Translations under genes and position numbers: made by a program
The notes under the pieces: generated by a model
The model's database searches: none
Seen by the model: the letters and a program-made list of their open reading frames with translations, nothing else
Told to the model about the DNA's origin: nothing
Source of the DNA: Clostridia bacterium
Lineage (GTDB): Bacteria > Bacillota > DULZ01
Direction of reading: 5' to 3'
DNA length: 61,022 nt
Assembly: GCA_012840125.1 (NCBI GenBank)
Contig: DULZ01000026.1
Span: forward strand, 1-61,022
Shown here: positions 1 to 61,022 of the stretch, in pieces
Layout: every line of letters starts with the position of its first letter
How positions within the stretch are numbered: position 1 is the stretch's first letter

Positions 1-1
1 G

Positions 2-181
2 GTCCTGCCGGCGGGATCGGTGGGAACGGGTGTTTCGGCCGGCGACCGGCCAGGGCCGAGCCTGCCGGAGGACAACAGGGTCGGCCAGGAAGAAAACCCA
101 CAGGTCCTTTTCCTGTGGGTTTTGGTCAGTTTTCTGGTCTTGATTCTCTACACCCTGCTGCAAAATGCGGGGATCCTGTGA
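2..181 (+). CDS. C-terminal end of an unknown membrane protein (partial)
   Basis: An open frame enters from the left edge and ends at TGA 179-181, giving 59 residues. The first half is polar and rich in Gly, Pro and acidic residues. The last 25 or so residues hold one strongly hydrophobic stretch (VLFLWVLVSFLVLILYTLL), as expected of a C-terminal membrane anchor. No family is recognisable. Doubt comes from a perfect 12-bp hairpin (93-123) lying inside the frame; it looks like a terminator for the convergent cydC gene, and its T-rich arm itself encodes part of the hydrophobic stretch. Either the gene ends through its own terminator or the frame is chance. Confidence 0.35.
   Translation, partial: VLPAGSVGTGVSAGDRPGPSLPEDNRVGQEENPQVLFLWVLVSFLVLILYTLLQNAGIL
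93..123. terminator. Bidirectional hairpin terminator downstream of cydC
   Basis: AAAACCCACAGG (93-104) and CCTGTGGGTTTT (112-123) form a perfect 12-bp stem with a 7-nt loop and A/T tracts at both ends, so it can terminate on either strand. It lies about 60 bases beyond the cydC stop codon and would close the cydABDC transcript. Confidence 0.7.
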
Positions 182-183
182 TC

Positions 184-1908
184 TCAGGAGACTTCCTGGA
201 GGCCGTACAGGCGGCGGTAGAGCCCCCCTTTCGCTAAAAGTTCCTCATGGGATCCCCGTTCCACGATCTCACCCCGGTCCAGGACCAGGATTTCGTCCAT
301 GGCTTCCAACCCCGTGAGGTGGTGGGTGATCATGATGGTGGTGCGGCCCTCCATGAGGCGGTGGATAGCGGCCAGCACCTGTTCTTCCGTGACCGGATCC
401 AATCCCTCCGTGGCTTCATCCAGGACCAGAATGGAGGGATTGCGCAGGAAAGTGCGCGCCAGGGCCACCAGCTGTCTTTGCCCGCCGGAAAGCTTCCAGC
501 CACCTTCGCCGATGACCGTGTCAAGACCCTGGGGCAGGACCGCCAGGTGAGGTGCCAGGTGGACCCTTTCCACTGCTGCCAGGAGTTCCGCCTCCGTGGC
601 ATCCGGTTTGGCCAAGAGCAAGTTTTCCCGGATGGTGGCATTGAAAAGATAGGTCTGGCGGGAGACCAGGCCCACGGTGGACCACAGTTCTGCCTCGGAA
701 AAAGAGCTTACTTCTCTGCCCCCGATGGTAATCGAACCCTCATGATAAGGCCAATAGCCCAGCAGCAATTGAGCGACGGTGCTCTTGCCCGCCCCGCTGG
801 GCCCTATAATAGCCAATTTACCCCCGGCGGGAAGATGGAAACTAATGTTTCTCAGCACCACCTGCCCGGCATTGGGATAGGCGAAAGTCAGGTTGTGCAC
901 CCTTACTTCCCGGCCGGGATTGGCCATAGGCTGGGCAGCGGGTCTGGTGACGAAGGGGGGAGTATTTACCAGTGCCAGAACCCGCTCCCCGGCCTCTAAA
1001 CTATCCTCTAAATGAGGGACCACCTGGGTCAGGTTGAAGATGGCCTCAAAGGCGGCCAAGACCCCCAGCGTCAAAGCAGCTACCCAAATCCCACGGATGT
1101 GCCCCGTGGAAGCAAAGTAGACGCTCAGGCAGAGGGTGGCAAACATGGCTAAATTGGCCAGCAATTGCGTCAAGGTGCCGGTCAAAGCGCTCCTGGTGTA
1201 CACCAGCTGCTGCCATTGAGCAAAGGTATTGCCGTGGCCGGCGGCCTTTTCTGTCTGCCGGGCGGCCAGGTCAAAGGAAGTTACTTCCGTCAAGCCTTTG
1301 ATGCTGTCTACCAAGGTGGTATTGAGCCTATCCCTGGCCCCGGCCAGCTCTTGCTTGAAGCGAGCCATTTTGCGCACCAGCCACGGCACGCCCAGGCCGG
1401 CCAAGCCGTAAAACAGGGAAAAGGAAAGAGCATACCCCCAGTGGAAACTGCCCAGCAGCACCGTGCCCACGATCCAGATTAACAGTGCCGTTAAAGGCGG
1501 CAGCAGTACCCGGAGGTAGATATCTTTCAACGCTTCCACATCGGCCACCAACCGGGCCAGGAGCTGCCCGCTGTGGTAACCCAGCAGCTGTCCCGGTGAC
1601 TGTTTCACCAGGGAATCATAGATCCACAGCCTGATTCTGGTGAGGATGGCGAAGGTGGTGCGATGGTTGACATAACGTTCCGCGTACCGGAAAGCGGCCC
1701 GGGATAGACCGAAAAAGCGAACTCCGGCCACCAAGGTCATCAAATCCAGCACGGGCGGCTGTAGGGCGGACCAGGAGATTAAATAAGCGGAAGTAACCAT
1801 GAGACCGACGTTGCTGCTGATGGTGGCAAAAGCCAGGACCAGTCCTAAGAGTACCGGTTTCCAGTAGGGGAGCATCAATCTGATAAATGGTTGCAGTACC
1901 GTCATCAT
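184..1908 (-). CDS. cydC: Thiol reductant ABC exporter subunit CydC
   Basis: 574 residues, normal for CydC. The N-terminal half has about six membrane segments (ABC exporter fold). The C-terminal ATPase has Walker A GPSGAGKST, signature LSGGQRQ and Walker B followed by DEATEGLDP. With CydD it forms a heterodimer that exports glutathione or cysteine (known from E. coli) or a related reductant, needed for haem d assembly in cytochrome bd. The start ATG overlaps the cydD stop by one base (TAATG), so the two are translationally coupled. A second ATG follows at once and either could be used. It is the last gene of the cyd operon; a hairpin terminator follows. The order cydA-B-D-C leaves little doubt about function. 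Confidence 0.93.
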   Translation of the reverse strand: MMTVLQPFIRLMLPYWKPVLLGLVLAFATISSNVGLMVTSAYLISWSALQPPVLDLMTLVAGVRFFGLSRAAFRYAERYVNHRTTFAILTRIRLWIYDSLVKQSPGQLLGYHSGQLLARLVADVEALKDIYLRVLLPPLTALLIWIVGTVLLGSFHWGYALSFSLFYGLAGLGVPWLVRKMARFKQELAGARDRLNTTLVDSIKGLTEVTSFDLAARQTEKAAGHGNTFAQWQQLVYTRSALTGTLTQLLANLAMFATLCLSVYFASTGHIRGIWVAALTLGVLAAFEAIFNLTQVVPHLEDSLEAGERVLALVNTPPFVTRPAAQPMANPGREVRVHNLTFAYPNAGQVVLRNISFHLPAGGKLAIIGPSGAGKSTVAQLLLGYWPYHEGSITIGGREVSSFSEAELWSTVGLVSRQTYLFNATIRENLLLAKPDATEAELLAAVERVHLAPHLAVLPQGLDTVIGEGGWKLSGGQRQLVALARTFLRNPSILVLDEATEGLDPVTEEQVLAAIHRLMEGRTTIMITHHLTGLEAMDEILVLDRGEIVERGSHEELLAKGGLYRRLYGLQEVS

Positions 1909-3635
1909 TAAGCCACCCCCCGGTAGGCTTGGTGCAGCCGGTAATAAACCCCTTTTTGGGCTAACAAATTTTGATGGGTGCCCGTTTCCACGATGCGGCC
2001 CTGATCCAGGACCAAAATGCGATCGGCCATGGTGAGCGTGGATAAGCGGTGGGCGGTAATGAGGGCGGTGCGCCCCGCCAGGAGTCTTTCTAAAGCCTTT
2101 TGAATGAGTTCCTGGTGCTCCGGGTCCAGGCTGGCCGTAGCTTCATCCAAAAGAACCAAGGGGGCGTCCGTCAAGATGGCCCTGGCAATGGCCAGCCTTT
2201 GGGCTTGACCGGCGCTCAAGATGCGGCCTCCTTTGCCGATGACGGTGTCATAACCCTCCGGCAAAGAGGTGATAAATTCATGGCATTCAGCCTGTACCGC
2301 AGCCGCTTGAATGGACTGCAGGGAAGCATCCGGTTTACCCAAAGCGATATTTTCCCGGATGGTGCCGTGAAACAGGTAGGGAGTTTGGGGCACAAAAGCC
2401 ACCAGTTTCCGCCAACTGCTGGGCTCCAAATCTCCCAGGGAAACACTGCCTATTCTAATTTCGCCCTGGGTAGGCTCCATGAAGCCCATCAGCAAGTGCA
2501 GGATGGTGCTCTTGCCCGCCCCGCTGGCGCCGACCAGGGCGACTCTTTCGCCCGGCTGCAGGGTAAAAGAGACATCGTGAAGCACCGGATTGCCGTTTGT
2601 ATAGGAAAAGCTCACCTTTTCAAAAGTGATGGGCTCTTGGCACATGGCGGCTGTCGCCGGGATGGATTTGCCGTTCCCGGCAGGCAGGGGGCTGTCCAGC
2701 ACGGCGAAGATGCTTTCCGCCGCTTTCAGGCCGGCGTTGCCGGCATGGTACTGGGTGCCCAGGTTGCGCAAGGGGGCATAGAACTCAGGTGCCAAGAGCA
2801 GGATAAAAAACGCCGTGGCAAAATCAATCCTGCCGAAAACCAACCGTAATCCTAAGGCCACCGCGACAATGGCAGTGCTGATAGTCATGAAGAATTCCAA
2901 AAAGAAAGCCGACAGGAAAGCAATTCTCAGCACTCCCATAGTCGCGGTTTCCCAACTGCGGCTCAGCCTGGCGATCACCTTACCCTGGGCGGCGGCCCGC
3001 CCCAATAGCTTTAGGGTCGGTAAGCCTTCCAGGACATCGAGAAAGTGGCTGTTCATGCGACCCAGAATATGCCACTGCTTCTTGGTCCAGCGCTCCGCCA
3101 GGTGGCCGATGAGGATCATGAACAAGGGGATCAAAGGTGCCGTCAAGATAAAAATAACGCCGGTCAGCGAGTCTTGCGGGAATACAGCGAAGAGAATCCC
3201 GGCCGGGATGACGGCGGCTAAGGCCAGGGAGGGAAGGTAGCGGGAAAAATAGACTTCCAGGGATTCCACCCCTTCAGTCACCGTATTGATTAAATCCCCG
3301 GCAGCCAGGGTGCGGCCGTGGACAGGCCCTTGTTGAAAGATGTGATCCAGTAAACGCTCCCGCAGGAAAGTCTTAATCCGGGTTGCGCCCCGGTGGGCCA
3401 TGACTTCTCCCGCCCAGTGCACCAGGGCCCGGAGAACAATGATACCGAACAGCAAGGCCAGCCAGGGATACAGGTCTTTTGGCCCTTGACCTTCCAGAAA
3501 GGAATGGTTTACTATTTTAGCGATAAAATAAGCCTGGCCTAAGATCAGGATACCCGACAAGACACCGGATCCGATCACTGCAGCCAATTCAACCCGGATC
3601 CGTTTCGTCATTTTCATTAACCGGCGGTTTACCAC
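1908..3635 (-). CDS. cydD: Thiol reductant ABC exporter subunit CydD
   Basis: 575 residues: ABC exporter membrane domain, then an ATPase with Walker A GASGAGKST, a slightly altered signature LSAGQAQRL and Walker B/D-loop DEATASLDP. It is the partner of CydC in the reductant exporter needed to assemble cytochrome bd. Start GTG at 3635 is chosen because AAGGGGGGA lies about 7 bases upstream; an in-frame ATG occurs six codons later with no better site. A 248-base gap separates it from cydB. That gap carries the GC-rich palindrome GGCACCCCGGGGCGCC and the small inverted repeat TGCATgatATGCA but no T-tract terminator, so read-through from cydB is likely though a separate promoter is possible. Confidence 0.93.
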   Translation of the reverse strand: MVNRRLMKMTKRIRVELAAVIGSGVLSGILILGQAYFIAKIVNHSFLEGQGPKDLYPWLALLFGIIVLRALVHWAGEVMAHRGATRIKTFLRERLLDHIFQQGPVHGRTLAAGDLINTVTEGVESLEVYFSRYLPSLALAAVIPAGILFAVFPQDSLTGVIFILTAPLIPLFMILIGHLAERWTKKQWHILGRMNSHFLDVLEGLPTLKLLGRAAAQGKVIARLSRSWETATMGVLRIAFLSAFFLEFFMTISTAIVAVALGLRLVFGRIDFATAFFILLLAPEFYAPLRNLGTQYHAGNAGLKAAESIFAVLDSPLPAGNGKSIPATAAMCQEPITFEKVSFSYTNGNPVLHDVSFTLQPGERVALVGASGAGKSTILHLLMGFMEPTQGEIRIGSVSLGDLEPSSWRKLVAFVPQTPYLFHGTIRENIALGKPDASLQSIQAAAVQAECHEFITSLPEGYDTVIGKGGRILSAGQAQRLAIARAILTDAPLVLLDEATASLDPEHQELIQKALERLLAGRTALITAHRLSTLTMADRILVLDQGRIVETGTHQNLLAQKGVYYRLHQAYRGVA

Positions 3636-3883
3636 GAGTATCCCCCCTTAAGTCTTGTAAACCCGGCAGTGAAAAAAGATAGGGCAACCGGCTCCAAACG
3701 GGGCGCGAGGAGTGTCCCAGAGATGGCAAATTAGGATTTCTACGCCTCCCGTCCAATCCCTTTATTTAACCGGCCGGTGACCCTTTTCTCTGCATGATAT
3801 GCACGGCGCTCCTCTAGGCACCCCGGGGCGCCGGTTGCCCTTCGGTAGACCCGGGGCGAAGCGGGAAAGCTCCGCCGCCGGAA

Positions 3884-4888
3884 TTAGTACTCCAGATCTT
3901 TCATATCCACGGGTTTTCTGAAGACCCAGTAAGCCCACACCTGGTAAGCTAAGACGATGGGGACCATAATAATGGCTACAATGGTCATGATGGTCAGGGT
4001 GGTTACGCTGGACGAAGCATTATAGATGGTCAAGCTCCAAGCCGGGTCCAGGCTGGAGACCATGACCCGCGGGAACAGTCCCGTAAAGACCGTGGCTACG
4101 GCAAACACGATGGTAAGGGCCGTGGCGATGAAGGACTTGCCGAACTTGCCTGCGCCAGCCAGCACATAGGACAGGATTAAAGCGACGGCGGCCAGCACTA
4201 AGGCGACCATGGAGATGAACTTGCCCAGAATGTCCGTTTCCAGCAGCATTAACGCCGCCATAGCCACAACAGCGACGATGGTGGCTAACCCTAAACGGGG
4301 CGCGAGTTTTTGCACCCGCTCCTTAATCTCTCCCTGGGTGCGCAGGCTCAGGAACAAGGCACCATGGTAGGAGAAGAGGAGCACAAAGGCCACGCCTGTC
4401 ACCACGGTGAAGGGTGACAGCAGGGAGAAGAAATTCCCCACAAACTGCATGTTGGCATCAATGGGCACACCCCTAAGGAGGTTGGCCACCGCTACACCCC
4501 ATAACAGGGCCGGGACCAGGCTGCCAAACCAGAGGCACCAATCCCATAAGGCCCGCCAGGTGGGATTGTCATCTTTGCTGCGAAACTCAAAGGCTACGCC
4601 TCGCACCATTAAAGCCAGCAGCATCAGGAACAGGGCGAGGTAAAAGCCGCTGAACAGGGTGGAGTACCAGTGGGGAAAAGCGGCAAAGATGGCTCCCCCG
4701 GCGGTCAACATCCAAACTTCATTGCCGTCCCAGAAAGGACCGATGGCATTGAAGACCACCCGGCGTTCCGCGTCGTTCTTTCCCACAAAAGGCAGCAGGA
4801 TACCGGCGCCGTAATCAAAACCTTCCAGGAAGAAAAAGCCGCAGAACAGGACACCGACTAAGCAAAACCACAGTACGTTTAAGTCCAT
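3884..4888 (-). CDS. cydB: Cytochrome bd ubiquinol oxidase subunit II
   Basis: 334 residues with about eight or nine hydrophobic helices, typical of CydB. The N-terminus MDLNVLWFCLVGVLFCGFFFLEGFD and the segment GxFWDGNEVWMLTAGGAIFAAFP are family hallmarks. CydB packs against CydA and stabilises the haem pair of the high-affinity terminal oxidase, which reduces O2 to water without pumping protons but with charge separation. The gene starts 10 bases inside the end of cydA, so translation is coupled. In an otherwise anaerobic gene set, the oxidase probably serves oxygen defence or micro-oxic respiration; that role is inference. Confidence 0.95.
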   Translation of the reverse strand: MDLNVLWFCLVGVLFCGFFFLEGFDYGAGILLPFVGKNDAERRVVFNAIGPFWDGNEVWMLTAGGAIFAAFPHWYSTLFSGFYLALFLMLLALMVRGVAFEFRSKDDNPTWRALWDWCLWFGSLVPALLWGVAVANLLRGVPIDANMQFVGNFFSLLSPFTVVTGVAFVLLFSYHGALFLSLRTQGEIKERVQKLAPRLGLATIVAVVAMAALMLLETDILGKFISMVALVLAAVALILSYVLAGAGKFGKSFIATALTIVFAVATVFTGLFPRVMVSSLDPAWSLTIYNASSSVTTLTIMTIVAIIMVPIVLAYQVWAYWVFRKPVDMKDLEY

Positions 4889-6267
4889 AAGGACACCTCC
4901 TCAGCTGGTACTGACGGCCGTTTGCCGATATCAATGCCTTCGGGACCTAACTTGGCGTATTTCACCAGCAAGTAAGCGTCGGCAATAACCAGCAAGCCAA
5001 TCACCACCGTAAACACGCTCAAGGTGAGCAGCACCGCTCCGGCGGAAACATTGGGGGAAATGGCCTGATCCAGTTTCTGTAAGCCGTAGACGATCCAAGG
5101 CTGCCGTCCCATTTCCGCCACCACCCAGCCGGCCGTATTAGCAATGTACGGCAGGGCAATGGCCCAAGGCAAGACTTTCAGCAGTCCCCGGCTGTTTTCC
5201 GGTTGGCCGGAACGGGAACGGAAGAAGGCGGCAATCGCCAGCAGGATCATCAGCCCCCCCGACAGTACCATCAAGCGGAAGCTCCAGAACACCGGTTTCA
5301 CCGGGGGGATGTAATCGCCTGGTCCGTATTTGGCTTCGGCTTCAGCCTGTAAATCCTTCAATCCCTTGATTTCGCCGGAGAACTTGTTGAAAGCCATAAA
5401 GCTGGTCATGGCCGGCAAGGAGATTTCCCAGTTGTTCTTCTGCTGGGCCTGGTTGATACCGGCTACGATGTTGAAAGGTGCCGGATCGGCAGTTTCCCAC
5501 AGGGCTTCCGCCGCCGCCATTTTCATGGGCTGGGTGCGCACCAGGAACTGGCCTTGGGTATGCCCGATGACGGCCACCAGCAGCACGCTGATTAAACCGA
5601 AAACCGCGGCGATCCTAAAGGACTTGCGGAAGAAATCCAAGTTGCTCTTTCGCGCCAGGTGATAAGCGCTGACACCTAAGACGAAGAAGGATCCGGTGGT
5701 AAACCCTGCCGTGACCACATGGGGGAACTGGTGCCACACATAGGGGTTGGTGAGGAGTTCCAGGAAGTTGGTCATCTCGGCCCGGGTACCGGTCAAGACG
5801 TAGGCCACCGGGTTTTGCATGAAGGAGTTGGCGATTAAAATCCATAAAGAGGAGAGGTTACTGGCGATAGCTACCAGCCAAATGCTCAGGCAATGGACTT
5901 TCTTGGAAACCTTATCCCAACCGAAAATCCAAATCCCTAGGAAAGTAGATTCCAGGAAGAAAGCCAGCAGCGCCTCGATGGCCAAGGGCACCCCGAAGAT
6001 ATCGCCGACGAAGCGAGAATATTCAGACCAGTTCATGCCGAATTGGAAGACCATGACGATACCGGTGACGACGCCCAAGGCGAAGTTGATTACAAAGAGC
6101 TTGCCCCAGAACTGGGCCATTTTTTTGTATGTTTCATCATTAGTTCTTACATAAATAGTTTCCATGATGGCTGTCAGCAATGATAATCCAAGGGTCAGCG
6201 GTACGAACAGGAAGTGGTAGGCTGAAGTCAGACCAAACTGCCAACGCGCCAGAATTAGCTCAGTCAT
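4879..6267 (-). CDS. cydA: Cytochrome bd ubiquinol oxidase subunit I
   Basis: 462 residues. Haem ligands of the family can be placed: His18 near the N-terminus, His in QFPHVVTAGF (the His186 equivalent in E. coli) and Met in EMGRQPW (the Met393 equivalent). The stretch between the quinol-binding half and GRQPW is short, so this is the short-Q-loop class common in Gram-positives rather than the long E. coli type. Start ATG 6267 follows AAAGGAGGG by 5 bases. The promoter region carries an interrupted palindrome at 6292-6310 that could be an operator for the neighbouring Rrf2 protein. It overlaps cydB by 10 bases and heads cydABDC. Confidence 0.95.
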   Translation of the reverse strand: MTELILARWQFGLTSAYHFLFVPLTLGLSLLTAIMETIYVRTNDETYKKMAQFWGKLFVINFALGVVTGIVMVFQFGMNWSEYSRFVGDIFGVPLAIEALLAFFLESTFLGIWIFGWDKVSKKVHCLSIWLVAIASNLSSLWILIANSFMQNPVAYVLTGTRAEMTNFLELLTNPYVWHQFPHVVTAGFTTGSFFVLGVSAYHLARKSNLDFFRKSFRIAAVFGLISVLLVAVIGHTQGQFLVRTQPMKMAAAEALWETADPAPFNIVAGINQAQQKNNWEISLPAMTSFMAFNKFSGEIKGLKDLQAEAEAKYGPGDYIPPVKPVFWSFRLMVLSGGLMILLAIAAFFRSRSGQPENSRGLLKVLPWAIALPYIANTAGWVVAEMGRQPWIVYGLQKLDQAISPNVSAGAVLLTLSVFTVVIGLLVIADAYLLVKYAKLGPEGIDIGKRPSVPAEEVSLWT

Positions 6268-6291
6268 GAGTACCCTCCTTTACCTTAAAAT

Positions 6292-6310
6292 TTATACCCA
6301 AACGGTAAAC
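6292..6310. promoter_or_regulatory. Candidate operator in the cydA promoter
   Basis: The 19-mer TTATACCCAAACGGTAAAC is an imperfect inverted repeat (TACCC...GGTAAA) about 25 bases before the cydA start. On the cydA strand it sits between a TTGCAA and a TATAAA, so a bound protein would block the promoter. It matches 14 of 19 positions of the perfect palindrome GTTTACCCattGGGTAAAC in front of the PilZ gene (34083-34101). The binding protein is not known; the adjacent Rrf2 regulator is the obvious guess. Confidence 0.45.
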
Positions 6311-6401
6311 AATTATTGCAAACTACCCTCCTTTCTATTACAGAATTATGGATAGATTATGTGAAATTATAAGCAAGCCAGGGCAGAAAAGTAAAGGGCA
6401 G

Positions 6402-6836
6402 CTATCTCTTGCACTTGCGGCAGTTTTTGTATTGCTGGAGGAGCTCACCGAAATTATGCCGGGCCAGATCCTGGGCCAGTTTGTGTTGAATTTCACCAAG
6501 CACCTGATGCACCGGGCACCGATCAGACCAGTGCTTGGTACAATAATCCGCGTGGACGAAACAGCGGTTAATGGCAATCGGTCCTTCCACCGCTTCCACT
6601 ACGTCCAACAAAGAGATCTCATGGGGCTCTTTCGCTAGGGCATAGCCCCCTTCCGGTCCGCGAAAGGAATGCAGGATGCCTGCTTTCACCAGGGAACGCA
6701 GGGTTTTGAGCAGGTAGCGCATGGGTATTTCTTCGTGTTCTGCGATATCTTTGGCGGTGACGACGACATCCGGTTCTAAACCGGCTAAGTAGAGCACTAC
6801 GCGAAAAGAATAATCAGTGGCTTGTGTTAATTGCAT
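6402..6836 (-). CDS. Rrf2 family transcriptional regulator with iron-sulfur cysteines
   Basis: 144 residues from ATG 6836, chosen because GGAGG lies 7 bases upstream; a TTG four codons earlier has no ribosome site. An N-terminal winged helix (LTQATDYSFRVVLYLA, then the recognition region IPMRYLLKTLRSLVKAGIL followed by RGPEGGYALAK) is classic Rrf2. Cysteines in NRCFVHADYC...DRCPVH occupy the usual [2Fe-2S] ligand region, so it is likely a sensor of oxygen, nitric oxide or redox state like NsrR, IscR or RsrR. Two further Cys (CRKC) lie at the C-terminus. It is transcribed toward cydA (134-base gap) and away from mop, and may control both; that is inference. Its own promoter and a palindrome lie at 6851-6906. 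Confidence 0.85.
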   Translation of the reverse strand: MQLTQATDYSFRVVLYLAGLEPDVVVTAKDIAEHEEIPMRYLLKTLRSLVKAGILHSFRGPEGGYALAKEPHEISLLDVVEAVEGPIAINRCFVHADYCTKHWSDRCPVHQVLGEIQHKLAQDLARHNFGELLQQYKNCRKCKR

Positions 6837-6850
6837 TCTTTCCTCCAATG

Positions 6851-6867
6851 TATACCTCGCGAGTATA
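6851..6867. promoter_or_regulatory. Candidate autoregulatory operator of the Rrf2 gene
   Basis: TATACCTCGCGAGTATA has the perfect 8-bp core CTCGCGAG flanked by TATA on both sides (one extra C on the left). It lies between the predicted transcription start of the Rrf2 gene and its ribosome site, the usual place for autorepression. Confidence 0.45.
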
Positions 6868-6877
6868 GTTTAATTTT

Positions 6878-6906
6878 AAAATAGCACGGTTTGGGTTCGC
6901 TGTCAA
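6878..6906 (-). promoter_or_regulatory. Sigma-A type promoter of the Rrf2 gene
   Basis: On the minus strand TTGACA (6906-6901), a 17-base spacer and TATTTT (6883-6878) give a near-consensus promoter about 40 bases before the Rrf2 start codon. The spacer contains ACCCAAAC, also found in the candidate cydA operator. Confidence 0.6.
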
Positions 6907-7115
6907 TAATGATTATTAATTTGTAATAGTTTTGCAATAGATAAATTACCAGCTATTGGTTCAATTCGAGGTAATGCTAAAATTTTGATACTTCTCATTT
7001 TACTGGCAGGAAAAACCCTTTCTATGGCGAATCAATACGGCGAATTAATTCTGTGGAAATTAGTTTGGCCGGTGCTACGTGAACATTTTCACTTTATTGA
7101 TGGCTGGGGTTTCGA

Positions 7116-7138
7116 TTTCAAGGCCGGCGGCCTTGAAA
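7116..7138 (+). promoter_or_regulatory. Perfect hairpin in the leader of the aldehyde oxidoreductase gene
   Basis: TTTCAAGGCC (7116-7125), loop GGC, GGCCTTGAAA (7129-7138): a perfect 10-bp stem ending 12 bases before the AGGAG of the next gene. No T-run follows, so it is not a terminator; it could modulate translation or mRNA stability. The rest of the 6907-7164 gap is AT-rich. It holds one weak promoter candidate (TTGGTT, 16 bases, TAAAAT near 6957-6984) and nothing else I recognise. Confidence 0.4.
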
Positions 7139-7164
7139 AATATAAAAACGAGGAGCTGAGGTGC

Positions 7165-9897
7165 GTGTACAGAAAGGTAGTCCTGAATATCAACGGCATT
7201 GACCGGACGTTGATTGTCGACCCTGAGGCCACTTTAGCCAGTGTGCTGCGGGAACAACTGCTGCTCACCGGTTGTAAAGTAGGATGTGCTCAGGGGCACT
7301 GCGGCTGCTGTTCAGTGATCTTGAACGGCGAGGTGGTACGTTCCTGTGTCCTCAAGATGAGGCGGGTGCCGCCGGAAGCAAAGATCACTACCATTGAAGG
7401 TCTGGCCCGGCCGGACAACCTGCACCCGCTGCAAGTGGCTTGGATGGCTTACGGTTGTGCCCAGTGTGGTTTCTGCAGCCCGGGATTTATCTTATCTGCC
7501 AAAGTGCTGCTGGATCGGAATCCAAATCCCACGAGACAAGAGGTGCGGGATTGGTTCCAAAAGCACCGCAACGCCTGTCGCTGTACGGGGTACAAGCCCC
7601 TGGTCGATGCAGTCATGGCCGCAGCCAAAGTGTTACGGGGTGAAATGCGCAAAGAGGAATTGCTCTACCAGCCTGCCGGCAATAAGATTTACGGTACCAC
7701 GTATCACCGTCCCTCAGCTCTACGGAAAGTGACAGGCACCTGGGATTACGGCGCTGACGTGGCGCTGCAAATGCCCCCCGGCACTTTGCACCTGGCCCTG
7801 GTTCAAGCGGAAGTTTCCCATGCGAGAATCCTAAAGATTGACACCTCGGAAGCGGAGAAGATGCCCGGCGTCTATAAAGTGGTGACCCATAAGGACGTGA
7901 AGGGCAAGAACAGGATCACCGGTTTGATTACTTTCCCCACCAATAAGGGTGACGGCTGGGATAGGCCCATCCTCTGCGATGAAAAGGTGTTCCAGTTCGG
8001 TGATGCCATTGCCATCGTATGCGCCGACACGGAAGCCAATGCCCGGGAAGCGGCGAAAAAGGTTAAAGTGGAGTTGGAGCCCCTGCCCGCTTACATGAGC
8101 GCCCAGGAGGCCATGGCGCCGGATGCCATTGAAATCCACCCGGGGGTCCCGAATATCTATTATGAACAAGGCATCGTCAAAGGAGAAGATACGAAACCGG
8201 TTTTTGAAACCGCCGACGTGGTGGTAGAAGTCAATACTGCCTGCAGCCGCCAGCCTCACCTGGTGCTGGAGCCCGATTGCGGCTGCGCCTATATAGACGA
8301 AGAGGGCAGGCTCACCATTCATTCCAAGAGTATCGGCCTGCATCTCCACCACGCCATGATCGCTCCCGGCATCGGCATCGAGCCGGAAAAACTGCGCCTG
8401 GTGCAGAACCCGGCCGGCGGCACCTTTGGGTATAAATTCAGCCCCACCATTGAAGCCCTGCTGGGAGTTGCTTGCCTGGCCACCGGGAAGCCCGTGGTGC
8501 TCCGGTACAACATGTATCAACAAATTACTTACACCGGTAAGCGCTCCCCCGGCTTTGTGAAGTGCCGGTTAGCAGCCGATAAAACCGGGAAGCTCCTGGC
8601 TATGGAAACGGACTGGACTATTGACCACGGGCCCTATTCCGAGTTCGGCGATCTCCTCACCTTGCGTCTGGCCCAGTTCACCGGTGCCGGCTATGATATT
8701 CCCAACATCCGGGGCAAAGGCCGGACGGTTTGTACCAACCACGCCTGGGGTTCCGCTTTCCGTGCTTATGGTTCGCCTCAATCTTTCCTGGCCTCGGAAA
8801 TTGCCATGGATGTGCTGGCGGAGAAACTGGGCATGGATCCCTTTGAACTGCGTTACAAGAATATTTACCGGCCCGGAGCCACCACCCCGACGGGACAGGA
8901 GCCGGATGTATACTGCCTGGAAGCCATGTTTGACAAGCTGCGTCCCTACTGGGAGGAAGCCAAGAAGCGGTGTCAAGAGCTTTCCACGGATAAGGTCAAG
9001 CGCGGCGTAGGCCTGTCCCTGGGCATCTACGGCTGCGGCCTGGACGGCCCGGACAGCTCGGAAATCCATGTGGAATTGACCCCCGAGGGAGTAACCCTCT
9101 ATGCCTCCTGGGAAGACCACGGGCAAGGCGCGGATATCGGCGCATTGACCCATGCCCATGAAGCCTTAAGACCATTGGGTCTCAAACCGGAACAAATCAA
9201 GCTGGTGCTAAACGACATGGCCTGCACCCCCAACAGCGGCCCCGCCGGCGGCAGCCGTTCCAACGTGATGACAGGCAACGCCATTAAGATCGGCTGTGAA
9301 ATGCTCTTGAATGCCATGCGCAAACCCGACGGCACTTACCGGACCTACGACGAGATGGTGGCGGAAAACATCCCGTTGAAATACAGCGGTAAATGGGTCG
9401 CTTCCATGTGTACCCCTTGTGATCCCGAGACCGGCCAGGGAGCGCCTTTCCCGGTGTACATGTATGAATTGTTCATGCCGGAAGTGGAAGTGGACCTGGA
9501 AACGGGCAAAGCCCGGGTGGTCAAGTTCACCACGGTGGTCGATGTGGGCACCATTACCAACAAGACCGCCGTGGACGGCCAGATTTACGGCGGCCTGGCT
9601 CAAGGCATCGGCTTGGCTTTAAGCGAGGATTTCGAGGACCTGAAAAAGCATACCAATCTCCTGGCCTGCGGGCTGCCCTACATCTATGATGTACCCGATG
9701 ATATCGAGATTATCTATAATATCACACCTCGTCCCTATGGGCCCAACGGCTCAGCCGGCGTGGGAGAAGCACCTTTGACTGCGCCCCACCCCGCCATCTT
9801 GAACGCCATTTACAATGCTTGCGGGGTACGGATCTATAAAGTGCCGGCCCTGCCGGAAGTGATTAAAGCCGAGTTGGAAAAGCTGGCTAACAAGTAG
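7165..9897 (+). CDS. mop: Molybdenum-dependent aldehyde oxidoreductase, single-chain Mop type
   Basis: From GTG 7165 (AGGAG 9 bases upstream) the protein is 910 residues, the size of Desulfovibrio gigas Mop (about 907). An earlier in-frame extension to 6985 has no ribosome site. Residues 1-80 are a plant-type [2Fe-2S] domain with Cys41, 46, 49 and 61. Residues 80-160 are a helical [2Fe-2S] domain with Cys101, 104, 138 and 140. These spacings equal those of D. gigas Mop, offset by one. The rest is the xanthine-oxidase-type molybdopterin domain, ending with GVGEAPLTAP whose Glu868 is the expected base. There is no FAD domain. It oxidises aldehydes to carboxylates at a molybdenum-cytosine dinucleotide cofactor; the physiological substrate is unknown. 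First gene of a seven-gene run. Confidence 0.88.
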   Translation: MYRKVVLNINGIDRTLIVDPEATLASVLREQLLLTGCKVGCAQGHCGCCSVILNGEVVRSCVLKMRRVPPEAKITTIEGLARPDNLHPLQVAWMAYGCAQCGFCSPGFILSAKVLLDRNPNPTRQEVRDWFQKHRNACRCTGYKPLVDAVMAAAKVLRGEMRKEELLYQPAGNKIYGTTYHRPSALRKVTGTWDYGADVALQMPPGTLHLALVQAEVSHARILKIDTSEAEKMPGVYKVVTHKDVKGKNRITGLITFPTNKGDGWDRPILCDEKVFQFGDAIAIVCADTEANAREAAKKVKVELEPLPAYMSAQEAMAPDAIEIHPGVPNIYYEQGIVKGEDTKPVFETADVVVEVNTACSRQPHLVLEPDCGCAYIDEEGRLTIHSKSIGLHLHHAMIAPGIGIEPEKLRLVQNPAGGTFGYKFSPTIEALLGVACLATGKPVVLRYNMYQQITYTGKRSPGFVKCRLAADKTGKLLAMETDWTIDHGPYSEFGDLLTLRLAQFTGAGYDIPNIRGKGRTVCTNHAWGSAFRAYGSPQSFLASEIAMDVLAEKLGMDPFELRYKNIYRPGATTPTGQEPDVYCLEAMFDKLRPYWEEAKKRCQELSTDKVKRGVGLSLGIYGCGLDGPDSSEIHVELTPEGVTLYASWEDHGQGADIGALTHAHEALRPLGLKPEQIKLVLNDMACTPNSGPAGGSRSNVMTGNAIKIGCEMLLNAMRKPDGTYRTYDEMVAENIPLKYSGKWVASMCTPCDPETGQGAPFPVYMYELFMPEVEVDLETGKARVVKFTTVVDVGTITNKTAVDGQIYGGLAQGIGLALSEDFEDLKKHTNLLACGLPYIYDVPDDIEIIYNITPRPYGPNGSAGVGEAPLTAPHPAILNAIYNACGVRIYKVPALPEVIKAELEKLANK

Positions 9898-10001
9898 CAA
9901 TAGTTTTCAGGAGACATCACGCAGCCGGTGCATGACGGCAGGCATCAAGTGGGATGCAGGTCCCACTTGATGCCGGTTTTCTACCGGAAAGGGGAAATTC
10001 C

Positions 10002-12323
10002 ATGGATCAGAAAACCATGCGCGAACTGGAAGCAAAATGCATTCAAGAGAGTCCCCCGGGTTGTACGACGGCCTGCCCTGTGCATGTGGACGCCCGGGCC
10101 CTGATCGCGGCGGTGCAAAATGAGGACTTTGGGTCCGGTGTCAAAATATTTAGAAAAGTAGTGCCTTTTCCCAGGATCATCAGCCGGGTCTGTGATGAAC
10201 CTTGTCAAGCCCAGTGTAAGAGGAAAGAAGCCGGTGATCCTATTGCCGTCAACGCATTGGAGCGAGCTTGTATGGAATACGGCGGCGACTGGGAACCCAA
10301 GCTTCTTCCGGTAGTAAAAAAAGGTAAAAAGATTGCGGTGGTGGGCGGTGGATTGAGCGGGTTGACGGTGGCCCTGGAACTGGCCCAAAAAGGTTATCCG
10401 GTGGTGATTTACGAAAAAGAAGGGGCTTTAGGGGGCAGCATCCGCGCCCTTCCCGCGGCCAAGCTGCCGCCGGAGCTGGTGGAGGCGGACCTGCGGGCGG
10501 TTCAGGAACATCCCTTGATTGAGATTAATCTCGGTATCGAAGTTGGGGCTGGTGGCTCCCCATCCCTGGTGGAACTCCTCCGGCAGTTTGACGCGGTTTA
10601 CCTGGGTACCGGAAGGGGAGATGTGGCTTGTTTTGGGCCGGCCCTGGACAGCGAGGGACGGTTGAGCCCGGATCCCCTGACTTTGCAAACCGGCCATCCC
10701 CAAGTTTTTGCCGGGGGCACCCTGGCTCTCGGCGTGGCGGGTAAGAGCCCTATTATGTCCATTTCTCACGGTAAAAAGGCGGCCAACTCCATCGCCCGCT
10801 TGCTCCAAAATGTCTCCTTGACCGCCGAGCGAGACAAGGAAGGACCTTATCCCACCGCCTTGTATACCAATATCGCAGGAATACCACCTGCCAAAAGAGT
10901 CATGCCGGCCGACCCCCAGCAAGGCTTCACCCGGGAAGAAGCCTTGTTAGAAGCGAAGCGCTGTCTCCAGTGTGAATGTATGGAATGCGTCAAGGCCTGT
11001 GCGTACTTAGCTCATTACGGTGCCTATCCCAAACGCTATGTGCGGGAAATCTACAATAATCTTTCCATCGTCATGGGCATGCGGCATGCCAATAAAATGA
11101 TCAACTCCTGCAGTTTATGCGGCATGTGCCGGGAAGTGTGTCCCAATGGATTAAACATGGGAGAGATTTGCCGGGCAGCGCGGCAGCTGATGGTCAGGAC
11201 CGGCAAGATGCCCCCTTCCGCCCATGAGTTTGCCCTGCGGGACTTCCGGTTCAGTACCGGTGACCGGTTTGTCCTTCACCGGCACCAGCCCGGTTTTACC
11301 TCCAGCAGCGTCTTATTTTTCCCCGGATGCCAGTTGAGTGCATCCAAACCCCAGTATGTGCAAAAGCTTTACGAGTTGCTGTGCGGCAAAATACCCGGCG
11401 GTGTGGGCCTCAGCCTGGGCTGCTGCGGTGCCCCCGCCCAGTGGGCCGGCGCGGAAGAGCTTTTTCGCGAAACCCTGGCGAACCTCGAGCAAGAATGGCG
11501 GGCTCTAGGTTCTCCCCGGGTGATCACGGGCTGTCCTACCTGTTATAGCATCTTCCGCCAGGAAATGCCGGCGGTGGAGGTGGAGACCATTTGGACCGTG
11601 CTGGACCGGTTGGAGGTGGTGGAGGAAAGAGCCGGTACGGGACGCCCCCTGGTTCTGGCGGTGCACGATGCCTGCACCACCAGGCAAGATCAAGAGCTGC
11701 AGGATTGCGTGCGACGCATTGCCACCCAGCTGGGCCACCAGGTGGTGGAACTGGAGCGCAGCCGGTTGACAACGGATTGCTGCGGTTACGGGGGTTTAAT
11801 GTCCTTTGCCAATAGGGAGGTGGCCCGGCAGGTGAGGCGGCGCCGGGTGGAAGAACACGAAGCGGATTACCTGGTCTACTGTGCCATGTGCCGGGATAAT
11901 TACGCCAAAGAAGGGAAGAAAGTTTTTCACCTGCTGGATTTACTCTTTGGGGATCCCGCATTGACCGGTGCGGAAAAAGGCCCCGGCTTTTCCAAGCGGC
12001 AGGAAAACCGGGCCAAGTTGAAACAGTCTCTCTTGCAAGAAATGTGGGGTGAAACAGTGACCGGAGAACAAGCCGGGGTGAAACTGATTATTCCGGAACG
12101 GGTGCAAGAGCTTTTGGAAGAGAGGATGATTTTAGAAGAAGACCTGCAAGCTGTCATTGCCTATGCGGAGAGTACGGGTAATAAATTCAAGCATACGGAA
12201 AACAACACCTTTATTGCGTACTTTCGCCCGGTCACGGTTACCTACTGGGTGGAGTACAGCCCGCAAGGGGACGGCTTCTTGATCCATAATGCTTACAGTC
12301 ACCGGCTGCAGATCGAAGGGTAG
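10002..12323 (+). CDS. FAD and multi-cluster oxidoreductase with HdrD-like CCG domains (dicluster-binding protein)
   Basis: 773 residues from ATG 10002 (AAAGGGG just upstream); in-frame starts further up lack a ribosome site. Visible parts in order: an N-terminal Cys region as in GltD-type proteins (PPGCTTACPVH...CDEPCQAQCKR); a dinucleotide-binding motif VVGGGLSGLTVALELAQKG near residue 110; a ferredoxin pair (CLQCECMECVKAC and CSLCGMCREVCPNG); then two CCG domains of the HdrB/GlpC type (GCCGAPAQW and DCCGYGGLMSF) that can hold unusual clusters. The last 70 residues are unassigned. It resembles the pyridine nucleotide-disulfide oxidoreductase/dicluster-binding proteins found next to Mop in Desulfovibrio and Clostridia. 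Likely role: accept electrons from Mop and pass them to NAD(P) or another carrier (inference). Confidence 0.8.
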   Translation: MDQKTMRELEAKCIQESPPGCTTACPVHVDARALIAAVQNEDFGSGVKIFRKVVPFPRIISRVCDEPCQAQCKRKEAGDPIAVNALERACMEYGGDWEPKLLPVVKKGKKIAVVGGGLSGLTVALELAQKGYPVVIYEKEGALGGSIRALPAAKLPPELVEADLRAVQEHPLIEINLGIEVGAGGSPSLVELLRQFDAVYLGTGRGDVACFGPALDSEGRLSPDPLTLQTGHPQVFAGGTLALGVAGKSPIMSISHGKKAANSIARLLQNVSLTAERDKEGPYPTALYTNIAGIPPAKRVMPADPQQGFTREEALLEAKRCLQCECMECVKACAYLAHYGAYPKRYVREIYNNLSIVMGMRHANKMINSCSLCGMCREVCPNGLNMGEICRAARQLMVRTGKMPPSAHEFALRDFRFSTGDRFVLHRHQPGFTSSSVLFFPGCQLSASKPQYVQKLYELLCGKIPGGVGLSLGCCGAPAQWAGAEELFRETLANLEQEWRALGSPRVITGCPTCYSIFRQEMPAVEVETIWTVLDRLEVVEERAGTGRPLVLAVHDACTTRQDQELQDCVRRIATQLGHQVVELERSRLTTDCCGYGGLMSFANREVARQVRRRRVEEHEADYLVYCAMCRDNYAKEGKKVFHLLDLLFGDPALTGAEKGPGFSKRQENRAKLKQSLLQEMWGETVTGEQAGVKLIIPERVQELLEERMILEEDLQAVIAYAESTGNKFKHTENNTFIAYFRPVTVTYWVEYSPQGDGFLIHNAYSHRLQIEG

Positions 12324-12334
12324 GGGGTATGGCG

Positions 12335-12541
12335 ATGAACGGGGAAAACAATCCGGCCAAGGCTGTTATCTGTGCCAAATGCAATGAGCCGCTGGCCCTG
12401 GGAAAAGTAACCTTGTCATATTTAAACAACAGCTTTCCGGTGGACTTATATAAATGCCCCCAGTGTTCTTTAGTCTTCATTCCCGAAGAACTGGCTCTGG
12501 GCAAAATGGAGCAGGTGGAAAAGGCCCTGGAGGACAAGTAA
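12335..12541 (+). CDS. Small two-CxxC redox or zinc-ribbon protein (DVU_1557-like)
   Basis: 68 residues from ATG 12335, preferred because AGGGGG lies 7 bases upstream; ATG 12329 is too close to that site. Two CxxC knuckles (CAKC and CPQC) about 30 residues apart form a rubredoxin- or zinc-ribbon-like fold, with LGKVTLSYLNNSFPVDLYKC between them. A protein of this size and pattern occupies the same place in the Desulfovibrio DVU_1551-1559 locus, where it is called a redox protein. It may bind Fe or Zn, and may deliver electrons or tether a partner. The function has not been shown. Confidence 0.7.
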   Translation: MNGENNPAKAVICAKCNEPLALGKVTLSYLNNSFPVDLYKCPQCSLVFIPEELALGKMEQVEKALEDK

Positions 12542-12601
12542 ATTTCGTCCCGGTCGCGGCAGGCCATGGCGGGCGTGACGACCGGTAAAGGGGTGAATAA
12601 G

Positions 12602-13042
12602 ATGTTTAACGACGATTTCATCCGCATGCTGGAACTGCACCAGCAAGGGTTTCACTGCAGCCAAATCCTGCTGGCCCTGGGTTTGGAAAAACGGGGCCGG
12701 ACTAATCCCGACTTGATTCGTGCCATGACCGGTTTAGCCGGGGGCCTGGGGTTTACCGGTAAACTCTGCGGGGCTTTAAGCGGCGGTGCCTGCCTGCTGG
12801 CCCTGTACGCCGGTCGAGGCAGTGTGGAGGAAAGAGGCGATGCCAAGCTGGACCTGATGATCAGCGAATTGGTGGACTGGTTTGAGGCCCAGTACGGAGG
12901 GCGGTACGGCGGCATAGATTGTGATGACATTTTGGAGGATAATCCCCTGAACCGGCCCCAGCGCTGTCCCCAGATTGTACGCGAGACTTATGCCAAAGTG
13001 GTGGAGCTCTTGACGGATCATGGTTATGACATAGAAGGATGA
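12602..13042 (+). CDS. C-GCAxxG-C-C family protein (DVU_1555-like)
   Basis: 146 residues from ATG 12602 (AAAGGGG about 11 bases upstream). The family pattern is visible: an isolated Cys in GFHCSQ, the segment KLCGALSGGACLLALY (a variant of GCAxxG), then Cys in GIDCDDI and in QRCPQI. These conserved cysteines suggest metal or cluster binding, and such proteins often sit beside radical SAM or redox enzymes. Function unknown. It lies between the zinc-ribbon-like gene and trsS, as DVU_1555 does in Desulfovibrio; the methyltransferase gene (trsM, DVU_1556) that usually lies between them is absent here. Confidence 0.75.
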   Translation: MFNDDFIRMLELHQQGFHCSQILLALGLEKRGRTNPDLIRAMTGLAGGLGFTGKLCGALSGGACLLALYAGRGSVEERGDAKLDLMISELVDWFEAQYGGRYGGIDCDDILEDNPLNRPQRCPQIVRETYAKVVELLTDHGYDIEG

Positions 13043-13064
13043 CCGGTGGAAGGGGGGAGAACAG

Positions 13065-14459
13065 GTGACGGGGGGACCGGAACAACTGCTGGGCAGGACG
13101 GAAAGTGTTTGCCCGGAATGCTTGAAGGTGGTGCCGGCCTTAAGAGTGGCCGGGGCAGGCCAGGTCTACCTGGTGAAGGAATGCGATGATCACGGTGTCT
13201 TCCGCACTTTGATTTGGGAAGGAGAGGAGCATTACCGCCGCTGGGACATGGCCCGGCTGCCGGTGCGGGTGGACCACCCGGTGACGCCGGTGGACAAAGG
13301 TTGTCCCTATGACTGCGGGCCCTGTCCCGAGCACCGGCAAGACCCTTGCTGTGTGCTGCTGGAGGTGACGGGGAACTGCAATCTTAATTGTCCCATTTGT
13401 TTTGCCTCCGCGGCGGCGGGTAAAAGCCAGGACCCCTCCTTAGAGGAAATCCGGGATTGGTACCGCCGGCTGCATTCCCACGGAAGTCATTATAACATCC
13501 AACTGTCGGGAGGAGAACCGACGGTCCGGGATGACTTGCCGGAAATAGTCAGGCTGGGAAAGGAGTTCGGTTTTCCTCACCTGCAGTTGAATACCAACGG
13601 CCTCAGGCTGGCCAGGGAACCGGAGCTGGCCCGGAAACTGAAAGATGCCGGGTTAGACACGGTCTACTTGCAATTTGACGGCACCAGAGATGACATCTAT
13701 CAAGCCACCAGGGGGCGGGCCTTACTGGAGGAGAAACTGGCGGCCATCGAGCACTGCGCCGCTGCCGGGTTAGGCGTCGCCCTGGTGCCGACCCTGGTAG
13801 CCGGGGTAAACCTGGATCATATCGGGGAGATCATTGACTTTGCCCTCAGCCGCATGCCCTATGTCAGGGGTGTTCATTTCCAACCTATCAGCTATTTCGG
13901 ACGGTATCCCGGTGTCCCGCCGGTGCACCGGCTGACCATTCCCCGGATCTTAAGGGAAATCGAGGCGCAAACCGCCGGGAGAATGAGACAAGAGCATTTC
14001 GCTCCGGTTGGGGCGGAAAACCCTTACTGCACTTTTCACGGGAGTTTTACCCTGCAGCCTGACGGGACTTTGAAACCCTGGCGGGTCCAAGGCTGCTGCG
14101 GGCCTTCCCAAGAGCCGGTGGATCCGAAAGCCGGAGTGGCGAAATCAAGAACCTTTGTGGCCCGGCAGTGGTCTGCCCCGCCGCAGGCTGCCTGCTGTAA
14201 CCGTGACCCGGCGGCGGGCCTGGATGAGCTCCTCCGCCGGATCCATACGTATTCCATCAGTATTTCCGGGATGGCCTTTCAAGACGCCTGGAACCTGGAC
14301 CTGGAGCGGCTCCGGGACTGCAAGTTGTTTATTTTCAGTCCCCCGGGAAAACTCATTCCTTTTTGCGCCTTTAACTTAACGGCGCCGGACGGCCGGAGCC
14401 TTTACCGGCCCCGGCGAGGGGAGGATAGGCATGGGCCGGCCCCGCAGCAGCTTGGATGA
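13065..14459 (+). CDS. trsS: Radical SAM protein, TrsS-like
   Basis: 464 residues from GTG 13065 (AAGGGGGGAGA upstream). After an N-terminal CPEC knuckle and the Cys-rich segment GCPYDCGPCPEH, the radical SAM motif CNLNCPIC supplies Cys105, 109 and 112 for the SAM-binding [4Fe-4S] cluster. SGGEPT and LNTNG follow as in MoaA- or PqqE-like enzymes. More cysteines downstream (CTF, QGCCGP, AACCNRD) may hold an auxiliary cluster. It resembles the radical SAM (seleno)protein called TrsS, encoded beside aldehyde oxidoreductases; the CC pair near residue 345 is where I would look for selenocysteine in relatives. Substrate unknown. The end overlaps the CoA ligase start by 29 bases. Confidence 0.78.
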   Translation: MTGGPEQLLGRTESVCPECLKVVPALRVAGAGQVYLVKECDDHGVFRTLIWEGEEHYRRWDMARLPVRVDHPVTPVDKGCPYDCGPCPEHRQDPCCVLLEVTGNCNLNCPICFASAAAGKSQDPSLEEIRDWYRRLHSHGSHYNIQLSGGEPTVRDDLPEIVRLGKEFGFPHLQLNTNGLRLAREPELARKLKDAGLDTVYLQFDGTRDDIYQATRGRALLEEKLAAIEHCAAAGLGVALVPTLVAGVNLDHIGEIIDFALSRMPYVRGVHFQPISYFGRYPGVPPVHRLTIPRILREIEAQTAGRMRQEHFAPVGAENPYCTFHGSFTLQPDGTLKPWRVQGCCGPSQEPVDPKAGVAKSRTFVARQWSAPPQAACCNRDPAAGLDELLRRIHTYSISISGMAFQDAWNLDLERLRDCKLFIFSPPGKLIPFCAFNLTAPDGRSLYRPRRGEDRHGPAPQQLG

Positions 14460-15774
14460 GTGGGTGCGGGGGAAAGTGGGCCTCGGTCCCGGTGAAGAGC
14501 TGACCCGGGAAAAACTTGCAGATTACCAGCTGGGAAAACTCCGCGCTCTGGTGGATTACGTCTCCCGGCACAGCCCTTTTTACCGGCGGCATTTACAGGG
14601 TTATCCCCTGACCGCCCTCAATAGTTTGGACGACTTAGCGGAGCTGCCCTTTACCACGGAAGAGGATTTAAGGGCTGCCGGGTTAAAGATGCTGTGTGTC
14701 TCCCAGAGCCGGATCAACAGGATCGTCACCCTGGATACCTCCGGTACCACCGGCCGGCCCAAACGGATCTGTTTTACCCCTGCCGACCAGGCGTTGACGG
14801 TGGAGTTTTTTCAACAAGGGTTGGCCACCTTTACCTGGCCCGGGGAGAAAGTATTGATTCTCCTGCCCGGTGAGCGGCCCGGCAGTATCGGTGATTTGCT
14901 GGCCAGGGCCATGCAAAACCTGGGGGTGGTACCCATCCCCTTCGGCGTGGGACATAGCCTGGCGGAGATGCTGGCGAAACTGGCGGAGACCCAAGCCCAG
15001 GTGATCATCGGCATTCCGGTGCACGTGCTGGCCCTGGCCAGGTATCACCGGTTATGGGAACCGGAAAAAACCATTAACCTGAAAAGGGTGCTCTTGACCA
15101 CGGATTATGTGGCTCAAGCGGTAGTGGAGGTATTGCAGGACAGCTGGCAGTGCGAGGTTTTCAGGTATTACGGCATGACGGAAATGGGCTACGGGGGAGG
15201 CATTGAGTGCCGCCGGCATGAGGGCTACCACCTGTACGAGGGAGATTTCCTCTTTGAAATCGTGGATCCGGTGCGGGGGACCAGAGTACCGGCCGGAGCC
15301 TGGGGCGAGGTGGTGGTCACTACTTTGACCAGAAACGGGATGCCCCTGGTCCGTTACCGCACGGGGGATATTGCCCGGCTGCTCCCGGAACCGTGTCCCT
15401 GCGGATCGGTGCTGGCCAGGCTGGGCCCCGTTAAAAGGCGGGTTAAAGGCTGGATCCGGGTGGATGACGAGACCGGTTTCAGCATCGGGGAGTTAGATGA
15501 AATCCTGTTTACCCTGCCGGGGGTGGTGGATTTTATGGTGTGGCGTTACGGTGCGGCGGAACCCTTTTGGTTGGAAATAGAGGTGGAGGCCATCGACCGG
15601 GCTTTAAGCCCCGGACAAATCAGGAGAGCCCTGGAGACGCACCCGGCCATGCAGTCATTGCTGGCCCAGGGCAGGCTGCAGCTCACCGCCCGGGGAATCC
15701 CGGCACCTGCTTGTTACCGACCGAAAACAGGTAAGAGGAGAATGGAGGTAAGAGTGACCCGTGGGCAGCCTTGA
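14431..15774 (+). CDS. AMP-dependent CoA ligase (DVU_1553-like, phenylacetate-CoA ligase type)
   Basis: 447 residues. The ANL-superfamily phosphate loop is LDTSGTTGRPK; FRYYGMTEMGYGGG and VRYRTGDIARLL are the A5 and A8 regions. Length and motif style match the phenylacetate-CoA ligase (PaaK) branch. The N-terminus YVSRHSPFYRRHL is typical of that branch. It would adenylate a carboxylate and transfer it to CoA. Beside an aldehyde oxidoreductase it could activate the acid that Mop makes, or act on a modified substrate of TrsS; neither is shown. Start ATG 14431 has GGGGAGGA 6 bases upstream and overlaps trsS. Confidence 0.82.
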   Translation: MGRPRSSLDEWVRGKVGLGPGEELTREKLADYQLGKLRALVDYVSRHSPFYRRHLQGYPLTALNSLDDLAELPFTTEEDLRAAGLKMLCVSQSRINRIVTLDTSGTTGRPKRICFTPADQALTVEFFQQGLATFTWPGEKVLILLPGERPGSIGDLLARAMQNLGVVPIPFGVGHSLAEMLAKLAETQAQVIIGIPVHVLALARYHRLWEPEKTINLKRVLLTTDYVAQAVVEVLQDSWQCEVFRYYGMTEMGYGGGIECRRHEGYHLYEGDFLFEIVDPVRGTRVPAGAWGEVVVTTLTRNGMPLVRYRTGDIARLLPEPCPCGSVLARLGPVKRRVKGWIRVDDETGFSIGELDEILFTLPGVVDFMVWRYGAAEPFWLEIEVEAIDRALSPGQIRRALETHPAMQSLLAQGRLQLTARGIPAPACYRPKTGKRRMEVRVTRGQP

Positions 15775-16192
15775 GAAAATGAAAGAGCAAATCAGCGCCT
15801 GTTGTCAAGCCGTGATGGAGCAGTTGGCCCAGGCCTGCGGTGATAATTATGAGGAATTGATCAAGAATTGGCTGGAAATCCATGCACATTATATACAAAC
15901 CGTGAATTCTGTCCTGGAACAGTGGGCGGCGGGAGCATCCCCGGCCGGTGCCGCCGGGGATGCCGGTGCCATCTACGCCAGTGAAGCCGTGGTGGAGGTT
16001 GTTGAAGCCGGGACAGGAAGAGTCTTGAGGCGCAGGTTACCCATGGAATACTGGGAAACCGGCAACGGTATCAGGCTGGTGGGCGAGACGGTGGACGGGG
16101 TGGCCACGCACCTGGCTTTCCTGTCGGAAACCGGGGTCTTGCGCATGAAAGACATTTTAGGGCAAGGGCCGGATACCCCCCGTTGTGAATAA
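15761..16192 (+). CDS. Conserved-position unknown protein at the end of the Mop-TrsS operon
   Basis: 143 residues from GTG 15761 (GGAGG 11 bases upstream, overlapping the ligase end); an ATG at 15779 is an alternative start. The N-terminal half is helical and acidic with a Cys pair (SACC) and a Cys in QACGDN. An Ala/Gly-rich linker (ASPAGAAGDAG) leads to a C-terminal part that looks like a small beta-rich domain (EVVEAGTGRVLRRRLPMEYWE). I do not recognise a family. Its overlap with the ligase and the terminator just after it place it firmly in this operon, so it is probably an accessory factor of the same system. Confidence 0.65.
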   Translation: MGSLEKMKEQISACCQAVMEQLAQACGDNYEELIKNWLEIHAHYIQTVNSVLEQWAAGASPAGAAGDAGAIYASEAVVEVVEAGTGRVLRRRLPMEYWETGNGIRLVGETVDGVATHLAFLSETGVLRMKDILGQGPDTPRCE

Positions 16193-16200
16193 AGTGCGGC

Positions 16201-16240
16201 GGCTGTAGGGGAGCCTATTCCCTTGCAGCCTCTTTTTTTT
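16201..16240 (+). terminator. Intrinsic terminator of the Mop-TrsS operon
   Basis: GGCTGTAGGGG (16201-16211) pairs with CCCTTGCAGCC (16220-16230), with two G-U pairs and an 8-nt loop, followed by TCTTTTTTTT. It begins 9 bases after the last stop codon. Confidence 0.85.
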
Positions 16241-16280
16241 GCCCGGGGACCGGATGCTTGGCAGGAGGGTAAGCTCCGGC

Positions 16281-16378
16281 TGGACAGGACGACCCTGGCT
16301 GTGTATAATGAGACCATGGGTGATTCCTCATTCAGTAGACATCATACCCGGCCGGGGAATGGTTCTTCCCAGGCCGGG
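16281..16378 (+). promoter_or_regulatory. Sigma-A promoter and leader hairpin of the MBL hydrolase gene
   Basis: TGGACA (16281-16286), 17 bases, TATAAT (16304-16309): a near-consensus promoter. The roughly 120-base leader contains a two-part stem, CCCGGCC (16347-16353) with GGCCGGG (16372-16378), and inside it GGGAA with TTCCC. No T-run follows, so the hairpin is not a terminator; its role is unknown. Confidence 0.6.
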
Positions 16379-16436
16379 GGATGCGGCGCTTTTACCCCAG
16401 AATGTCAACAATTAGGATAAGCCGGAGTTGATTATT

Positions 16437-17240
16437 ATGAAAAAACTGAAAATTGAGACACGCCGCGGCCTCCGCATGGCGGTGGGGAAAAGGTCTTTCG
16501 CCGGCTACAGCCTCAATACCTGCTCTTACTGGGTGGACGGGGTCATCGTGGATACGGGACCGCGCAGCTTAAGAGCGGGGTTTCGTGCTTTTCTTGCGGC
16601 ACAGCCGGTGGAAAAGGTGGTGCTGACCCACAGTCATGAGGATCACTGCGGCAACGCGGTTTTATTCAATGAAAAAGGCATACCCGTCTACCTGCACCCC
16701 GGTACCGTGGACCGGGCGGCGCAGCCGGTCCGGGTGCCTTTTTACCGCTGGGTTTTTTGGCGGCCCAGGTCCCCGTTTAAGGCGGAACCCTTGCCGGGGG
16801 CCATCGAAACCGCCCGGGGAAAACTGATCCAGGTGATCCCGGCGCCGGGACATGCGCCGGATCATGTGGCCTATCTGTATCCTGAAGAAGGCGTTTTATT
16901 TACCGGCGATTTATTCGTCAGCACCACTACCAAATTAGGCATGCGTGAGGAAGATTATGCTGCCTGGATGAACACCCTGGCAAAGCTGCTGGAGTATGAT
17001 TTTGACCTGATCTGCTGCGGTCATGCGGGGATGGTCCCCAACGGCAAGGAGATGCTGGCCAAGAAACTGCACAAGCTGCAGGAACTTAAGGAAAGCATCC
17101 TCCATCTGAAGGAAAAAGGGTGGAGTGACCGGGAGATCGAGAGAAAACTGTTTCCCCACACCAGGAAAGTGGAGCTCCTGTCCGGGGGAGAATGGGGTTC
17201 CATTCATATCGTCCGTGCCTTGATGAACACCGGCAAGTGA
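16437..17240 (+). CDS. MBL-fold metallo-hydrolase
   Basis: 267 residues from ATG 16437; a TTG three codons earlier is possible. The metal-binding motif HSHEDHCGN (HxHxDH) near residue 63, then APGHAPDH, FTGDLF and CGHAG supply the remaining ligands of a binuclear metallo-beta-lactamase-fold hydrolase. The subgroup resembles general thioester or lactone hydrolases (glyoxalase-II-like). The tail after residue 210 is helical and charged (KKLHKLQELKESILHLKEKG), as in several MBL proteins that end in a winged-helix-like domain. Substrate cannot be told. It is a single-gene unit with its own promoter and terminator. Confidence 0.8.
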   Translation: MKKLKIETRRGLRMAVGKRSFAGYSLNTCSYWVDGVIVDTGPRSLRAGFRAFLAAQPVEKVVLTHSHEDHCGNAVLFNEKGIPVYLHPGTVDRAAQPVRVPFYRWVFWRPRSPFKAEPLPGAIETARGKLIQVIPAPGHAPDHVAYLYPEEGVLFTGDLFVSTTTKLGMREEDYAAWMNTLAKLLEYDFDLICCGHAGMVPNGKEMLAKKLHKLQELKESILHLKEKGWSDREIERKLFPHTRKVELLSGGEWGSIHIVRALMNTGK

Positions 17241-17257
17241 GACCCCGGATCCGCGCC

Positions 17258-17287
17258 GGGGCAGGGGATTTCTCCCTGCCCCTTTTT
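17258..17287 (+). terminator. Intrinsic terminator after the MBL hydrolase
   Basis: GGGGCAGGG (17258-17266), loop GATTTCT, CCCTGCCCC (17274-17282), then TTTTT: a perfect 9-bp GC-rich stem with a U-tract. Confidence 0.85.
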
Positions 17288-17344
17288 GCCATGGTTGTGC
17301 TATCATTTTATATAGGATTTGTCGAAACCCTTATTGTAATCAAC

Positions 17345-18964
17345 ATGGAAAGGAAGCGCAGGACATTGTTTGAACTGGTCATTACCAATGGACTGGTACT
17401 GGACGGAACAGGTAGGGAAGCACAACCGGTGGATGTGGCGGTGGACCGGGGCAAAATAGCAGCCCTGGGCGCCAACTTGGCGGCCCAAGCCGCCCGGGTG
17501 ATCGATGCGGGAGGTCAGTTCGTCACCCCGGGTTTTATCGATATTCATAGCCACGGGGACTTGATGCCTTTTATGGGGCCTCCCGTTCGTTACGCCAAGA
17601 TCCTGCAGGGGGTAACGACGGAAGTCACCGGCCAGTGCGGTTTGGGTGTGGCTCCTTATTTAAAAGATACCATGGCGGGCTGGCGGGAATACCTTACCCC
17701 CATCACCGGCAATCCCGGCGACGAGCTGTGGGACTGGCCGTCCTTCGGGGATTATCTGGAGGCACTGAGGAAAGCCTCTTTACCCGCCAATATGGCTCCC
17801 CTGGTTTCTCATGGGGCCATCAGAGCCCAAGTCCTGGGCTTGGGTGACGTCCAGCCCACCGGGAAAGACCTGGAGCGCATGGGCGCCATCCTGAAGGACA
17901 GCTTTGAGGCCGGGGCTTTTGGTATTTCCTTTGGCCTGGCTTATGTGCCGGGGGTTTTTGCCCCGGCGGAAGAGGTGCTGGCTTTGGCCAGAATCGCGGC
18001 TGCTTATGATAAAGTGATGATGGTCCACATCCGGAATCACGGGAGGCTGGTGGAGCAGTCCCTCCGGGAAGTGCTGGAGATCGCCCGCGAAACCGGGGTG
18101 AGGCTGCAGATCTCCCATCTGAAATCCTATGCCAACCGCCGGTACGGGGTGGAGGCCGACCGGCTGATTGCCCCGGTGGAGGAAGCCAAGCAGCAGGGGG
18201 TGGATGTGGCTTTCGATGAGCACCCCTATACGGCTGGGAGCACCACCCTGTCCCAAATCCTGCCTCCCTGGGCCAAGGAGGGAGGGGGCGCCCGCATCGT
18301 GGAGAGACTGGGGGACCCGGCGGTGGTGGCGGCCGTCAAGGAGGCCATTGAGCGGGTGGATCAGGACCACTGGGACAATTACGTGGGCATGATCGGCTGG
18401 GACAATGTGCTGGTGAGTTCGGTGTGCTGCCCGGAAAACAGGGAGTACCAGGGAAAAAGCATCGCGGAGATCGCCCGGCTGCGGGGCGAGACAGAGATGG
18501 AGGCGGCGATATATTTGCTCACCAGCGAAAAGGCTGAATGCGGGATGGTTATGCGGGACGTTTTCGCCGAAGCAGACAACCGGCTGCTGATCCGGCATCC
18601 CCTCTGCCAGATCGGTTCCGACGGATTGCCGACCGGGAACCCTCACCCGCGGCTCTACAGCGCTTTCCCGAAATACCTGGCCCACTACATCCGGGATCTA
18701 AAGCTTTTGGATTGGCCGGAAGGGATCAAGAAAATTACGAAGGACGCCGCCGACCGGGCCGGGATCAAAGACCGGGGTACCATTACGGTGGGGAAGAGGG
18801 CGGATCTGGTCATCTTTGATCCTGATCAAATCCGGGACCGGGAAGATTACCTGCGCCCGGAGCGAGTGCCGGCAGGGATTAGTTATGTGTTCGTCAATGG
18901 GAACATTGCTGTTGCCCATGGACAGGTGGCCTGCGATCACGGCGGGCAGGTTTTGGGTATGTAA
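17345..18964 (+). CDS. N-acyl-D-amino-acid deacylase family amidohydrolase
   Basis: 539 residues from ATG 17345. Neither this ATG nor the TTG at 17366 (AGGA about 11 bases before) has an ideal ribosome site, so the start is uncertain. The amidohydrolase metal site begins with GFIDIHSHGD, with further motifs VHIRNHG and LQISHLKSY; the C-terminus has GKRADLVIFDP, where the small beta-domain closes. Length and motifs match D-aminoacylase/dihydroorotase-like enzymes that release D-amino acids or process N-acyl or cyclic amides. It is followed after 28 bases by a substrate-binding lipoprotein and a two-component system, which may sense the substrate or product (inference). Confidence 0.78.
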   Translation: MERKRRTLFELVITNGLVLDGTGREAQPVDVAVDRGKIAALGANLAAQAARVIDAGGQFVTPGFIDIHSHGDLMPFMGPPVRYAKILQGVTTEVTGQCGLGVAPYLKDTMAGWREYLTPITGNPGDELWDWPSFGDYLEALRKASLPANMAPLVSHGAIRAQVLGLGDVQPTGKDLERMGAILKDSFEAGAFGISFGLAYVPGVFAPAEEVLALARIAAAYDKVMMVHIRNHGRLVEQSLREVLEIARETGVRLQISHLKSYANRRYGVEADRLIAPVEEAKQQGVDVAFDEHPYTAGSTTLSQILPPWAKEGGGARIVERLGDPAVVAAVKEAIERVDQDHWDNYVGMIGWDNVLVSSVCCPENREYQGKSIAEIARLRGETEMEAAIYLLTSEKAECGMVMRDVFAEADNRLLIRHPLCQIGSDGLPTGNPHPRLYSAFPKYLAHYIRDLKLLDWPEGIKKITKDAADRAGIKDRGTITVGKRADLVIFDPDQIRDREDYLRPERVPAGISYVFVNGNIAVAHGQVACDHGGQVLGM

Positions 18965-18992
18965 GTGTGGCGTGTCACAATGAGGTGCGAGC

Positions 18993-20009
18993 ATGAAACG
19001 ATTTAAGGTGTGGCTGGTGCTCCTGCTGGTGGTGGCCCTGGTGCCCGGTTGTGGTTTGGCCACCGGCGCCGGGCCGGACCGGCCTATCCACCGGGTGGGA
19101 GTGCTGGTAGGGACTGATTTCCGGTTGGCTAAGGTGGAGGGTCTGCTGGACGGCCTGCCGGTTTACGGGTATGTGCCCGGGGAGAATGTGGAACTGGTCA
19201 TCAAGAACGCGCAAGGGGACAATAGCCAATTGGGGCGCCTAGCCCAAGAATTGGCCGATGCCGGGGTCGAAGTGATCGCGACTGCCGGCCGGGTGGAGAC
19301 GGAGGCGGCCAAGGAAGCGGTGCAGGCAGCGGGTATCCCCATCGTTTTCATGGGGCTGACGGGCCTTAGAGAAGAAGGGCTGGTGCAGGACCTGCTGCAT
19401 CCCAAAGAAGGCCTCACCGGGGTGCATAATGATCATGCCGCTTTGTCGGGCAAAAGGTTAGAGTTGTTAGTCAAATTGCTGCCCGGGATCAAGAAAGTCC
19501 TGGTGCTCTATGATCCCCAGGTGGTACCCACCCGGGAGGCTTTGAGAGCCACCAGGGCAGCGGCGGAGAAAACAGGCACCGGGATTGTCGAGGCTCCGGT
19601 GACCACCCCGCAGGATATTGAAGCGGTGCTGGATCGGGTGGAAGGGGAAGTGCAGGGAATTCTTCTTTTGCCCAGCGTCTTCCTGGAAAGTACCGGAGCC
19701 CGGGCCCTGGCGCCCCTAGCCTTGAAACTGGGGCTGCCGGTGATGGGGGTGGAATACTCGGAAGAGGTGCAGGGGCTGTTTGCTATTTACGGGATTACTC
19801 CCTATGACCAGGGTTACCAGGCGGCCCGGATCCTGGCCAAGGTCTTATCGGGGCACCGGGCCGGGGATATTCCCGTGGAACCGCCGTCGGTGCTAAAACT
19901 GACGGTGAACCTGGAGGTGGCGGCCCAACTGGGCTTAAGCCCGGATCCGCTGCTGCTTGGCTTTGCGGACCTGATCTGCGGGGAAGGAGGCGATAGCCTT
20001 GACCCGTAA
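18993..20009 (+). CDS. ABC-type substrate-binding lipoprotein (TrpX/PF04392-like), probable sensor partner
   Basis: 338 residues. A basic start, a hydrophobic core and VPGC at residues 17-20 form a lipoprotein signal, so the protein is anchored outside the membrane. The rest is a two-lobe periplasmic-binding fold like the TrpX family (VGVLVGTD..., AGIPIVFMGLTG, KVLVLYDP, PVMGVEYSEEVQGLFAIYGITPYDQGYQAARI). No ABC permease or ATPase gene is near. Instead its end overlaps the start of a histidine kinase by 11 bases. This suggests that it hands ligand information to the kinase rather than importing it. Start ATG 18993 follows GAGGTG. Confidence 0.78.
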   Translation: MKRFKVWLVLLLVVALVPGCGLATGAGPDRPIHRVGVLVGTDFRLAKVEGLLDGLPVYGYVPGENVELVIKNAQGDNSQLGRLAQELADAGVEVIATAGRVETEAAKEAVQAAGIPIVFMGLTGLREEGLVQDLLHPKEGLTGVHNDHAALSGKRLELLVKLLPGIKKVLVLYDPQVVPTREALRATRAAAEKTGTGIVEAPVTTPQDIEAVLDRVEGEVQGILLLPSVFLESTGARALAPLALKLGLPVMGVEYSEEVQGLFAIYGITPYDQGYQAARILAKVLSGHRAGDIPVEPPSVLKLTVNLEVAAQLGLSPDPLLLGFADLICGEGGDSLDP

Positions 20010-21849
20010 AGGGATCATGTCCTGGTGGCACAGCATCAGATTTCGCTTGCTGGCTTTCGGGGTGCTGATGTCGATTGTTCCCTTGACGGCCCTGGGGTAT
20101 TTCAACGTACAGGCGGCCGGGCGGAATTTGGAGCACACTATCAGCCGCCAGATGGAGATCAACGTTCAGCGGTTGGCGGCAGACCTGGAGTCCTTAATCG
20201 GAGGCGAGCTGGCCACTGTCGCCACCCTGGCCAAAGTGGTGGAACCGGGACTGGTTTCCGGCAGCCGGGACCGGCAGGAGGGGATGCTCTATACCTTGTT
20301 GAAGGAGGCCCCGTCCCTTGAGGATATTTCCCTGGTGGATCACCGGGGAGTGGAAATAGCCCGTGCTTCCCGCCGGCAAGTAGTAGGCCGGGAATACCGG
20401 CATTTGGGCGGTATGGAGCCGGTGAAGCAGTTATTAGCCGGGAATGATGCCTGGAGCCGCACTTTCATCGACAGTTACGGCCAAGTGCGCCTGGAAAAGG
20501 CCGTTCCCATCCGGCAAAAGGAAACTGGAGTGATCCTGGGCGGTTTTGTGGCGGAAATAAGCCTGCGCGGGGTGATGCATGAGCTGACGAAAAGGCAGCC
20601 GGAACACCAGGGGCGGGTTTTTGTAGTGAACCACCGGGGACAACTGGTGGGACACGAGGATTTCAGCCAAGTCCTGGCGCAGAGAGATGTGCGGCCCAGC
20701 CTGGCGGTGAAGGAGTTTTTGGCGGGCAGCCAAAGCCCCGGGGAAAACCGGGCCCGCCGTTATCTGGGCTACGACGGGGTAGAAGTGCTGGGGGTGTGGG
20801 CTCCGGTGCCCAGCCTGGGCTGGGCGGTGGTGCAAGAAATGCCGGTGGCCCAGGCCTTCCAGCCGGTGCACCGGCTGGCGAGCCGGTTGGCGCTGGGCGG
20901 CCTGGCCCTGGTAGCAGTGGTGACTTCTTTAAGCATCTTCTTCGGGGTCCGCTTCAGTCGTTCCCTGGAAAAACTGGAAAAAGGGGTGGAGGAGATCAGG
21001 AAAGGCAATCTCCGTCATCCCATACCCGTGGAAGGGAAAGATGAATTAACCAGCCTGGCGGAGACCATCAACCGGATGCGGGAAGAACTGCTCCTGCGCC
21101 GGCAGCAGGAAGAGGCTCTGTGGCAAGCGGAGAAATTATCATCGTTGGGGCTGCTGGCCTCGGGGGTGGCCCATGAAGTGAATAATCCCCTGGGTATCAT
21201 GCTGGCCCATGCCCAGGACCTGAAGGAGCGGCTGCCGGAGGAAGGGCAGGCCTTAATGGAAAGCGGTGAGCTGGAGGAGTATTTGGACACCATTATCCGC
21301 CAAACGAAGCGATGCAAGGAAATTACCGGCAGTTTGCTTAGTTTTGCCGGGTACCGGCAGGGAGGCCGGGTAGAGGTGGAACTGGGGGAGGCTTTGGCAG
21401 CCACGCTAAAACTGCTGGAATTCCGGCTGCGCAAGCAAGGGATCCAGCTGGGCCTGTCGCTCCCTGCCGGTCTTCCCCGGGTGATGGTGCAAAAAGGCGA
21501 GCTCCAGCAGGTTTTTCTCAATATCTTGACGAATGCGATGGATGCCATGCCCCATGGAGGAAGGCTGTCCATCGAAGGAACCGTGGCCGGGGGGGAACTG
21601 GTCCTGGCCGTGGCTGATGAAGGAGTAGGTATCAAAGAAGAGGACTTGCGGTCCGTTTTTGATCCTTTTTACACTACGAAAGCCCCCGGTCAGGGTACCG
21701 GGCTGGGGTTGCCCATTTCCTACAGCATCATGCAAAGGCTGGGGGGTAAGATCCGGGTGGAAAGCACTTTCGGGCGAGGCACCACGGTGTATCTTCATTT
21801 TCCGCTGCCTGAGGAGGGACAAGATGAAACCGGCTATCCTGGTAGTTGA
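19999..21849 (+). CDS. Sensor histidine kinase with extracellular Cache-type domain
   Basis: 616 residues. TTG 19999 is chosen because AAGGAGG lies 9 bases upstream. Layout: membrane segment near residues 15-35, an extracellular sensing region of about 250 residues (double-Cache-like), a second membrane segment near 300-320, HAMP, a HisKA box with phosphoacceptor His392 in VAHEVNNPLG, and a HATPase domain (N box NILTNAMDAMP, G1 DEGVGI, G2 GTGLGLPIS). The HEVNNPLG box is the NtrB/AtoS/DctB type that partners NtrC-like regulators; such a regulator follows with a 26-base overlap. The preceding lipoprotein may be its ligand receptor. Confidence 0.88.
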   Translation: MTRKGIMSWWHSIRFRLLAFGVLMSIVPLTALGYFNVQAAGRNLEHTISRQMEINVQRLAADLESLIGGELATVATLAKVVEPGLVSGSRDRQEGMLYTLLKEAPSLEDISLVDHRGVEIARASRRQVVGREYRHLGGMEPVKQLLAGNDAWSRTFIDSYGQVRLEKAVPIRQKETGVILGGFVAEISLRGVMHELTKRQPEHQGRVFVVNHRGQLVGHEDFSQVLAQRDVRPSLAVKEFLAGSQSPGENRARRYLGYDGVEVLGVWAPVPSLGWAVVQEMPVAQAFQPVHRLASRLALGGLALVAVVTSLSIFFGVRFSRSLEKLEKGVEEIRKGNLRHPIPVEGKDELTSLAETINRMREELLLRRQQEEALWQAEKLSSLGLLASGVAHEVNNPLGIMLAHAQDLKERLPEEGQALMESGELEEYLDTIIRQTKRCKEITGSLLSFAGYRQGGRVEVELGEALAATLKLLEFRLRKQGIQLGLSLPAGLPRVMVQKGELQQVFLNILTNAMDAMPHGGRLSIEGTVAGGELVLAVADEGVGIKEEDLRSVFDPFYTTKAPGQGTGLGLPISYSIMQRLGGKIRVESTFGRGTTVYLHFPLPEEGQDETGYPGS

Positions 21850-23155
21850 TGATGAAGCGGATTTCCGGGACTTAATGGTGAAAAGGTTAACCAGAAAGGG
21901 ATACGGTGTCAGCGGTGCCGCCTGCGGCGAGGAGGCTTTGGCCCTGATCCGGGACCGGATGTTCGAGGTGGCCCTGGTGGACCTGAAAATGCCGGGCATG
22001 GACGGATTGGAGCTTTTGGGACATCTGCGGACCGTGTCCCAGGAGACGGAAGTAATCATTCTCACCGGTCACGGGACCACCGAGACGGCGGTGGAAGCCA
22101 TGAAAATGGGCGCCTATGACTATTTGACGAAGCCCGTGGACCTGCAGGAATTGCAAGTGCTCATAGAAAAGGCGGTGGAAAAGGCCGCTTTAAGGAAAAA
22201 GAATTTTGGCTTGACGGCGGCGCTGGTCAGGGAGCACAGCGGCAGTTTTCACGGCATGCTCGGTAATTCCCCGGCCATGGTGCGGCTGCGCACCTTGATC
22301 AGCAAGGTGGCGGACAGTCCCAGTCCGGTCCTGGTAGAAGGAGAAAGCGGTACCGGCAAAGAAATGGTCTCCCGGGCCTTGCACTTTACCAGCCGCCGGG
22401 CTAAAGCGCCCTTTATCGTGGTGAACTGCGGTGCTCTGCCGGAGCAGCTGATGGAGAGCGAGTTGTTCGGTCATGCGAAAGGGGCTTTCACCGGGGCCCA
22501 GTCCACCAAGCCGGGGCTGGTGGAAATGGCCGACGGGGGCAGCCTCTTTTTGGATGAGATCGGGGAGATGCCCCTGGGGCTGCAGGCCAAGCTCCTGCGT
22601 TTCCTGGAAAGCGGGGAGTTTCGCCGGGTGGGTGATACCCGCCTGCGCTGGGTACAGACTCGCATCATCGCCGCCACCAACCGGAATTTGCAGCAGGAAG
22701 TGGAGGCAGGGAATTTCCGCGAGGATTTGTTCTACCGCCTGGCGGTGGTGAAAATTTATGTGCCTCCGCTCAGGGAGCGCAAGGAAGATGTACCCCTGCT
22801 GGCTAATTTCTTTTTAAAAAGAAAATACCCGGACAAGGAATTTGCCCCGGCGGCGCTGGAAGCGCTGCAAGCATACGATTATCCGGGCAATGTCCGGGAA
22901 CTGGCCAATCTGGTGGAACGAGGGGCGCTGCTGTGCGAAGGGAATCTCATCCAGGTGGAAGACATGTTTGGCGCCGGTGTTCATCCAACGGCCGGCAACC
23001 GGCGACTCGAGACCCTGGAAGAATTGGAAAAACGCCATATCAAGCTGGTCCTGGATTATACCGGTTGGGATAAGAAGACGGCGGCGGAAATCCTGGGCAT
23101 CAGCCTGCGCAGCCTGTACCGGAAAATAGAGGCTTATGGTCTGCATACCGGGTGA
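21824..23155 (+). CDS. NtrC-family sigma-54 response regulator
   Basis: 443 residues from ATG 21824 (GAGGAGG 6 bases upstream, inside the kinase gene). Receiver domain with acidic pocket VVDDE, phosphoacceptor Asp53 (VDLKMPG) and Lys in TKP; AAA+ domain with Walker A GESGTGKE, the GAFTGA loop near residue 220 that contacts sigma-54, and Walker B LFLDEIGEM; a C-terminal Fis-type helix-turn-helix (KKTAAEILGISLRSLYRKI). The partner is the upstream kinase. Its targets could include the sigma-54 promoters at 25105 or 38844, but the regulator encoded next is an equal candidate. Confidence 0.92.
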   Translation: MKPAILVVDDEADFRDLMVKRLTRKGYGVSGAACGEEALALIRDRMFEVALVDLKMPGMDGLELLGHLRTVSQETEVIILTGHGTTETAVEAMKMGAYDYLTKPVDLQELQVLIEKAVEKAALRKKNFGLTAALVREHSGSFHGMLGNSPAMVRLRTLISKVADSPSPVLVEGESGTGKEMVSRALHFTSRRAKAPFIVVNCGALPEQLMESELFGHAKGAFTGAQSTKPGLVEMADGGSLFLDEIGEMPLGLQAKLLRFLESGEFRRVGDTRLRWVQTRIIAATNRNLQQEVEAGNFREDLFYRLAVVKIYVPPLRERKEDVPLLANFFLKRKYPDKEFAPAALEALQAYDYPGNVRELANLVERGALLCEGNLIQVEDMFGAGVHPTAGNRRLETLEELEKRHIKLVLDYTGWDKKTAAEILGISLRSLYRKIEAYGLHTG

Positions 23156-23168
23156 CGGGGTGGGAAAA

Positions 23169-24887
23169 GTGATTGATATTTATGATATCTTAAACAGTAC
23201 CAGCAATTCTATCATTGCCATTGACAAAGAGGGCATGATTATTTACTGTAATAAAAAGCTGGCGGATTTTATCGGGCTTCCCGAACACGGGGTATTAGGG
23301 AGGCATGTGCTGGAGTTTTTCCCGAAAACCGGTATCCTGGAGGTCCTGCAAGAAGGCGTGCCGCAGCTGGGGCGCCGGTTGAAACTGAAAGACGGCGTCT
23401 ATATCACCAACCGGGATCCCATCAAGAAAAACGGTGAAATCCTGGGCGCCGTGGCCGTCTTTCATGATATTACTAACCTGCAGGTGCTGATTAACGAACT
23501 GCACAGCGAAAACGAGCGGGTGCGGGAACTGCAGGAAAGGCTGCACACGATTTTGGAGCTTTCCTCCGACGGGATTATTGCCGTCAACAAGAATAACATT
23601 GTCACCATGGCCAACCAGGCTTTTGCCAGGCTGTTGGACAAGAATGCCTCTGATTTAATCGGTCGGAATATTTATGATTGTTATCCTAATCCCAAGTTCC
23701 CGGAAGTGATGCAAACGGGGGTGCCGGAATACGGTTATGTCACCGAACTAAACGGTCACCATATTATTGCCAACCGGGTGCCCATCAAGAAAAACGGGGA
23801 AATTGTCGGGGCCCTGGGCGTGGTGGCTTTTAAAGATGTGGATGACCTCTACGCCCTGGCCCAGAAAGTGGACCGGCTCCGGGAGGAGCTGGCATATTAC
23901 AAGGACGAACTGGAGCGGGTGCGGAAGGAGAGGTTCGGCCTGGACCGGATCATTGGGGAGGCCCCGGGTATGCGGATGCTGAAACAAATGGTGCGCCGGG
24001 TGGCCCAGACCTGCTCCACCGTGCTCATCCGCGGGGAAAGCGGTACCGGCAAGGAACTTTTTGCCCATGCCCTGCACCTGGAAAGCAAGCGCCGGGGGGA
24101 GCCTTTTATCAGAGTCAACTGCGCTGCCATTCCGGAGAACCTGCTGGAGTCGGAACTCTTCGGTTACGTGGAAGGGGCTTTTACCGGAGCCAAAAAAGGA
24201 GGGCAAATCGGCAAGTTCGAGTTGGCCCATAAAGGAACCATTTTCCTGGATGAGATCGGGGACATGTCTCCCCACATGCAAGCCAAGCTCCTGCGCGTGC
24301 TGCAGGACAAGACCATTGAAAGGTTGGGGGAGGGGATTCCCCGGCAGGTGGATGTGCGGGTGGTGGCGGCCACCAACCGTAATCTGGAGGAACTCATGGC
24401 CAATCACCATTTCCGGGAGGACTTGTATTACCGCTTAACCGTCGTGGTCTTAAATGTCCCCCCTCTGCGGGAGCGGAAGGAAGACATTCCCCTGCTGGCC
24501 GGGCATTTCATTAAGCAGTTCAACCGGCAGTTCGGGCTGAGGGTGGAGGGGCTGGCACCGGAAGTGCTGGATTTGTTCCGGCGCTATGATTGGCCCGGCA
24601 ATGTCAGGGAACTGCAAAACGTGATTGAGCGGGCTTTTAACTTGATGGACGGCCCGGTCATTGAGCTCAAGCACCTGCCCCTTTACCTGGTGGAAAAAAG
24701 CAGCCGCGCCCGGGTAAACGCCGCCATTGCCAGGGGCCTGCCCTATGCCATGGCCCAGCTGGAAAAAGAAGCGATTACCGAGGCCTTGAAGCTGACGAAA
24801 GGCAACCGTAATAAAGCCCCCTCCCTGTTGAACATCTCCCGGGCCAGCCTGTTCAACAAAATCAAGCGATACGGGATTAAGGGCTAA
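23169..24887 (+). CDS. PAS-domain sigma-54-dependent activator
   Basis: 572 residues if GTG 23169 is used; GTG 23160 and ATG 23136 are alternatives and the ribosome site (GGGGTGGG) favours 23160 or 23169. Two PAS domains near residues 5-110 and 125-235 (each with the same IKKNGEI(L/V)GA segment) are joined by a coiled-coil linker. Then comes an AAA+ domain with Walker A GESGTGKE near residue 290 and an intact GAFTGA near 336, and a Fis-type helix-turn-helix (ALKLTKGNRNKAPSLLNISRASLFNKI). It belongs to the RocR/BkdR-like group that governs amino-acid or acid catabolism in Gram-positives. It lies directly before a sigma-54 promoter with three palindromes, so it is the likely activator of the acyl-CoA operon. 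Confidence 0.9.
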   Translation: MIDIYDILNSTSNSIIAIDKEGMIIYCNKKLADFIGLPEHGVLGRHVLEFFPKTGILEVLQEGVPQLGRRLKLKDGVYITNRDPIKKNGEILGAVAVFHDITNLQVLINELHSENERVRELQERLHTILELSSDGIIAVNKNNIVTMANQAFARLLDKNASDLIGRNIYDCYPNPKFPEVMQTGVPEYGYVTELNGHHIIANRVPIKKNGEIVGALGVVAFKDVDDLYALAQKVDRLREELAYYKDELERVRKERFGLDRIIGEAPGMRMLKQMVRRVAQTCSTVLIRGESGTGKELFAHALHLESKRRGEPFIRVNCAAIPENLLESELFGYVEGAFTGAKKGGQIGKFELAHKGTIFLDEIGDMSPHMQAKLLRVLQDKTIERLGEGIPRQVDVRVVAATNRNLEELMANHHFREDLYYRLTVVVLNVPPLRERKEDIPLLAGHFIKQFNRQFGLRVEGLAPEVLDLFRRYDWPGNVRELQNVIERAFNLMDGPVIELKHLPLYLVEKSSRARVNAAIARGLPYAMAQLEKEAITEALKLTKGNRNKAPSLLNISRASLFNKIKRYGIKG

Positions 24888-24900
24888 CCCCGGGAGAACC

Positions 24901-25004
24901 GTCTAAAATTTAGACCGGTCCAAATCTTAGACTCCAGTCCGGCGGTTTGTTTTGTACCCGGTCCGTTTATCCCTTTGCCGTTGATTGCGGTCTAAAATTT
25001 GGAC
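24901..25004. promoter_or_regulatory. Three upstream activator sites (15-bp palindromes)
   Basis: GTCTAAAATTTAGAC at 24901-24915 is a perfect 7+1+7 palindrome. GTCCAAATCTTAGAC at 24918-24932 matches it at 12 of 15 positions, and GTCTAAAATTTGGAC at 24990-25004 at 14 of 15. The first two centres are 17 bp apart; the third is about 135 bp before the CoA-transferase predicted start of transcription. Repeated palindromes at this distance from a -24/-12 promoter are what a hexameric sigma-54 activator binds. Confidence 0.75.
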
Positions 25005-25104
25005 CGGCCCGGTAAAAGCAATTTGGCTCGGAAATAAACTGAAAATTCCCCTAAATCCAGCAATACCAAAGATTCGTGTTAGTTAGTGTTTTAACAAAAC
25101 TCCG

Positions 25105-25120
25105 CGGCACGATCTTTGCA
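25105..25120 (+). promoter_or_regulatory. Sigma-54 (-24/-12) promoter of the acyl-CoA operon
   Basis: CGGCACGATCTTTGCA matches the consensus TGGCACNNNNNTTGCA at all fixed positions except the first T. The GG and GC doublets have the required spacing. The start codon of the first gene lies 40 bases downstream with GGGGGAGGAA before it. Confidence 0.8.
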
Positions 25121-25159
25121 GTCCATGGGTGGCGGATCTTATAAAGGGGGAGGAATTGC

Positions 25160-26140
25160 ATGGGTGTAAAGAACAAGAAAATGTCAATCGAAGAAGCGGT
25201 GAGCCTGATAAAAGACGGTGATTCCGTCACTTTCAGCGGTTTCACCATTTGGCGCAGGCCGATGGCCTTAATTTACGAAATTGTCAGGCAACGCAAGAAG
25301 AACCTGCACCTCATTGAGGTGAACTCCGGTACCCACGGGGAGATCCTCATCGGTGCCGGCTGTGTGAAAGTGTGGGAGTCCTGCTGGATTGGCCATGAAC
25401 TGTACGGCAAGCTGGGGGCCAACCTGGCCCGTAAGGTTAAAGCAGGCGAACTGGTAGTGGAAGATTACAGCCATTACCAGATGCTCCTCCGGTTCACGGC
25501 GGGAGCGATGGGAGTGCCCTACCTGCCTTGCCGGGCTTCCCTGGGAACGGATATTCTCAATCCCGATTATGACATGCTGTCCGTTCACGGGCTGCGGGAC
25601 GGGAGCAATCCTGCCATTCCAAAGCAAAAATTCGCCTACGGGCAGGATCCATTCTACGGTGAAGGAACAATCATTCATGTGCCGGCGGCCCGGCCTAATG
25701 TCTGCATTGCCCATGTCCAGCAGGTGGGGGAAGAAGGTACGGTACGGGTCTACGGGCAGCGGTATTCCGATGCGGAAGCCATGAAAGCGGCTGACACACT
25801 CATTGTGGTGGCGGAGGAAATCGTGCCGGAACACGTGTTAAGGCAGGATCCCAGTGCCAACCTCATTCCTCACTACCTGGTGGATGCCATTGTGGAAGTG
25901 CCTTGGGGTGCCCATCCCACGGGCTGTTACGGGTATTATGAAGTGGACGGTGCTTTCATCCGGGAGTTTTACAGCCGCACCAAGACCCAGGCAGGCTTCG
26001 ATGAATGGGCCGAAGAGTGGATTTTCGGTGTTAAGAACTTTGATGAATACCTGCAGAAATTAGGGTTCAAGCGGCTGGACGCCCTGCGGGCCAACTCGGC
26101 TACGAAATACAGCACGCGGGTCAGGAGGGGAGCGGTCTAA
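25160..26140 (+). CDS. CoA-transferase subunit A (glutaconate CoA-transferase type)
   Basis: 326 residues, the usual size for the A subunit of family I CoA-transferases of the GctA kind. The opening segment SIEEAVSLIKDGDSVTFSGFT and the later VCIAHVQQVGEEGTVRVYG fit the fold. With subunit B it swaps CoA between acyl-CoA and a free acid, activating an incoming acid at the expense of acetyl- or succinyl-CoA; the exact acid is not readable from sequence. It is the first gene of the sigma-54-driven operon, and its stop overlaps the next start (TAATG). Confidence 0.87.
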   Translation: MGVKNKKMSIEEAVSLIKDGDSVTFSGFTIWRRPMALIYEIVRQRKKNLHLIEVNSGTHGEILIGAGCVKVWESCWIGHELYGKLGANLARKVKAGELVVEDYSHYQMLLRFTAGAMGVPYLPCRASLGTDILNPDYDMLSVHGLRDGSNPAIPKQKFAYGQDPFYGEGTIIHVPAARPNVCIAHVQQVGEEGTVRVYGQRYSDAEAMKAADTLIVVAEEIVPEHVLRQDPSANLIPHYLVDAIVEVPWGAHPTGCYGYYEVDGAFIREFYSRTKTQAGFDEWAEEWIFGVKNFDEYLQKLGFKRLDALRANSATKYSTRVRRGAV

Positions 26141-26958
26141 TGGAGTGGCTCAATAATCACGAATATGCCCAACCGGGTGAATACAAAATCATCGAGTACC
26201 TGGCGGTAGCCGGCGCCCGGGAGATCCGGGACGGGGAAACGGTCTTTGCCGGTACCGGTTTGCCGATGCTGGCGGTGACTTTGGCCCAAAAGACCACTGC
26301 CCCTAGAGCGGCCATTATCTACGAAGCCGGCTCCATGGACGGGAGACCCATGGACTTGCCGGCGTCCGTGGGGGATGCCCGCTGTGAATACCAGGCTTCC
26401 GTGGTATCCGGTTTGTTTGATGTTTTCAACCAGCTTCAAAGGGGATCCATTGACCTGGCTTTCCTGGGAGGGGCGGAAATTGACAAATACGGTAATGTGA
26501 ATACCACCGCGATAGGTGATTACCGGAACCCGGAGGTGCGGCTGACGGGGAGCGGCGGTAACCCGGACATCAATTCCCTGGCCAGGCGCACGGTGTTTAT
26601 CATGTCCCAGGAAAAGAGAAGGTTTAAAGAGCAGGTGGATTACAGCACTTCCCCCGGCTGGCGGGTGAAAAAATGGCCCGGCGGGGAATGGGTCAGCCGG
26701 CAAGAGGCTTTCGGTCCGGTGTTCCGGGGCGGTCCCGTGGCGGTGATTACGGATATGGCCGTGTTCCGGTTTGATGAGGAGACCGGGGAAATGTACCTGC
26801 ACTCCGTGCATGCGGGCTTTACCCCCAAGGATGTGCAGGATAACGTGGGCTTTGCCATCGATGTCTCCCGCTGTACCGGGGAAACAACACCCCCCACGTA
26901 CCATGAATTATATTTACTGCGTCATGTCATCGATCCGGAGAAACTGTTTATCCGGTAG
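26140..26958 (+). CDS. CoA-transferase subunit B
   Basis: 272 residues. Carries the catalytic half of the heterodimer: Glu62 in IIYEAGSM corresponds to the active-site Glu of glutaconate CoA-transferase B (ESG/EAG motif), and FLGGAEIDKYGNVNT is the family's later loop. It is coupled to subunit A by a one-base overlap and is followed after 50 bases by the thiolase gene. The pair probably activates the acid that the rest of the operon oxidises, or returns CoA from the end product. Confidence 0.87.
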   Translation: MEWLNNHEYAQPGEYKIIEYLAVAGAREIRDGETVFAGTGLPMLAVTLAQKTTAPRAAIIYEAGSMDGRPMDLPASVGDARCEYQASVVSGLFDVFNQLQRGSIDLAFLGGAEIDKYGNVNTTAIGDYRNPEVRLTGSGGNPDINSLARRTVFIMSQEKRRFKEQVDYSTSPGWRVKKWPGGEWVSRQEAFGPVFRGGPVAVITDMAVFRFDEETGEMYLHSVHAGFTPKDVQDNVGFAIDVSRCTGETTPPTYHELYLLRHVIDPEKLFIR

Positions 26959-27008
26959 TCAGAATAAAGCGAAATCTTTTGCAAATTAGCCGGTGAGGAG
27001 GAGGCAAA

Positions 27009-28190
27009 ATGGTGCAGTCGGTGATAGTGAGTGCGGCGCGCACACCTTTCGGTAAGCTGGGCGGTGCTTTGAGGCCGTTGAAAGCGACCCAGTTAGGCGG
27101 TATTGCCATTCAAGAAGCGGTGAAAAGGGCTCGCATTCCCGATTCCATTATTGATCACGTGATTATGGGGCAAGTGCTGCAGGGCGGGTGCGGCCAGATC
27201 CCGTCCAGGCAGGCGGCCAGGGCGGCCGGTATTGCCTGGGAGGTGCCTTCGGAAACCATTAACAAGGTTTGCGCCTCCGGTTTGCGGGCCGTGACCATGG
27301 CGGATCAAATGATCCGGGCGGGAGATGCCCAGGTGGTGGTGGCAGGTGGCATGGAAAGTATGAGCAATGCTCCCTATTTCGTGCCGGATGCCCGCTGGGG
27401 CCTCCGGATGTTTGACGCCAAGTTTGTGGACCTGATGGTGCATGACGGTTTGTGGTGTGCCTTCTATGACCGCCATATGGCTATCCACGGGGGAGAAGTG
27501 GCCAAGGAATACGGCATCAGCCGGGAAGAACAAGATGAATGGGCCCTGAGGAGTCACCAAAGAGCCGTTGCCGCCATGGACAGCGGCCGGTTGAAGGATG
27601 AGATCGTCCCGGTGACCATCATCAAGAAAAAAGGCGAGCCCGAAGTGGTGGAATTGGATGAAAGCCCGCGGCGGGATACCAGCCTGGAAGCCCTGCGGAG
27701 ATTACCGCCTGTATTCGACCCGGAAAACACCGTGACCGCCGGGAATGCCCCGGGGGTCAATGACGGTGCCGGGGCCCTGGTGATCATGTCCGATGAGAAA
27801 GCCAGGGAACTGGGCATTAAACCCCTGGCCAGGATTGTGGGACACGCTTCCGTTTCCAAAGAAGCCAAATATATTGCCACCGTGCCCGGTTTGGCCATTA
27901 ACAAGCTCCTGCAGAAGCAAGGCATGACCATCGATCAAGTGGATTTACTGGAGGTCAATGAAGCCTTTGCCGCGGTAGCCCTGGTCAGCGGCAAGATTGC
28001 CGGCTGGGATCCGGAAAAAGTGAACGTGAACGGGGGCGCCATCGCCTTTGGCCATCCCATTGGGGCCAGCGGGGCCCGGATCCTGATGACCCTTATCTAT
28101 GAACTGAGGCGGCGGGGCGGCGGCACCGGCATAGCCGCCATCTGCAGCGGCGCCGCTCAAGGGGATGCGGTGATGGTGAGAGTGGACTAA
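27009..28190 (+). CDS. Acetyl-CoA C-acetyltransferase (thiolase)
   Basis: 393 residues, standard for tetrameric thiolases. Nucleophile Cys88 in [10 protein letters not shown], His in [16 protein letters not shown] and the second Cys in [10 protein letters not shown] complete the active site. It cleaves 3-ketoacyl-CoA with CoA, or condenses two acetyl-CoA. Together with the dehydrogenases and hydratase downstream it gives a full short-chain beta-oxidation set (or, run in reverse, a butyrate-type synthesis). GAGGAGGAGG precedes the start by 6 bases. Confidence 0.93.
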
Positions 28191-28214
28191 ATACCGGGAA
28201 GGAGGAGCTAAACC

Positions 28215-29357
28215 ATGCCGTACCTGTTGACGGAAGAACAGAAAATGATGCGGGAGATGGTCCGGAAATTGGCCCAAAACGAAATCGCACCCCGGGCGGC
28301 GGAGATCGACCGCACCGGTGAATTCCCCTGGGAAAACATTAAGCAGATGGCGGAACTGGGCTTGATGGGGGTGCCCATTCCACAGGAATACGGGGGTGCC
28401 GGGTGTGATTTCTTGTCCTACATCCTTACCATTGAGGAGATTTCCAGGGCCTGTGCTTCCACGGGAGTCATCCTGGCCGTGCATACTTCCGTAGGCACCA
28501 TGCCCATTCTCTATTTCGGCACCGAGGAACAAAAGAGAAAGTATATTCCCAAGTTGGCCGCCGGGGAATATATCGGTGCTTTTGCCCTCACAGAACCGAA
28601 TGCCGGCTCGGATCCGTCCAATTTGGCTACCACCGCCAGGCTGGAAGGGGATCATTATATCGTGAACGGCAGCAAGATCTTCATTACCAACGGCGGGGTG
28701 GCGGACGTCTATGTAACCTTCGTGCGCACCGGCCGGGAAAAGGGGCATAAAGGGATTACTTGTCTTTTGGTGGAGAAGGATACGCCAGGTTTCTATATCG
28801 GCAAAAAAGAAGAGAAAATGGGTCTCCACGGTTCCCAGACCACGGAGTTGATTTTTGACAACGCCCGGGTACCGAAGGAGAACTTGCTGGGCAAGGAGGG
28901 TGAAGGCTTCAAGGTGGCTATGGCCCTGCTGGACGGGGGACGCATCGGCATTGGTGCACAGGGGCTGGGCATCGCCCAGGCGGCTTTTGACGCGGCCAAG
29001 GAGTATGCCAAGCAAAGGGTCCAGTTCGGCCAGCCCATTGCCGAATTCCAGGCGATTCAATTCATGCTGGCGGATATGGCGACGAAGATTGATTGCGCCC
29101 GCTTGTTAGTTTACCGGGCGGCCCGGTTGAAGGACATGGGGCTGCCTCACAGCAAAGAAGCTTCTATGGCCAAGATGTATGCCACCGACACGGCCATGGA
29201 AGTCACCACCAACGCCGTGCAGATCCTGGGCGGCTACGGTTACTGCAAGGAATACCCGGTGGAGCGCTACATGCGGGATGCGAAGATTACCCAGATTTAT
29301 GAAGGCACCAATCAAATCCAGCGTCGCGTCATCGCCAAGCATCTACTTAAAGAATAA
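28215..29357 (+). CDS. Acyl-CoA dehydrogenase (first copy)
   Basis: 380 residues. Signature FALTEPNAGSD, the FAD region QTTELIFDNARVPKENLLG and the C-terminal IYEGTNQIQRR with catalytic base Glu363 place it among short/branched-chain acyl-CoA dehydrogenases (butyryl-CoA type). It makes trans-2-enoyl-CoA and passes electrons to electron-transfer flavoprotein; no etfAB genes are in the window. A second copy (31180-32319) closes the operon, so the two may differ in chain length or direction. Confidence 0.92.
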   Translation: MPYLLTEEQKMMREMVRKLAQNEIAPRAAEIDRTGEFPWENIKQMAELGLMGVPIPQEYGGAGCDFLSYILTIEEISRACASTGVILAVHTSVGTMPILYFGTEEQKRKYIPKLAAGEYIGAFALTEPNAGSDPSNLATTARLEGDHYIVNGSKIFITNGGVADVYVTFVRTGREKGHKGITCLLVEKDTPGFYIGKKEEKMGLHGSQTTELIFDNARVPKENLLGKEGEGFKVAMALLDGGRIGIGAQGLGIAQAAFDAAKEYAKQRVQFGQPIAEFQAIQFMLADMATKIDCARLLVYRAARLKDMGLPHSKEASMAKMYATDTAMEVTTNAVQILGGYGYCKEYPVERYMRDAKITQIYEGTNQIQRRVIAKHLLKE

Positions 29358-29378
29358 TGAAGGAGAGGAGAAAGGGGC

Positions 29379-30230
29379 ATGGATATCAAGAAAGCCATGG
29401 TAGTCGGTGCAGGTCAAATGGGTTCGGGCATTGCCCAAGTGGCGGCCCAAGCCGGGCTGGAGGTGCTGCTGAACGACCTGAAAGATGAGTTTGTCAGCCG
29501 GGGCTTGGGTGTTATCGAAAAGAATTTGGCCCGGAGTGTGGCTAAAGGGAGGATGACGGAGGAAGAGAAGGCCAAAATCTTAAGCCGGATTAAACCCTCC
29601 ACCAGCCTCCAGGATGCCGTCGATGCCGATATCGTCATCGAGGCGGCGGTGGAAAACATGGCTGTGAAAACCCAGATCTTCAAAGACCTAGATCAAATCA
29701 CCTACCCCCATACCATTTTGGCCACCAACACATCATCCCTGCCCATTACGGAAATTGCCGCCGTGACCCGCCGGCCGGACAAGGTCATCGGGATGCACTT
29801 CATGAATCCGGTGCCGGTGATGAAGCTGGTGGAAATCATCCGCGGGTTGGCCACCGGTGACGACACCTTTCAGGTGGTCAAGGAGCTCAGCGAGCGCATG
29901 GGCAAAGTACCGGTAGAAGTCAATGATGCGCCGGGCTTTGTCAGCAACCGGGTGCTCATGCCCATGATCAACGAAGCCATTTACTGCGTGTATGAAGGGG
30001 TTGCCACACCGGAAGCCGTGGACGAGGTGATGAAACTGGGGATGAACCATCCCATGGGCCCCCTGGCTTTGGCTGACTTGATCGGGCTGGATACCTGCCT
30101 GTCGATTATGGAAGTACTGTATGACGGTTTCAAGGACAGCAAGTACCGTCCCTGCCCCCTGCTGCGAAAATACGTGGCTGCCGGTTGGCTGGGCCGGAAA
30201 ACCGGTCGCGGTTTCTACGTCTATGAATAG
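29379..30230 (+). CDS. 3-hydroxybutyryl-CoA dehydrogenase
   Basis: 283 residues, the usual size. NAD-binding motif [19 protein letters not shown] at the N-terminus, catalytic His in [17 protein letters not shown], and the C-terminal dimer region [18 protein letters not shown]. Interconverts 3-hydroxyacyl-CoA and 3-ketoacyl-CoA with NAD(P)H. It sits between the first acyl-CoA dehydrogenase and the hydratase, in the order common in clostridial crotonyl-CoA clusters. Strong ribosome site GGAGAGGAG upstream. Confidence 0.94.
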
Positions 30231-30250
30231 CCGGGTGTTACGGGAGGAGG

Positions 30251-31039
30251 ATGACCGTGAGCTGGAACAATGTTACGCTGGAGCGCCAGGGCCCGATTGC
30301 CCTTTTGACCATTAACCGGCCGCAGGTGCTCAACGCTTTAAATGAGGAAACATTGCGGGAATTGGAAGCGGCGTTGGATGAAATAGCGGCGGACCGGGAA
30401 ATCCGGGTGGTCATCATCACCGGTGCCGGGGAGAAAGCCTTTGTTGCCGGAGCCGATATCGCCTTTATGCAAAATCTTACCCCGCTGGAGGCCAAAAGGT
30501 TCGCCAGGCTGGGGCAAACGGTGTTCAGCAAGATTGAAAACTTGCCCCAACCGGTGATTGCCGCCATCAACGGTTACGCCTTAGGCGGCGGCTGCGAGCT
30601 GGCCATGGCCTGCGACATCCGGGTGGCCAGCACCCGGGCTAAGCTGGGCCAGCCGGAAGTGAACCTGGGTCTCATCCCGGGCTTCGGCGGGACCCAGCGG
30701 TTGACCCGGTTGGTGAACCCGGGCATCGCCAAGGAAATCCTGTTTACCGCCGACACTTACGATGCGGAGGCGGCCAAGCAGATGGGGTTGGTGAACCATG
30801 TGGTGCCGCCGGAAGAGTTGATGCAGTTTTGTAAAGACATGGCGGCCCGCATCGCTGCCAAGGGGCCGGTGGCGGTGCAGCTGTGCAAGGAAGCGGTTAA
30901 CGACGGTTTGGAGATGGATTTAGAAAAAGCCTTGATTCACGAAGCGGATCTGTTTGGCTTGGTCTTTGCCACCCGGGACCGGGCGGAAGGAATCGCCGCC
31001 TTCCTGGCCAAGCGGAAACCGGAATTTAACGGCCAATAA
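30251..31039 (+). CDS. Enoyl-CoA hydratase (crotonase type)
   Basis: 262 residues. The oxyanion-hole segment AFVAGADIAFM, GGGCELAMACDI with the first catalytic Glu, and QPEVNLGLIPGFGGTQRL with the second are all present, so it is an active hydratase rather than one of the altered superfamily members. It hydrates crotonyl-CoA or other short enoyl-CoA. It is followed by a 134-base gap that holds a very large hairpin before the second acyl-CoA dehydrogenase. Confidence 0.92.
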   Translation: MTVSWNNVTLERQGPIALLTINRPQVLNALNEETLRELEAALDEIAADREIRVVIITGAGEKAFVAGADIAFMQNLTPLEAKRFARLGQTVFSKIENLPQPVIAAINGYALGGGCELAMACDIRVASTRAKLGQPEVNLGLIPGFGGTQRLTRLVNPGIAKEILFTADTYDAEAAKQMGLVNHVVPPEELMQFCKDMAARIAAKGPVAVQLCKEAVNDGLEMDLEKALIHEADLFGLVFATRDRAEGIAAFLAKRKPEFNGQ

Positions 31040-31042
31040 TCC

Positions 31043-31138
31043 ATGCCGGGCCGGTTGAGCGATTGCGCCCCGGCGGCGGGCTGCAGCAAGCGTCCATCCC
31101 CCCTTGGACCCGCTGCCGGGGCCGCCCCGGCCCGGCAT
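31043..31138 (+). repeat. Large nested inverted repeat between hydratase and second acyl-CoA dehydrogenase
   Basis: The outer arms ATGCCGGGCCGG (31043-31054) and CCGGCCCGGCAT (31127-31138) are perfect 12-bp complements. Inside them CCCCGGCGGCGGG (31068-31080) pairs with CCCGCTGCCGGGG (31109-31121), 13 bp with one G-U. In RNA this makes a long two-storey stem. There is no T-tract after it, so it is better explained as an mRNA processing or stabilising element, or partial attenuator, than as a terminator. Confidence 0.65.
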
Positions 31139-31179
31139 AAAGGATTATAACTAAACCTGATGAGGTAGGAGGAATGACC

Positions 31180-32319
31180 TTGATTTTTAAGCTGAGTGAA
31201 GAACAGGAAATGATCCGGAAAACGGTGCGGGATTTCGCGGAAAATGAAGTGGCACCGAAGGCAGCCGCCATGGATGCGGCGGAGGAATACGATTATTCCC
31301 TCTGGGATAAGATGGCGGAACTGGGTTTTTGCGGCATACCCTTCCCCGAGGAGTACGGCGGTGCCGGGATGGACAACATGTGCTATGCCATTGCCATCGA
31401 AGAGTTGTCCCGGGTCTGTGCCTCCACGGGGGTGCTGGTGTCCGCTCATACCTCCCTCTGTTCCTGGCCGATCTATGCTTTCGGTACGGAAGAACAGAAG
31501 CAAAAATATCTCGTGCCCCTGGCCGGCGGCAAGAAAATCGGTGCTTTTGGGTTGACGGAGCCGGGAGCCGGTTCCGATGCCGGGTCCATCAGTACTTCCG
31601 CCCGGTTGGACGGGGATGAATACGTATTGAATGGCACGAAGATTTTCATCACCAACGGGAAAGTGGCTGACATTTACGTGGTTATCGCTTCCACAGATAG
31701 AAGCAAGGGACACCGCGGCACGGCTGCTTTTATCGTGGAGAAAGGCACTCCCGGTTTTACTTTTGGGAAGAAAGAAGAGAAAATGGGCATCCGGGCTTCT
31801 GCCACCTACGAGTTAATCTTTGAAAACTGCCGCATTCCCAAGGAGAATATGCTGGGGCAGGACGGGCAGGGATTCAAGATTGCCCTGCAGACACTGGACG
31901 GGGGCAGGATCGGTATTGCCGCCCAGGCGCTGGGCATTGCCCAGGGTGCTTATGAGCAGGCCCTCAATTACAGCAAAGTAAGAGAACAGTTCGGCAAGCC
32001 CATCGGCTCTTTCCAGGGGATGAGCTGGATGCTGGCGGACATGGCTACGCGGATTGAAGCCGCCAGGATGATGGTCTACCGGGCCGCTTACTTAAAGGAT
32101 GCCGGTGAACCATACAGCAAGGAAGCGGCCATGGCCAAGCTGTATGCTTCCGAATGCGCCATGTGGGTAACCACCAAGGCGGTGCAAGTATTCGGCGGCT
32201 ATGGCTATACCCGGGAGTACCCGGTGGAGCGTATGATGCGGGATGCAAAGATTACCGAGATTTACGAGGGAACCAGCGAAGTCCAGCGGATCGTAATCGC
32301 TGCCAATATCTTAAAATAG
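31180..32319 (+). CDS. Acyl-CoA dehydrogenase (second copy)
   Basis: 379 residues from TTG 31180, preferred because AGGAGG lies 7 bases upstream; ATG 31174 is only 1 base from that site, though a weaker GAGG could serve it. The motifs [33 protein letters not shown] and [11 protein letters not shown] with the catalytic Glu are intact. It is clearly related to, but distinct from, the copy at 28215. It is probably co-transcribed, but separated by the hairpin at 31043-31138, so its level may differ. Reaction: FAD-dependent dehydrogenation of a short acyl-CoA. Confidence 0.92.
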
Positions 32320-32338
32320 GTCTTCCGCCAACAGCCGG

Positions 32339-32370
32339 GACACTCCTTTTTCGCGGGAAAAAGGAGTGTC
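32339..32370. terminator. Perfect hairpin after the acyl-CoA operon
   Basis: GACACTCCTTTTTC (32339-32352), loop GCGG, GAAAAAGGAGTGTC (32357-32370): a 14-bp perfect stem 20 bases after the last stop codon. The U-rich stretch lies inside the stem rather than after it, so termination may be partial. The remainder of the 32371-32566 gap is AT-rich; it holds a weak -24/-12 resemblance (TGGCAATGATGTTGTG at 32485-32500, with GT instead of GC) and no gene. Confidence 0.55.
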
Positions 32371-32566
32371 CTTGTGCCGGAAACCTGTCGACAATTTGAG
32401 AATTGTGTTTCGAAGAAAGCAAATAGAACTTATTGAGAGAAAAAGGAATTTCGCAATGATTATAGAAATTATATAGAAACAATTTGGCAATGATGTTGTG
32501 AAACACCAAGGGGGGTGATATCTGCCAAAGAGTGTGGGAGAAAGCTTATTGACGCTGCAGTGAGGA

Positions 32567-32664
32567 GGGTGGCAAGCTCTGCTGGTAGAGCGCGGCTATC
32601 AAGCAGGGCGTCCCGCAACCACCGGGTGTGCCAAGGCACAAAGATTTTACTTTGTGAGCAATGA
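32567..32664 (+). ncRNA. Structured leader RNA upstream of the multihaem cytochrome (riboswitch-like, class unknown)
   Basis: GGTGG (32568-32572) pairs with CCACC (32619-32623) and encloses two hairpins: GCTCT-GCTGGT-AGAGC (32576-32591) and GC(a)GGG-CGT-CCCGC (32603-32616). This gives a three-way junction with unpaired CAA and AA joints. It is followed by TGTGC-CAAG-GCACA (32627-32640), which competes with CACAAAG-ATTTTA-CTTTGTG (32637-32656), so two folds are mutually exclusive. The order GCAA..ACCGGG....AAGG faintly recalls the c-di-GMP-I (GEMM) riboswitch, but the GGGCAAA core is missing, so I do not assign a class. Confidence 0.4.
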
Positions 32665-32695
32665 CACAGAATGTTAAAGGAGTGTGGAGAACAGA

Positions 32696-33859
32696 ATGAG
32701 AAAGCATTGGTGGCTGGTCGCTGTATTATTAGTATTCTTAATGGCTCTACCGGTCTTCGCTAATCAAGCCATTAAGATCTACATCAATGGGCAAGAAGTG
32801 CAGACCGATGTGGCCCCGCAAGTTATTAACGGTCGTACCTTAGTGCCGTTGAGAGCCATTGCTGAATATCTTGGCAGCCAAGTCGATTACGATACCAAGA
32901 CCAATACCGTTAACATTTCCGGCAAGTCCGGTTTAGATGTGGTTGAGGCCATCAGCGCGGAATGGGCTACCGCCGGACACGCTAGTGGCGGCCACCCGTT
33001 GTCCTATGCCGGTATCCGGTCCGGTTGTACACCTTGTCATTCCGGCAACATGCTGCAAAGAGCTTTAACTGACAATCCTTTCAACCCGGCTTTCGAATCC
33101 GTTGAGGGCGGGAAGTACGCTTTTGATCCCCACGACGCCGAAATGCCGACTCCTATTGATTGTGCGACTTGCCATAGCGGCACCGGCGCCCAAATTATGG
33201 AAACAGGCGTAGTTCCCGGCAAATTCAATGTATTCGAGCCCGGCACCGATTGGGAAGTTGGCAATGCCAACGCTCTCTGCTTCACCTGCCATAACGGCAG
33301 AAGAAATGTGAAGGCCATCTACGAATCCTGGGTCACCGAAGGTGCCACCAGGCAAAGAAGCTACCCGCACCATGCTGTTGGCGCTCTGGTAACCGGTAAA
33401 GGCGGCATGGAATACCCGGATGCTACTTATAGGCATACTGTCGCCCATGAGAACCTGGGCTGCGTTGGTTGCCATATGCCTAATACCAACGGCTATGTCT
33501 CCCACAAGTTCTCTGAAGTCGATATCGCCACCTGCCAGAAATGCCATGGTGCCGGCATGACCGACCTGCACATGGGCGGCGGCCTGCAGAAAGACCTGGA
33601 AGGCAAGCTGGCCGAGCTTGAACAGCTGTTGCTGTCCAAGGTGCCCGGTGCGGTCAGAATCGGTACCGGTAACTCCGACTTCCCGTTTGTGGATAAGGAT
33701 AACCAGCTCATCGACATCAACACCCTGCCTGTTGAAGTATTGGTCGGTGCTTACAACTACGTCATCGTCAAGCAGGAACTCGATGAGTTCGGTAAAGGCG
33801 TCCACAACCCGAGTTATGCCAGGTCCTTGCTGGACGAGTCCATCCAGAGACTGAAGTAA
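32696..33859 (+). CDS. Secreted five-haem c-type cytochrome with copper-amine-oxidase-type N-terminal domain
   Basis: 387 residues from ATG 32696 (GTGGAG 7 bases upstream); GTG 32684 is the other option. A signal peptide with hydrophobic core VAVLLVFLMALPVFA ends at about residue 22. Residues 24-80 (IKIYINGQEVQTDVAPQVIN..VPLRAIAEYLG..VDYD) match the copper amine oxidase N-terminal-like domain of Gram-positive surface proteins. Five CxxCH haem motifs follow: CTPCH, CATCH, CFTCH, CVGCH and CQKCH, with extra His for bis-His ligation. It is probably exported and able to carry electrons across or along the cell wall. No cytochrome maturation genes are in the window. It is a single-gene unit with a folded leader and a strong terminator. 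Confidence 0.87.
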   Translation: MRKHWWLVAVLLVFLMALPVFANQAIKIYINGQEVQTDVAPQVINGRTLVPLRAIAEYLGSQVDYDTKTNTVNISGKSGLDVVEAISAEWATAGHASGGHPLSYAGIRSGCTPCHSGNMLQRALTDNPFNPAFESVEGGKYAFDPHDAEMPTPIDCATCHSGTGAQIMETGVVPGKFNVFEPGTDWEVGNANALCFTCHNGRRNVKAIYESWVTEGATRQRSYPHHAVGALVTGKGGMEYPDATYRHTVAHENLGCVGCHMPNTNGYVSHKFSEVDIATCQKCHGAGMTDLHMGGGLQKDLEGKLAELEQLLLSKVPGAVRIGTGNSDFPFVDKDNQLIDINTLPVEVLVGAYNYVIVKQELDEFGKGVHNPSYARSLLDESIQRLK

Positions 33860-33891
33860 CACCGGTTCATTAATTAGCTAAGCCGCGCACA

Positions 33892-33930
33892 ACCCCGTCC
33901 CAACCTTGAAACGGCTGGGACGGGGTTTTT
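33892..33930 (+). terminator. Intrinsic terminator after the cytochrome gene
   Basis: ACCCCGTCCCA (33892-33902) and TGGGACGGGGT (33916-33926) form an 11-bp stem, with extra CC/GG pairing in the loop, followed by TTTTT. Canonical rho-independent terminator. Confidence 0.88.
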
Positions 33931-34026
33931 ATTATGTCCGGTCGGGAAACATTCCCGTATCTGCGTATGCTGATGAACCCCACCGGGGAGATCCCAGATA
34001 ATTTCCCAACCCTTGGTTTTGCATGA

Positions 34027-34055
34027 TTGAATTATCGCCGGAGGTAACATATAAT
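34027..34055 (+). promoter_or_regulatory. Sigma-A promoter of the PilZ gene
   Basis: TTGAAT (34027-34032), 17 bases, TATAAT (34050-34055). Transcription would start near 34062, leaving a leader of about 108 bases that contains the palindrome at 34083-34101. Confidence 0.65.
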
Positions 34056-34082
34056 GCTAATGAGAGATATTGTTCCTAGAAA

Positions 34083-34101
34083 GTTTACCCATTGGGTAAA
34101 C
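34083..34101. promoter_or_regulatory. Perfect palindromic operator before the PilZ gene
   Basis: GTTTACCC-ATT-GGGTAAAC is an 8+3+8 perfect inverted repeat, about 20 bases downstream of the predicted transcription start: a repressor-type position. It matches 14 of 19 bases in the cydA promoter site (6292-6310), hinting at one regulator for both. Confidence 0.6.
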
Positions 34102-34169
34102 AATGGAGATAAAAACCGGCCGGAGACTATCTGCACGGAACCGTTTATTGCCGCCGTTGTGCCGGGGCT

Positions 34170-34949
34170 GTGGTGCAAAAACGGATAGGGGTAAGAGATC
34201 TGTTGGGCAAAACCGTTGAACAAGTATTCGGTGTCAAAACCGGCAGTACTTTTGTAGGCAACTTTTTGAAACATAAAAGCCCCTTCGCCGGTGAATATAT
34301 GATCGGCAGTCAACTCTTCCATATTGTGGTGGGGGAGATTTCCGGAGAAGATGAAATCCTTTATAAGATTTTTTATTTTCCGGTTAAAACCCGTGATGAT
34401 ACTGCTAATCATCATATTTTACAAGACATGGTTTGTGAACTTGCCGGGAAAAAAGGTTACGCCAGTGTTGATTGGATCCGGTACATTTCCGATGACCACT
34501 GCAAGCAGCTTGTTTCCTGCCTGATTAGCCACGAGCACAGTACTAATCCCGCGGAATACTGCCCATACCAGCACAGTTGTGCATTTCATCCCGTCTATAG
34601 TTCCATGCAGTTAGACCGGAGAGCCTTTGACCGGGTAACTGTGGATCTTGCCGGTGAGGTTTATCTAAGAGCCCTTGAAAACCGGCCATTGCCTTTGCCA
34701 TTAGCCAAGAAAAAAATCGCCTGCCGGGCTCTGGATCTGAGCCTGGGAGGCATGAAGCTTCGCCTGAAAGGAATTCATTTACCCGTAAACAGTGAAGTGA
34801 AGATAGTATTTGAAGAGTTTGACGCGGAAGGTACCATTGTTTGGAGCGAAAGGATGGGAGAGGACAGCCTGGCCGGCGTCAAGTTTGTTAAGCTGGATGA
34901 ATTGCAGCAGCGCCGTATCATCATGGCCATCAACAAGAGAAGACTTTGA
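34170..34949 (+). CDS. PilZ-domain cyclic-di-GMP receptor protein
   Basis: 259 residues from GTG 34170; the ribosome site (CGGGG) is weak, so the start is uncertain. Residues 1-145 form an unassigned domain with a Cys-His cluster (CPYQHSCAFH). The C-terminal third is PilZ, with both ligand motifs intact: RxxxR at Arg151-Arg155 and DLSLGG at 189-194. It should therefore bind c-di-GMP. The promoter carries a perfect palindrome. Neighbours (cytochrome upstream, deacetylase and bactofilin downstream) suggest an envelope or electron-transfer role, which is inference. A GGDEF cyclase lies 9 kb downstream. Confidence 0.82.
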   Translation: MVQKRIGVRDLLGKTVEQVFGVKTGSTFVGNFLKHKSPFAGEYMIGSQLFHIVVGEISGEDEILYKIFYFPVKTRDDTANHHILQDMVCELAGKKGYASVDWIRYISDDHCKQLVSCLISHEHSTNPAEYCPYQHSCAFHPVYSSMQLDRRAFDRVTVDLAGEVYLRALENRPLPLPLAKKKIACRALDLSLGGMKLRLKGIHLPVNSEVKIVFEEFDAEGTIVWSERMGEDSLAGVKFVKLDELQQRRIIMAINKRRL

Positions 34950-35024
34950 AGTTGTTGGCGGCTGAAACCATGGAGGACATTGACGTTTCTTACCGGTGGA
35001 CCCGGTGGTGTTTGCCAAAAAGAA

Positions 35025-35050
35025 GAGCTAAGCCGTGACAGGCTTAGCTC
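35025..35050. terminator. Bidirectional terminator between the PilZ gene and pckA
   Basis: GAGCTAAGCC (35025-35034), loop GTGACA, GGCTTAGCTC (35041-35050): a perfect 10-bp stem. On the minus strand it is followed by TTCTTTTT and overlaps the pckA stop codon; on the plus strand ACTTTT follows. Confidence 0.75.
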
Positions 35051-36609
35051 ACTTTTGGTGCGGCGGCCTTGATGGCATCCGACACCCGGTTGAACTTCTG
35101 GAAGTTGTCTACAAAGAGCTGGGCCAGCTTTTCCGCCTGCCGGTCATAGGCGGCCGGATCAGGCCAGGTGGCCCTGGGATCCAGCACTTCCGCCGGGACG
35201 CCGGGACAGGCCCTGGGGACGGCCAGGCCAAAGACCGGGTGGACGGTAAACTCCTGCCGCTCCAGTTCCCCGTTTAGAGCGGCAGTGATCATGGCCCTGG
35301 TGTAGGGGAGGTCCATGCGCTTGCCGGTGCCGTAGGGGCCGCCGGTCCAGCCGGTATTCACCAGGTACACCCTGACCTGGTGCTCGTCAATTTTCTTACC
35401 CAGCATTTCGGCATAGACCGCAGGATTCAGGGGCAGGAAAGGGGCGCCGAAACAGGCGGAGAAGGTGGCTTGCGGTTCGGTGATGCCTCTCTCCGTGCCG
35501 GCCAGCTTGCTGGTGTACCCGGATAAAAAGTGATACATGGCCTGCTCTTTGGACAGCCTGGCAATGGGGGGCAGGACGCCGAAAGCATCCGCCGTCAGGA
35601 AAACAATAACCTTGGGATGGGCTGCCACCCCCGGAATCAGGGCATTGGGAATATGGTCCACCGGATAAGCGGCCCGGGTATTCTCCGTTAAGCGGTCATC
35701 GTCATAATCGGCCAGGCGGGCCGACTCCTGCAGGATCACGTTTTCCACCACGGCGCCGAATTTGATGGCCTGGTAAATCTGGGGCTCCTTTTCCGCGGAA
35801 AGGTTAATGCATTTAGCGTAACAGCCCCCCTCGATATTGAAGATACCGGCCTCGGACCAGCCGTGCTCGTCGTCGCCGATAAGAAACCTGTTGGGATCGG
35901 CGGACAGGGTGGTCTTGCCGGTGCCGGACAAACCGAAGAACAGAGCCACCTGGCCATCCTTGCTTTGATTGGCGGAACAATGCATGGAAAGCACGTTCTT
36001 CTGGGGCAAGAGATAGTTCATCACACTGAAGATGGATTTTTTTATTTCGCCGGCATACTTGGTGCCGCCAATCAAGACAAGCCTATCCGTGAAGCTGATG
36101 ATGATGAAAGCCTCCGAGTTGGTACCGTGCACCGCCGGGTTCGCTTCAAAACCGGGGGCGCTGATCACCGTGAATTCCGGCCGGTGATGGGCCAGCTCCC
36201 CCGCGGCCGGGCGTAGGAATAGTTGGTGGGCAAACAGGTTGTGCCAAGCGTATTCATTGATCACCCGGATAGGCATGCGGTAGGTTTTGTCCGCCCCGGC
36301 GAACCCGTCAAAGACGAAAAGTTCTTTATTTTTCAAATAAGCTAAAACATCAGCATAGAGGCGGTGGAACTTGTCCGGTGCGATAGGGCGGTTCACCGGA
36401 CCCCAGTCGATCTGGTCCCGGACGGCAGGGTCATTCACGATGAAGCGGTCATTAGGAGAGCGGCCGGTATACTTGCCGGTTTCCACCGCCAGGGCACCGG
36501 TGGAGGTAAGCCGTCCTTCTTGCCTGGCCAGCGCCGCTTCAACGAGCTGGGGTACGGACAAGTTGAAGTGGACTTTTTTTGCCTGCAATGGAAAAGGATT
36601 CAATTTCAT
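35044..36609 (-). CDS. pckA: Phosphoenolpyruvate carboxykinase (ATP)
   Basis: 521 residues, normal for the ATP-dependent family. The kinase-1a loop [13 protein letters not shown], then [10 protein letters not shown], carry the nucleotide and metal ligands; [12 protein letters not shown] at the N-terminus and [12 protein letters not shown] with the active-site Lys region are present. It converts oxaloacetate and ATP to PEP and CO2, the entry to gluconeogenesis, or runs in the carboxylating direction in some fermenters. Start ATG 36609 follows GAGGGGGA. It is a single gene transcribed against its neighbours. It fits the glycogen locus 9 kb away as the source of hexose from C3/C4 acids. Confidence 0.96.
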
Positions 36610-36852
36610 CGTCCCCCTCAGTAAATTTTTTACTTCCTCTCGGTTCCTATGCAGGAGGAATTTGGATGGCTTCCATATAACAATATTACCTTAATTACAA
36701 TCATTTTGCATCGATCTTTTTCGTACAAGCCGGGACTTGGGCCCAGGCAAAAATAGGACTTAAAGGGTACATCACCTTATGCAATAATAAATGTATATCA
36801 ATCTGCCCTGAGTCTTGTTGCCTGCACTCAAGATGCCGTTCAGGAGGCAATC

Positions 36853-37758
36853 ATGTATTTAGGAAGCGTCAGGTTTTACAAGCACGTCATCTATTTGTCC
36901 ATGGCCCTGATCCTGGTGGGATTAATCCTGGGGATCTATGCGCTGGGTAAAGAACTCCTGGGCAGGTTTACCCTGCCATCCGCCGGAGCTGCTGAAACGG
37001 TGGCGGCAGCGGTGGAGGAAGTCATCCCCCCTCCCCCGGAGGCGGAGGAAGAGGCGGTTCAGCCCGCTGCCTTTGACCAGCTTCCCTATCAAACTGCTTT
37101 TCCGGAGCTTTACGCCCTGCCGCCGGCAGCTCAGCGCCAGGCCCAAAACGTGGCCTACCTGACTTTTGATGACGGGCCTTCTGCCAGGACGCTGGAGATC
37201 TTAGATATCCTCAAGGAACACGAGATTAAAGCCACCTTTTTTGTGGTGACGGAAAACTGTGATGCGGAAATCTTAAAACGGATCGTGGCCGAGGGGCATG
37301 CCATCGGCATCCATACCCACAGCCACAAGTACACGGAGATCTATCGCTCGGTAGAGGATTACCTGGCTGACTTTCAAAAAGCGTATGATATAATTTACCA
37401 GGCGACTTCGGTGAAACCGGATATTTTCCGTTTTCCCGGGGGCAGCATCAACTCTTACAACCGGGGCATCTACCAGGAACTGATCTCGGAAATGTTGAGA
37501 CGGGGCTTTGTGTATTATGATTGGAACATCTCCACGTTGGATACGGTGCCCCGGATCAGCGCGGAAAAAATCATCCAACATGTGGCTTCGTCCATCCAGG
37601 GGCAGAGCAATTTGTTTATCCTGGCCCATGACAGCGGGGATAAGAGGAATACGGTGGAGGCTTTGCCGGAAATCATTGACCTCGTCAAGGCCAGGGGATA
37701 TGTCTTTGATAAGATTGAAAATTCAGTTAAGCCTGTGGTTTTTGCTTATCCCGAATAA
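36853..37758 (+). CDS. Membrane-anchored polysaccharide deacetylase (NodB domain)
   Basis: 301 residues. A signal anchor lies at residues 10-35 (VIYLSMALILVGLILGIYAL). A Pro/Glu/Ala-rich linker (VIPPPPEAEEEAVQP) leads to a NodB domain with motif 1 LTFDDGPS, motif 2 HTHSHKYTE (metal His pair), RFPGG, DWN and the C-terminal ILAHDS. All catalytic residues are present, so it probably removes acetyl groups from peptidoglycan GlcNAc or another wall polysaccharide, outside the membrane. CAGGAGG lies 5 bases before the ATG. The bactofilin gene follows after 127 bases. Confidence 0.88.
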   Translation: MYLGSVRFYKHVIYLSMALILVGLILGIYALGKELLGRFTLPSAGAAETVAAAVEEVIPPPPEAEEEAVQPAAFDQLPYQTAFPELYALPPAAQRQAQNVAYLTFDDGPSARTLEILDILKEHEIKATFFVVTENCDAEILKRIVAEGHAIGIHTHSHKYTEIYRSVEDYLADFQKAYDIIYQATSVKPDIFRFPGGSINSYNRGIYQELISEMLRRGFVYYDWNISTLDTVPRISAEKIIQHVASSIQGQSNLFILAHDSGDKRNTVEALPEIIDLVKARGYVFDKIENSVKPVVFAYPE

Positions 37759-37885
37759 TCATCCTCTGACAGCGGGGCATGACGGTCTAAACTTGTCAAG
37801 TAAAGGAGGATATTAGTCATAAAATAGCGAATTGTTGGGAGATGGAAAATTGTACCCCAATCCGCAGTTAGGAGGGTCAGCATTC

Positions 37886-38563
37886 ATGGTCAGCAATTTC
37901 AAACAAGCTTGGCGAGAAGTGTTTTCTTTCAGCAAGGCTTCCGGCAGCGGTGCCCAAAACGAGACCGGCCATGGCCTTCCGCAGAATAACCTCGTGGATA
38001 CCGCAGGCGGGAAAGAGACGGCCGCGCCGAAAGGGCCTGACCAAAAAGAGGACAAGCCTTATTACAAGAACGCTCCCAAGCCCAGATTTGATGAAAGCAG
38101 TACTACCTACATTACCAGGTCCACCATCATTAAGGGTACAATTCAAACGGATGGGGATTTGAAAATTGCGGGCCGGATCGAAGGCAATGTGGAAGGGCGC
38201 AACATCGCCTTGATCGGGGGAAGGATCATCGGCGATGTCAATTGCACCAACATGGAAGTGGACGATGCCCGGATTGAAGGAAATATTACTGCTTTGGAAG
38301 CAGTGCACATAGGCAAGGAAAACGTGATCCTGGGCAATGTGGCCGCCAACCGGGGTAGGGTGGCCGGGAAAATAAAGGGACATGTCACCGTCCAGCAAGA
38401 TCTGGAGGTCGAAGCGGAAGCCGTCATCCTGGGCGATATTACGGCGGATTTGATCAGCGTCCAGAAGGGTGCTGCCTTGCAGGGTAATGTAATTGTGGGA
38501 CGGGAACAGGTTAATTCCGTCGCGCAAAAAATCCAAGAGGCAAACGATACCCTGGATTCCTAA
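37886..38563 (+). CDS. Bactofilin (polymer-forming cytoskeletal protein)
   Basis: 225 residues from ATG 37886 (AGGAGGG 9 bases upstream); the longer frame from TTG 37832 lacks a suitably placed ribosome site. Residues 1-70 are polar and low-complexity. The core from about residue 72 is a right-handed beta-helix of repeating short turns (STIIKGTIQTDGDLKIAGRIEGNVEG..., ending ADLISVQKGAALQGNVIVG), the bactofilin fold (DUF583). Bactofilins polymerise without nucleotide and often recruit wall enzymes; the deacetylase just upstream is a natural partner. A clear terminator follows. Confidence 0.9.
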   Translation: MVSNFKQAWREVFSFSKASGSGAQNETGHGLPQNNLVDTAGGKETAAPKGPDQKEDKPYYKNAPKPRFDESSTTYITRSTIIKGTIQTDGDLKIAGRIEGNVEGRNIALIGGRIIGDVNCTNMEVDDARIEGNITALEAVHIGKENVILGNVAANRGRVAGKIKGHVTVQQDLEVEAEAVILGDITADLISVQKGAALQGNVIVGREQVNSVAQKIQEANDTLDS

Positions 38564-38573
38564 CTGGGGAAAG

Positions 38574-38613
38574 AAAACTGCTTGAAGTCCTGAGACTTGA
38601 AAGCAGTTTTTTT
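38574..38613 (+). terminator. Intrinsic terminator after the bactofilin gene
   Basis: AAAACTGCTT (38574-38583) pairs with AAGCAGTTTT (38601-38610), with an inner AAGTC/GACTT stem, followed by a run of T. Confidence 0.85.
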
Positions 38614-38690
38614 ATTTGCGCCGGTGGGTTTTGTGGATCCACTTAAGCTCCGGTTCACAACCACGGCCCCGTGGGCGATTGGGGAAGAAA

Positions 38691-38745
38691 CCGTGAATTT
38701 TGCCATTTTGGCAAGACTTCTTTGACAAAATGGCAAGAATCACGG
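38691..38745. promoter_or_regulatory. Paired upstream activator-like sites inside a 20-bp inverted repeat
   Basis: TTGCCATTTTGGCAA (38700-38714) and TTGACAAAATGGCAA (38722-38736) share the pattern TTGnC-N5-GGCAA, with centres 22 bp apart, about 145-165 bp before the predicted transcription start at the sigma-54 promoter. The two sites also pair with each other: 38691-38710 and 38726-38745 form a 20-bp stem with one mismatch and one wobble. They look like binding sites for a sigma-54 activator; a structured RNA is the less likely reading. Confidence 0.6.
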
Positions 38746-38815
38746 GGGTCACCAAGCCGTGGTACCGGCCGGGGCAGCTGCTGCCCGGGGCGTAAACCGG
38801 TACGGGGCAGGCTTT

Positions 38816-38841
38816 AGGCCGGGTGAAGGCCGGCCTTTTTT
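38816..38841 (+). terminator. Terminator-like hairpin just upstream of the sigma-54 promoter
   Basis: AGGCCGG (38816-38822), loop GTGAAGG, CCGGCCT (38830-38836), then TTTTTT. It may stop read-through from upstream before the sigma-54 promoter, which begins 3 bases later. Another hairpin (GGGCAG-CTG-CTGCCC, 38772-38786) and TACCGG/CCGGTA arms (38763-38768, 38797-38802) precede it. No gene is seen in 38614-38905. Confidence 0.6.
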
Positions 38842-38843
38842 AT

Positions 38844-38860
38844 TTGGCACGCTCCTTGCT
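38844..38860 (+). promoter_or_regulatory. Sigma-54 (-24/-12) promoter of the molybdoenzyme operon
   Basis: TTGGCACGCTCCTTGCT fits the consensus TTGGCACGNNNNTTGCT at every fixed base. The first gene starts 45 bases downstream with GGGAGGTAG before its ATG. Confidence 0.85.
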
Positions 38861-38905
38861 CATTCATTACCGGTGCAAAACATCGACGCAGGGAGGTAGA
38901 AGGAC

Positions 38906-39586
38906 ATGAAACCATTCGGTACTCCGGCCAAGGCGGAGACGCCGACCGGGGATGGGCCTAAGTGGGCCATGGTGATTGACTTGGCTAAATGTATCGGCTG
39001 TTCTACCTGTACGGTAGCCTGCAAAGCCGAAAATCGCACACCGCCGGGGGTTAGTTACAATGTGGTCTTGACCCGGGAAAGGGGGCGTTTTCCCCAGGTC
39101 ACGGTGGAGCATATACCCAGGCCCTGCATGCAGTGCGAGCGTCCGGCCTGTGCCCAGGTCTGCCCGGTGAAAGCCACCTATAAGATGGCCAACGGTATCA
39201 CGGCGATCGATTATGAACGCTGTATCGGCTGCCGGTACTGCATTACCGCCTGCCCTTACGGCGCCAGGTCTTTTGACTTCGGCCACAGTTACGAGCAGGA
39301 GATGATTTCCTTCGACGCAGTCCAAGCACCGGAATACGGGGTTGACCGGGGCCCGCGAGAGGGGTCCAAATCTCCCAAGGGCACGGTCCGGAAGTGTACT
39401 TTCTGTTTCCACCGGCTGTCCCGGGGGGAGGAGCCGGCTTGTGTGGAAACGTGCCTCGGCGATGCCAGGTACTTTGGGGATCTCAGTGACCCAAACAGCA
39501 TCGTATCTAAACTGGCGGCCGGTCCTAGAGCCTTTTATTTAAAAGAATCCATGGGCACTTTGCCCAGGGTCATCTATTTAAAGTGA
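38906..39586 (+). CDS. Four-cluster ferredoxin-type subunit of a molybdopterin oxidoreductase (TtrB/PsrB-like)
   Basis: 226 residues. Sixteen cysteines fall in four groups: CIGCSTCTVAC, CMQCERPACAQVC, CIGCRYCITAC and CTFC...CVETC (C-x2-C-x11-C-x3-C), enough for four [4Fe-4S] clusters, as in the B subunits of the PsrABC/TtrABC/NrfC group. There is no signal peptide; such subunits are exported bound to the Tat-targeted catalytic subunit. It wires electrons between the quinone-active NrfD-type anchor and the molybdenum site. First gene after the sigma-54 promoter; the next gene begins 10 bases later. Confidence 0.88.
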   Translation: MKPFGTPAKAETPTGDGPKWAMVIDLAKCIGCSTCTVACKAENRTPPGVSYNVVLTRERGRFPQVTVEHIPRPCMQCERPACAQVCPVKATYKMANGITAIDYERCIGCRYCITACPYGARSFDFGHSYEQEMISFDAVQAPEYGVDRGPREGSKSPKGTVRKCTFCFHRLSRGEEPACVETCLGDARYFGDLSDPNSIVSKLAAGPRAFYLKESMGTLPRVIYLK

Positions 39587-39596
39587 GGTGGTGCAC

Positions 39597-40847
39597 ATGA
39601 CAACTGAGGTCAAAGCAATGCCGGAGCAAGCTGCGGTACCGCGCAAATCCACGGGACTCATGTTATGGTATGTTTGCCTGCTGGCGACCGTGGCGGTGGG
39701 ATTTGCCGCCATTGTGACGCGAGCCGCCCAGGGCTTGGGTGTGACCCATTTAACCAGCGATGTTCCCTGGGGAGCATGGGTAGCATTCTATATTTACTTC
39801 GTAGGCTTGAGCGCAGGAGCGTTTCTCCTCTCCTCGCTGATCCATGTCTTTGATATGCATCATCTTGAAAAAGTAGGAAAAGACGCGACCCTGGTGGCCA
39901 TTATCGCCATGATCCTGGCCCTGGCCTTTATCTTGATCGATATCGGGCGGATGGACCGGTTCTGGCATGCCCTGGTCTACGGCAATATCACCAGTGTCCT
40001 GGCTTATGAAGTGCGCTTTTATGTGGTCTATATCATCCTGTTGGCTGCCGAGTTGTGGCTGGCCATGCGCCGGGATCTGGTGCTTACCGCTCAGGGTACG
40101 GGCCCAAGGGCTGCCCTGGCCCGCATCCTGAAACTGGGCAGCCGTGATACTTCGGAAAAGGCCCGGCAAAGAGACCTGCGCTGGTTGAAAATACTGGGTG
40201 CCATCGGCATTCCCATCGCCATCTTTGGTGTGCACGGGGGAACCGGTTTGCTGTTTGCCGTGGTGAAGGCCCGGCATTACTGGAATACGGCCATTTTCCC
40301 CGTGGTGTTTGTGGTATCGGCCCTGGTATCCGGTACCGCCCTGGTCACCGCCATTTACATCATCAAGACCAGACTGGCGGGCAAGCAAGTGGATGGGAAC
40401 CTGCTGCAGTCCTTGAGCGGTCTCATGATGCTGTTCCTCTTGGTTGACATTGGCCTGCAGATCTTCGAGTTCATCGTCAGTTTTTACGGTCTCCAGCCGG
40501 AGGCGCTTCATTCCCTCCATTACATGCTGGCGGGGCCCCATGCCGGGGTATTCTGGCTGGTACAGGTGGGTGTGGGGATGATCATCCCGATTGCCTTGTA
40601 TAGCATGAAAGGGGCTCGCCGGTCGCCGGTAGCTATGTTGGTGGCGGCGCTGGCCATCCTCATTGGTATTTTGGGCGTGCGTTTCAATATCGTATTGCCG
40701 GCCCTGATACCGCCGGTACTACCTGGGTTGCCGGAAGGACAGTACTATCCTACCGGGTCGGAATGGATGGCTTCCGGCGGCATTATCGCCATGGGCATGC
40801 TTCTATATACTTTGGCGGTTCGCTTATTACCCATTGATGAGTCTTAA
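39597..40847 (+). CDS. NrfD/PsrC-family membrane subunit (TtrC-like)
   Basis: 416 residues from ATG 39597 (AGGTGG upstream); GTG 39588 is three codons earlier. About nine or ten hydrophobic helices are visible, with the NrfD hallmark GAWVAFYIYFVGLSAGAFLLSSLIHVF near residues 55-80. It anchors the complex and exchanges electrons and protons with the quinone pool without haem. It lies between the Fe-S and catalytic genes, the order seen in ttrBCA. Confidence 0.87.
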   Translation: MTTEVKAMPEQAAVPRKSTGLMLWYVCLLATVAVGFAAIVTRAAQGLGVTHLTSDVPWGAWVAFYIYFVGLSAGAFLLSSLIHVFDMHHLEKVGKDATLVAIIAMILALAFILIDIGRMDRFWHALVYGNITSVLAYEVRFYVVYIILLAAELWLAMRRDLVLTAQGTGPRAALARILKLGSRDTSEKARQRDLRWLKILGAIGIPIAIFGVHGGTGLLFAVVKARHYWNTAIFPVVFVVSALVSGTALVTAIYIIKTRLAGKQVDGNLLQSLSGLMMLFLLVDIGLQIFEFIVSFYGLQPEALHSLHYMLAGPHAGVFWLVQVGVGMIIPIALYSMKGARRSPVAMLVAALAILIGILGVRFNIVLPALIPPVLPGLPEGQYYPTGSEWMASGGIIAMGMLLYTLAVRLLPIDES

Positions 40848-40858
40848 GGAGGAAGGCG

Positions 40859-43800
40859 ATGATGAAGACCAAGAAGACCTGTTGGCAGTTGACTAGACGC
40901 AATTTTATTAAAGGAAGTATTCTCATCGGTGGTGCCGCTGCGTTGACACCCGTCATGGCGAAAGAGCGGGGGGATCACCGCCCGGCGCCCTGGTACGACA
41001 GCCCCCACGGGGTTGGTCAAGATTTTGAGGATTATGATGCCACTAATGTGATCTACAGCCTTTGCGAGCAGTGCAATACCCACTGTACCATCAAGGTGGT
41101 GTTCAAGGAACAGGAGGGGGTAGCCGCCGGTCCCAGTGTGGTGCGCAAGATTGCCGGTAACCCGTACAGCCCCCTCAATACCCAGCCCTTTGGGCAGATT
41201 CCTTATGAGACTTCCCCGGTGGAGGCTGTCAAAGGAAAAGGGGACCCGGCGGTGGACGGGCGGTCTTTCCGGGGTGGAAGAACTTGTCTCAAAGGACAGG
41301 CGGGGATCCAGACGGCTTACGATGCCTTGCGGGTAACCCAGCCCCTCAAGCGGGTGGGACCCAGGGGCAGCGGTGAATTCCAGACCATTTCCTGGGAGCA
41401 GGCCATCAGGGAAATACTGGAGGGAAGCGATTTAGGGACTCCCGGCATCAAGGAGTGCAACAAGTTTGTGCCCCAGGGACAGGTCATGGCAGACTGGGAA
41501 CTGGTCAAAGCCGGTGAGATGTCTCAAGCAGATTTTGACCGGAAGTACGCCGGCGTGCTGATCGATACCAAGCATCCGGACTTGGGGCCTAAAGTCAATC
41601 AAATCGTCAGCCTGGTGGGGGACCGGAGGGATTTCATCCAGGAACGCTTTTGGTTCAAGTCATTAGGCAGTATCAATACCATCCATCACGGGGGCATCTG
41701 CGGTATGCCCGGGGTGATGGGCAATGTGCAGTCTTTTACCGGTCCCCAGAAAAAGCGGATGTACAGTGACATTGATCATGCGGAGTACCTGATCATCTGG
41801 GGCACGGATCCTTTCGTGGCCAATAAAGGGCCCAGTTGGCTGGCGCCTAAACTAATGAAGGCTCTGGAGCGGGGCATGAAGCTGGTCGTGGTGGATCCCC
41901 GCATGAGCGCCGCGGCGGAAAAGGCCCACCGGTGGCTTCCCATCATTCCCGGGACCGACGCTGCCCTGGCCCTGGGCATGGCCCGGTGGATCATTGAGCA
42001 CAAGCGGTACGACGAGCGGTACTTGCTGAATCCGAACAAAGAGGCAGCTAAGGCCGACGGGGAACCCACCTGGTCCGATGCCACTCACCTGGTCAACTTG
42101 AGCGACCCGAAGAGACCGAAATTGAAGGCCGCGGACCTGGGCATCGGGGGTAATGAGTATGTGGTGCTGCAAAACGGTGTGCCGGTGCCGGCGGACCAAG
42201 CCGCCGAGGGTACTCTGGAAGTGGATACCACCATTAACGGCATCCGGGTGAAATCCGCCTTTACCCTGTTTAAAGAGAGATGTTTTGAAAGGACTTTAGC
42301 GGAATATGCCCAGATATGCGGTATTCCCGCCCAGGACATTGCTGCCGTGGCGGAGGAATTTACCTCTTACGGGAAGAAGGCGTCCATCACCTCTTACCGG
42401 GGACCGGCCATGCATACGAATGGTTTTTATGCTATCCGGGCCATCGCCTGCCTCAATCACCTGTTGGGCAACTATGACTGGAAAGGCGGGGCCATCTCCA
42501 GCGGGGCCCAATACAGCCCGTTAAGCGGTCTCTATGATCTCTTAGGTGTACCGGGCGAGCGGACCGCCTGGGGAGTCACCATGTTTCGCCGGGGTCCTTA
42601 TGAAAAGAGCAGTCTTTTTGCCAGGGACGGCTACCCGGCCAAACGGCCCTGGTTCCCCATCGGCAATCACGCTATTTTTGAGGTGCTTCCCAGTATCGGG
42701 GAAGGGTATCCCTATCCCATCAAAGCTTTATTCATTCACCGGATTGCGCCGACTCTTTCCGCAGGGGACGGGGAGAGAACGCTGGAAATCCTGAAGGACA
42801 CGGAAAAAGTACCCTTGCTGGTAGTGTCGGACCTGGTGGTCAGTGAAGCGGCATCTGTGGCAGACTACATTTTGCCTGATTTGAGCTACCTGGAAAGATG
42901 GGGTTTTGAAACCATCTACCCGAACCAGCCGTTAAAACTAAGCCATTTCCAGCAGCCGGCTACCCGGGTTTTCGACGGGCCCAGGGCTTTTGAGGATGTG
43001 CTCATCGAAATAGGCAAGGCCCTTAACTTGCCCGGGGTGGGGGATAATGCTTTCCCCGACGGCAGTCACCTGCACTGCGCCGAAGACTTTTACCTCAAGC
43101 TGGTGGCGAACATTGCTTTCGACGGAGAACCGGTTCCCGATGCCGGCCCCGAAGAGCAGGCATTGTTCATCACCACCAGGCAAAAGGCCCTGGGTCCCTA
43201 TTTCGATGAACAAAAGTGGCGGCAGGCCGTGCGGCCCCAGGAATGGCCGAAGGTGGTCTATGTCCTGAACCGGGGCGGGCGCTTTGAAGCCCCCGGCCGG
43301 GAGTATGTGGGCGAGCACATCAAATATCAATACGGCAACCAGGCGGATTTCTATTCCGAGCGGGTGGCCCAGCACCGCCATTCATATACCGGGGAGTATT
43401 TTGACGGGCTGCCCCGTTACGAACCCCAGCGCTTCTTCAACGGCGAGGAAATCCGGGATGATGCTTATCCCCTGTACATGATCAACTGGAAAGCCCATTA
43501 TATCGGCACCCACCGGAACATCAGCGATGCCTGGTTAAGGGAAATTGAAAGGGAAAACTTCTTGTGGATTAATCCCGTCGATGCCGTGGCCAGGGGCATT
43601 AAAGACGGTGATCCGGTTTTGATCAAGTCGGCCAATGCCCAGGTCCAAGGCGTCGCCAAAGTCACCGAGCGGATCCGGCCGGGGGTGGTAGGCAGCAACT
43701 ACAATTACGGGCATTATGCCTACGGTACCGTGCCGGTGAAGATCGACGGCAAACCGACCGCGACGGACCCGGTTTACGGTCATGTACCCTGGGCCCAGAA

Positions 43801-43954
43801 GCCCCACAGCGGTTATGCCGGGCCGCGCCGGGCCGGCTTTTCGGCCAACCTCCTCCTGCGGCATGATGAAGCTCTCCACGGGGGAACCATCTTCGATCCG
43901 GTGGGAGCAGGACCCGGGCAGTTGAGCGGCAAAGTGGAGGTATTAAAACTATAA
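40859..43954 (+). CDS. Tat-exported molybdopterin oxidoreductase, catalytic subunit (tetrathionate/thiosulfate/polysulfide reductase-like)
   Basis: 1031 residues; ATG 40862 is an equally good start (AAGGAGG 8 bases before). Residues 12-18 TRRNFIK are a twin-arginine signal followed by a hydrophobic stretch, so the enzyme works outside the membrane. Cys69, 72, 76 and 143 bind a [4Fe-4S] cluster. HHGGICGMPGVMG near residue 280 offers a Cys as possible Mo ligand. The C-terminal molybdopterin dinucleotide domain starts near NWKAHYIGTHRNIS. Length (TtrA is about 1020) and the B-C-A gene order favour a tetrathionate-reductase-like enzyme, but arsenate, selenate or polysulfide are not excluded. Terminator at 43964. 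Confidence 0.82.
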   Translation: MMKTKKTCWQLTRRNFIKGSILIGGAAALTPVMAKERGDHRPAPWYDSPHGVGQDFEDYDATNVIYSLCEQCNTHCTIKVVFKEQEGVAAGPSVVRKIAGNPYSPLNTQPFGQIPYETSPVEAVKGKGDPAVDGRSFRGGRTCLKGQAGIQTAYDALRVTQPLKRVGPRGSGEFQTISWEQAIREILEGSDLGTPGIKECNKFVPQGQVMADWELVKAGEMSQADFDRKYAGVLIDTKHPDLGPKVNQIVSLVGDRRDFIQERFWFKSLGSINTIHHGGICGMPGVMGNVQSFTGPQKKRMYSDIDHAEYLIIWGTDPFVANKGPSWLAPKLMKALERGMKLVVVDPRMSAAAEKAHRWLPIIPGTDAALALGMARWIIEHKRYDERYLLNPNKEAAKADGEPTWSDATHLVNLSDPKRPKLKAADLGIGGNEYVVLQNGVPVPADQAAEGTLEVDTTINGIRVKSAFTLFKERCFERTLAEYAQICGIPAQDIAAVAEEFTSYGKKASITSYRGPAMHTNGFYAIRAIACLNHLLGNYDWKGGAISSGAQYSPLSGLYDLLGVPGERTAWGVTMFRRGPYEKSSLFARDGYPAKRPWFPIGNHAIFEVLPSIGEGYPYPIKALFIHRIAPTLSAGDGERTLEILKDTEKVPLLVVSDLVVSEAASVADYILPDLSYLERWGFETIYPNQPLKLSHFQQPATRVFDGPRAFEDVLIEIGKALNLPGVGDNAFPDGSHLHCAEDFYLKLVANIAFDGEPVPDAGPEEQALFITTRQKALGPYFDEQKWRQAVRPQEWPKVVYVLNRGGRFEAPGREYVGEHIKYQYGNQADFYSERVAQHRHSYTGEYFDGLPRYEPQRFFNGEEIRDDAYPLYMINWKAHYIGTHRNISDAWLREIERENFLWINPVDAVARGIKDGDPVLIKSANAQVQGVAKVTERIRPGVVGSNYNYGHYAYGTVPVKIDGKPTATDPVYGHVPWAQKPHSGYAGPRRAGFSANLLLRHDEALHGGTIFDPVGAGPGQLSGKVEVLKL

Positions 43955-43963
43955 CCGGGAACA

Positions 43964-44001
43964 GCGGGCGAACTGTGTGATAAACGGTTCGCTCGCTTAT
44001 T
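43964..44001 (+). terminator. Terminator after the molybdoenzyme operon
   Basis: GCGGGCGAAC (43964-43973) pairs with GTTCGCTCGC (43987-43996), 10 bp with one G-U, followed by TTATTT. It starts 9 bases after the stop codon. Confidence 0.7.
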
Positions 44002-44189
44002 TCATGCACACTATTGACTTTAGCTCCAAATCATTGTCTCTTGTATCTAAGGGACTAATGGGATACAGGTTAGACAAAGTCTTTGAAAAAATGCTGCTTT
44101 CTTAAATTAAATTAAATAAAAGTCAGAGTTTTTCATGGTAAAATAAGAATAGAGGAGGGCGTCCAAGGTGAGACGAGAGGGGTGATGGG

Positions 44190-45800
44190 ATGAGAGAAAA
44201 GGTCTGTCAATCCATTCTTTACAATTCCCCTATCGGATATGCCTATGTCAGAGCTCTAACGGATGAACAAGGATTGGTTTGTGACTTTGAGGTCTTGGAT
44301 GTGAACCGGGCTTTGGAGGAGTTAGTCGGGGCGAAAAGTGAGGAGATTGTCGGCAGGCGGGTCACCCGGCTCTTACCGGATCTGAAGGAGAGCAGGTGGG
44401 ATTGGTTTGCCTATTACGGTGAGCTTGCCCTTGAGGGCGGGAATAGGGAATTTACTTATTATTCGGAAAAACTGGGCAAGTGGTTGCGCGTGCAGGCTTA
44501 TGCCCCGGAAAAATACCATATTGTTCTCTTTCTTAACGACATTTCGCAAGAAATACGGCAAATCCGGGAATTGGATACCTTATTCAAGGTGTCGCCGGAT
44601 TTGCTTTGCGTTTTAGGGCGGGATTACAGCATCACCAGGGTTAACAAAGCTTTTGAACAATTCGCCGGGAAGAAGGCGGAGGAACTGGTGGGCGCGGGAC
44701 TCTTGAGTTTTACTTACCCGGCGGATCGGGAGTATACCCGGGCTAAACTGGAAGCTTTAGCGTCACAGGACGATCCTGTTAAGTTTGTCAATCGCCTTTA
44801 CGGTCATGACGGGGCCTATCACTATCTGGAGTGGCACGGCTTAGCCCACGGTTCCCAGCTGTATTTGGCCGCCAGGGACATTACCCACAGCCGGATCGAA
44901 CGGGCCTATTTCGAGGCGCTGTTTTTGAACAGCACCGATGCCATGCTTTACTTTGACCGGGAAACGAAGGTTTTTAATCTCAACAAGCAGTTTACGGAAT
45001 TATTCGGTTATACATTAGAAGAGCTCAAGGGAGTGCCCTTGTGCCAGTTCTTCCCCCCTGAGCCGGAGGACGGGCCGGCGTTGTGCCAGCGGATCCTGCA
45101 AGGAGAGAGCGTCGCCCTGGAGACCGTCCGCATCAGTAAATCCGGCAGGCGCATTCCCGTGGCGGTGAAAGGGGGACCGGTCTATATCGACGGCGAGTTA
45201 AAAGGCGGTTTTGCCGTGTACACGGATATTTCCGAGCGAAAGGCTTATGAGGAGCACTTGAAGCACCTCAGTCTCCATGACCAGCTGACGGGGTTGTACA
45301 ACCGGAATTTCTTTGAAACCCAGGTTAAAATCATTGAAAAAAGCAAGCGGTATCCCATTTCCGTTATCGTCTTTGACGTGGATGGCTTGAAACTGGTCAA
45401 TGACACGCTGGGACATGCCCAGGGTGATAAGCTGCTGCAGCTGATTGCCAATGTGATTGCCAAATCCCTCCGGGCCAGTGATTTCCTGGCCCGCATCGGC
45501 GGCGACGAGTTCGTGGCGGTGCTGCCGGAAACCGATGAAGAAACGGTCCTCAAAATCGCCGACCGCATCAGGGCCAACATCCGGAAAGCCAATGAGGCAT
45601 CCAAGGAGTTCCCCGTCAGCGTTTCCGTGGGTGCGGCAACGGCGGCAAACCACTATACCACCATCGAAGAAGTCTTGCGCAAGGCCGATGAAAGAATGTA
45701 TCATGAAAAACTGGTGGAGAAACGGGGCACCAAGGGAGAAATGCTGGCTTTCCTGCTCAAGGCTTTAAGAGATATGAATGCCGGGAAAAATGAAACTTAA
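44190..45800 (+). CDS. PAS-PAS-PAS-GGDEF diguanylate cyclase
   Basis: 536 residues. Three PAS-like sensory domains near residues 5-125, 130-240 and 245-355, then a GGDEF domain with an intact active site GGDEF at 437-441 and the inhibitory RxxD (Arg428-Asp431) five residues before it. It should therefore make c-di-GMP under product feedback. There is no EAL domain and no membrane segment, so it is a cytosolic sensor, perhaps haem- or flavin-based. Ribosome site GAGGGGTG. It lies 110 bases before the glycogen genes in the same direction; functional coupling to glycogen is only a suggestion. Confidence 0.9.
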   Translation: MREKVCQSILYNSPIGYAYVRALTDEQGLVCDFEVLDVNRALEELVGAKSEEIVGRRVTRLLPDLKESRWDWFAYYGELALEGGNREFTYYSEKLGKWLRVQAYAPEKYHIVLFLNDISQEIRQIRELDTLFKVSPDLLCVLGRDYSITRVNKAFEQFAGKKAEELVGAGLLSFTYPADREYTRAKLEALASQDDPVKFVNRLYGHDGAYHYLEWHGLAHGSQLYLAARDITHSRIERAYFEALFLNSTDAMLYFDRETKVFNLNKQFTELFGYTLEELKGVPLCQFFPPEPEDGPALCQRILQGESVALETVRISKSGRRIPVAVKGGPVYIDGELKGGFAVYTDISERKAYEEHLKHLSLHDQLTGLYNRNFFETQVKIIEKSKRYPISVIVFDVDGLKLVNDTLGHAQGDKLLQLIANVIAKSLRASDFLARIGGDEFVAVLPETDEETVLKIADRIRANIRKANEASKEFPVSVSVGAATAANHYTTIEEVLRKADERMYHEKLVEKRGTKGEMLAFLLKALRDMNAGKNET

Positions 45801-45910
45801 ATTGTGCCCAAGTGGAACTTTTTCTCTTCCTCTTCTTTCCTTCAAATAGTTTTTATGGTATTATAGGATTGAGATGGCGGCAACGCTCCTGGTGGAAAGG
45901 GTCAGCAACC

Positions 45911-47776
45911 ATGTTCTTAACTCAGGAAGAGATCTTCCTGTTCAACGAAGGAACTTTTTACCACAGCTATCTAAAATTCGGAGCTCATCAGGTTAAGTGG
46001 AACGGTATGACGGGAGTTCACTTCGCCTTGTGGGCTCCGAATGCTTATCGGGTCAAAGTGGTCGGGGATTTCAACGGCTGGCGGGGAGACAAGCATGAAA
46101 TGCACCGGCGGGCCGGCGGGGTATGGACTCTCTTTATCCCGGGCCTGGCCGAGGGGGCATTATACAAATACGAAATTACGACGCCTGCGGGTGAAGTTTT
46201 CCTGAAGGCGGACCCTTATGCTTTCTACGGGGAACTGAGGCCCGGCACGGCTTCCATCGTTTATTCCCTGGACGGGTACCCCTGGCGGGACCACAAGTGG
46301 CTGAAGAAGCGCCGCCGGTCCCGGCAGAAGGCGAAACCCCTCAACATTTACGAAGTCCACCTGGGCTCCTGGAAGCGTAAACCCGGCGGGGACTTCTACA
46401 GTTACCGGGAGCTGGCTGAGGAACTGATTCCCTATGTCAAGGACATGGGTTTTACCCACTTGGAACTCTTGCCGTTAATGGAACATCCTTTTGACGGTTC
46501 CTGGGGCTATCAAGTGACGGGATACTATGCCGCCACCAGCCGGTACGGTACGCCCCGTGATTTGATGTATTTTGTGGATGAATGCCACCGGCATGGGCTG
46601 GGCGTGATCCTGGATTGGGTGCCGGGGCATTTTTGTAAAGATGCCCACGGGTTGGGACGCTTTGACGGTTCTCCTTTGTTTGAAGAAGAGGAGCACCGGG
46701 AATGGGGTACTTATAAATTCAACTTCCACCGGCGGGAAGTCTGGAGTTTTTTGATCAGCAACGCCGTCTTCTGGTTGGACAAGTTCCATGTGGACGGCCT
46801 GCGGGTGGACGGGGTTACCAGCATGCTGTATCTGGATTACGCTAAAGAGCCGGGGGCCTGGCAGCCCAACATCTACGGCGGCCGGGAGAACTTGGCCGCG
46901 GTAGCCTTCCTGCAGCAGCTGAACGAAACGGTAGCCCGTTATTTTCCCGATGTGCTCATGATCGCGGAAGAGTCCACCGCTTGGCCCAATGTTACCAAAC
47001 CTCCCCGGGCAGGCGGGTTAGGTTTTCATTATAAATGGAACATGGGTTGGATGAATGATACTTTACAATACGCGGCCACGGATTTTCCCTGGCGGCGGGA
47101 AAGGCATCATCTCCTTACTTTTTCCATGATGTACGCTTTTGCCGAGGATTTCATCCTCCCCCTGTCCCACGACGAGGTGGTCCACGGCAAGAAATCCTTA
47201 ATCGGCAAACTCCCCGGTGACTACTGGCGGCAGTTTGCGGGCCTGCGGTTGCTGTACCTGTATCAAATGTGCCACCCGGGGAAAAAGCTGCTTTTCATGG
47301 GCGGCGAACTGGGGCAGTTTATCGAATGGCGGTACTATGAAGGGTTGGAATGGTTCCTCCTGGCCTATCCCATGCACAGAAAATTGCGAGAATTCGTACG
47401 AAAGATCAACTGGTTATATCGTCAAGAAAGGTGCCTCTGGGAATTGGACGGCGGTTGGGACGGTTTTCAATGGCTGGAACCCAACAACGCAGCCCAGAGC
47501 GTCTACGTCTTTTTGCGGCGGGCCAAGGACGGCGCCTTCCTGCTGGTGGCTCTCAATTTCCAACCGGACTATTACCCCGTCTACCGGATCGGTGTCCCGG
47601 GCCCAGGCCGGTATGCGGAAATACTAAACAGCGATGATCCCCGGTACGGGGGATCCGGCCGGCTGAACCGGGAACCGGTAGAAGCGGAGCCGGTACCCTG
47701 GCAGGGACAGGAATACTCCATTGTCATCGAGCTGCCTCCTTTGGCAGGAGTTCTACTGAAACCCGTGCCTGCATAG
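45911..47776 (+). CDS. glgB: 1,4-alpha-glucan branching enzyme
   Basis: 621 residues from ATG 45911; the longer frame to 45812 has no ribosome site. An N-terminal CBM48 domain (GVHFALWAPNAYRVKVVGDFNGW) precedes a GH13 barrel with regions I-IV: DWVPGHF, GLRVDGVTS (nucleophile Asp), IAEESTAWP (acid/base Glu) and LPLSHDEVVHG. It lacks the extra N1 domain of the E. coli enzyme, so it is the shorter form. It transfers alpha-1,4 chains to alpha-1,6 branches. It is the first gene of the glycogen operon; a TATTAT/TATAGG box near 45867-45880 may be its promoter. Confidence 0.94.
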   Translation: MFLTQEEIFLFNEGTFYHSYLKFGAHQVKWNGMTGVHFALWAPNAYRVKVVGDFNGWRGDKHEMHRRAGGVWTLFIPGLAEGALYKYEITTPAGEVFLKADPYAFYGELRPGTASIVYSLDGYPWRDHKWLKKRRRSRQKAKPLNIYEVHLGSWKRKPGGDFYSYRELAEELIPYVKDMGFTHLELLPLMEHPFDGSWGYQVTGYYAATSRYGTPRDLMYFVDECHRHGLGVILDWVPGHFCKDAHGLGRFDGSPLFEEEEHREWGTYKFNFHRREVWSFLISNAVFWLDKFHVDGLRVDGVTSMLYLDYAKEPGAWQPNIYGGRENLAAVAFLQQLNETVARYFPDVLMIAEESTAWPNVTKPPRAGGLGFHYKWNMGWMNDTLQYAATDFPWRRERHHLLTFSMMYAFAEDFILPLSHDEVVHGKKSLIGKLPGDYWRQFAGLRLLYLYQMCHPGKKLLFMGGELGQFIEWRYYEGLEWFLLAYPMHRKLREFVRKINWLYRQERCLWELDGGWDGFQWLEPNNAAQSVYVFLRRAKDGAFLLVALNFQPDYYPVYRIGVPGPGRYAEILNSDDPRYGGSGRLNREPVEAEPVPWQGQEYSIVIELPPLAGVLLKPVPA

Positions 47777-47818
47777 CATTGATCTTGTGTGTGGTGAAGG
47801 AAGAAAGGAGGGCAGGGC

Positions 47819-50245
47819 GTGTTTGCTACGAAAGAAAGCTTTTGCGAAGCTTACCTGGCCAAATTTGCCGAAACCCACGGGAAATCCTTTGAGGAAAGCA
47901 CCCCCTGGGAAAGGTATCAAACCCTGGTGCTCCTGGTGAAGGAATGGTTTGCGGAGAACTGGGTGGAGACCAACAATGCCTATACCAGGGACCAGGTGAA
48001 GCAAGTCTATTACTTTTCCATGGAATTCCTCATCGGGAAACTCCTGTCCTATTACCTGCTGAACCTGGATATCAAAGAGACGGTGGAGGCAGGTCTTAAA
48101 GACCTGGGAACCAGCCTGGCAGAATTGGCGGAAGTGGAAAAGGACGCCGGGTTGGGCAACGGGGGCCTGGGCAGGCTGGCGGCATGTTTCTTGGATGCCA
48201 TGGCTTTCCTGGGTATCCCCGGGCACGGCAACGGCATCCGGTACAAGTACGGCCTGTTTCAGCAGAAGATTGTCAACGGCTACCAGGCCGAGGTGCCGGA
48301 TAACTGGCTTAATAACGGTTATCCCTGGGAAATCAGGAAACCGGACAAGGCCGTGGTAGTTAAATTCAAAGGAGATGTCAAAATTAGCCTGGTGGACGGC
48401 AAGCTCACCTTCCGCCACGAGAATTATGAACCCATCCTGGCGGTACCTTACGATATTCCCATCGTCAGTTACGAGAATTACGGGACCATCAATACCCTCC
48501 GCCTCTGGAGTGCGGAGCCCATGGTGGAGGAATTTGACCTGGCCAGCTTTTACCGCGGGGAGTTCAGTAAAGCCCTGAGCTACAAGTCCGAAGTGGAGGC
48601 CATTTCCAATATCCTTTACCCCGATGACAGCAGCCAGGCCGGCCGGGAGCTCAGGCTGAAACAGGAGTATTTCTTCGTGGCTGCCGGTTTAGGTTCCATT
48701 GTGCGGCGGTACAAGAAAAAGAACGGCTCTTTGAAAGATTTCCACCGAAAAATTGCGGTACACATCAATGATACCCACCCGGCCCTGTGTATTCCTGAAC
48801 TTATGCGGATCCTGATGGATGAAGAAGGCCTGGGATGGGAAGAAGCTTGGAACATTACCGTCAACACCATTTCCTACACCAACCATACCATTATGCCCGA
48901 GGCGTTGGAAAAATGGCCGGTGGATATTTTTAAATACCTACTGCCCCGGATCTACATGATTGTGGAAGAAATCGACCGGCGTTACCGGCTGGAGATGCAG
49001 GAAAAATTCCCCGGCAACCGGGAGCTCATCGAGCGGACGGCGGTGATCCGGGACGGGCAGGTCTGGATGGCCAATTTGGCGGTCATCGGCAGCCATGCGG
49101 TGAACGGGGTGTCGCGCCTGCATACCCGGATCCTCCAAGAACACTTATTGAAGGACTTCCACACCATCTATCCCTACAAAATCAACAACAAGACCAATGG
49201 AGTCAGCCACCGGCGTTTCCTCCTGGAAGCCAATCCTAAACTGGCGGCTTTGATTTCGGAAGCCATTGGGACCGGCTGGATCACCAGGGCGGAGGAGTTG
49301 GAAAAGCTGTTGGCCTACCAGGATGACGCAGCTTTTTTGGAAAAGCTGGCCCAAGTGAAACAGCATAATAAAGAGCAGCTGGCGGAAATCATTGCCGCCA
49401 AAATGGGTATCCGGGTGGATCCGGCTTCCGTTTTCGATATCCAGGTCAAGCGGATTCACGCCTACAAGAGGCAGCTCCTGAACGTACTGCGCATCATGGA
49501 TTTATACAACCGGTTAAAGGAAAACCCGCAGCTGCCCATCCATCCTCACACCTTTATTTTCGGCGGCAAGGCCGCACCCGGCTATCACTACGCCAAAACC
49601 GTCATTAAGCTCATCAATACTGTAGCCCACAAAGTCAACCGGGATCCGGACGTAGCCGGCAAGATGAAAGTGATTTTCCTGGAAAATTTCAACGTCTCCT
49701 TAGCGGAAAAGATCTACCCGGCGGCGGAAATCAGCCAGCAGATTTCCACTGCCAGCCGGGAAGCTTCCGGGACGGGCAACATGAAGTTCATGCTCAACGG
49801 GGCCATTACGTTGGGCACCTTGGACGGGGCCAATGTGGAAATCAAAGAAGCCGTCGGCGAAGACAACATTTTTATCTTCGGTCTGAAAGCGGAGCAAGTG
49901 ATGCAGTTTTACCGGAAAGGGGGGTACAATGCCTGGGAGGAATACCATGCTTATCCTCGTTTGCGCAAGGTAGTGGACCAGTTGATCAATGGTTTCTTCA
50001 GCGAGGCGGAAGGGGAGTTTCGGGTCATCTACGATTCCCTCTTACGGGATAATGATGAATTCTTCGTTTTAAAGGATTTTTGCCCCTACGTGGAAACCTG
50101 GCAGCGGCTGAACCAGCTTTACAGCAACCGGAGGACCTGGCAGAAAACTTCTCTCATCAACATTGCCAAAGGGGGCTTGTTTGCCGCCGACCGCACCGTG
50201 AAGGAATATGCGGAGGACATTTGGCGGGTTCCTTACCGTACCTGA
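47819..50245 (+). CDS. glgP: Glycogen/starch phosphorylase
   Basis: 808 residues from GTG 47819 (AAAGGAGGG 7 bases upstream). The PLP-binding segment [28 protein letters not shown] contains the Schiff-base Lys; NTIS(Y)[14 protein letters not shown] and [16 protein letters not shown] are active-site loops of family GT35. It releases glucose 1-phosphate from glycogen ends. It lies between the branching enzyme and the ADP-glucose genes, so synthesis and breakdown genes are co-transcribed, as in many Gram-positives. Confidence 0.95.
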
Positions 50246-50282
50246 TCACGGGGAGAGGGAGGAAGGGAGAGGAGGAGAGAAA

Positions 50283-51440
50283 ATGCCGAAAAAAGAGATT
50301 ATCGCCATGTTACTGGCCGGAGGCCAGGGGAGCCGGTTAGGGGCCCTCACCAAAAAGATTGCCAAACCCGCCGTTTCCTTCGGCGGGAAATATCGCATCA
50401 TCGATTTCAGCTTGAGCAATTGTGTGAATTCCGAGATCGATACGGTGGGAGTCCTCACCCAGTATAAACCCCTGCTATTAAATTCCTACATCGGCATTGG
50501 CACCGCCTGGGACCTGGACAATGCTTTCGGTGGGGTGCATATCCTGCCGCCTTTTGTGGGGGAGGACGGGGGCACCTGGTACAAGGGTACGGCCAACGCC
50601 GTTTACCAGAATATCGATTTTATCAACCATTATGATCCGGACTACGTGCTGATCATTTCCGGGGACCACATTTACCAGATGGATTACCGGTTAATGCTGA
50701 ATTTTCATAAGGAAAAGAACGCGGACTTGACCATTTCCGTCATTGAAGTGCCCTGGCAGGAGGCTTCCAGGTTCGGGATCATGACTTGCGATGCCGGCGG
50801 CCGGATCGTGAAATTCAGTGAAAAGCCCGCCAAACCTGACAGTAATCTGGCTTCCATGGGCATTTACATTTTTAACTGGCCCGTACTGCGCCAAGCCCTG
50901 ATCGAAGATGAAGAAAACCCGGCCTCGGAGCATGACTTCGGCAAAAATGTGATTCCCATGCTGCTGAACCAGGGCAAGCGGCTCTATGCCTACCGTTTTC
51001 AAGGTTACTGGCGGGATGTGGGCACCATTGAGAGCTATTATGAAGCCAACATGGCTCTTTTACGGGAGGAGCCGGAGCTGGATCTTTACGGGGGACCCAG
51101 GGTATTCTCCAACTCCGATGTGCTGGCGCCCCATTATTTAGGCCCCCAAGCCAAGGTGGTGGACAGCCTGGTCAGCAACGGGTGTATTGTCCTCGGTGAA
51201 GTGGTCAATTCCATCCTGGCACCGGGGGTTCTGATCGGGGAGAGAGCGGTAATCCGGGATTCCATTATCCTGCCGAATGCCGCGGTGGGAGAGGGAGCTC
51301 GTTTGTCCCGGGCCATTGTCATGGAAAGCGTGCGCGTGGAGCCGGGCTGCCTGGTCCAACCGGACTTGCCGGGCAAAATTGCCGTCGTGGATGAGCAGTT
51401 GTGCCAGGAGACTTTATCCTTCCGGGAAGCCCTGGCGTAG
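50283..51440 (+). CDS. glgC: Glucose-1-phosphate adenylyltransferase, catalytic subunit
   Basis: 385 residues from ATG 50283 (GAGGAGAG upstream). N-terminal nucleotidyltransferase motif [22 protein letters not shown], then [21 protein letters not shown] and sugar-phosphate region FSEKPAKP. The C-terminal left-handed beta-helix (ending ...[24 protein letters not shown]) is complete. It makes ADP-glucose from ATP and glucose 1-phosphate, the committed step. In Gram-positives it teams with GlgD, encoded 27 bases downstream. Confidence 0.95.
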
Positions 51441-51467
51441 TACGGCTGAAAGCAGGAGGGGATGGAG

Positions 51468-52592
51468 ATGGGACATGTTATCGGGTTAATTGACAGCGGT
51501 TGTCCCGCCGTGGAAATGATGGGATTGACCACCGGCCGGCCCCTGGGCGCGTTGCCCTTCGGGGGCAGGTACCGGCTGCTGGATTTTTCTTTATCCAATA
51601 TGGTGAATTCGGGACTGCGGACCGTCGGCATCATCACTCCCTTTCATTACCGTTCGGTGCTGGACCACCTGCGGGCGGGAAAAGAATGGCTATTGGATCG
51701 GAAAACGGGCGGCTTGTTTATCTTGCCCGGTTACGGCAGGGAGGGCAAAAGCCTGCGGTTTTCTTTAAGGGATCTCGTTTTCAATGCCGATTTTTTCCAC
51801 AAAGACCGGGCGGAGCATGTGATCATGAGCTGCAGCAACCTGGTGATTAACATTCATTTGGCGGAAGCCGTGGAGTTCCACGTAGGCGCCGGGGCTGACG
51901 CTACTTTGATCTACCTGGACGCTGCCGGTGCGGTACAGGAGGAACCGCAAGGGCTTTTTGTGGAGTCGGGGAAAGATGACCGGATCCGGGCCATTGAGGC
52001 AAAACCGGGGCCGGGGTACAAGTTGTTCCTCGACATGCTGGTCATCAGGAAGAAATTCTTATGGGAACTGCTCCAAAGCCGCGGGCCGGCGCCGGAGGTG
52101 GATTTGCTGGCCGTGCTGCGGGAGCTGCTGGCGGAGGCCAGGGTGCTCGGTTTTCCTTTCTCCGGTTATGTGGGCCGGGTGTACTCGGTACAGAGTTATT
52201 TCCGGTGCAGCATGGATTTGCTGCAGCCCCACATCCGGCAGGAGCTGTTCATGGGTCCCCGCCGGATCCATACGAAAATTGCCGATAACCCGCCCACCCG
52301 CTACGGCGCCCGGGCCCTGGTGACCAATTCCCTGGTGGCATCCGGCTGCAAAATTGAAGGACGGGTGGAAAACAGCATTATTTTCCGGAATGTGTATGTC
52401 AGTCCCGGTGCGGAGATCAAGAATTCCATCCTGCTGCAAAAAAGCTGGGTCGGGAAAAATGCCTGTTTAGAAAACACCATCCTGGATAAGTTCGTGCGGG
52501 TCAAGGACCGGGAGCAGCTGCAGGGGAATGAGGAAAGCCCGGTGGTGATTGCCAAGGCCGCCTTGGGAAAAACAGGGGGAGAGATCGCATGA
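51468..52592 (+). CDS. glgD: Glucose-1-phosphate adenylyltransferase, GlgD subunit
   Basis: 374 residues from ATG 51468, 6 bases after GGAGGGG; ATG 51462 is too close to that site. It keeps the general fold (LGALPFGGRYRLLDFSLSNMVNSG) but lacks the GGxGxRL ATP loop at the N-terminus, where IGLIDSGCPAVEMMGLTTGRPLG stands instead. That is the normal state of GlgD, a non- or weakly catalytic partner that raises GlgC activity in the heterotetramer (known from Geobacillus). The C-terminal beta-helix ends with VENSIIFRNVYVSPGAEIKNSIL. Stop and next start overlap (ATGA). Confidence 0.93.
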   Translation: MGHVIGLIDSGCPAVEMMGLTTGRPLGALPFGGRYRLLDFSLSNMVNSGLRTVGIITPFHYRSVLDHLRAGKEWLLDRKTGGLFILPGYGREGKSLRFSLRDLVFNADFFHKDRAEHVIMSCSNLVINIHLAEAVEFHVGAGADATLIYLDAAGAVQEEPQGLFVESGKDDRIRAIEAKPGPGYKLFLDMLVIRKKFLWELLQSRGPAPEVDLLAVLRELLAEARVLGFPFSGYVGRVYSVQSYFRCSMDLLQPHIRQELFMGPRRIHTKIADNPPTRYGARALVTNSLVASGCKIEGRVENSIIFRNVYVSPGAEIKNSILLQKSWVGKNACLENTILDKFVRVKDREQLQGNEESPVVIAKAALGKTGGEIA

Positions 52593-54028
52593 AAGTACTG
52601 TTTTTGATTAGCGAAGCGGCACCTTTTGCCAAGACCGGCGGCCTGGGCGATGTGGGAGGCTCCTTGCCGCAAGCCTTAAATCGAATCCGGGGGGAAGTCA
52701 GGGTGATGATGCCCCTTTACGGCACCGTCCCCCATGAACTGCGGCAGGGGATGAGGCACGTGGCCGATTTCCCCGTCAGCTTGAGCTGGCGCCGGCAGCC
52801 GTGCGGGCTGTGGGAGTTGAAACACCGGGGCGTCCACTACTATTTCCTCGACAACGAGTACTATTTCGGGCGGCAGGGCCTCTACGGCTATCAGGATGAT
52901 GCGGAACGATTTGCCTTCTTTAGCCGGGCTGCCCTGGCAAGCCTGGTCTACCTCACGGGCTTCCGGCCGGACCTCCTGCACTGCCATGACTGGCATGGGG
53001 CCCTGGTGCCGGTGCTGCTGAAAGAGTTTTACCGGCAGGACCCGTATTACTACGGGCTGAAGACCCTGGTGACGGTGCACAATTTGAAACACCAGGGCAT
53101 ACTGCCCCGGCACGCCCTGGGAGACCTGCTGGGACTGGGCGAAGGAACGCCGGCGGCCCGCCGGCTGGAACACCGGGGGGTCATTAATTTCCTCAAAGGA
53201 GGACTGCTGGCGGCGGATGGGATTACCACCGTCAGCCCCACTTATGCGGAAGAGATCCAGTATGCTTTTTACGGCGAAGGATTGGATCATATCCTGCGGG
53301 ACCGGCGGGACAGGCTGTGGGGCATTCTAAACGGCATCGACACGGAGCTGTACAATCCCGCCCGGGACCCTTATATTTTCGCCAACTACACCGGTCCGGA
53401 AGGCAAAGGAGCCAATAAAGGGGCCCTGCAGCGGGAGTTCCGCCTGCCGGAAGAGGGCAGCATTCCCGTGTTGGCTTTTGTTTCCCGCTTAGTGCCCCAA
53501 AAGGGATTGGATCTCATCGCCCATATTTTGGATGAACTGCTGCAGGAGCCGATCCAGCTGGTGGTGCTGGGCAGGGGGGAGCAGCGGTATGAAGAGATGT
53601 TTCGCTGGTTTGCGGGGCGGTATCCCGACCGGGTGGGGGTGCGGATCGATTTTGATGAAGCCTTGGCCCGGCAAATCTATGCGGGGGCGGATATGCTGCT
53701 CATGCCTTCCCTGTTTGAGCCCTGCGGGCTGGCCCAGCTGATCGCCATGCGGTACGGCACGGTGCCCATTGTCAGGGAAACCGGCGGGCTGAAAGATACC
53801 GTGATCCCTTATAACCAGTACACCGGGGAAGGCACCGGTTTCAGCTTTGCCAATTATAACGCCCATGAACTCCTGTTCACCGCCCAAAGGGCCATCCGGA
53901 TTTACCGGGAAGAGAAGGAGACCTGGCACAGGCTCCGGAACCAGGCTTTCCGGCAGGACTTCAGCTGGCATAACTCCGCCGGTCAATACCTGCAATTGTA
54001 CGACCGGCTGCTGCAAGGAGCGGTGTAA
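52589..54028 (+). CDS. glgA: Glycogen synthase (ADP-glucose)
   Basis: 479 residues, the standard GT5 length. KTGGLGDVGGSLPQAL near the N-terminus contains the KxGGL ADP-glucose motif (Lys15-Leu19). The C-terminal half has SRLVPQKGLDLI and PSLFEPCGLAQLIAMRYGTVPIVRETGGL, with the Glu of the EPCG nucleotide-sugar motif. It elongates alpha-1,4-glucan from ADP-glucose. Its start overlaps the glgD stop by four bases, so GlgC, GlgD and GlgA are probably made in fixed proportions. Confidence 0.96.
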   Translation: MKVLFLISEAAPFAKTGGLGDVGGSLPQALNRIRGEVRVMMPLYGTVPHELRQGMRHVADFPVSLSWRRQPCGLWELKHRGVHYYFLDNEYYFGRQGLYGYQDDAERFAFFSRAALASLVYLTGFRPDLLHCHDWHGALVPVLLKEFYRQDPYYYGLKTLVTVHNLKHQGILPRHALGDLLGLGEGTPAARRLEHRGVINFLKGGLLAADGITTVSPTYAEEIQYAFYGEGLDHILRDRRDRLWGILNGIDTELYNPARDPYIFANYTGPEGKGANKGALQREFRLPEEGSIPVLAFVSRLVPQKGLDLIAHILDELLQEPIQLVVLGRGEQRYEEMFRWFAGRYPDRVGVRIDFDEALARQIYAGADMLLMPSLFEPCGLAQLIAMRYGTVPIVRETGGLKDTVIPYNQYTGEGTGFSFANYNAHELLFTAQRAIRIYREEKETWHRLRNQAFRQDFSWHNSAGQYLQLYDRLLQGAV

Positions 54029-54048
54029 CCCCAAAAGGTGGTGGAACT

Positions 54049-57000
54049 TTGCCCGGGATGAAGGTTTGCCATGATTCACACAGCTCTTTTTACCGCAGCC
54101 CCTTTGGGGCCGTGCCCTGTCAAAGTACGGTCCGGCTGCGGTTAACGGTGGAGGGGCCGGAACCCCTGAAAGAGTGCCGGCTCCGCCTGTGGGAGGAAAG
54201 AGCGGGGAAAGAGGTGCTCCTCCCCATGCAGGCGACGGCGGTGGAAAGAACGGGAAATACGGTCCGGCAGGTGTTTGAAGCCGGTTACCGAGCCCCCGCC
54301 GAGCCCGGCCTGGTGTGGTATCATTTTCACCTCCACCTGGCAGACGGGTTGCTGTATTACGGCAACAACCGGGACGGGCTGGGAGGAGAAGGAGCCTTGT
54401 ACCCCCATGAGCCTCCCGGTTACCAGATCACCGTGTTCCGGCCCCATCAAGTCCCCACCTGGCTAAAACGAGGGGTGATGTACCAGATCTTTGTGGATCG
54501 TTTTTACCGGGATGAAGAGTATTTCCTGGAGGCGGGCAGGAAACGGCTGGCCCAGCAGCAAGGGTTGTGGCAGGCGGATTGGTACGACACTCCTTTTTAT
54601 ATCAAAGATGCCGCCGGCCGGGTGACCCGCTGGAACTTCTTCGGCGGGAATCTGCCGGGAATCAAGGCGAAATTGGATTACCTGCAGGAGCTGGGGGTGA
54701 CGATTCTATACTTGAACCCCATTTTTACATCCTCCAGCAACCATAAATACGACACCGGCGATTATTTAAGCATCGATCCCCTGTACGGCGATGAAGCCAT
54801 CTTTGAGGAACTGGTCCGGGAGGCGGCCCAACGGGGGATTAAGATCATTTTAGACGGCGTCTTCAGCCATACGGGGGCGGACAGCATTTATTTCAACAAA
54901 TACGGCCGCTACCCCGGCGTCGGCGCCTTCCAATCGCCGGAGTCTCCTTATTACCGCTGGTATCTTTTCCGGCAGTACCCCCAGGTATACGAGTGCTGGT
55001 GGGGTATTGACGCGCTCCCCAATGTCAATGAAATGGAGCCATCCTACCGGGAATTCATCTACGCCGGGGAAAACAGCGTGGTCCGGCACTGGATGAAAAA
55101 AGGGGTGAAAGGCTGGCGCCTGGACGTGGCCGATGAACTGCCCGATGCCTTTATCAAAGAACTGGGGCAGGCGGTGCGGTCCCTGGACCCGGAAGCGGTT
55201 TTGATCGGGGAAGTATGGGAGGATGCTTCCCATAAGATCAGTTACGGGAAGAGGCGGGAGTACCTTTGGGGGGAAGAACTGGATGCGGTGACGAACTATC
55301 CATTGCGGGCCATTTGGCTGGATTTTCTCCTGGGCCGGGCGGACGCGGCCCGTTGCCATCGCCGGGTGATGAGTCTTTATGAGAACTATTCCCGGGAGCA
55401 CTTTTACGCGGCCATGAATTTGATCGGCAGCCACGACCGGGCCCGGGTTTTGACCCTGCTGGGGGAAGCGCCGGCGGAAGGAGAATTAACGGAGGCGGAG
55501 CGGGAACAATACCGGCTGCCCCCGGCGCAAAGACGGCTGGCCGTCAGCCGCCTGAAGCTTCTCTCCTTAATGCAGTTGACTTTTCCCGGGGTACCCTGTA
55601 TTTACTATGGCGATGAAGCAGGCCTGGAAGGCTACTCGGATCCTTATAACCGGGGGACCTACCCCTGGGGGCGGGAGGACCGGGAACTGCTGGATTGGTA
55701 CAAGCGGGTGGTGAAGCTCAGGCATGAATATGAGGTGTTGACGGAGGGAGAATTCCAGTCTTTTTACCAGGGGGAGGATGTTTACGGTTTTAAGCGAAGG
55801 GGTCCAAAGGAAGAAATCATCGTCCTGGTGAACCGGCATGTTTCCCAACGGCGGCGGGTGATGCTGGCCCCGCCGGGCGGGGACGGGGAAACCGGTGGGG
55901 CGCTGGAACTCTTGGAAGGAACGGTCATTGATGCTGTGCAGGGCCCCGTGGAGCTGGACTTGCCGCCTTTGGGTGCGAAAGTGATCTATTATAGGAAAAA
56001 GAAAGCCTATGGTAAGAGAGGCCCCGCCCTTCCCCGGAGGGCCGGGGTGCTGCTGCCGGTGACGGCCCTTCCTTCCGCCTGGGGTATCGGGGACTTAGGG
56101 GAGAACGCGTACCGGTTCATCGATTTCTTGCAGGCGGCCGGGCAGGGCATCTGGCAGGTCCTGCCCTTGAACCCTTTGGGAGAGGGCAATTCCCCTTATT
56201 ACAGTCCCGGTGCCTTTGCGGGCAATCCTTTGCTGATCAGCCCGGAACAGCTGGTGGCCTGGGGGCTGCTGCTGCCGGAAGAAGTCCGGCAGGCCCTGGC
56301 GGGAATCGCCGGGGGGTTGAAGGCGGGGCGCGTCAATTATGCCCTGGCCAGAACCGTGAAAGACAAATTATTCCGGCAAGCTTTTGCCCGGTGGCGGGAA
56401 GGAGGGACGCGGGGTGCCGGGGGAAGCCTGGCCCCATTGGGGTCCCATTACGAAAAGTTCCTTCAAACCCAAGCTTACTGGTTGGAAGATTACTGCCTGT
56501 ACACGGCTTTGAAGGGGGAATTCGGCGGTGCTCCCTGGTATGAGTGGGAGGAGGACCTGGCCCGGCGCCGGCCGGAGAGCCTGGCCCGGTACCGCCGGGA
56601 GCTCCGGGAAGAGATCGCCTACCAGGCGTTCCTGCAGTTTCTCTTCCGTTATCAATGGGACCGGCTCAAATCTTATGCCCGGCAAAAAGGGATCCTCCTG
56701 TTCGGGGACCTGCCCATGTATGTGGCCCCGGACAGCTGCGATACCTGGGCGCACCGGGAATTGTTTGCCCTGGATGCCCAGGGAAAGCCCGCTCAGGTAG
56801 CGGGCGTGCCCCCCGATTACTTTTCCGCGACCGGGCAGTTGTGGGGCAACCCCTTATACAACTGGGAGCGCTTGGGGCAGGAAGGATTTGCCTGGTGGGT
56901 GCGCCGGGTGCGCCATGCCCTGCAGTTCTTCGACTATCTCCGGTTGGACCATTTTCGGGGTTTTGAAGCCTACTGGGAGCTGCCGGTGGGCGCCGGGTCC

Positions 57001-57573
57001 GCCGCGGCAGGGCGGTGGCGGAAGGGACCGGGAAAGAGGTTTTTTGAAGTATTGGAGGAAGCTTTAGACGGTCTGCCCCTGGTGGCCGAAGACCTGGGGT
57101 TTATCACGCCGGAAGTGGCGAACCTGAAACACATTTTTCAACTGCCGGGGATGAAGGTATACCAGTTCAGCCAGGCGGAAATGCTCGCCGGGGGAGAACG
57201 GCAGGTGGTGTACTACACCGGTACCCATGACAACGATACCCTCTGGTCCTGGGGCGTGGAAAATAATTTTCCCGGGATCGGGGAAACATGCCAGGTAGAG
57301 GCCATGACGCCGCAAGAGTACTGTGCCTCAATTATTGGGCAGCTGTATCTCACCCCGGCCGCCTGGGTCATCGTACCCATGCAGGATATCCTGGGACTGG
57401 GACGGGAAGGGCGGATGAATGTGCCGGGAACCCTTACCGGCAACTGGGAATGGCAGTTGGACTGGGGGCTGGTGACCGGAGCAGTGACCCAGTGGCTGGG
57501 ACAGCTGGCCGCTGCCAGCGGGCGGCTGGAGGGCCCGGCCATGGGAACGTCCGGGCCAGATTTACGACGTTAA
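54049..57573 (+). CDS. Fused glycogen debranching (GH13) / 4-alpha-glucanotransferase (GH77) enzyme
   Basis: 1174 residues from TTG 54049 (AGGTGG 7 bases upstream); ATG 54058 is an alternative. Residues 20-140 are a beta-sandwich (CBM34/48-like). Residues about 140-650 are a GH13 barrel with DGVFSHTG, GWRLDVADELPD (nucleophile), LIGEVWED (acid/base) and LIGSHD. From about residue 660 a complete GH77 (MalQ) domain follows: LPVTALPSAWGIGDLG, FGDLPMYVA, YLRLDHFRGFEAYW (nucleophile Asp), LVAEDLGFITPEV (acid/base Glu) and YTGTHDNDT. Both active sites look intact. One chain can thus trim or debranch glucans and re-join the short maltosaccharides. The same fusion is known elsewhere as bifunctional GlgX/4-alpha-glucanotransferase. 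Confidence 0.9.
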   Translation: MPGMKVCHDSHSSFYRSPFGAVPCQSTVRLRLTVEGPEPLKECRLRLWEERAGKEVLLPMQATAVERTGNTVRQVFEAGYRAPAEPGLVWYHFHLHLADGLLYYGNNRDGLGGEGALYPHEPPGYQITVFRPHQVPTWLKRGVMYQIFVDRFYRDEEYFLEAGRKRLAQQQGLWQADWYDTPFYIKDAAGRVTRWNFFGGNLPGIKAKLDYLQELGVTILYLNPIFTSSSNHKYDTGDYLSIDPLYGDEAIFEELVREAAQRGIKIILDGVFSHTGADSIYFNKYGRYPGVGAFQSPESPYYRWYLFRQYPQVYECWWGIDALPNVNEMEPSYREFIYAGENSVVRHWMKKGVKGWRLDVADELPDAFIKELGQAVRSLDPEAVLIGEVWEDASHKISYGKRREYLWGEELDAVTNYPLRAIWLDFLLGRADAARCHRRVMSLYENYSREHFYAAMNLIGSHDRARVLTLLGEAPAEGELTEAEREQYRLPPAQRRLAVSRLKLLSLMQLTFPGVPCIYYGDEAGLEGYSDPYNRGTYPWGREDRELLDWYKRVVKLRHEYEVLTEGEFQSFYQGEDVYGFKRRGPKEEIIVLVNRHVSQRRRVMLAPPGGDGETGGALELLEGTVIDAVQGPVELDLPPLGAKVIYYRKKKAYGKRGPALPRRAGVLLPVTALPSAWGIGDLGENAYRFIDFLQAAGQGIWQVLPLNPLGEGNSPYYSPGAFAGNPLLISPEQLVAWGLLLPEEVRQALAGIAGGLKAGRVNYALARTVKDKLFRQAFARWREGGTRGAGGSLAPLGSHYEKFLQTQAYWLEDYCLYTALKGEFGGAPWYEWEEDLARRRPESLARYRRELREEIAYQAFLQFLFRYQWDRLKSYARQKGILLFGDLPMYVAPDSCDTWAHRELFALDAQGKPAQVAGVPPDYFSATGQLWGNPLYNWERLGQEGFAWWVRRVRHALQFFDYLRLDHFRGFEAYWELPVGAGSAAAGRWRKGPGKRFFEVLEEALDGLPLVAEDLGFITPEVANLKHIFQLPGMKVYQFSQAEMLAGGERQVVYYTGTHDNDTLWSWGVENNFPGIGETCQVEAMTPQEYCASIIGQLYLTPAAWVIVPMQDILGLGREGRMNVPGTLTGNWEWQLDWGLVTGAVTQWLGQLAAASGRLEGPAMGTSGPDLRR

Positions 57574-57588
57574 CGGAGGTCAGCATAA

Positions 57589-59190
57589 GTGTGGGATAGG
57601 TATAAAAAATATTTATTTCATGACGGGGACCTGGGCTTGATACTGGATATCAGCACGGTGCCTTTTCCCGATGATTACATACCATCCATGGCTCAGTCCA
57701 TGGCCCGCGTTTTTACTCATATGAAGGAACTGGAAGGGGGAGCCCTGGCCAACCCCGACGAAGACAGGATGGTGGGGCATTACTGGCTGCGGGCGCCCCA
57801 CTTGGCTCCCCGGGCAGAGATCCGGGAGGAAATTGAAGCGGCGATACGCTCCGTGAAAGAGTTTGCCCGCCGGGTTCATACCGGTCAGGTGACAGGGCAA
57901 AAGGGACGTACCTTTGTTAATTACCTGCTGCTGGGCATCGGGGGATCCAGCCTGGGGCCCAGGTTTGTTTCCGAGGCCCTGGGCGGTAAAGGGGATAAGA
58001 TGAGAGCCCACTTCATCGATAATACGGATCCCGACGGTTTTGACCGGGTGTTCGCCCAGCTGGAAGACGATTTGGACCGGACTTTAGTCATCGTGATCTC
58101 GAAGAGCGGTTCCACCATCGAGACGAGGAATGCCCTGGAAGAAACCCGGCTGTTATACCAAGCCGCCGGGCTGGACCTGGCCCGGCATGCGGTCAGCATA
58201 ACCCAACAGGGGAGCAAATTGGACCGGCTCAGCCGGGAGGAGAACTGGCTGGCCTCCTTTCCCATGTGGGATTGGGTGGGGGGCAGGACTTCCGTCATGT
58301 CGGCGGTGGGCTTGCTTCCCCTGGCCCTGCAGGGGATTGATATCGAGGGCTTGCTGGCGGGAGCCCGCCGGTGCGATGCCGCCTGCCGCCGGGAGCAGGT
58401 TGAGGCCAACCCGGCCGCTTTGATGACCCTGATGTGGTACTGGGTGACCCAAGGCCGGGGAGGCAAGCAGCTGGTGATGCTGCCCTACAAGGATCGCCTG
58501 GAGCTGTTGACCAAGTACCTGCAGCAGTTGGTGATGGAGTCCCTGGGCAAGGAACAAGACCTGGCAGGGAACACAGTCCACCAGGGGCTGGCCGTGTTCG
58601 GCAACAAAGGGTCCACGGACCAGCACTCCTATGTGCAGCAGCTGCTGGAAGGACCGGATAATTTCTTTGTCACTTTCATCCAGGTGTTGCGGGAACGGGA
58701 AGGGGCATCTCCCATCGTCGGGGAAAACAGCACTAGCGGCGATTACCTGCAGGCCTTTTTGATGGGCACCCGGAAAGCCCTGGCCATGAAAGGCAGGGCC
58801 TCTTTTACCATAACCATCGAAGCCCTGAACAGTTTCACCTTAGGAGTGCTGCTGGCCTTGTTCGAAAGAACGGTGAGCATGTATGCTTGCCTGGTCAATA
58901 TCAATGCGTATCACCAACCGGCGGTGGAACTGGGGAAAACCGGCGCCGGGGAGATCATCGCCTTGAAAAATGAGCTCTTGTCCTACCTGCGGCAGCACCC
59001 GGGACGCAAATTCCGGGCTGAAGAACTGGCGGCGGCCCTGGGCCGGGTACAGGAGACGGAGCTGGTGTTCCAGCTGCTGTTGTACCTGGCCGCCAATGAC
59101 AGCCGGGGCGTGCAAATGGAAAAGGACCGGAGTTTTGCCATGAGTTATTTCTCTTACCACCCGGGAACTGCCGCCGGGGGTTCTAACTAG
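57589..59190 (+). CDS. pgi: Glucose-6-phosphate isomerase
   Basis: 533 residues from GTG 57589 (GGAGGT 8 bases upstream). The sugar-isomerase domain is recognisable from LLLGIGGSSLGPRFVSEAL, VISKSGSTIET, DWVGGRTSVMSAVGLLPLALQG and STDQHSYVQQLLEG. It interconverts glucose 6-phosphate and fructose 6-phosphate, linking glycogen glucosyl units to glycolysis and gluconeogenesis. The last 80 or so residues (LSYLRQHPGRKFRAEELAAALG) look like a small winged-helix extension, longer than in ordinary 450-residue Gram-positive enzymes. The stop codon TAG shares the palindrome CTAG with the stop of the convergent glk. Confidence 0.9.
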   Translation: MWDRYKKYLFHDGDLGLILDISTVPFPDDYIPSMAQSMARVFTHMKELEGGALANPDEDRMVGHYWLRAPHLAPRAEIREEIEAAIRSVKEFARRVHTGQVTGQKGRTFVNYLLLGIGGSSLGPRFVSEALGGKGDKMRAHFIDNTDPDGFDRVFAQLEDDLDRTLVIVISKSGSTIETRNALEETRLLYQAAGLDLARHAVSITQQGSKLDRLSREENWLASFPMWDWVGGRTSVMSAVGLLPLALQGIDIEGLLAGARRCDAACRREQVEANPAALMTLMWYWVTQGRGGKQLVMLPYKDRLELLTKYLQQLVMESLGKEQDLAGNTVHQGLAVFGNKGSTDQHSYVQQLLEGPDNFFVTFIQVLREREGASPIVGENSTSGDYLQAFLMGTRKALAMKGRASFTITIEALNSFTLGVLLALFERTVSMYACLVNINAYHQPAVELGKTGAGEIIALKNELLSYLRQHPGRKFRAEELAAALGRVQETELVFQLLLYLAANDSRGVQMEKDRSFAMSYFSYHPGTAAGGSN

Positions 59191-60176
59191 GAGCCGGTGA
59201 TCTTTTGCCAGGCCACCCAAGCGGCGCCTTGCAGGGGAGCCTGTTCTTCGAGAATAACGTAAACGGGGACTTTTTCCACCAGAGTCGTAAAGCGCCCCTT
59301 TTGCAAGAAGCTTTGCAAGAAGACCCCCTCGCGGAGTTTCGGGAGGATTTTCGGTGGAATTCCCCCACCCAGGTAAATGCCCCCAAGGGCCAAGGCCCGC
59401 AGGGCCAGGTTGCCTGCTTCCGCCCCCAGGATGCGGGTGAAGATCTCCAAAGCTTCCTGGCAGGTGGGGCATGCGCCGGTTAAGCCGCGCCGGCTGATCT
59501 CCTCCGGCGAGGGCAAAGGTTCCGGCAGGGGTTCGCCGCGGCGGCTGCCGAGAAAACGGTAAATATTGACGAGCCCCGGACCGGACAGGAGCCTTTCATA
59601 ACTGACATGGTCGTAGTCTTTTTGCAGAAAGCGCAGCAGGTCGATGTCGATTTCCGCCTGGGGGGCGAAATCAGCGTGGCCGCCCTCCGTGGGGTAGACA
59701 TCCTTGCCGGCCAGGATGAGGGCTTCGCCTAAGCCGGTGCCGGGGGCCAGGACGGCTTTATTGAGGGAGACCCTGCCGCCGTCCACCGGCCTGCCGGCGT
59801 AGAGGCAGAAGCAATCTTGTTCCTCCGTCGACAGGATCCAGTGGCCCAGGGCCTCCAGGTCATTGATGAAAGCCAGGCGGGGGATGAAGCTGAGCTGTTT
59901 TCTCACCTGATCCGGGTGGATAGTCAAGGCCAGGTTGGTGAAGGTGTAAGCGGGACCGTACACGGGAGCGGCGACGGCAAAGCAAGCCGCCCCGATGTCC
60001 TGCCGGTCCTGGGTGTGAGCAGTTTCTTCCAGAAAGCGCAGGACGGTGGCGGCCAGGGAGGAAATCCCCTGGCTGGGATAGGTCCGGTCTACCACCGGGA
60101 AGGGTTTCCCGTCCCGGATGTCAAAGAGAGCAAGTACCGTTTTAGTACCGCCGATGTCACCGGCTAGCAGCATCAT
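59187..60176 (-). CDS. glk: Glucokinase (Glk family, PF02685)
   Basis: 329 residues from ATG 60176; a second ATG follows at 60173 with slightly better spacing from AGGTG. A longer frame to 60311 runs into the divergent gene and is unlikely. The phosphate loop LAGDIGGTKTVLALFD, the substrate region FINDLEALGHWI, and LAPGTGLGEALI with EGGHADFAP place it in the Glk family rather than ROK (no CxCGxxGC zinc motif). It phosphorylates glucose freed by the debranching and transferase steps. It converges on pgi with a 4-base overlap and diverges from the phosphoglucomutase gene. Confidence 0.9.
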   Translation of the reverse strand: MMLLAGDIGGTKTVLALFDIRDGKPFPVVDRTYPSQGISSLAATVLRFLEETAHTQDRQDIGAACFAVAAPVYGPAYTFTNLALTIHPDQVRKQLSFIPRLAFINDLEALGHWILSTEEQDCFCLYAGRPVDGGRVSLNKAVLAPGTGLGEALILAGKDVYPTEGGHADFAPQAEIDIDLLRFLQKDYDHVSYERLLSGPGLVNIYRFLGSRRGEPLPEPLPSPEEISRRGLTGACPTCQEALEIFTRILGAEAGNLALRALALGGIYLGGGIPPKILPKLREGVFLQSFLQKGRFTTLVEKVPVYVILEEQAPLQGAAWVAWQKITGS

Positions 60177-60294
60177 GATCACCTGCCGCGTGGTTTTGCT
60201 ATGATTATATACCAGGTGGATGCTGGAAAAAAGGGCGGGAGAGGCCGGTGCACGGGAAAGAAAAGGTGGAACGAAACCAAGAGGAGTGGACGGT

Positions 60295-61022
60295 ATGGAC
60301 AATGCTGCCATTCAAGCTAGAGTAAAATACTGGACGGAAAATGATTATTTTGATCCTGCCACCAGGGAGGAGATTTTGAACATAAAAGACCCGCAGGAAC
60401 TGGCGGAACGTTTTTGCTGTGATTTGGAGTTTGGCACGGCGGGTATCAGGGGGATTCTCGGTGCCGGTACTAACCGGCTGAATATCTATTGGATCAGGCG
60501 GGTGGCCCAGGGATTGGCGGATACCATTAAAGAAGCGGGGGAAGAAGCGGTGCACCGGGGGGTGGTGATTGCCTACGACTGCCGCCGCTGTTCCCCGGAG
60601 TTTGCCAGGGAAAGTGCCCTGGTGCTGGCGGCCAACGGCATCAAGGTTTATCTCTTTGACAGCCTGCGGCCCACCCCGGAACTGTCTTTTGCCATCAGGC
60701 ACCTGGGCACCATAGCCGGGATGATGATTACAGCCAGTCACAACCCGAAAGAATACAACGGCTGTAAAGTGTACTGGGAAGACGGCGGCCAGGTGCCGCC
60801 GGAGCAGGCGGACCGGATTGTGGCCAAGATGAAAGAACGGGCCGGCTGGATCGTAGACACCATTTCCGAGGAGGAAGCCCGGGCCAGGGGGCTGCTGGTG
60901 ACCGCCGGGGAAGAAGTGGATGCCGGTTACCTGGCGGCAGTCAAAAAGCAGCTTTTGAACCTGCCTTTAGCGAAAGAGAGGGGCAAGCATTTATCCCTGG
61001 TGTTTACACCTTTACACGGCAC
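60295..61022 (+). CDS. Phospho-sugar mutase (alpha-phosphoglucomutase type), 3' truncated by the window
   Basis: 242 codons from ATG 60295 (GAGGAG 8 bases upstream), with no stop before the window ends. CDLEFGTAGIRGILGAGTNRLN is the N-terminal hallmark of PgcA-like phosphoglucomutases. The phosphoserine loop MITASHNPKEYNG is intact, and FDSLRPTPELSFAIRHLG precedes it. It interconverts glucose 1-phosphate and glucose 6-phosphate, joining GlgP/GlgC to Pgi. Family members run to about 560-580 residues, so roughly 60 percent is missing here. The 118-base gap to glk must hold both divergent promoters. Confidence 0.88.
   Translation, partial: MDNAAIQARVKYWTENDYFDPATREEILNIKDPQELAERFCCDLEFGTAGIRGILGAGTNRLNIYWIRRVAQGLADTIKEAGEEAVHRGVVIAYDCRRCSPEFARESALVLAANGIKVYLFDSLRPTPELSFAIRHLGTIAGMMITASHNPKEYNGCKVYWEDGGQVPPEQADRIVAKMKERAGWIVDTISEEEARARGLLVTAGEEVDAGYLAAVKKQLLNLPLAKERGKHLSLVFTPLHG

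What the first reader, a model, noticed from the sequence alone, without database searches (positions are those of the whole stretch)
7165..16240. A seven-gene Mop/TrsS locus of unknown biochemical purpose
One terminated plus-strand run holds an aldehyde oxidoreductase, a FAD/Fe-S/CCG protein, a two-CxxC mini-protein, a C-GCAxxG-C-C protein, a radical SAM enzyme, a CoA ligase and an unknown protein. The order is colinear with Desulfovibrio DVU_1559 down to about DVU_1552 as I remember it. A radical SAM enzyme, a CoA ligase and an oxidoreductase bound together suggest either an unknown cofactor or side-chain modification for the oxidoreductase, or a pathway aldehyde to acid to acyl-CoA to radical product. 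No published function is known to me. It is the best candidate here for an undescribed system.
Basis: partly seen in the sequence, partly recalled or inferred. Interest (0 to 1): 0.85.

Follow-up and report, generated by a model that had tools for sequence, protein, structure and literature searches.

The report
Mop–Trs aldehyde oxidase gene cluster
A widespread but functionally unstudied set of anaerobe genes pairs a well-known molybdenum aldehyde enzyme with a separable radical-enzyme kit that probably works on a tiny partner protein ending in an almost invariant lysine, rather than on the molybdenum enzyme itself.

Summary
The seven-gene run is real, terminated, and far from chance. Every gene but the last hits a curated NCBI family; those families already name this neighbourhood (DVU_1551–1559, TrsS), but I found no paper giving it a function. 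Two parts can be separated. Part 1 is a Mop-type molybdenum aldehyde oxidoreductase with its FAD/Fe-S/CCG partner. Part 2 is a 'Trs' module: DUF7479 mini-protein, methyltransferase, C-GCAxxG protein, TrsS and a PaaK-like ligase. TrsS and Mop co-occur almost perfectly in two groups. However, a supported TrsS subclade keeps the module in genomes that have no Mop, beside corrinoid/RACo or HGD-D genes. The crystallised D. gigas Mop, reported with an ordinary cytosine-dinucleotide cofactor, sits in a complete trs operon. Both facts argue that TrsS is not a Mop maturase. TrsS keeps all four metal sites of tetraether lipid synthase. The mini-protein occurs in exactly the same 12 of 200 Bacillota genomes as TrsS and ends in lysine in 102 of 103 cases. 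I infer, at modest confidence, that the module builds or charges a prosthetic group on that tail, making a redox carrier for client enzymes. The window copy lacks the methyltransferase; the only family member in this draft genome sits in a second Mop–Trs cluster.

The parts
7165..9897 (+). Mop-type molybdenum aldehyde oxidoreductase (two [2Fe-2S] domains plus Mo-cofactor domains), orthologous to crystallised D. gigas and D. desulfuricans AOR
   Evidence: NF045668 1670 bits, cut-off 1100; 1348 bits to 1sij and 1325 to 1dgj
9941..9974 (+). 15-bp hairpin between gene 1 and gene 2; possible partial terminator or mRNA-stabilising stem
10002..12323 (+). DICL: FAD domain, 4Fe-4S dicluster and two HdrD-like CCG domains, ending in a ~95-aa tail domain that exists as a separate gene in Mop-free modules
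   Evidence: NF045663 1025 bits; Pfam Fer4_20, Fer4_17, CCG; tail alignment and model
12329..12541 (+). DUF7479 / DVU_1557 mini-protein: two CxxC motifs plus a C-terminal helix ending in LEDK
   Evidence: NF045645 99.7 bits; final Lys in 102/103 distinct relatives of the main clade
12566..13042 (+). DVU_1555-family C-GCAxxG-C-C protein (four conserved Cys)
   Evidence: NF045669 180 bits
13065..14459 (+). TrsS radical SAM protein with the metal-site pattern of tetraether lipid synthase
   Evidence: NF045646 622 bits; 296 bits to 7tol; all sites conserved
14431..15774 (+). DVU_1553-family PaaK-like adenylate-forming ligase
   Evidence: NF045666 457 bits; 132 bits to 4r1l; motifs conserved
15761..16192 (+). 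143-aa protein of unknown family; clade-restricted member of trs loci
   Evidence: homologues in the trs loci L038, L069 and L117 and on short contig L279 of same-family genome G042
16201..16238 (+). intrinsic terminator-like hairpin and T-run closing the run

Best explanation
The run joins a client oxidoreductase (Mop plus its FAD/Fe-S/CCG partner DICL) to an autonomous Trs module. SHOWN by sequence: the module (mini-protein, tail domain, methyltransferase, C-GCAxxG protein, TrsS, ligase) is separable from Mop; TrsS has the four-metal-site pattern of tetraether lipid synthase; the mini-protein tracks TrsS exactly in 200 genomes and has a near-invariant C-terminal lysine. INFERRED mechanism: the PaaK-like ligase adenylates a small carboxylic acid and attaches it to the C-terminal lysine of the mini-protein. 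TrsS, using the cluster that in its relative forms a carbon-sulfur bond to the substrate, and the methyltransferase then functionalise that group. The finished mini-protein acts as a swinging carrier between a client (Mop and aldehydes in this window) and the disulfide-reductase-like CCG site of DICL. In this genome the missing methyltransferase would come from the second cluster.
For: Presence/absence: in 200 Bacillota-sample genomes the mini-protein family hits exactly the 12 genomes with TrsS. Mop and TrsS: 12 both, 2 Mop-only, 0 TrsS-only, 186 neither; Desulfovibrionales 122/6/3/68, Fisher p 5e-42, with two of the six 'Mop-only' genomes having a split-scoring TrsS. Separability: six genomes with a Trs module have no Mop hit even at E 1e-30; 12 Mop-free TrsS rows group together (SH-aLRT 99) with other clients: TRAP/corrinoid/RACo/molybdopterin oxidoreductase, or HGD-D/BcrA ATPase. 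Mini-protein: last residue Lys in 102/103 main-clade and 7/10 Mop-free sequences, third from last in the other 3; no other family in the cluster has a conserved last residue, the highest being 37%. Model: zinc-ribbon-like hairpin, helix 53-67, loose last three residues. TrsS ligand positions for the Rd-type Fe, N-cluster, RS cluster and C-cluster, including the labile Met, are conserved. Ligase motifs including the C-terminal Lys are conserved. Parallels: mycofactocin's invariant final four residues (PMC3023750) and lipoate carriers with Hdr-like complexes (PMC6067878).
Against: No modified lysine has been observed. A conserved C-terminal lysine could be only a docking or salt-bridge residue. 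PaaK relatives usually make CoA thioesters. No sulfur-supply gene is constant in the cluster, although a class V aminotransferase (cysteine-desulfurase family) sits inside a few operons. Three Mop-free mini-proteins have two extra residues after the lysine. Mini-protein model confidence is only moderate (pLDDT 70). The D. gigas enzyme reduces flavodoxin in vitro (own knowledge; flavodoxin is called its putative partner in PMC10223205), so it may not strictly need DICL or the mini-protein.
Confidence: 0.3

Rival explanations
1. Substrate pathway: Mop makes an acid from an aldehyde, the ligase makes its CoA thioester or amide, and TrsS with the methyltransferase transforms that acid; the small proteins are redox partners.
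For: Ligase motifs intact; Fe-alcohol dehydrogenases in 10 loci and W-type aldehyde oxidoreductases in 8; Mop-free modules lie beside TRAP transporters, acyl-CoA ligase and HGD-D-type enzymes that act on acyl-CoAs.
Against: The module persists unchanged while the neighbouring metabolic enzyme changes; no constant transporter in Mop loci; the mini-protein tail and its exact tracking of TrsS are unexplained.
Confidence: 0.25
2. Electron-transfer docking only: the lysine tail docks the mini-protein onto DICL or the tail domain, and TrsS with the ligase and methyltransferase makes an unrelated diffusible cofactor used by DICL-type reductases.
For: The mini-protein follows DICL in nearly all orders, even where TrsS has moved; tail domain and mini-protein stay adjacent in Mop-free loci.
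Against: The lysine is kept in Mop-free loci where DICL is split or reduced; mini-protein presence tracks TrsS exactly, whereas Mop does not.
Confidence: 0.22
3. Mycofactocin-like cofactor: TrsS and the other enzymes convert and release the C-terminal residues of the mini-protein as a small diffusible redox molecule.
For: Small radical-SAM-associated protein with strictly conserved final residues and linked oxidoreductases, as in mycofactocin.
Against: No peptidase in the conserved set; the folded two-CxxC domain is itself strictly conserved; TrsS belongs to the tetraether-synthase group, not the SPASM peptide maturases.
Confidence: 0.1
4. One reading: TrsS, methyltransferase and ligase modify the Mop polypeptide or its molybdopterin.
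For: Almost perfect Mop-TrsS co-occurrence; MocA/HD, XdhC and MoeA-like genes share the operon.
Against: The D. gigas enzyme from a full trs operon has an ordinary MCD cofactor at 1.28 A; Trs modules in Mop-free genomes; MocA and XdhC already account for MCD synthesis and sulfuration.
Confidence: 0.08

Closest known systems
Desulfovibrio Mop / aldehyde oxidoreductase (D. gigas 1sij/1vlb, DVU_1559)
   Same: Orthologue of gene 1; same two Fe-S domains and Mo-cofactor domains; D. gigas has the same operon
   Different: The literature treats it as a stand-alone enzyme with flavodoxin; the trs operon around it is not discussed in the papers read here
NCBIfam DVU_1551-DVU_1559 / TrsS family set
   Same: All genes but the last, and the extra operon genes elsewhere, have curated models in this set
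   Different: The models carry no function; the window copy lacks the methyltransferase and adds a clade-specific last gene; Mop-free modules are a second type
Tetraether lipid synthase Tes / GDGT-MAS (MJ0619)
   Same: Same radical SAM architecture with four metal sites, including the labile Met of the C-terminal cluster
   Different: TrsS scores below the Tes cut-off, lacks the Tyr said to be invariant in Tes and has two extra conserved Cys; the hosts include many with no known tetraethers
Mycofactocin and other radical-SAM-made peptide redox cofactors
   Same: Small conserved protein with invariant final residues, radical SAM partner, linked oxidoreductases
   Different: Different radical SAM subfamily, folded two-CxxC protein, no peptidase, PaaK-like ligase present
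sHdr-LbpA lipoate carrier system
   Same: CCG-type Fe-S reductase, carrier protein with a modified lysine, dedicated ligase and radical SAM enzymes
   Different: No homology of carrier or ligase; attachment to the mini-protein lysine is only inferred here

Membership tests
Mop-type aldehyde oxidoreductase (NF045668) | Score over curated cut-off and full-length alignment to crystallised AOR | tested here: met
   1670 bits vs 1100; residues 4-901 aligned to 1sij
Mop-type aldehyde oxidoreductase (NF045668) | Aldehyde oxidation activity with Mo-MCD cofactor | not testable with these tools
   needs purified enzyme
TrsS (NF045646) | Score over curated cut-off; radical SAM CxxxCxxC plus auxiliary sites | tested here: met
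   622 bits vs 490; sites conserved
Tetraether lipid synthase Tes (NF045702) | Score over curated cut-off | tested here: not met
   356 bits vs 450
Tetraether lipid synthase Tes (NF045702) | Invariant Tyr459 position | tested here: not met
   Val or Ile at the aligned column in nearly all TrsS, Ile in the window
Tetraether lipid synthase Tes (NF045702) | Ligand sets of the rubredoxin-type Fe, N-cluster, RS cluster and C-cluster Met | tested here: met
   C16 C19 C40 H43; C80 C84 C87 H90; C105 C109 C112; C322 M403 C419 C434
DVU_1557 mini-protein (NF045645) | Score over cut-off, two CxxC, C-terminal LEDK | tested here: met
   99.7 bits vs 60; sequence ends VEKALEDK
Complete Desulfovibrio-type trs operon | DVU_1556-type methyltransferase in the operon | tested here: not met
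   absent from the window; only member over cut-off is on contig C103
Complete Desulfovibrio-type trs operon | XdhC, MocA/HD and histidine phosphatase genes downstream | tested here: not met
   not found in the window
Mycofactocin-type peptide cofactor system | Short precursor with invariant final residues next to a radical SAM gene | tested here: met
Mycofactocin-type peptide cofactor system | SPASM-type maturase and release peptidase | tested here: not met
   TrsS falls in the Tes group; no peptidase among the conserved clusters
Lipoyl-type carrier system | Covalent acyl group on carrier lysine | not testable with these tools
   needs mass spectrometry

The most novel reading that the evidence does not exclude
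Trs is an undescribed class of radical-SAM-built prosthetic group carried on the C-terminal lysine of a two-CxxC mini-protein, assembled by a PaaK-like ligase, TrsS and a methyltransferase, and used by several unrelated anaerobic client enzymes: Mop aldehyde oxidase, corrinoid/molybdopterin systems and HGD-D-type reductases.
Probability: 0.22. Interest if true: 0.88.

Novelty: new variant of a known kind. Interest (0 to 1): 0.62.

Why it matters
The D. gigas aldehyde oxidoreductase is a textbook structure of the xanthine-oxidase family, yet its operon holds a tetraether-synthase-like radical enzyme, a ligase and a tiny protein of unknown purpose. The same set occurs in at least eight phyla. 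If the mini-protein tail carries a new group, it would be a new protein-borne cofactor and would give a reaction to a bacterial branch of the Tes family, whose bacterial members the Tes authors flagged as unexplained (PMC9433317). The claim can be tested by one intact-mass measurement in a genetically tractable laboratory strain.

Tried and rejected
Selenocysteine in TrsS: in-frame TGA appeared only at or past the C-terminal end in the loci held, so no Sec site was found. Single-gene chance neighbours: rejected by co-occurrence and synteny. Pterin methylation by TrsS as a relative of MJ0619: the original class D methylase claim was not reproduced by the Tes authors, so it was not used as evidence. 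Tail domain of DICL: confident model (mean pLDDT 86) but no significant fold match; best hits are RelE-like with E 0.017 or worse and TM about 0.4, not interpreted. Published phenotype: no DVU_155x gene is named in the DvH fitness paper; its chlorate phenotype concerns the tungsten AOR DVU1179. Papers on DUF7479, DVU_1557 or TrsS function: none found. Rows with frame or trimming errors in alignment A2 were noticed and A2 was replaced by A3.

Full report
OBSERVATION. The window holds seven adjacent plus-strand ORFs between 7165 and 16192 with short gaps or overlaps, followed by a strong terminator-like hairpin at 16201-16230 with a T-run. NCBIfam assigns: gene 1 molybdopterin-dependent aldehyde oxidoreductase (1670 bits, cut-off 1100); gene 2 pyridine nucleotide-disulfide oxidoreductase/dicluster protein (1025, cut-off 530); gene 3 DVU_1557 redox protein (99.7, cut-off 60); gene 4 DVU_1555 C-GCAxxG-C-C protein (180, cut-off 103); gene 5 TrsS (622, cut-off 490); gene 6 DVU_1553 AMP-dependent ligase (457, cut-off 300); gene 7 none. 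Pfam agrees. A 15-bp hairpin at 9941-9974 lies between genes 1 and 2, so a single uninterrupted transcript is likely but not shown.

ALREADY CATALOGUED, NOT EXPLAINED. The models NF045645, 045646 and 045663-045669 form an evident set built for this neighbourhood; the extra operon genes elsewhere also hit members: XdhC-type NF045664, MocA-HD fusion NF045665 and methyltransferase NF045667. Literature searches found only a table entry for TrsS, DVU_1559 in proteome lists and no functional study of DUF7479, TrsS or DVU_1551-1558.

CO-OCCURRENCE. Eighty loci from GTDB species were fetched by TrsS similarity, covering Bacillota, Chloroflexota, Desulfobacterota, Myxococcota, Pseudomonadota, Campylobacterota, Acidobacteriota and Spirochaetota. 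ORF clustering and home-made profiles show the usual order MoeA-like, Mop, DICL, mini-protein, methyltransferase, CGA, TrsS, ligase, XdhC, MocA-HD, histidine phosphatase. In the 56 loci with wide flanks the counts are TrsS 56, ligase 56, methyltransferase 55, CGA 55, DICL 55, mini-protein 54, Mop 50, MocA-HD 37, XdhC 35, phosphatase 34, MoeA-like 12. These loci were chosen by TrsS, so an independent test is genome presence/absence. In 200 genomes of the window's phylum, TrsS and Mop are both present in 12, Mop alone in 2 (fragments at contig ends), TrsS alone in 0. In 199 Desulfovibrionales genomes the counts are 122, 6, 3 and 68 with neither. Two of the six Mop-only genomes turn out to have the full cluster with a TrsS that scored in pieces. 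The mini-protein family hits exactly the 12 TrsS genomes of the first sample and no others.

THE WINDOW COPY. It lacks the DVU_1556-type methyltransferase, MocA, XdhC and phosphatase. The same draft genome has a second cluster on contig C103 (L112) with Mop, DICL, mini-protein, TrsS, methyltransferase, CGA and ligase, and a third, Tes-like radical SAM gene on C62. The C103 gene is the only methyltransferase over the family cut-off. The 143-aa last gene has relatives in the trs operons of L038, L069 and L117 and on a short contig of a same-family genome, so it belongs to the cluster in this lineage.

NOT A MOP MATURASE. The crystallised D. gigas enzyme aligns over its length with gene 1 (1348 bits). 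A genome encoding a 100% identical Mop (G464, therefore taken to be D. gigas) carries MoeA-like, Mop, DICL, mini-protein, methyltransferase, CGA, TrsS, ligase, XdhC and phosphatase in that order (L199). The structure papers describe an ordinary molybdopterin cytosine dinucleotide and a 1.28 A map with excellent pterin definition (PMC10223205). That a covalent change would have been seen and reported is inference. Conversely, six genomes (G303, G336, G267, G359, G559, G217) have a TrsS module and no Mop hit even at E 1e-30. Draft incompleteness could explain one, hardly all. Their modules pass NCBI cut-offs for TrsS, methyltransferase, CGA and ligase where tested. In the tree, 12 Mop-free rows group together (SH-aLRT 99; quick method; the two L209 rows are long branches and unsure). 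Their neighbours form repeated types: TRAP transporter, corrinoid protein, RACo, FrdA-like flavoprotein, molybdopterin oxidoreductase and acyl-CoA ligase (L241, L242, L245/L282; L216 in part); or HGD-D subunits with a BcrA/BadF ATPase (L213, L251). In several of these loci the dicluster/CCG half of DICL and its tail domain occur as separate genes, and the mini-protein stays next to the tail domain.

THE MINI-PROTEIN. In distinct sequences of the main clade the last residue is lysine in 102 of 103; the exception is a degenerate second copy in L041. In the Mop-free clade it is last in 7 of 10 and third from last in the other 3. Other families in the cluster show no such constraint; the commonest last residue reaches at most 37%. 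The usual ending is LEDK. The only fully invariant positions in a mixed alignment are three Cys; the fourth Cys, Tyr31, Pro44, Glu64 and the terminal Lys are at least 90% conserved. The AlphaFold2 model (pLDDT 70) shows a hairpin domain, a helix 53-67 and a loose end. Conservation of an exact protein end across phyla means that the end is used. The precedent is mycofactocin, whose final four residues are invariant (PMC3023750).

TrsS. It aligns to tetraether lipid synthase 7tol with 296 bits. The published ligands of the rubredoxin-type iron (C9, C12, C33, H36), the N-cluster (C73, C77, C80, His) and the labile Met439 of the C-cluster map to C16, C19, C40, H43; C80, C84, C87, H90; and M403, with C322, C419 and C434 as the remaining conserved C-terminal Cys. 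These are conserved in essentially all 112 main-clade and 10 Mop-free sequences. The Tyr459 position is Val or Ile, and C95 and C231 are extra conserved Cys. So TrsS should do Tes-like C-H activation, possibly with a carbon-sulfur intermediate, but it is not a Tes.

MECHANISM. Layered confidence: two-part architecture about 0.9; not a Mop maturase about 0.8; mini-protein is substrate or carrier of the module about 0.45; acylated-lysine prosthetic group as stated about 0.2-0.3. The inferred route is ligase charging of the terminal lysine, TrsS and methyltransferase modification, and redox cycling between Mop and the CCG site of DICL. Rivals are a substrate pathway, docking only, and excised peptide cofactor; none is excluded. 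The evidence that would separate them is one intact-mass measurement and one mutant analysis.

LIMITS. Several Mop-free loci are metagenome drafts. Conservation and neighbourhood cannot prove a chemical step.

Noticed in passing
L112 (own genome contig C103), 4197-13893: A second, fuller Mop-Trs cluster in the same genome, including the methyltransferase missing from the window.
   Followed up: yes
L113 (own genome contig C62), 5746-7098 minus: A Tes-like/TrsS-like radical SAM gene below both family cut-offs, without the rest of the module; groups with other bacterial Tes-like proteins in the tree.
   Followed up: partly
window 184-6848, minus strand: Divergent to the run lie two long minus-strand ORFs of an ABC-transporter-like cluster, two ORFs that read like cytochrome bd subunits (4879-6267 like CydA) and, at 6402-6848, an Rrf2-like regulator; the shared intergenic region may be a redox-controlled promoter. 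Identities by eye, no profile search.
   Followed up: no
window 9941-9974: Perfect 15-bp hairpin between the Mop gene and the rest of the run; could make Mop mRNA more abundant than the downstream genes.
   Followed up: no
L045 7638-8759, L058 ~8388, L069 ~8505, L248 8408-9565: A class V aminotransferase (cysteine desulfurase family; L045 by Pfam, others by clustering or by eye) lies between CGA or MocA-HD and TrsS in some operons; a possible sulfur or selenium source for Mo sulfuration or for TrsS.
   Followed up: partly
L049 5745-7700 minus and seven other loci (cluster c55): Tungsten-type aldehyde ferredoxin oxidoreductase genes lie beside Trs clusters; in L049 one sits next to DICL where Mop would be, while Mop is elsewhere in that genome.
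   Followed up: partly
L241, L242, L245/L282, L216: Mop-free Trs modules beside TRAP transporter, corrinoid protein, RACo, FrdA-like flavoprotein, DMSO-reductase-family molybdopterin enzyme and FmdE-like protein (not every gene in every locus); an apparently undescribed catabolic island.
   Followed up: partly
window 12018-12320 (DICL C-terminus); L101 8720-9004, L213 5238-5546: About 95-aa domain with an AYSHR motif and no Pfam family or significant fold match, stand-alone in Mop-free modules; stays next to the mini-protein.
   Followed up: partly
L033 and L168 (genome G200): TrsS moved to a different contig while the rest of the cluster lacks it, so TrsS can act in trans.
   Followed up: yes
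L207 (genome G378) 9520-12318 minus: A high-scoring Mop gene with no Trs module within 19 kb and no TrsS hit in the genome; the best candidate for a Trs-free Mop.
   Followed up: no

Follow-up and report, generated by a model that had tools for sequence, protein, structure and literature searches.

The aldehyde oxidoreductase (AOR) of D. gigas is a structural model for the xanthine oxidase family. It has no FAD domain, and the standing of flavodoxin as its accepted partner rests on in vitro reconstitution (PMC10223205). Another protein has been described beside enzymes of this type, hereafter Mop, namely CLJU_RS11825/RS11865 of C. ljungdahlii, which appear next to Mop in a 2017 transcriptome paper (PMC5640608) and are relatives within the NCBIfam family NF045663. 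Besides that paper and one proteomics table, our search turned up little literature on the DVU155x cluster, of which DVU_1558 is presumably also an NF045663 member. The family is named yet uncharacterised, and the protein described below, a full-length match with the same neighbours, is not new as an object. The same family model also takes a long form that contains an NAD(P)H domain.

Several better-known enzymes share parts with this protein. NfnB, GltD, StnA, the A subunit of NfnABC and the N-terminal part of dihydropyrimidine dehydrogenase (DPD) have in common with it a Fer4_20 Fe-S domain and the FAD Rossmann half; compared with this group, the NAD(P)H domain is deleted, the FAD Asp motif is mostly lost among the relatives, and a CCG pair and a C-terminal domain are added. 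HdrB likewise carries two CCG motifs with ten Cys residues, but the sequence similarity is weak (20–22 bits), and here the pair is fused to flavin and ferredoxin parts. All CCG Cys ligand positions of EtfD, the mycobacterial ETF:menaquinone reductase (PDB 9ojn), are also kept, whereas the membrane part of EtfD is missing, Cys475 stands for Thr539 and Thr/Ser513 for the capping His583. In the reductive urate pathway of Escherichia coli, the GltD-like Fe-S flavoprotein YgfK is encoded alongside a molybdenum hydroxylase, XdhD. NAD(P)H served in assays of YgfK, which acts as a reductase on a substrate of its own (PMC12507026); our protein, by contrast, is devoid of the NAD(P)H domain and gives no FMN-domain match.

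Domain make-up of the NF045663 protein

The window, the whole 61,022-nucleotide stretch of Clostridia bacterium DNA analysed here (contig DULZ01000026.1), contains a reading frame that starts with ATG at 10002, preceded by AAAGGGGAAA, and runs without internal stops to the stop codon at 12321–12323. The NF045663 profile covers residues 2–772 of its product with 1025 bits, close to double the curated cut-off (530), and the protein is a full-length family member. Its parts are as follows:

10002–12323, + strand: NF045663 (diclust_near_Sec) protein, 773 aa
10029–10280, + strand: Fer4_20, the GltD/NfnB/DPD-type N-terminal Fe-S domain, residues 10–93
10323–10805, + strand: FAD half of the GltD fold, residues 108–268, with GGGLSG at 115–120, E138 and GG at 144–145
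10617–10688, + strand: site at which GltD/NfnB and the long form hold the NAD(P)H-binding domain, residues 206–229
10950–11156, + strand: ferredoxin-like dicluster, residues 317–385
11310–11555, + strand: first CCG domain, residues 437–518, with C443, C474, C475, C511 and C514
11655–11909, + strand: second CCG domain, residues 552–636, with C558, C593, C594, C627 and C630
12069–12320, + strand: C-terminal domain, residues 690–773, found in Mop-linked forms and absent from long forms

Pfam recognises Fer4_20 (residues 10–93, 76 bits), a Fer4_17 dicluster (320–385, 53 bits), the two CCG domains (47 bits) and a single Rossmann half-site, NAD_binding_8 (113–148, 34 bits). The Fer4_20 domain contains C13, C21, C25, C64, C68, C72 and E87, with E16 in the place of the usual second Cys of CxxC, and the dicluster has nine conserved Cys residues (321, 324, 326, 329, 333, 370, 373, 376 and 380). 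When 25 Cys residues were followed through 81 homologues (61 from group A, 13 from group B and 7 long forms), 23 proved invariant, C21 being missing in three sequences and C333 in two. An AlphaFold2 model (pLDDT 90.3, pTM 0.81) retrieved NfnABC/StnABC chains, NfnB-type subunits, EtfD and dihydropyrimidine dehydrogenase in a structure search. A chance domain match is ruled out by the family score, the confident model and the invariant Cys residues. The original prediction, made from the DNA letters, that one chain at 10002–12323 combines ferredoxin clusters with two CCG domains is confirmed down to the exact coordinates.

The C-terminal domain of about 86 residues is predicted with a model confidence of 86.5. 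Sequence searches of PDB, Pfam and NCBIfam returned no convincing match beyond its own family, and Foldseek listed RelE/YoeB/HigB-type folds (best E 0.018, TM about 0.45) besides weak DUF4258 matches; the RelE-like resemblance is a weak hint at the fold only. From its distribution among the forms, our guess is that this domain docks to Mop. A stand-alone copy of it lies at locus L073 (3859–4149), immediately after a complete NF045663 gene.

Linkage to Mop and the surrounding gene cluster

The NF045663 gene follows a mop gene and precedes several genes of other named families:

7165–9897, + strand: Mop, D. gigas-type molybdopterin-dependent aldehyde oxidoreductase (NF045668, 1669 bits, cut-off 1100)
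9941–9974, + strand: 15-bp perfect hairpin and then GGTTTTCT, between mop and the NF045663 gene, terminator- or attenuator-like
12329–12541, + strand: DVU_1557 family four-Cys redox protein, 70 aa (NF045645, 99.7 bits, cut-off 60)
12602–13042, + strand: DVU_1555 family C-GCAxxG-C-C protein (NF045669, 180 bits, cut-off 103)
13065–14459, + strand: radical SAM protein TrsS (NF045646, 622 bits, cut-off 490)
14431–15774, + strand: DVU_1553 family AMP-dependent CoA ligase (NF045666, 457 bits, cut-off 300)

The Mop of the window, whose GTG start was deduced from the DNA within the ORF 6985–9897, matches D. gigas AOR (PDB 1sij/1vlb) over its full length with 1347 bits. It is made up of two [2Fe-2S] clusters and the Mo site; the Pfam matches are Fer2, Fer2_2, MoCoBD_1 and MoCoBD_2, with no FAD domain among them. 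In tblastn searches, Mop was located immediately upstream of the NF045663 gene on the same strand at 64 loci and within about 2 kb upstream at 4 more; among the remaining loci it was divergent at one and absent at one, and five at contig ends were left unjudged. The two genes also occur together, in a pattern that relatedness among the genomes inflates as statistics, not as pattern: within the window's phylum (300 genomes sampled), 17 of 18 Mop genomes have the NF045663 gene, the 18th giving a partial match only, and all 17 genomes with the short form carry an over-cut-off Mop, while in the class of a Pseudodesulfovibrio member (149 genomes) both genes are present in 104 of 106, Mop alone in one and the NF045663 gene alone in one, near a contig start. 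The co-occurrence P-values take no account of shared ancestry. This near-perfect co-occurrence and the usual adjacency are new results, and they provide strong gene-level evidence that the protein is tied to Mop.

Both lend support to the original prediction of an electron outlet for a Mop that has no FAD domain, and we consider that the protein probably serves the adjacent Mop, of the D. gigas type, as a dedicated partner for electron transfer. Against this role stand one genome (G329) with Mop and no partner, and some Mop paralogues that, within one genome, have no partner copy of their own. In addition, D. gigas AOR reduces flavodoxin in vitro (PMC10223205) and could strictly do without a second partner.

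Genes of the maturation type, for XdhC, an NTP transferase and a MoeA-like protein, are part of the cluster too, and linkage alone therefore cannot separate electron transfer from maturation. The protein could instead serve in the maturation or repair of Mop: alongside the XdhC, NTP transferase, MoeA-like, TrsS and TrsM proteins, it would supply electrons, handle sulfur or do both, either for the Mo=S ligand or at some other cofactor step. This alternative is the hardest to separate because the cluster is so rich in such genes, and it would also fit the single partner copy of some multi-Mop genomes and the tie of the long form to sulfur transport and TusA. However, Mop is usually the immediate neighbour, nearer than the maturation genes, and the C-terminal domain specific to Mop-linked forms suits docking equally well. 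Moreover, to our knowledge, xanthine oxidase-family systems elsewhere mature without any NF045663-like protein. We regard a maturation factor as unlikely and favour the electron-transfer partner.

Genomes with two or three Mop paralogues and a single partner gene include G368, G344 and G407 of the Desulfovibrio class, among others. The genome of the window itself has a second Mop and partner cluster (locus L096, contig C103; 35% identical), which brings its own genes for TrsS, TrsM, a C-GCAxxG-C-C protein and a CoA ligase. A TrsM methyltransferase is encoded in most relatives and in this second cluster, and none was called in the window cluster (12329–15774). The TrsS gene of the window has no in-frame stop and is hence not a Sec form. 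The hairpin at 9941–9974 is unique in the genome and may curb read-through, in which case the partner would be made in smaller amounts than Mop. Upstream of Mop on the opposite strand (184–6848) lie genes for a CydCD-like pair of ABC transporter proteins and a cydAB-like oxidase, with an Rrf2-type regulator in between, all read from translations only. An Rfam scan of 5000–20000 gave zero matches.

The NAD(P)H domain and the flavin site

The segment in which GltD and NfnB hold their NAD(P)H domain has shrunk to 24 residues in the protein of the window and to 0–31 residues in 74 Mop-linked sequences, compared with 174–177 residues in the 7 long forms. In an alignment with GltD-type proteins that its own genome encodes, the FAD half of the window's protein joins the C-terminal FAD segment directly, the insert being absent. 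An inserted NAD(P)H domain with a second GxGxxG was found in none of the 74 Mop-linked sequences and in all seven long forms, and Pfam reports a full Pyr_redox_2 domain (128 bits) in the one of the latter that was scanned. Desulfovibrio-class full-length matches span at most about 2.5 kb, and hence none of them can hold the insertion. The seven long forms come from genomes without an over-cut-off Mop, and within the sample the NAD(P)H domain and Mop are mutually exclusive. Also new here, judged from sequence comparison, is this loss of the NAD(P)H domain in all Mop-linked members set against its retention in a Mop-less sister long form. The family name of NF045663, 'pyridine nucleotide-disulfide oxidoreductase/dicluster-binding protein', is misleading in this respect, as the Mop-linked members have no pyridine-nucleotide site. 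The reading as an NAD(P)H-linked enzyme is rejected for the protein of the window, in which the nucleotide-binding domain is missing. The GltD-like FAD domain of the original prediction thus stands only in part: Fer4_20 and the FAD half are present, but the NAD(P)H half is absent and Pyr_redox_2 stays below the Pfam cut-off (22.7 versus 26.1). NAD(P)H, which had been named as a redox partner, is not supported in that role, since only the Mop-less long form has its domain and all Mop-linked members examined have lost it.

In a tree of the Fe-S/CCG part, the long forms make up one clade (99/98) apart from the Mop-linked sequences, with outgroups on very long branches. Their neighbours are YedE-type sulfur-transport genes, TusA and rhodanese, and the NF045663 model accepts most of them (one with 581 bits) despite the different domain make-up and context. 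They are possibly NAD(P)H-dependent sulfur or disulfide reductases. The long forms at L104 (8866–11388) and L105–L109 are about 850 aa long and are encoded beside split YedE-type transporters, TusA, rhodanese and a VTT-domain protein.

The remaining FAD half is unevenly preserved. The GxGxxG, the acidic ribose residue and the ATG-like glycine are intact in 35 of 61 group A sequences, 13/13 of group B and 7/7 long forms; in the other 26 of group A, mostly from Desulfobacterota, these motifs are eroded while the Fe-S cysteines are kept. The Asp of the GGD motif (FAD ribityl) is retained in all seven long forms, but in only 6 of the 61 group A and none of the 13 group B sequences. The protein of the window combines an intact nucleotide fingerprint with T240, the GGD Asp being absent. 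Flavin thus appears to be optional across the family, and the eroded site beside intact clusters in many Desulfobacterota members is a further new result.

These findings bear on flavin-based bifurcation or confurcation, which the original prediction had put forward. An NfnB-like FAD would receive electrons from Mop rather than from NAD(P)H and split them, one path leading over the N-terminal clusters to ferredoxin and the other to the CCG site. The N-terminal half does resemble NfnB/NfnABC/StnABC chains, bifurcation is known from the flavoproteins NfnB and HdrA (PMC5861303), and the fingerprint motifs are intact here, in over half of group A and throughout group B. The loss of the NAD(P)H domain and the scarcity of the GGD Asp speak against it and, because many Desulfobacterota sequences keep the clusters but have eroded flavin motifs, a special-flavin mechanism is unlikely to be the function shared by the family. 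Bifurcation therefore seems improbable as a general mechanism, and simple electron transfer from Mop is the reading that we retain.

The CCG site and a proposed electron route

The CCG motifs have the form C-x30-CC-x35-CxxC and C-x34-CC-x32-CxxC, and all ten Cys residues, including the last of each CxxC (C514 and C630), are invariant in 81/81 sequences. The top-scoring solved relative of this part is EtfD (PDB 9ojn, 62 bits), with which C443/C474/C511/C514 of the first domain align at C503/C538/C581/C584, and C558/C593/C594/C627/C630 of the second at C637/C672/C673/C709/C712, so that our protein retains nine of nine CCG-cluster Cys ligands known from EtfD. The first EtfD cluster is a linear [3Fe-4S] cluster because a Thr replaces the Hdr Cys; in the second, His583 forms a cap, which makes that cluster non-catalytic (PMC13083937). 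In our protein, EtfD T539 corresponds to C475, the Cys seen in Hdr, and His583 to T513; this position is T/S in 74/74 Mop-linked sequences and never His. By the criterion of the same study, a bridging last CxxC Cys and no capping His, the ten Cys with C475 and an uncapped site predict the ligand set of the catalytic Hdr clusters. Judged by its ligand residues, the pair is Hdr-like rather than EtfD-like, which is again a new result, and the HdrB-type assignment of the original prediction is borne out. An EtfD-like capped wire is rejected on the same residues.

A related proposal, made in 2017 for C. ljungdahlii (PMC5640608), is that electrons leave the CCG pair for a membrane or quinone carrier as in EtfD, and the rank of EtfD as nearest solved CCG sequence would agree with it. 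Yet neither the protein nor those of the cluster proteins that were checked show a transmembrane-like segment, the site has the Hdr cysteine and no capping His, and the 2017 authors themselves point out that C. ljungdahlii lacks the genes needed for the redox-active moiety of any known quinone (PMC5640608). Such a membrane wire is improbable.

For the partner of Mop, linkage, domain loss and ligand conservation come from the comparison itself, and from these we infer the direction of electron flow, the docking and the acceptor. Electrons from aldehyde would leave the [2Fe-2S] clusters of Mop for the [4Fe-4S] clusters of the partner, might pass its flavin where the site is intact, and would continue through the [4Fe-4S] chain to the pair of non-cubane [4Fe-4S] clusters and there reduce an acceptor of the disulfide or sulfur type. 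Mop would thereby substitute for NAD(P)H as the electron source on a GltD-CCG scaffold, and the reverse direction, acid reduction, is also conceivable. A thiol/disulfide acceptor is our best guess, with a small-molecule disulfide, the co-encoded C-GCAxxG-C-C protein or the DVU_1557 protein as candidates.

More tentatively, and with somewhat less than even confidence, we hypothesize that an NAD(P)H-flavoprotein scaffold became a molybdoenzyme-driven, nicotinamide-independent disulfide or sulfur reductase through removal of the NAD(P)H domain and addition of a Mop-docking domain, the Hdr-type twin site being kept. If so, aldehyde oxidation would drive the reduction of a disulfide or of sulfane sulfur directly, a coupling for which we know of no precedent among molybdenum hydroxylases. 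Where the electrons of the D. gigas-type Mop go has long been asked, and the question becomes testable: the partner gene, kept in Bacillota-type, Chloroflexota and Desulfobacterota genomes, encodes an obvious acceptor candidate, and its parts predict sharply that it would have no NAD(P)H activity and would carry twin Hdr-type clusters. The gene for the DVU_1557 protein (12329–12541) is short enough to be missed by simple ORF cut-offs, and its C-terminal LEDK is invariant among the relatives seen.
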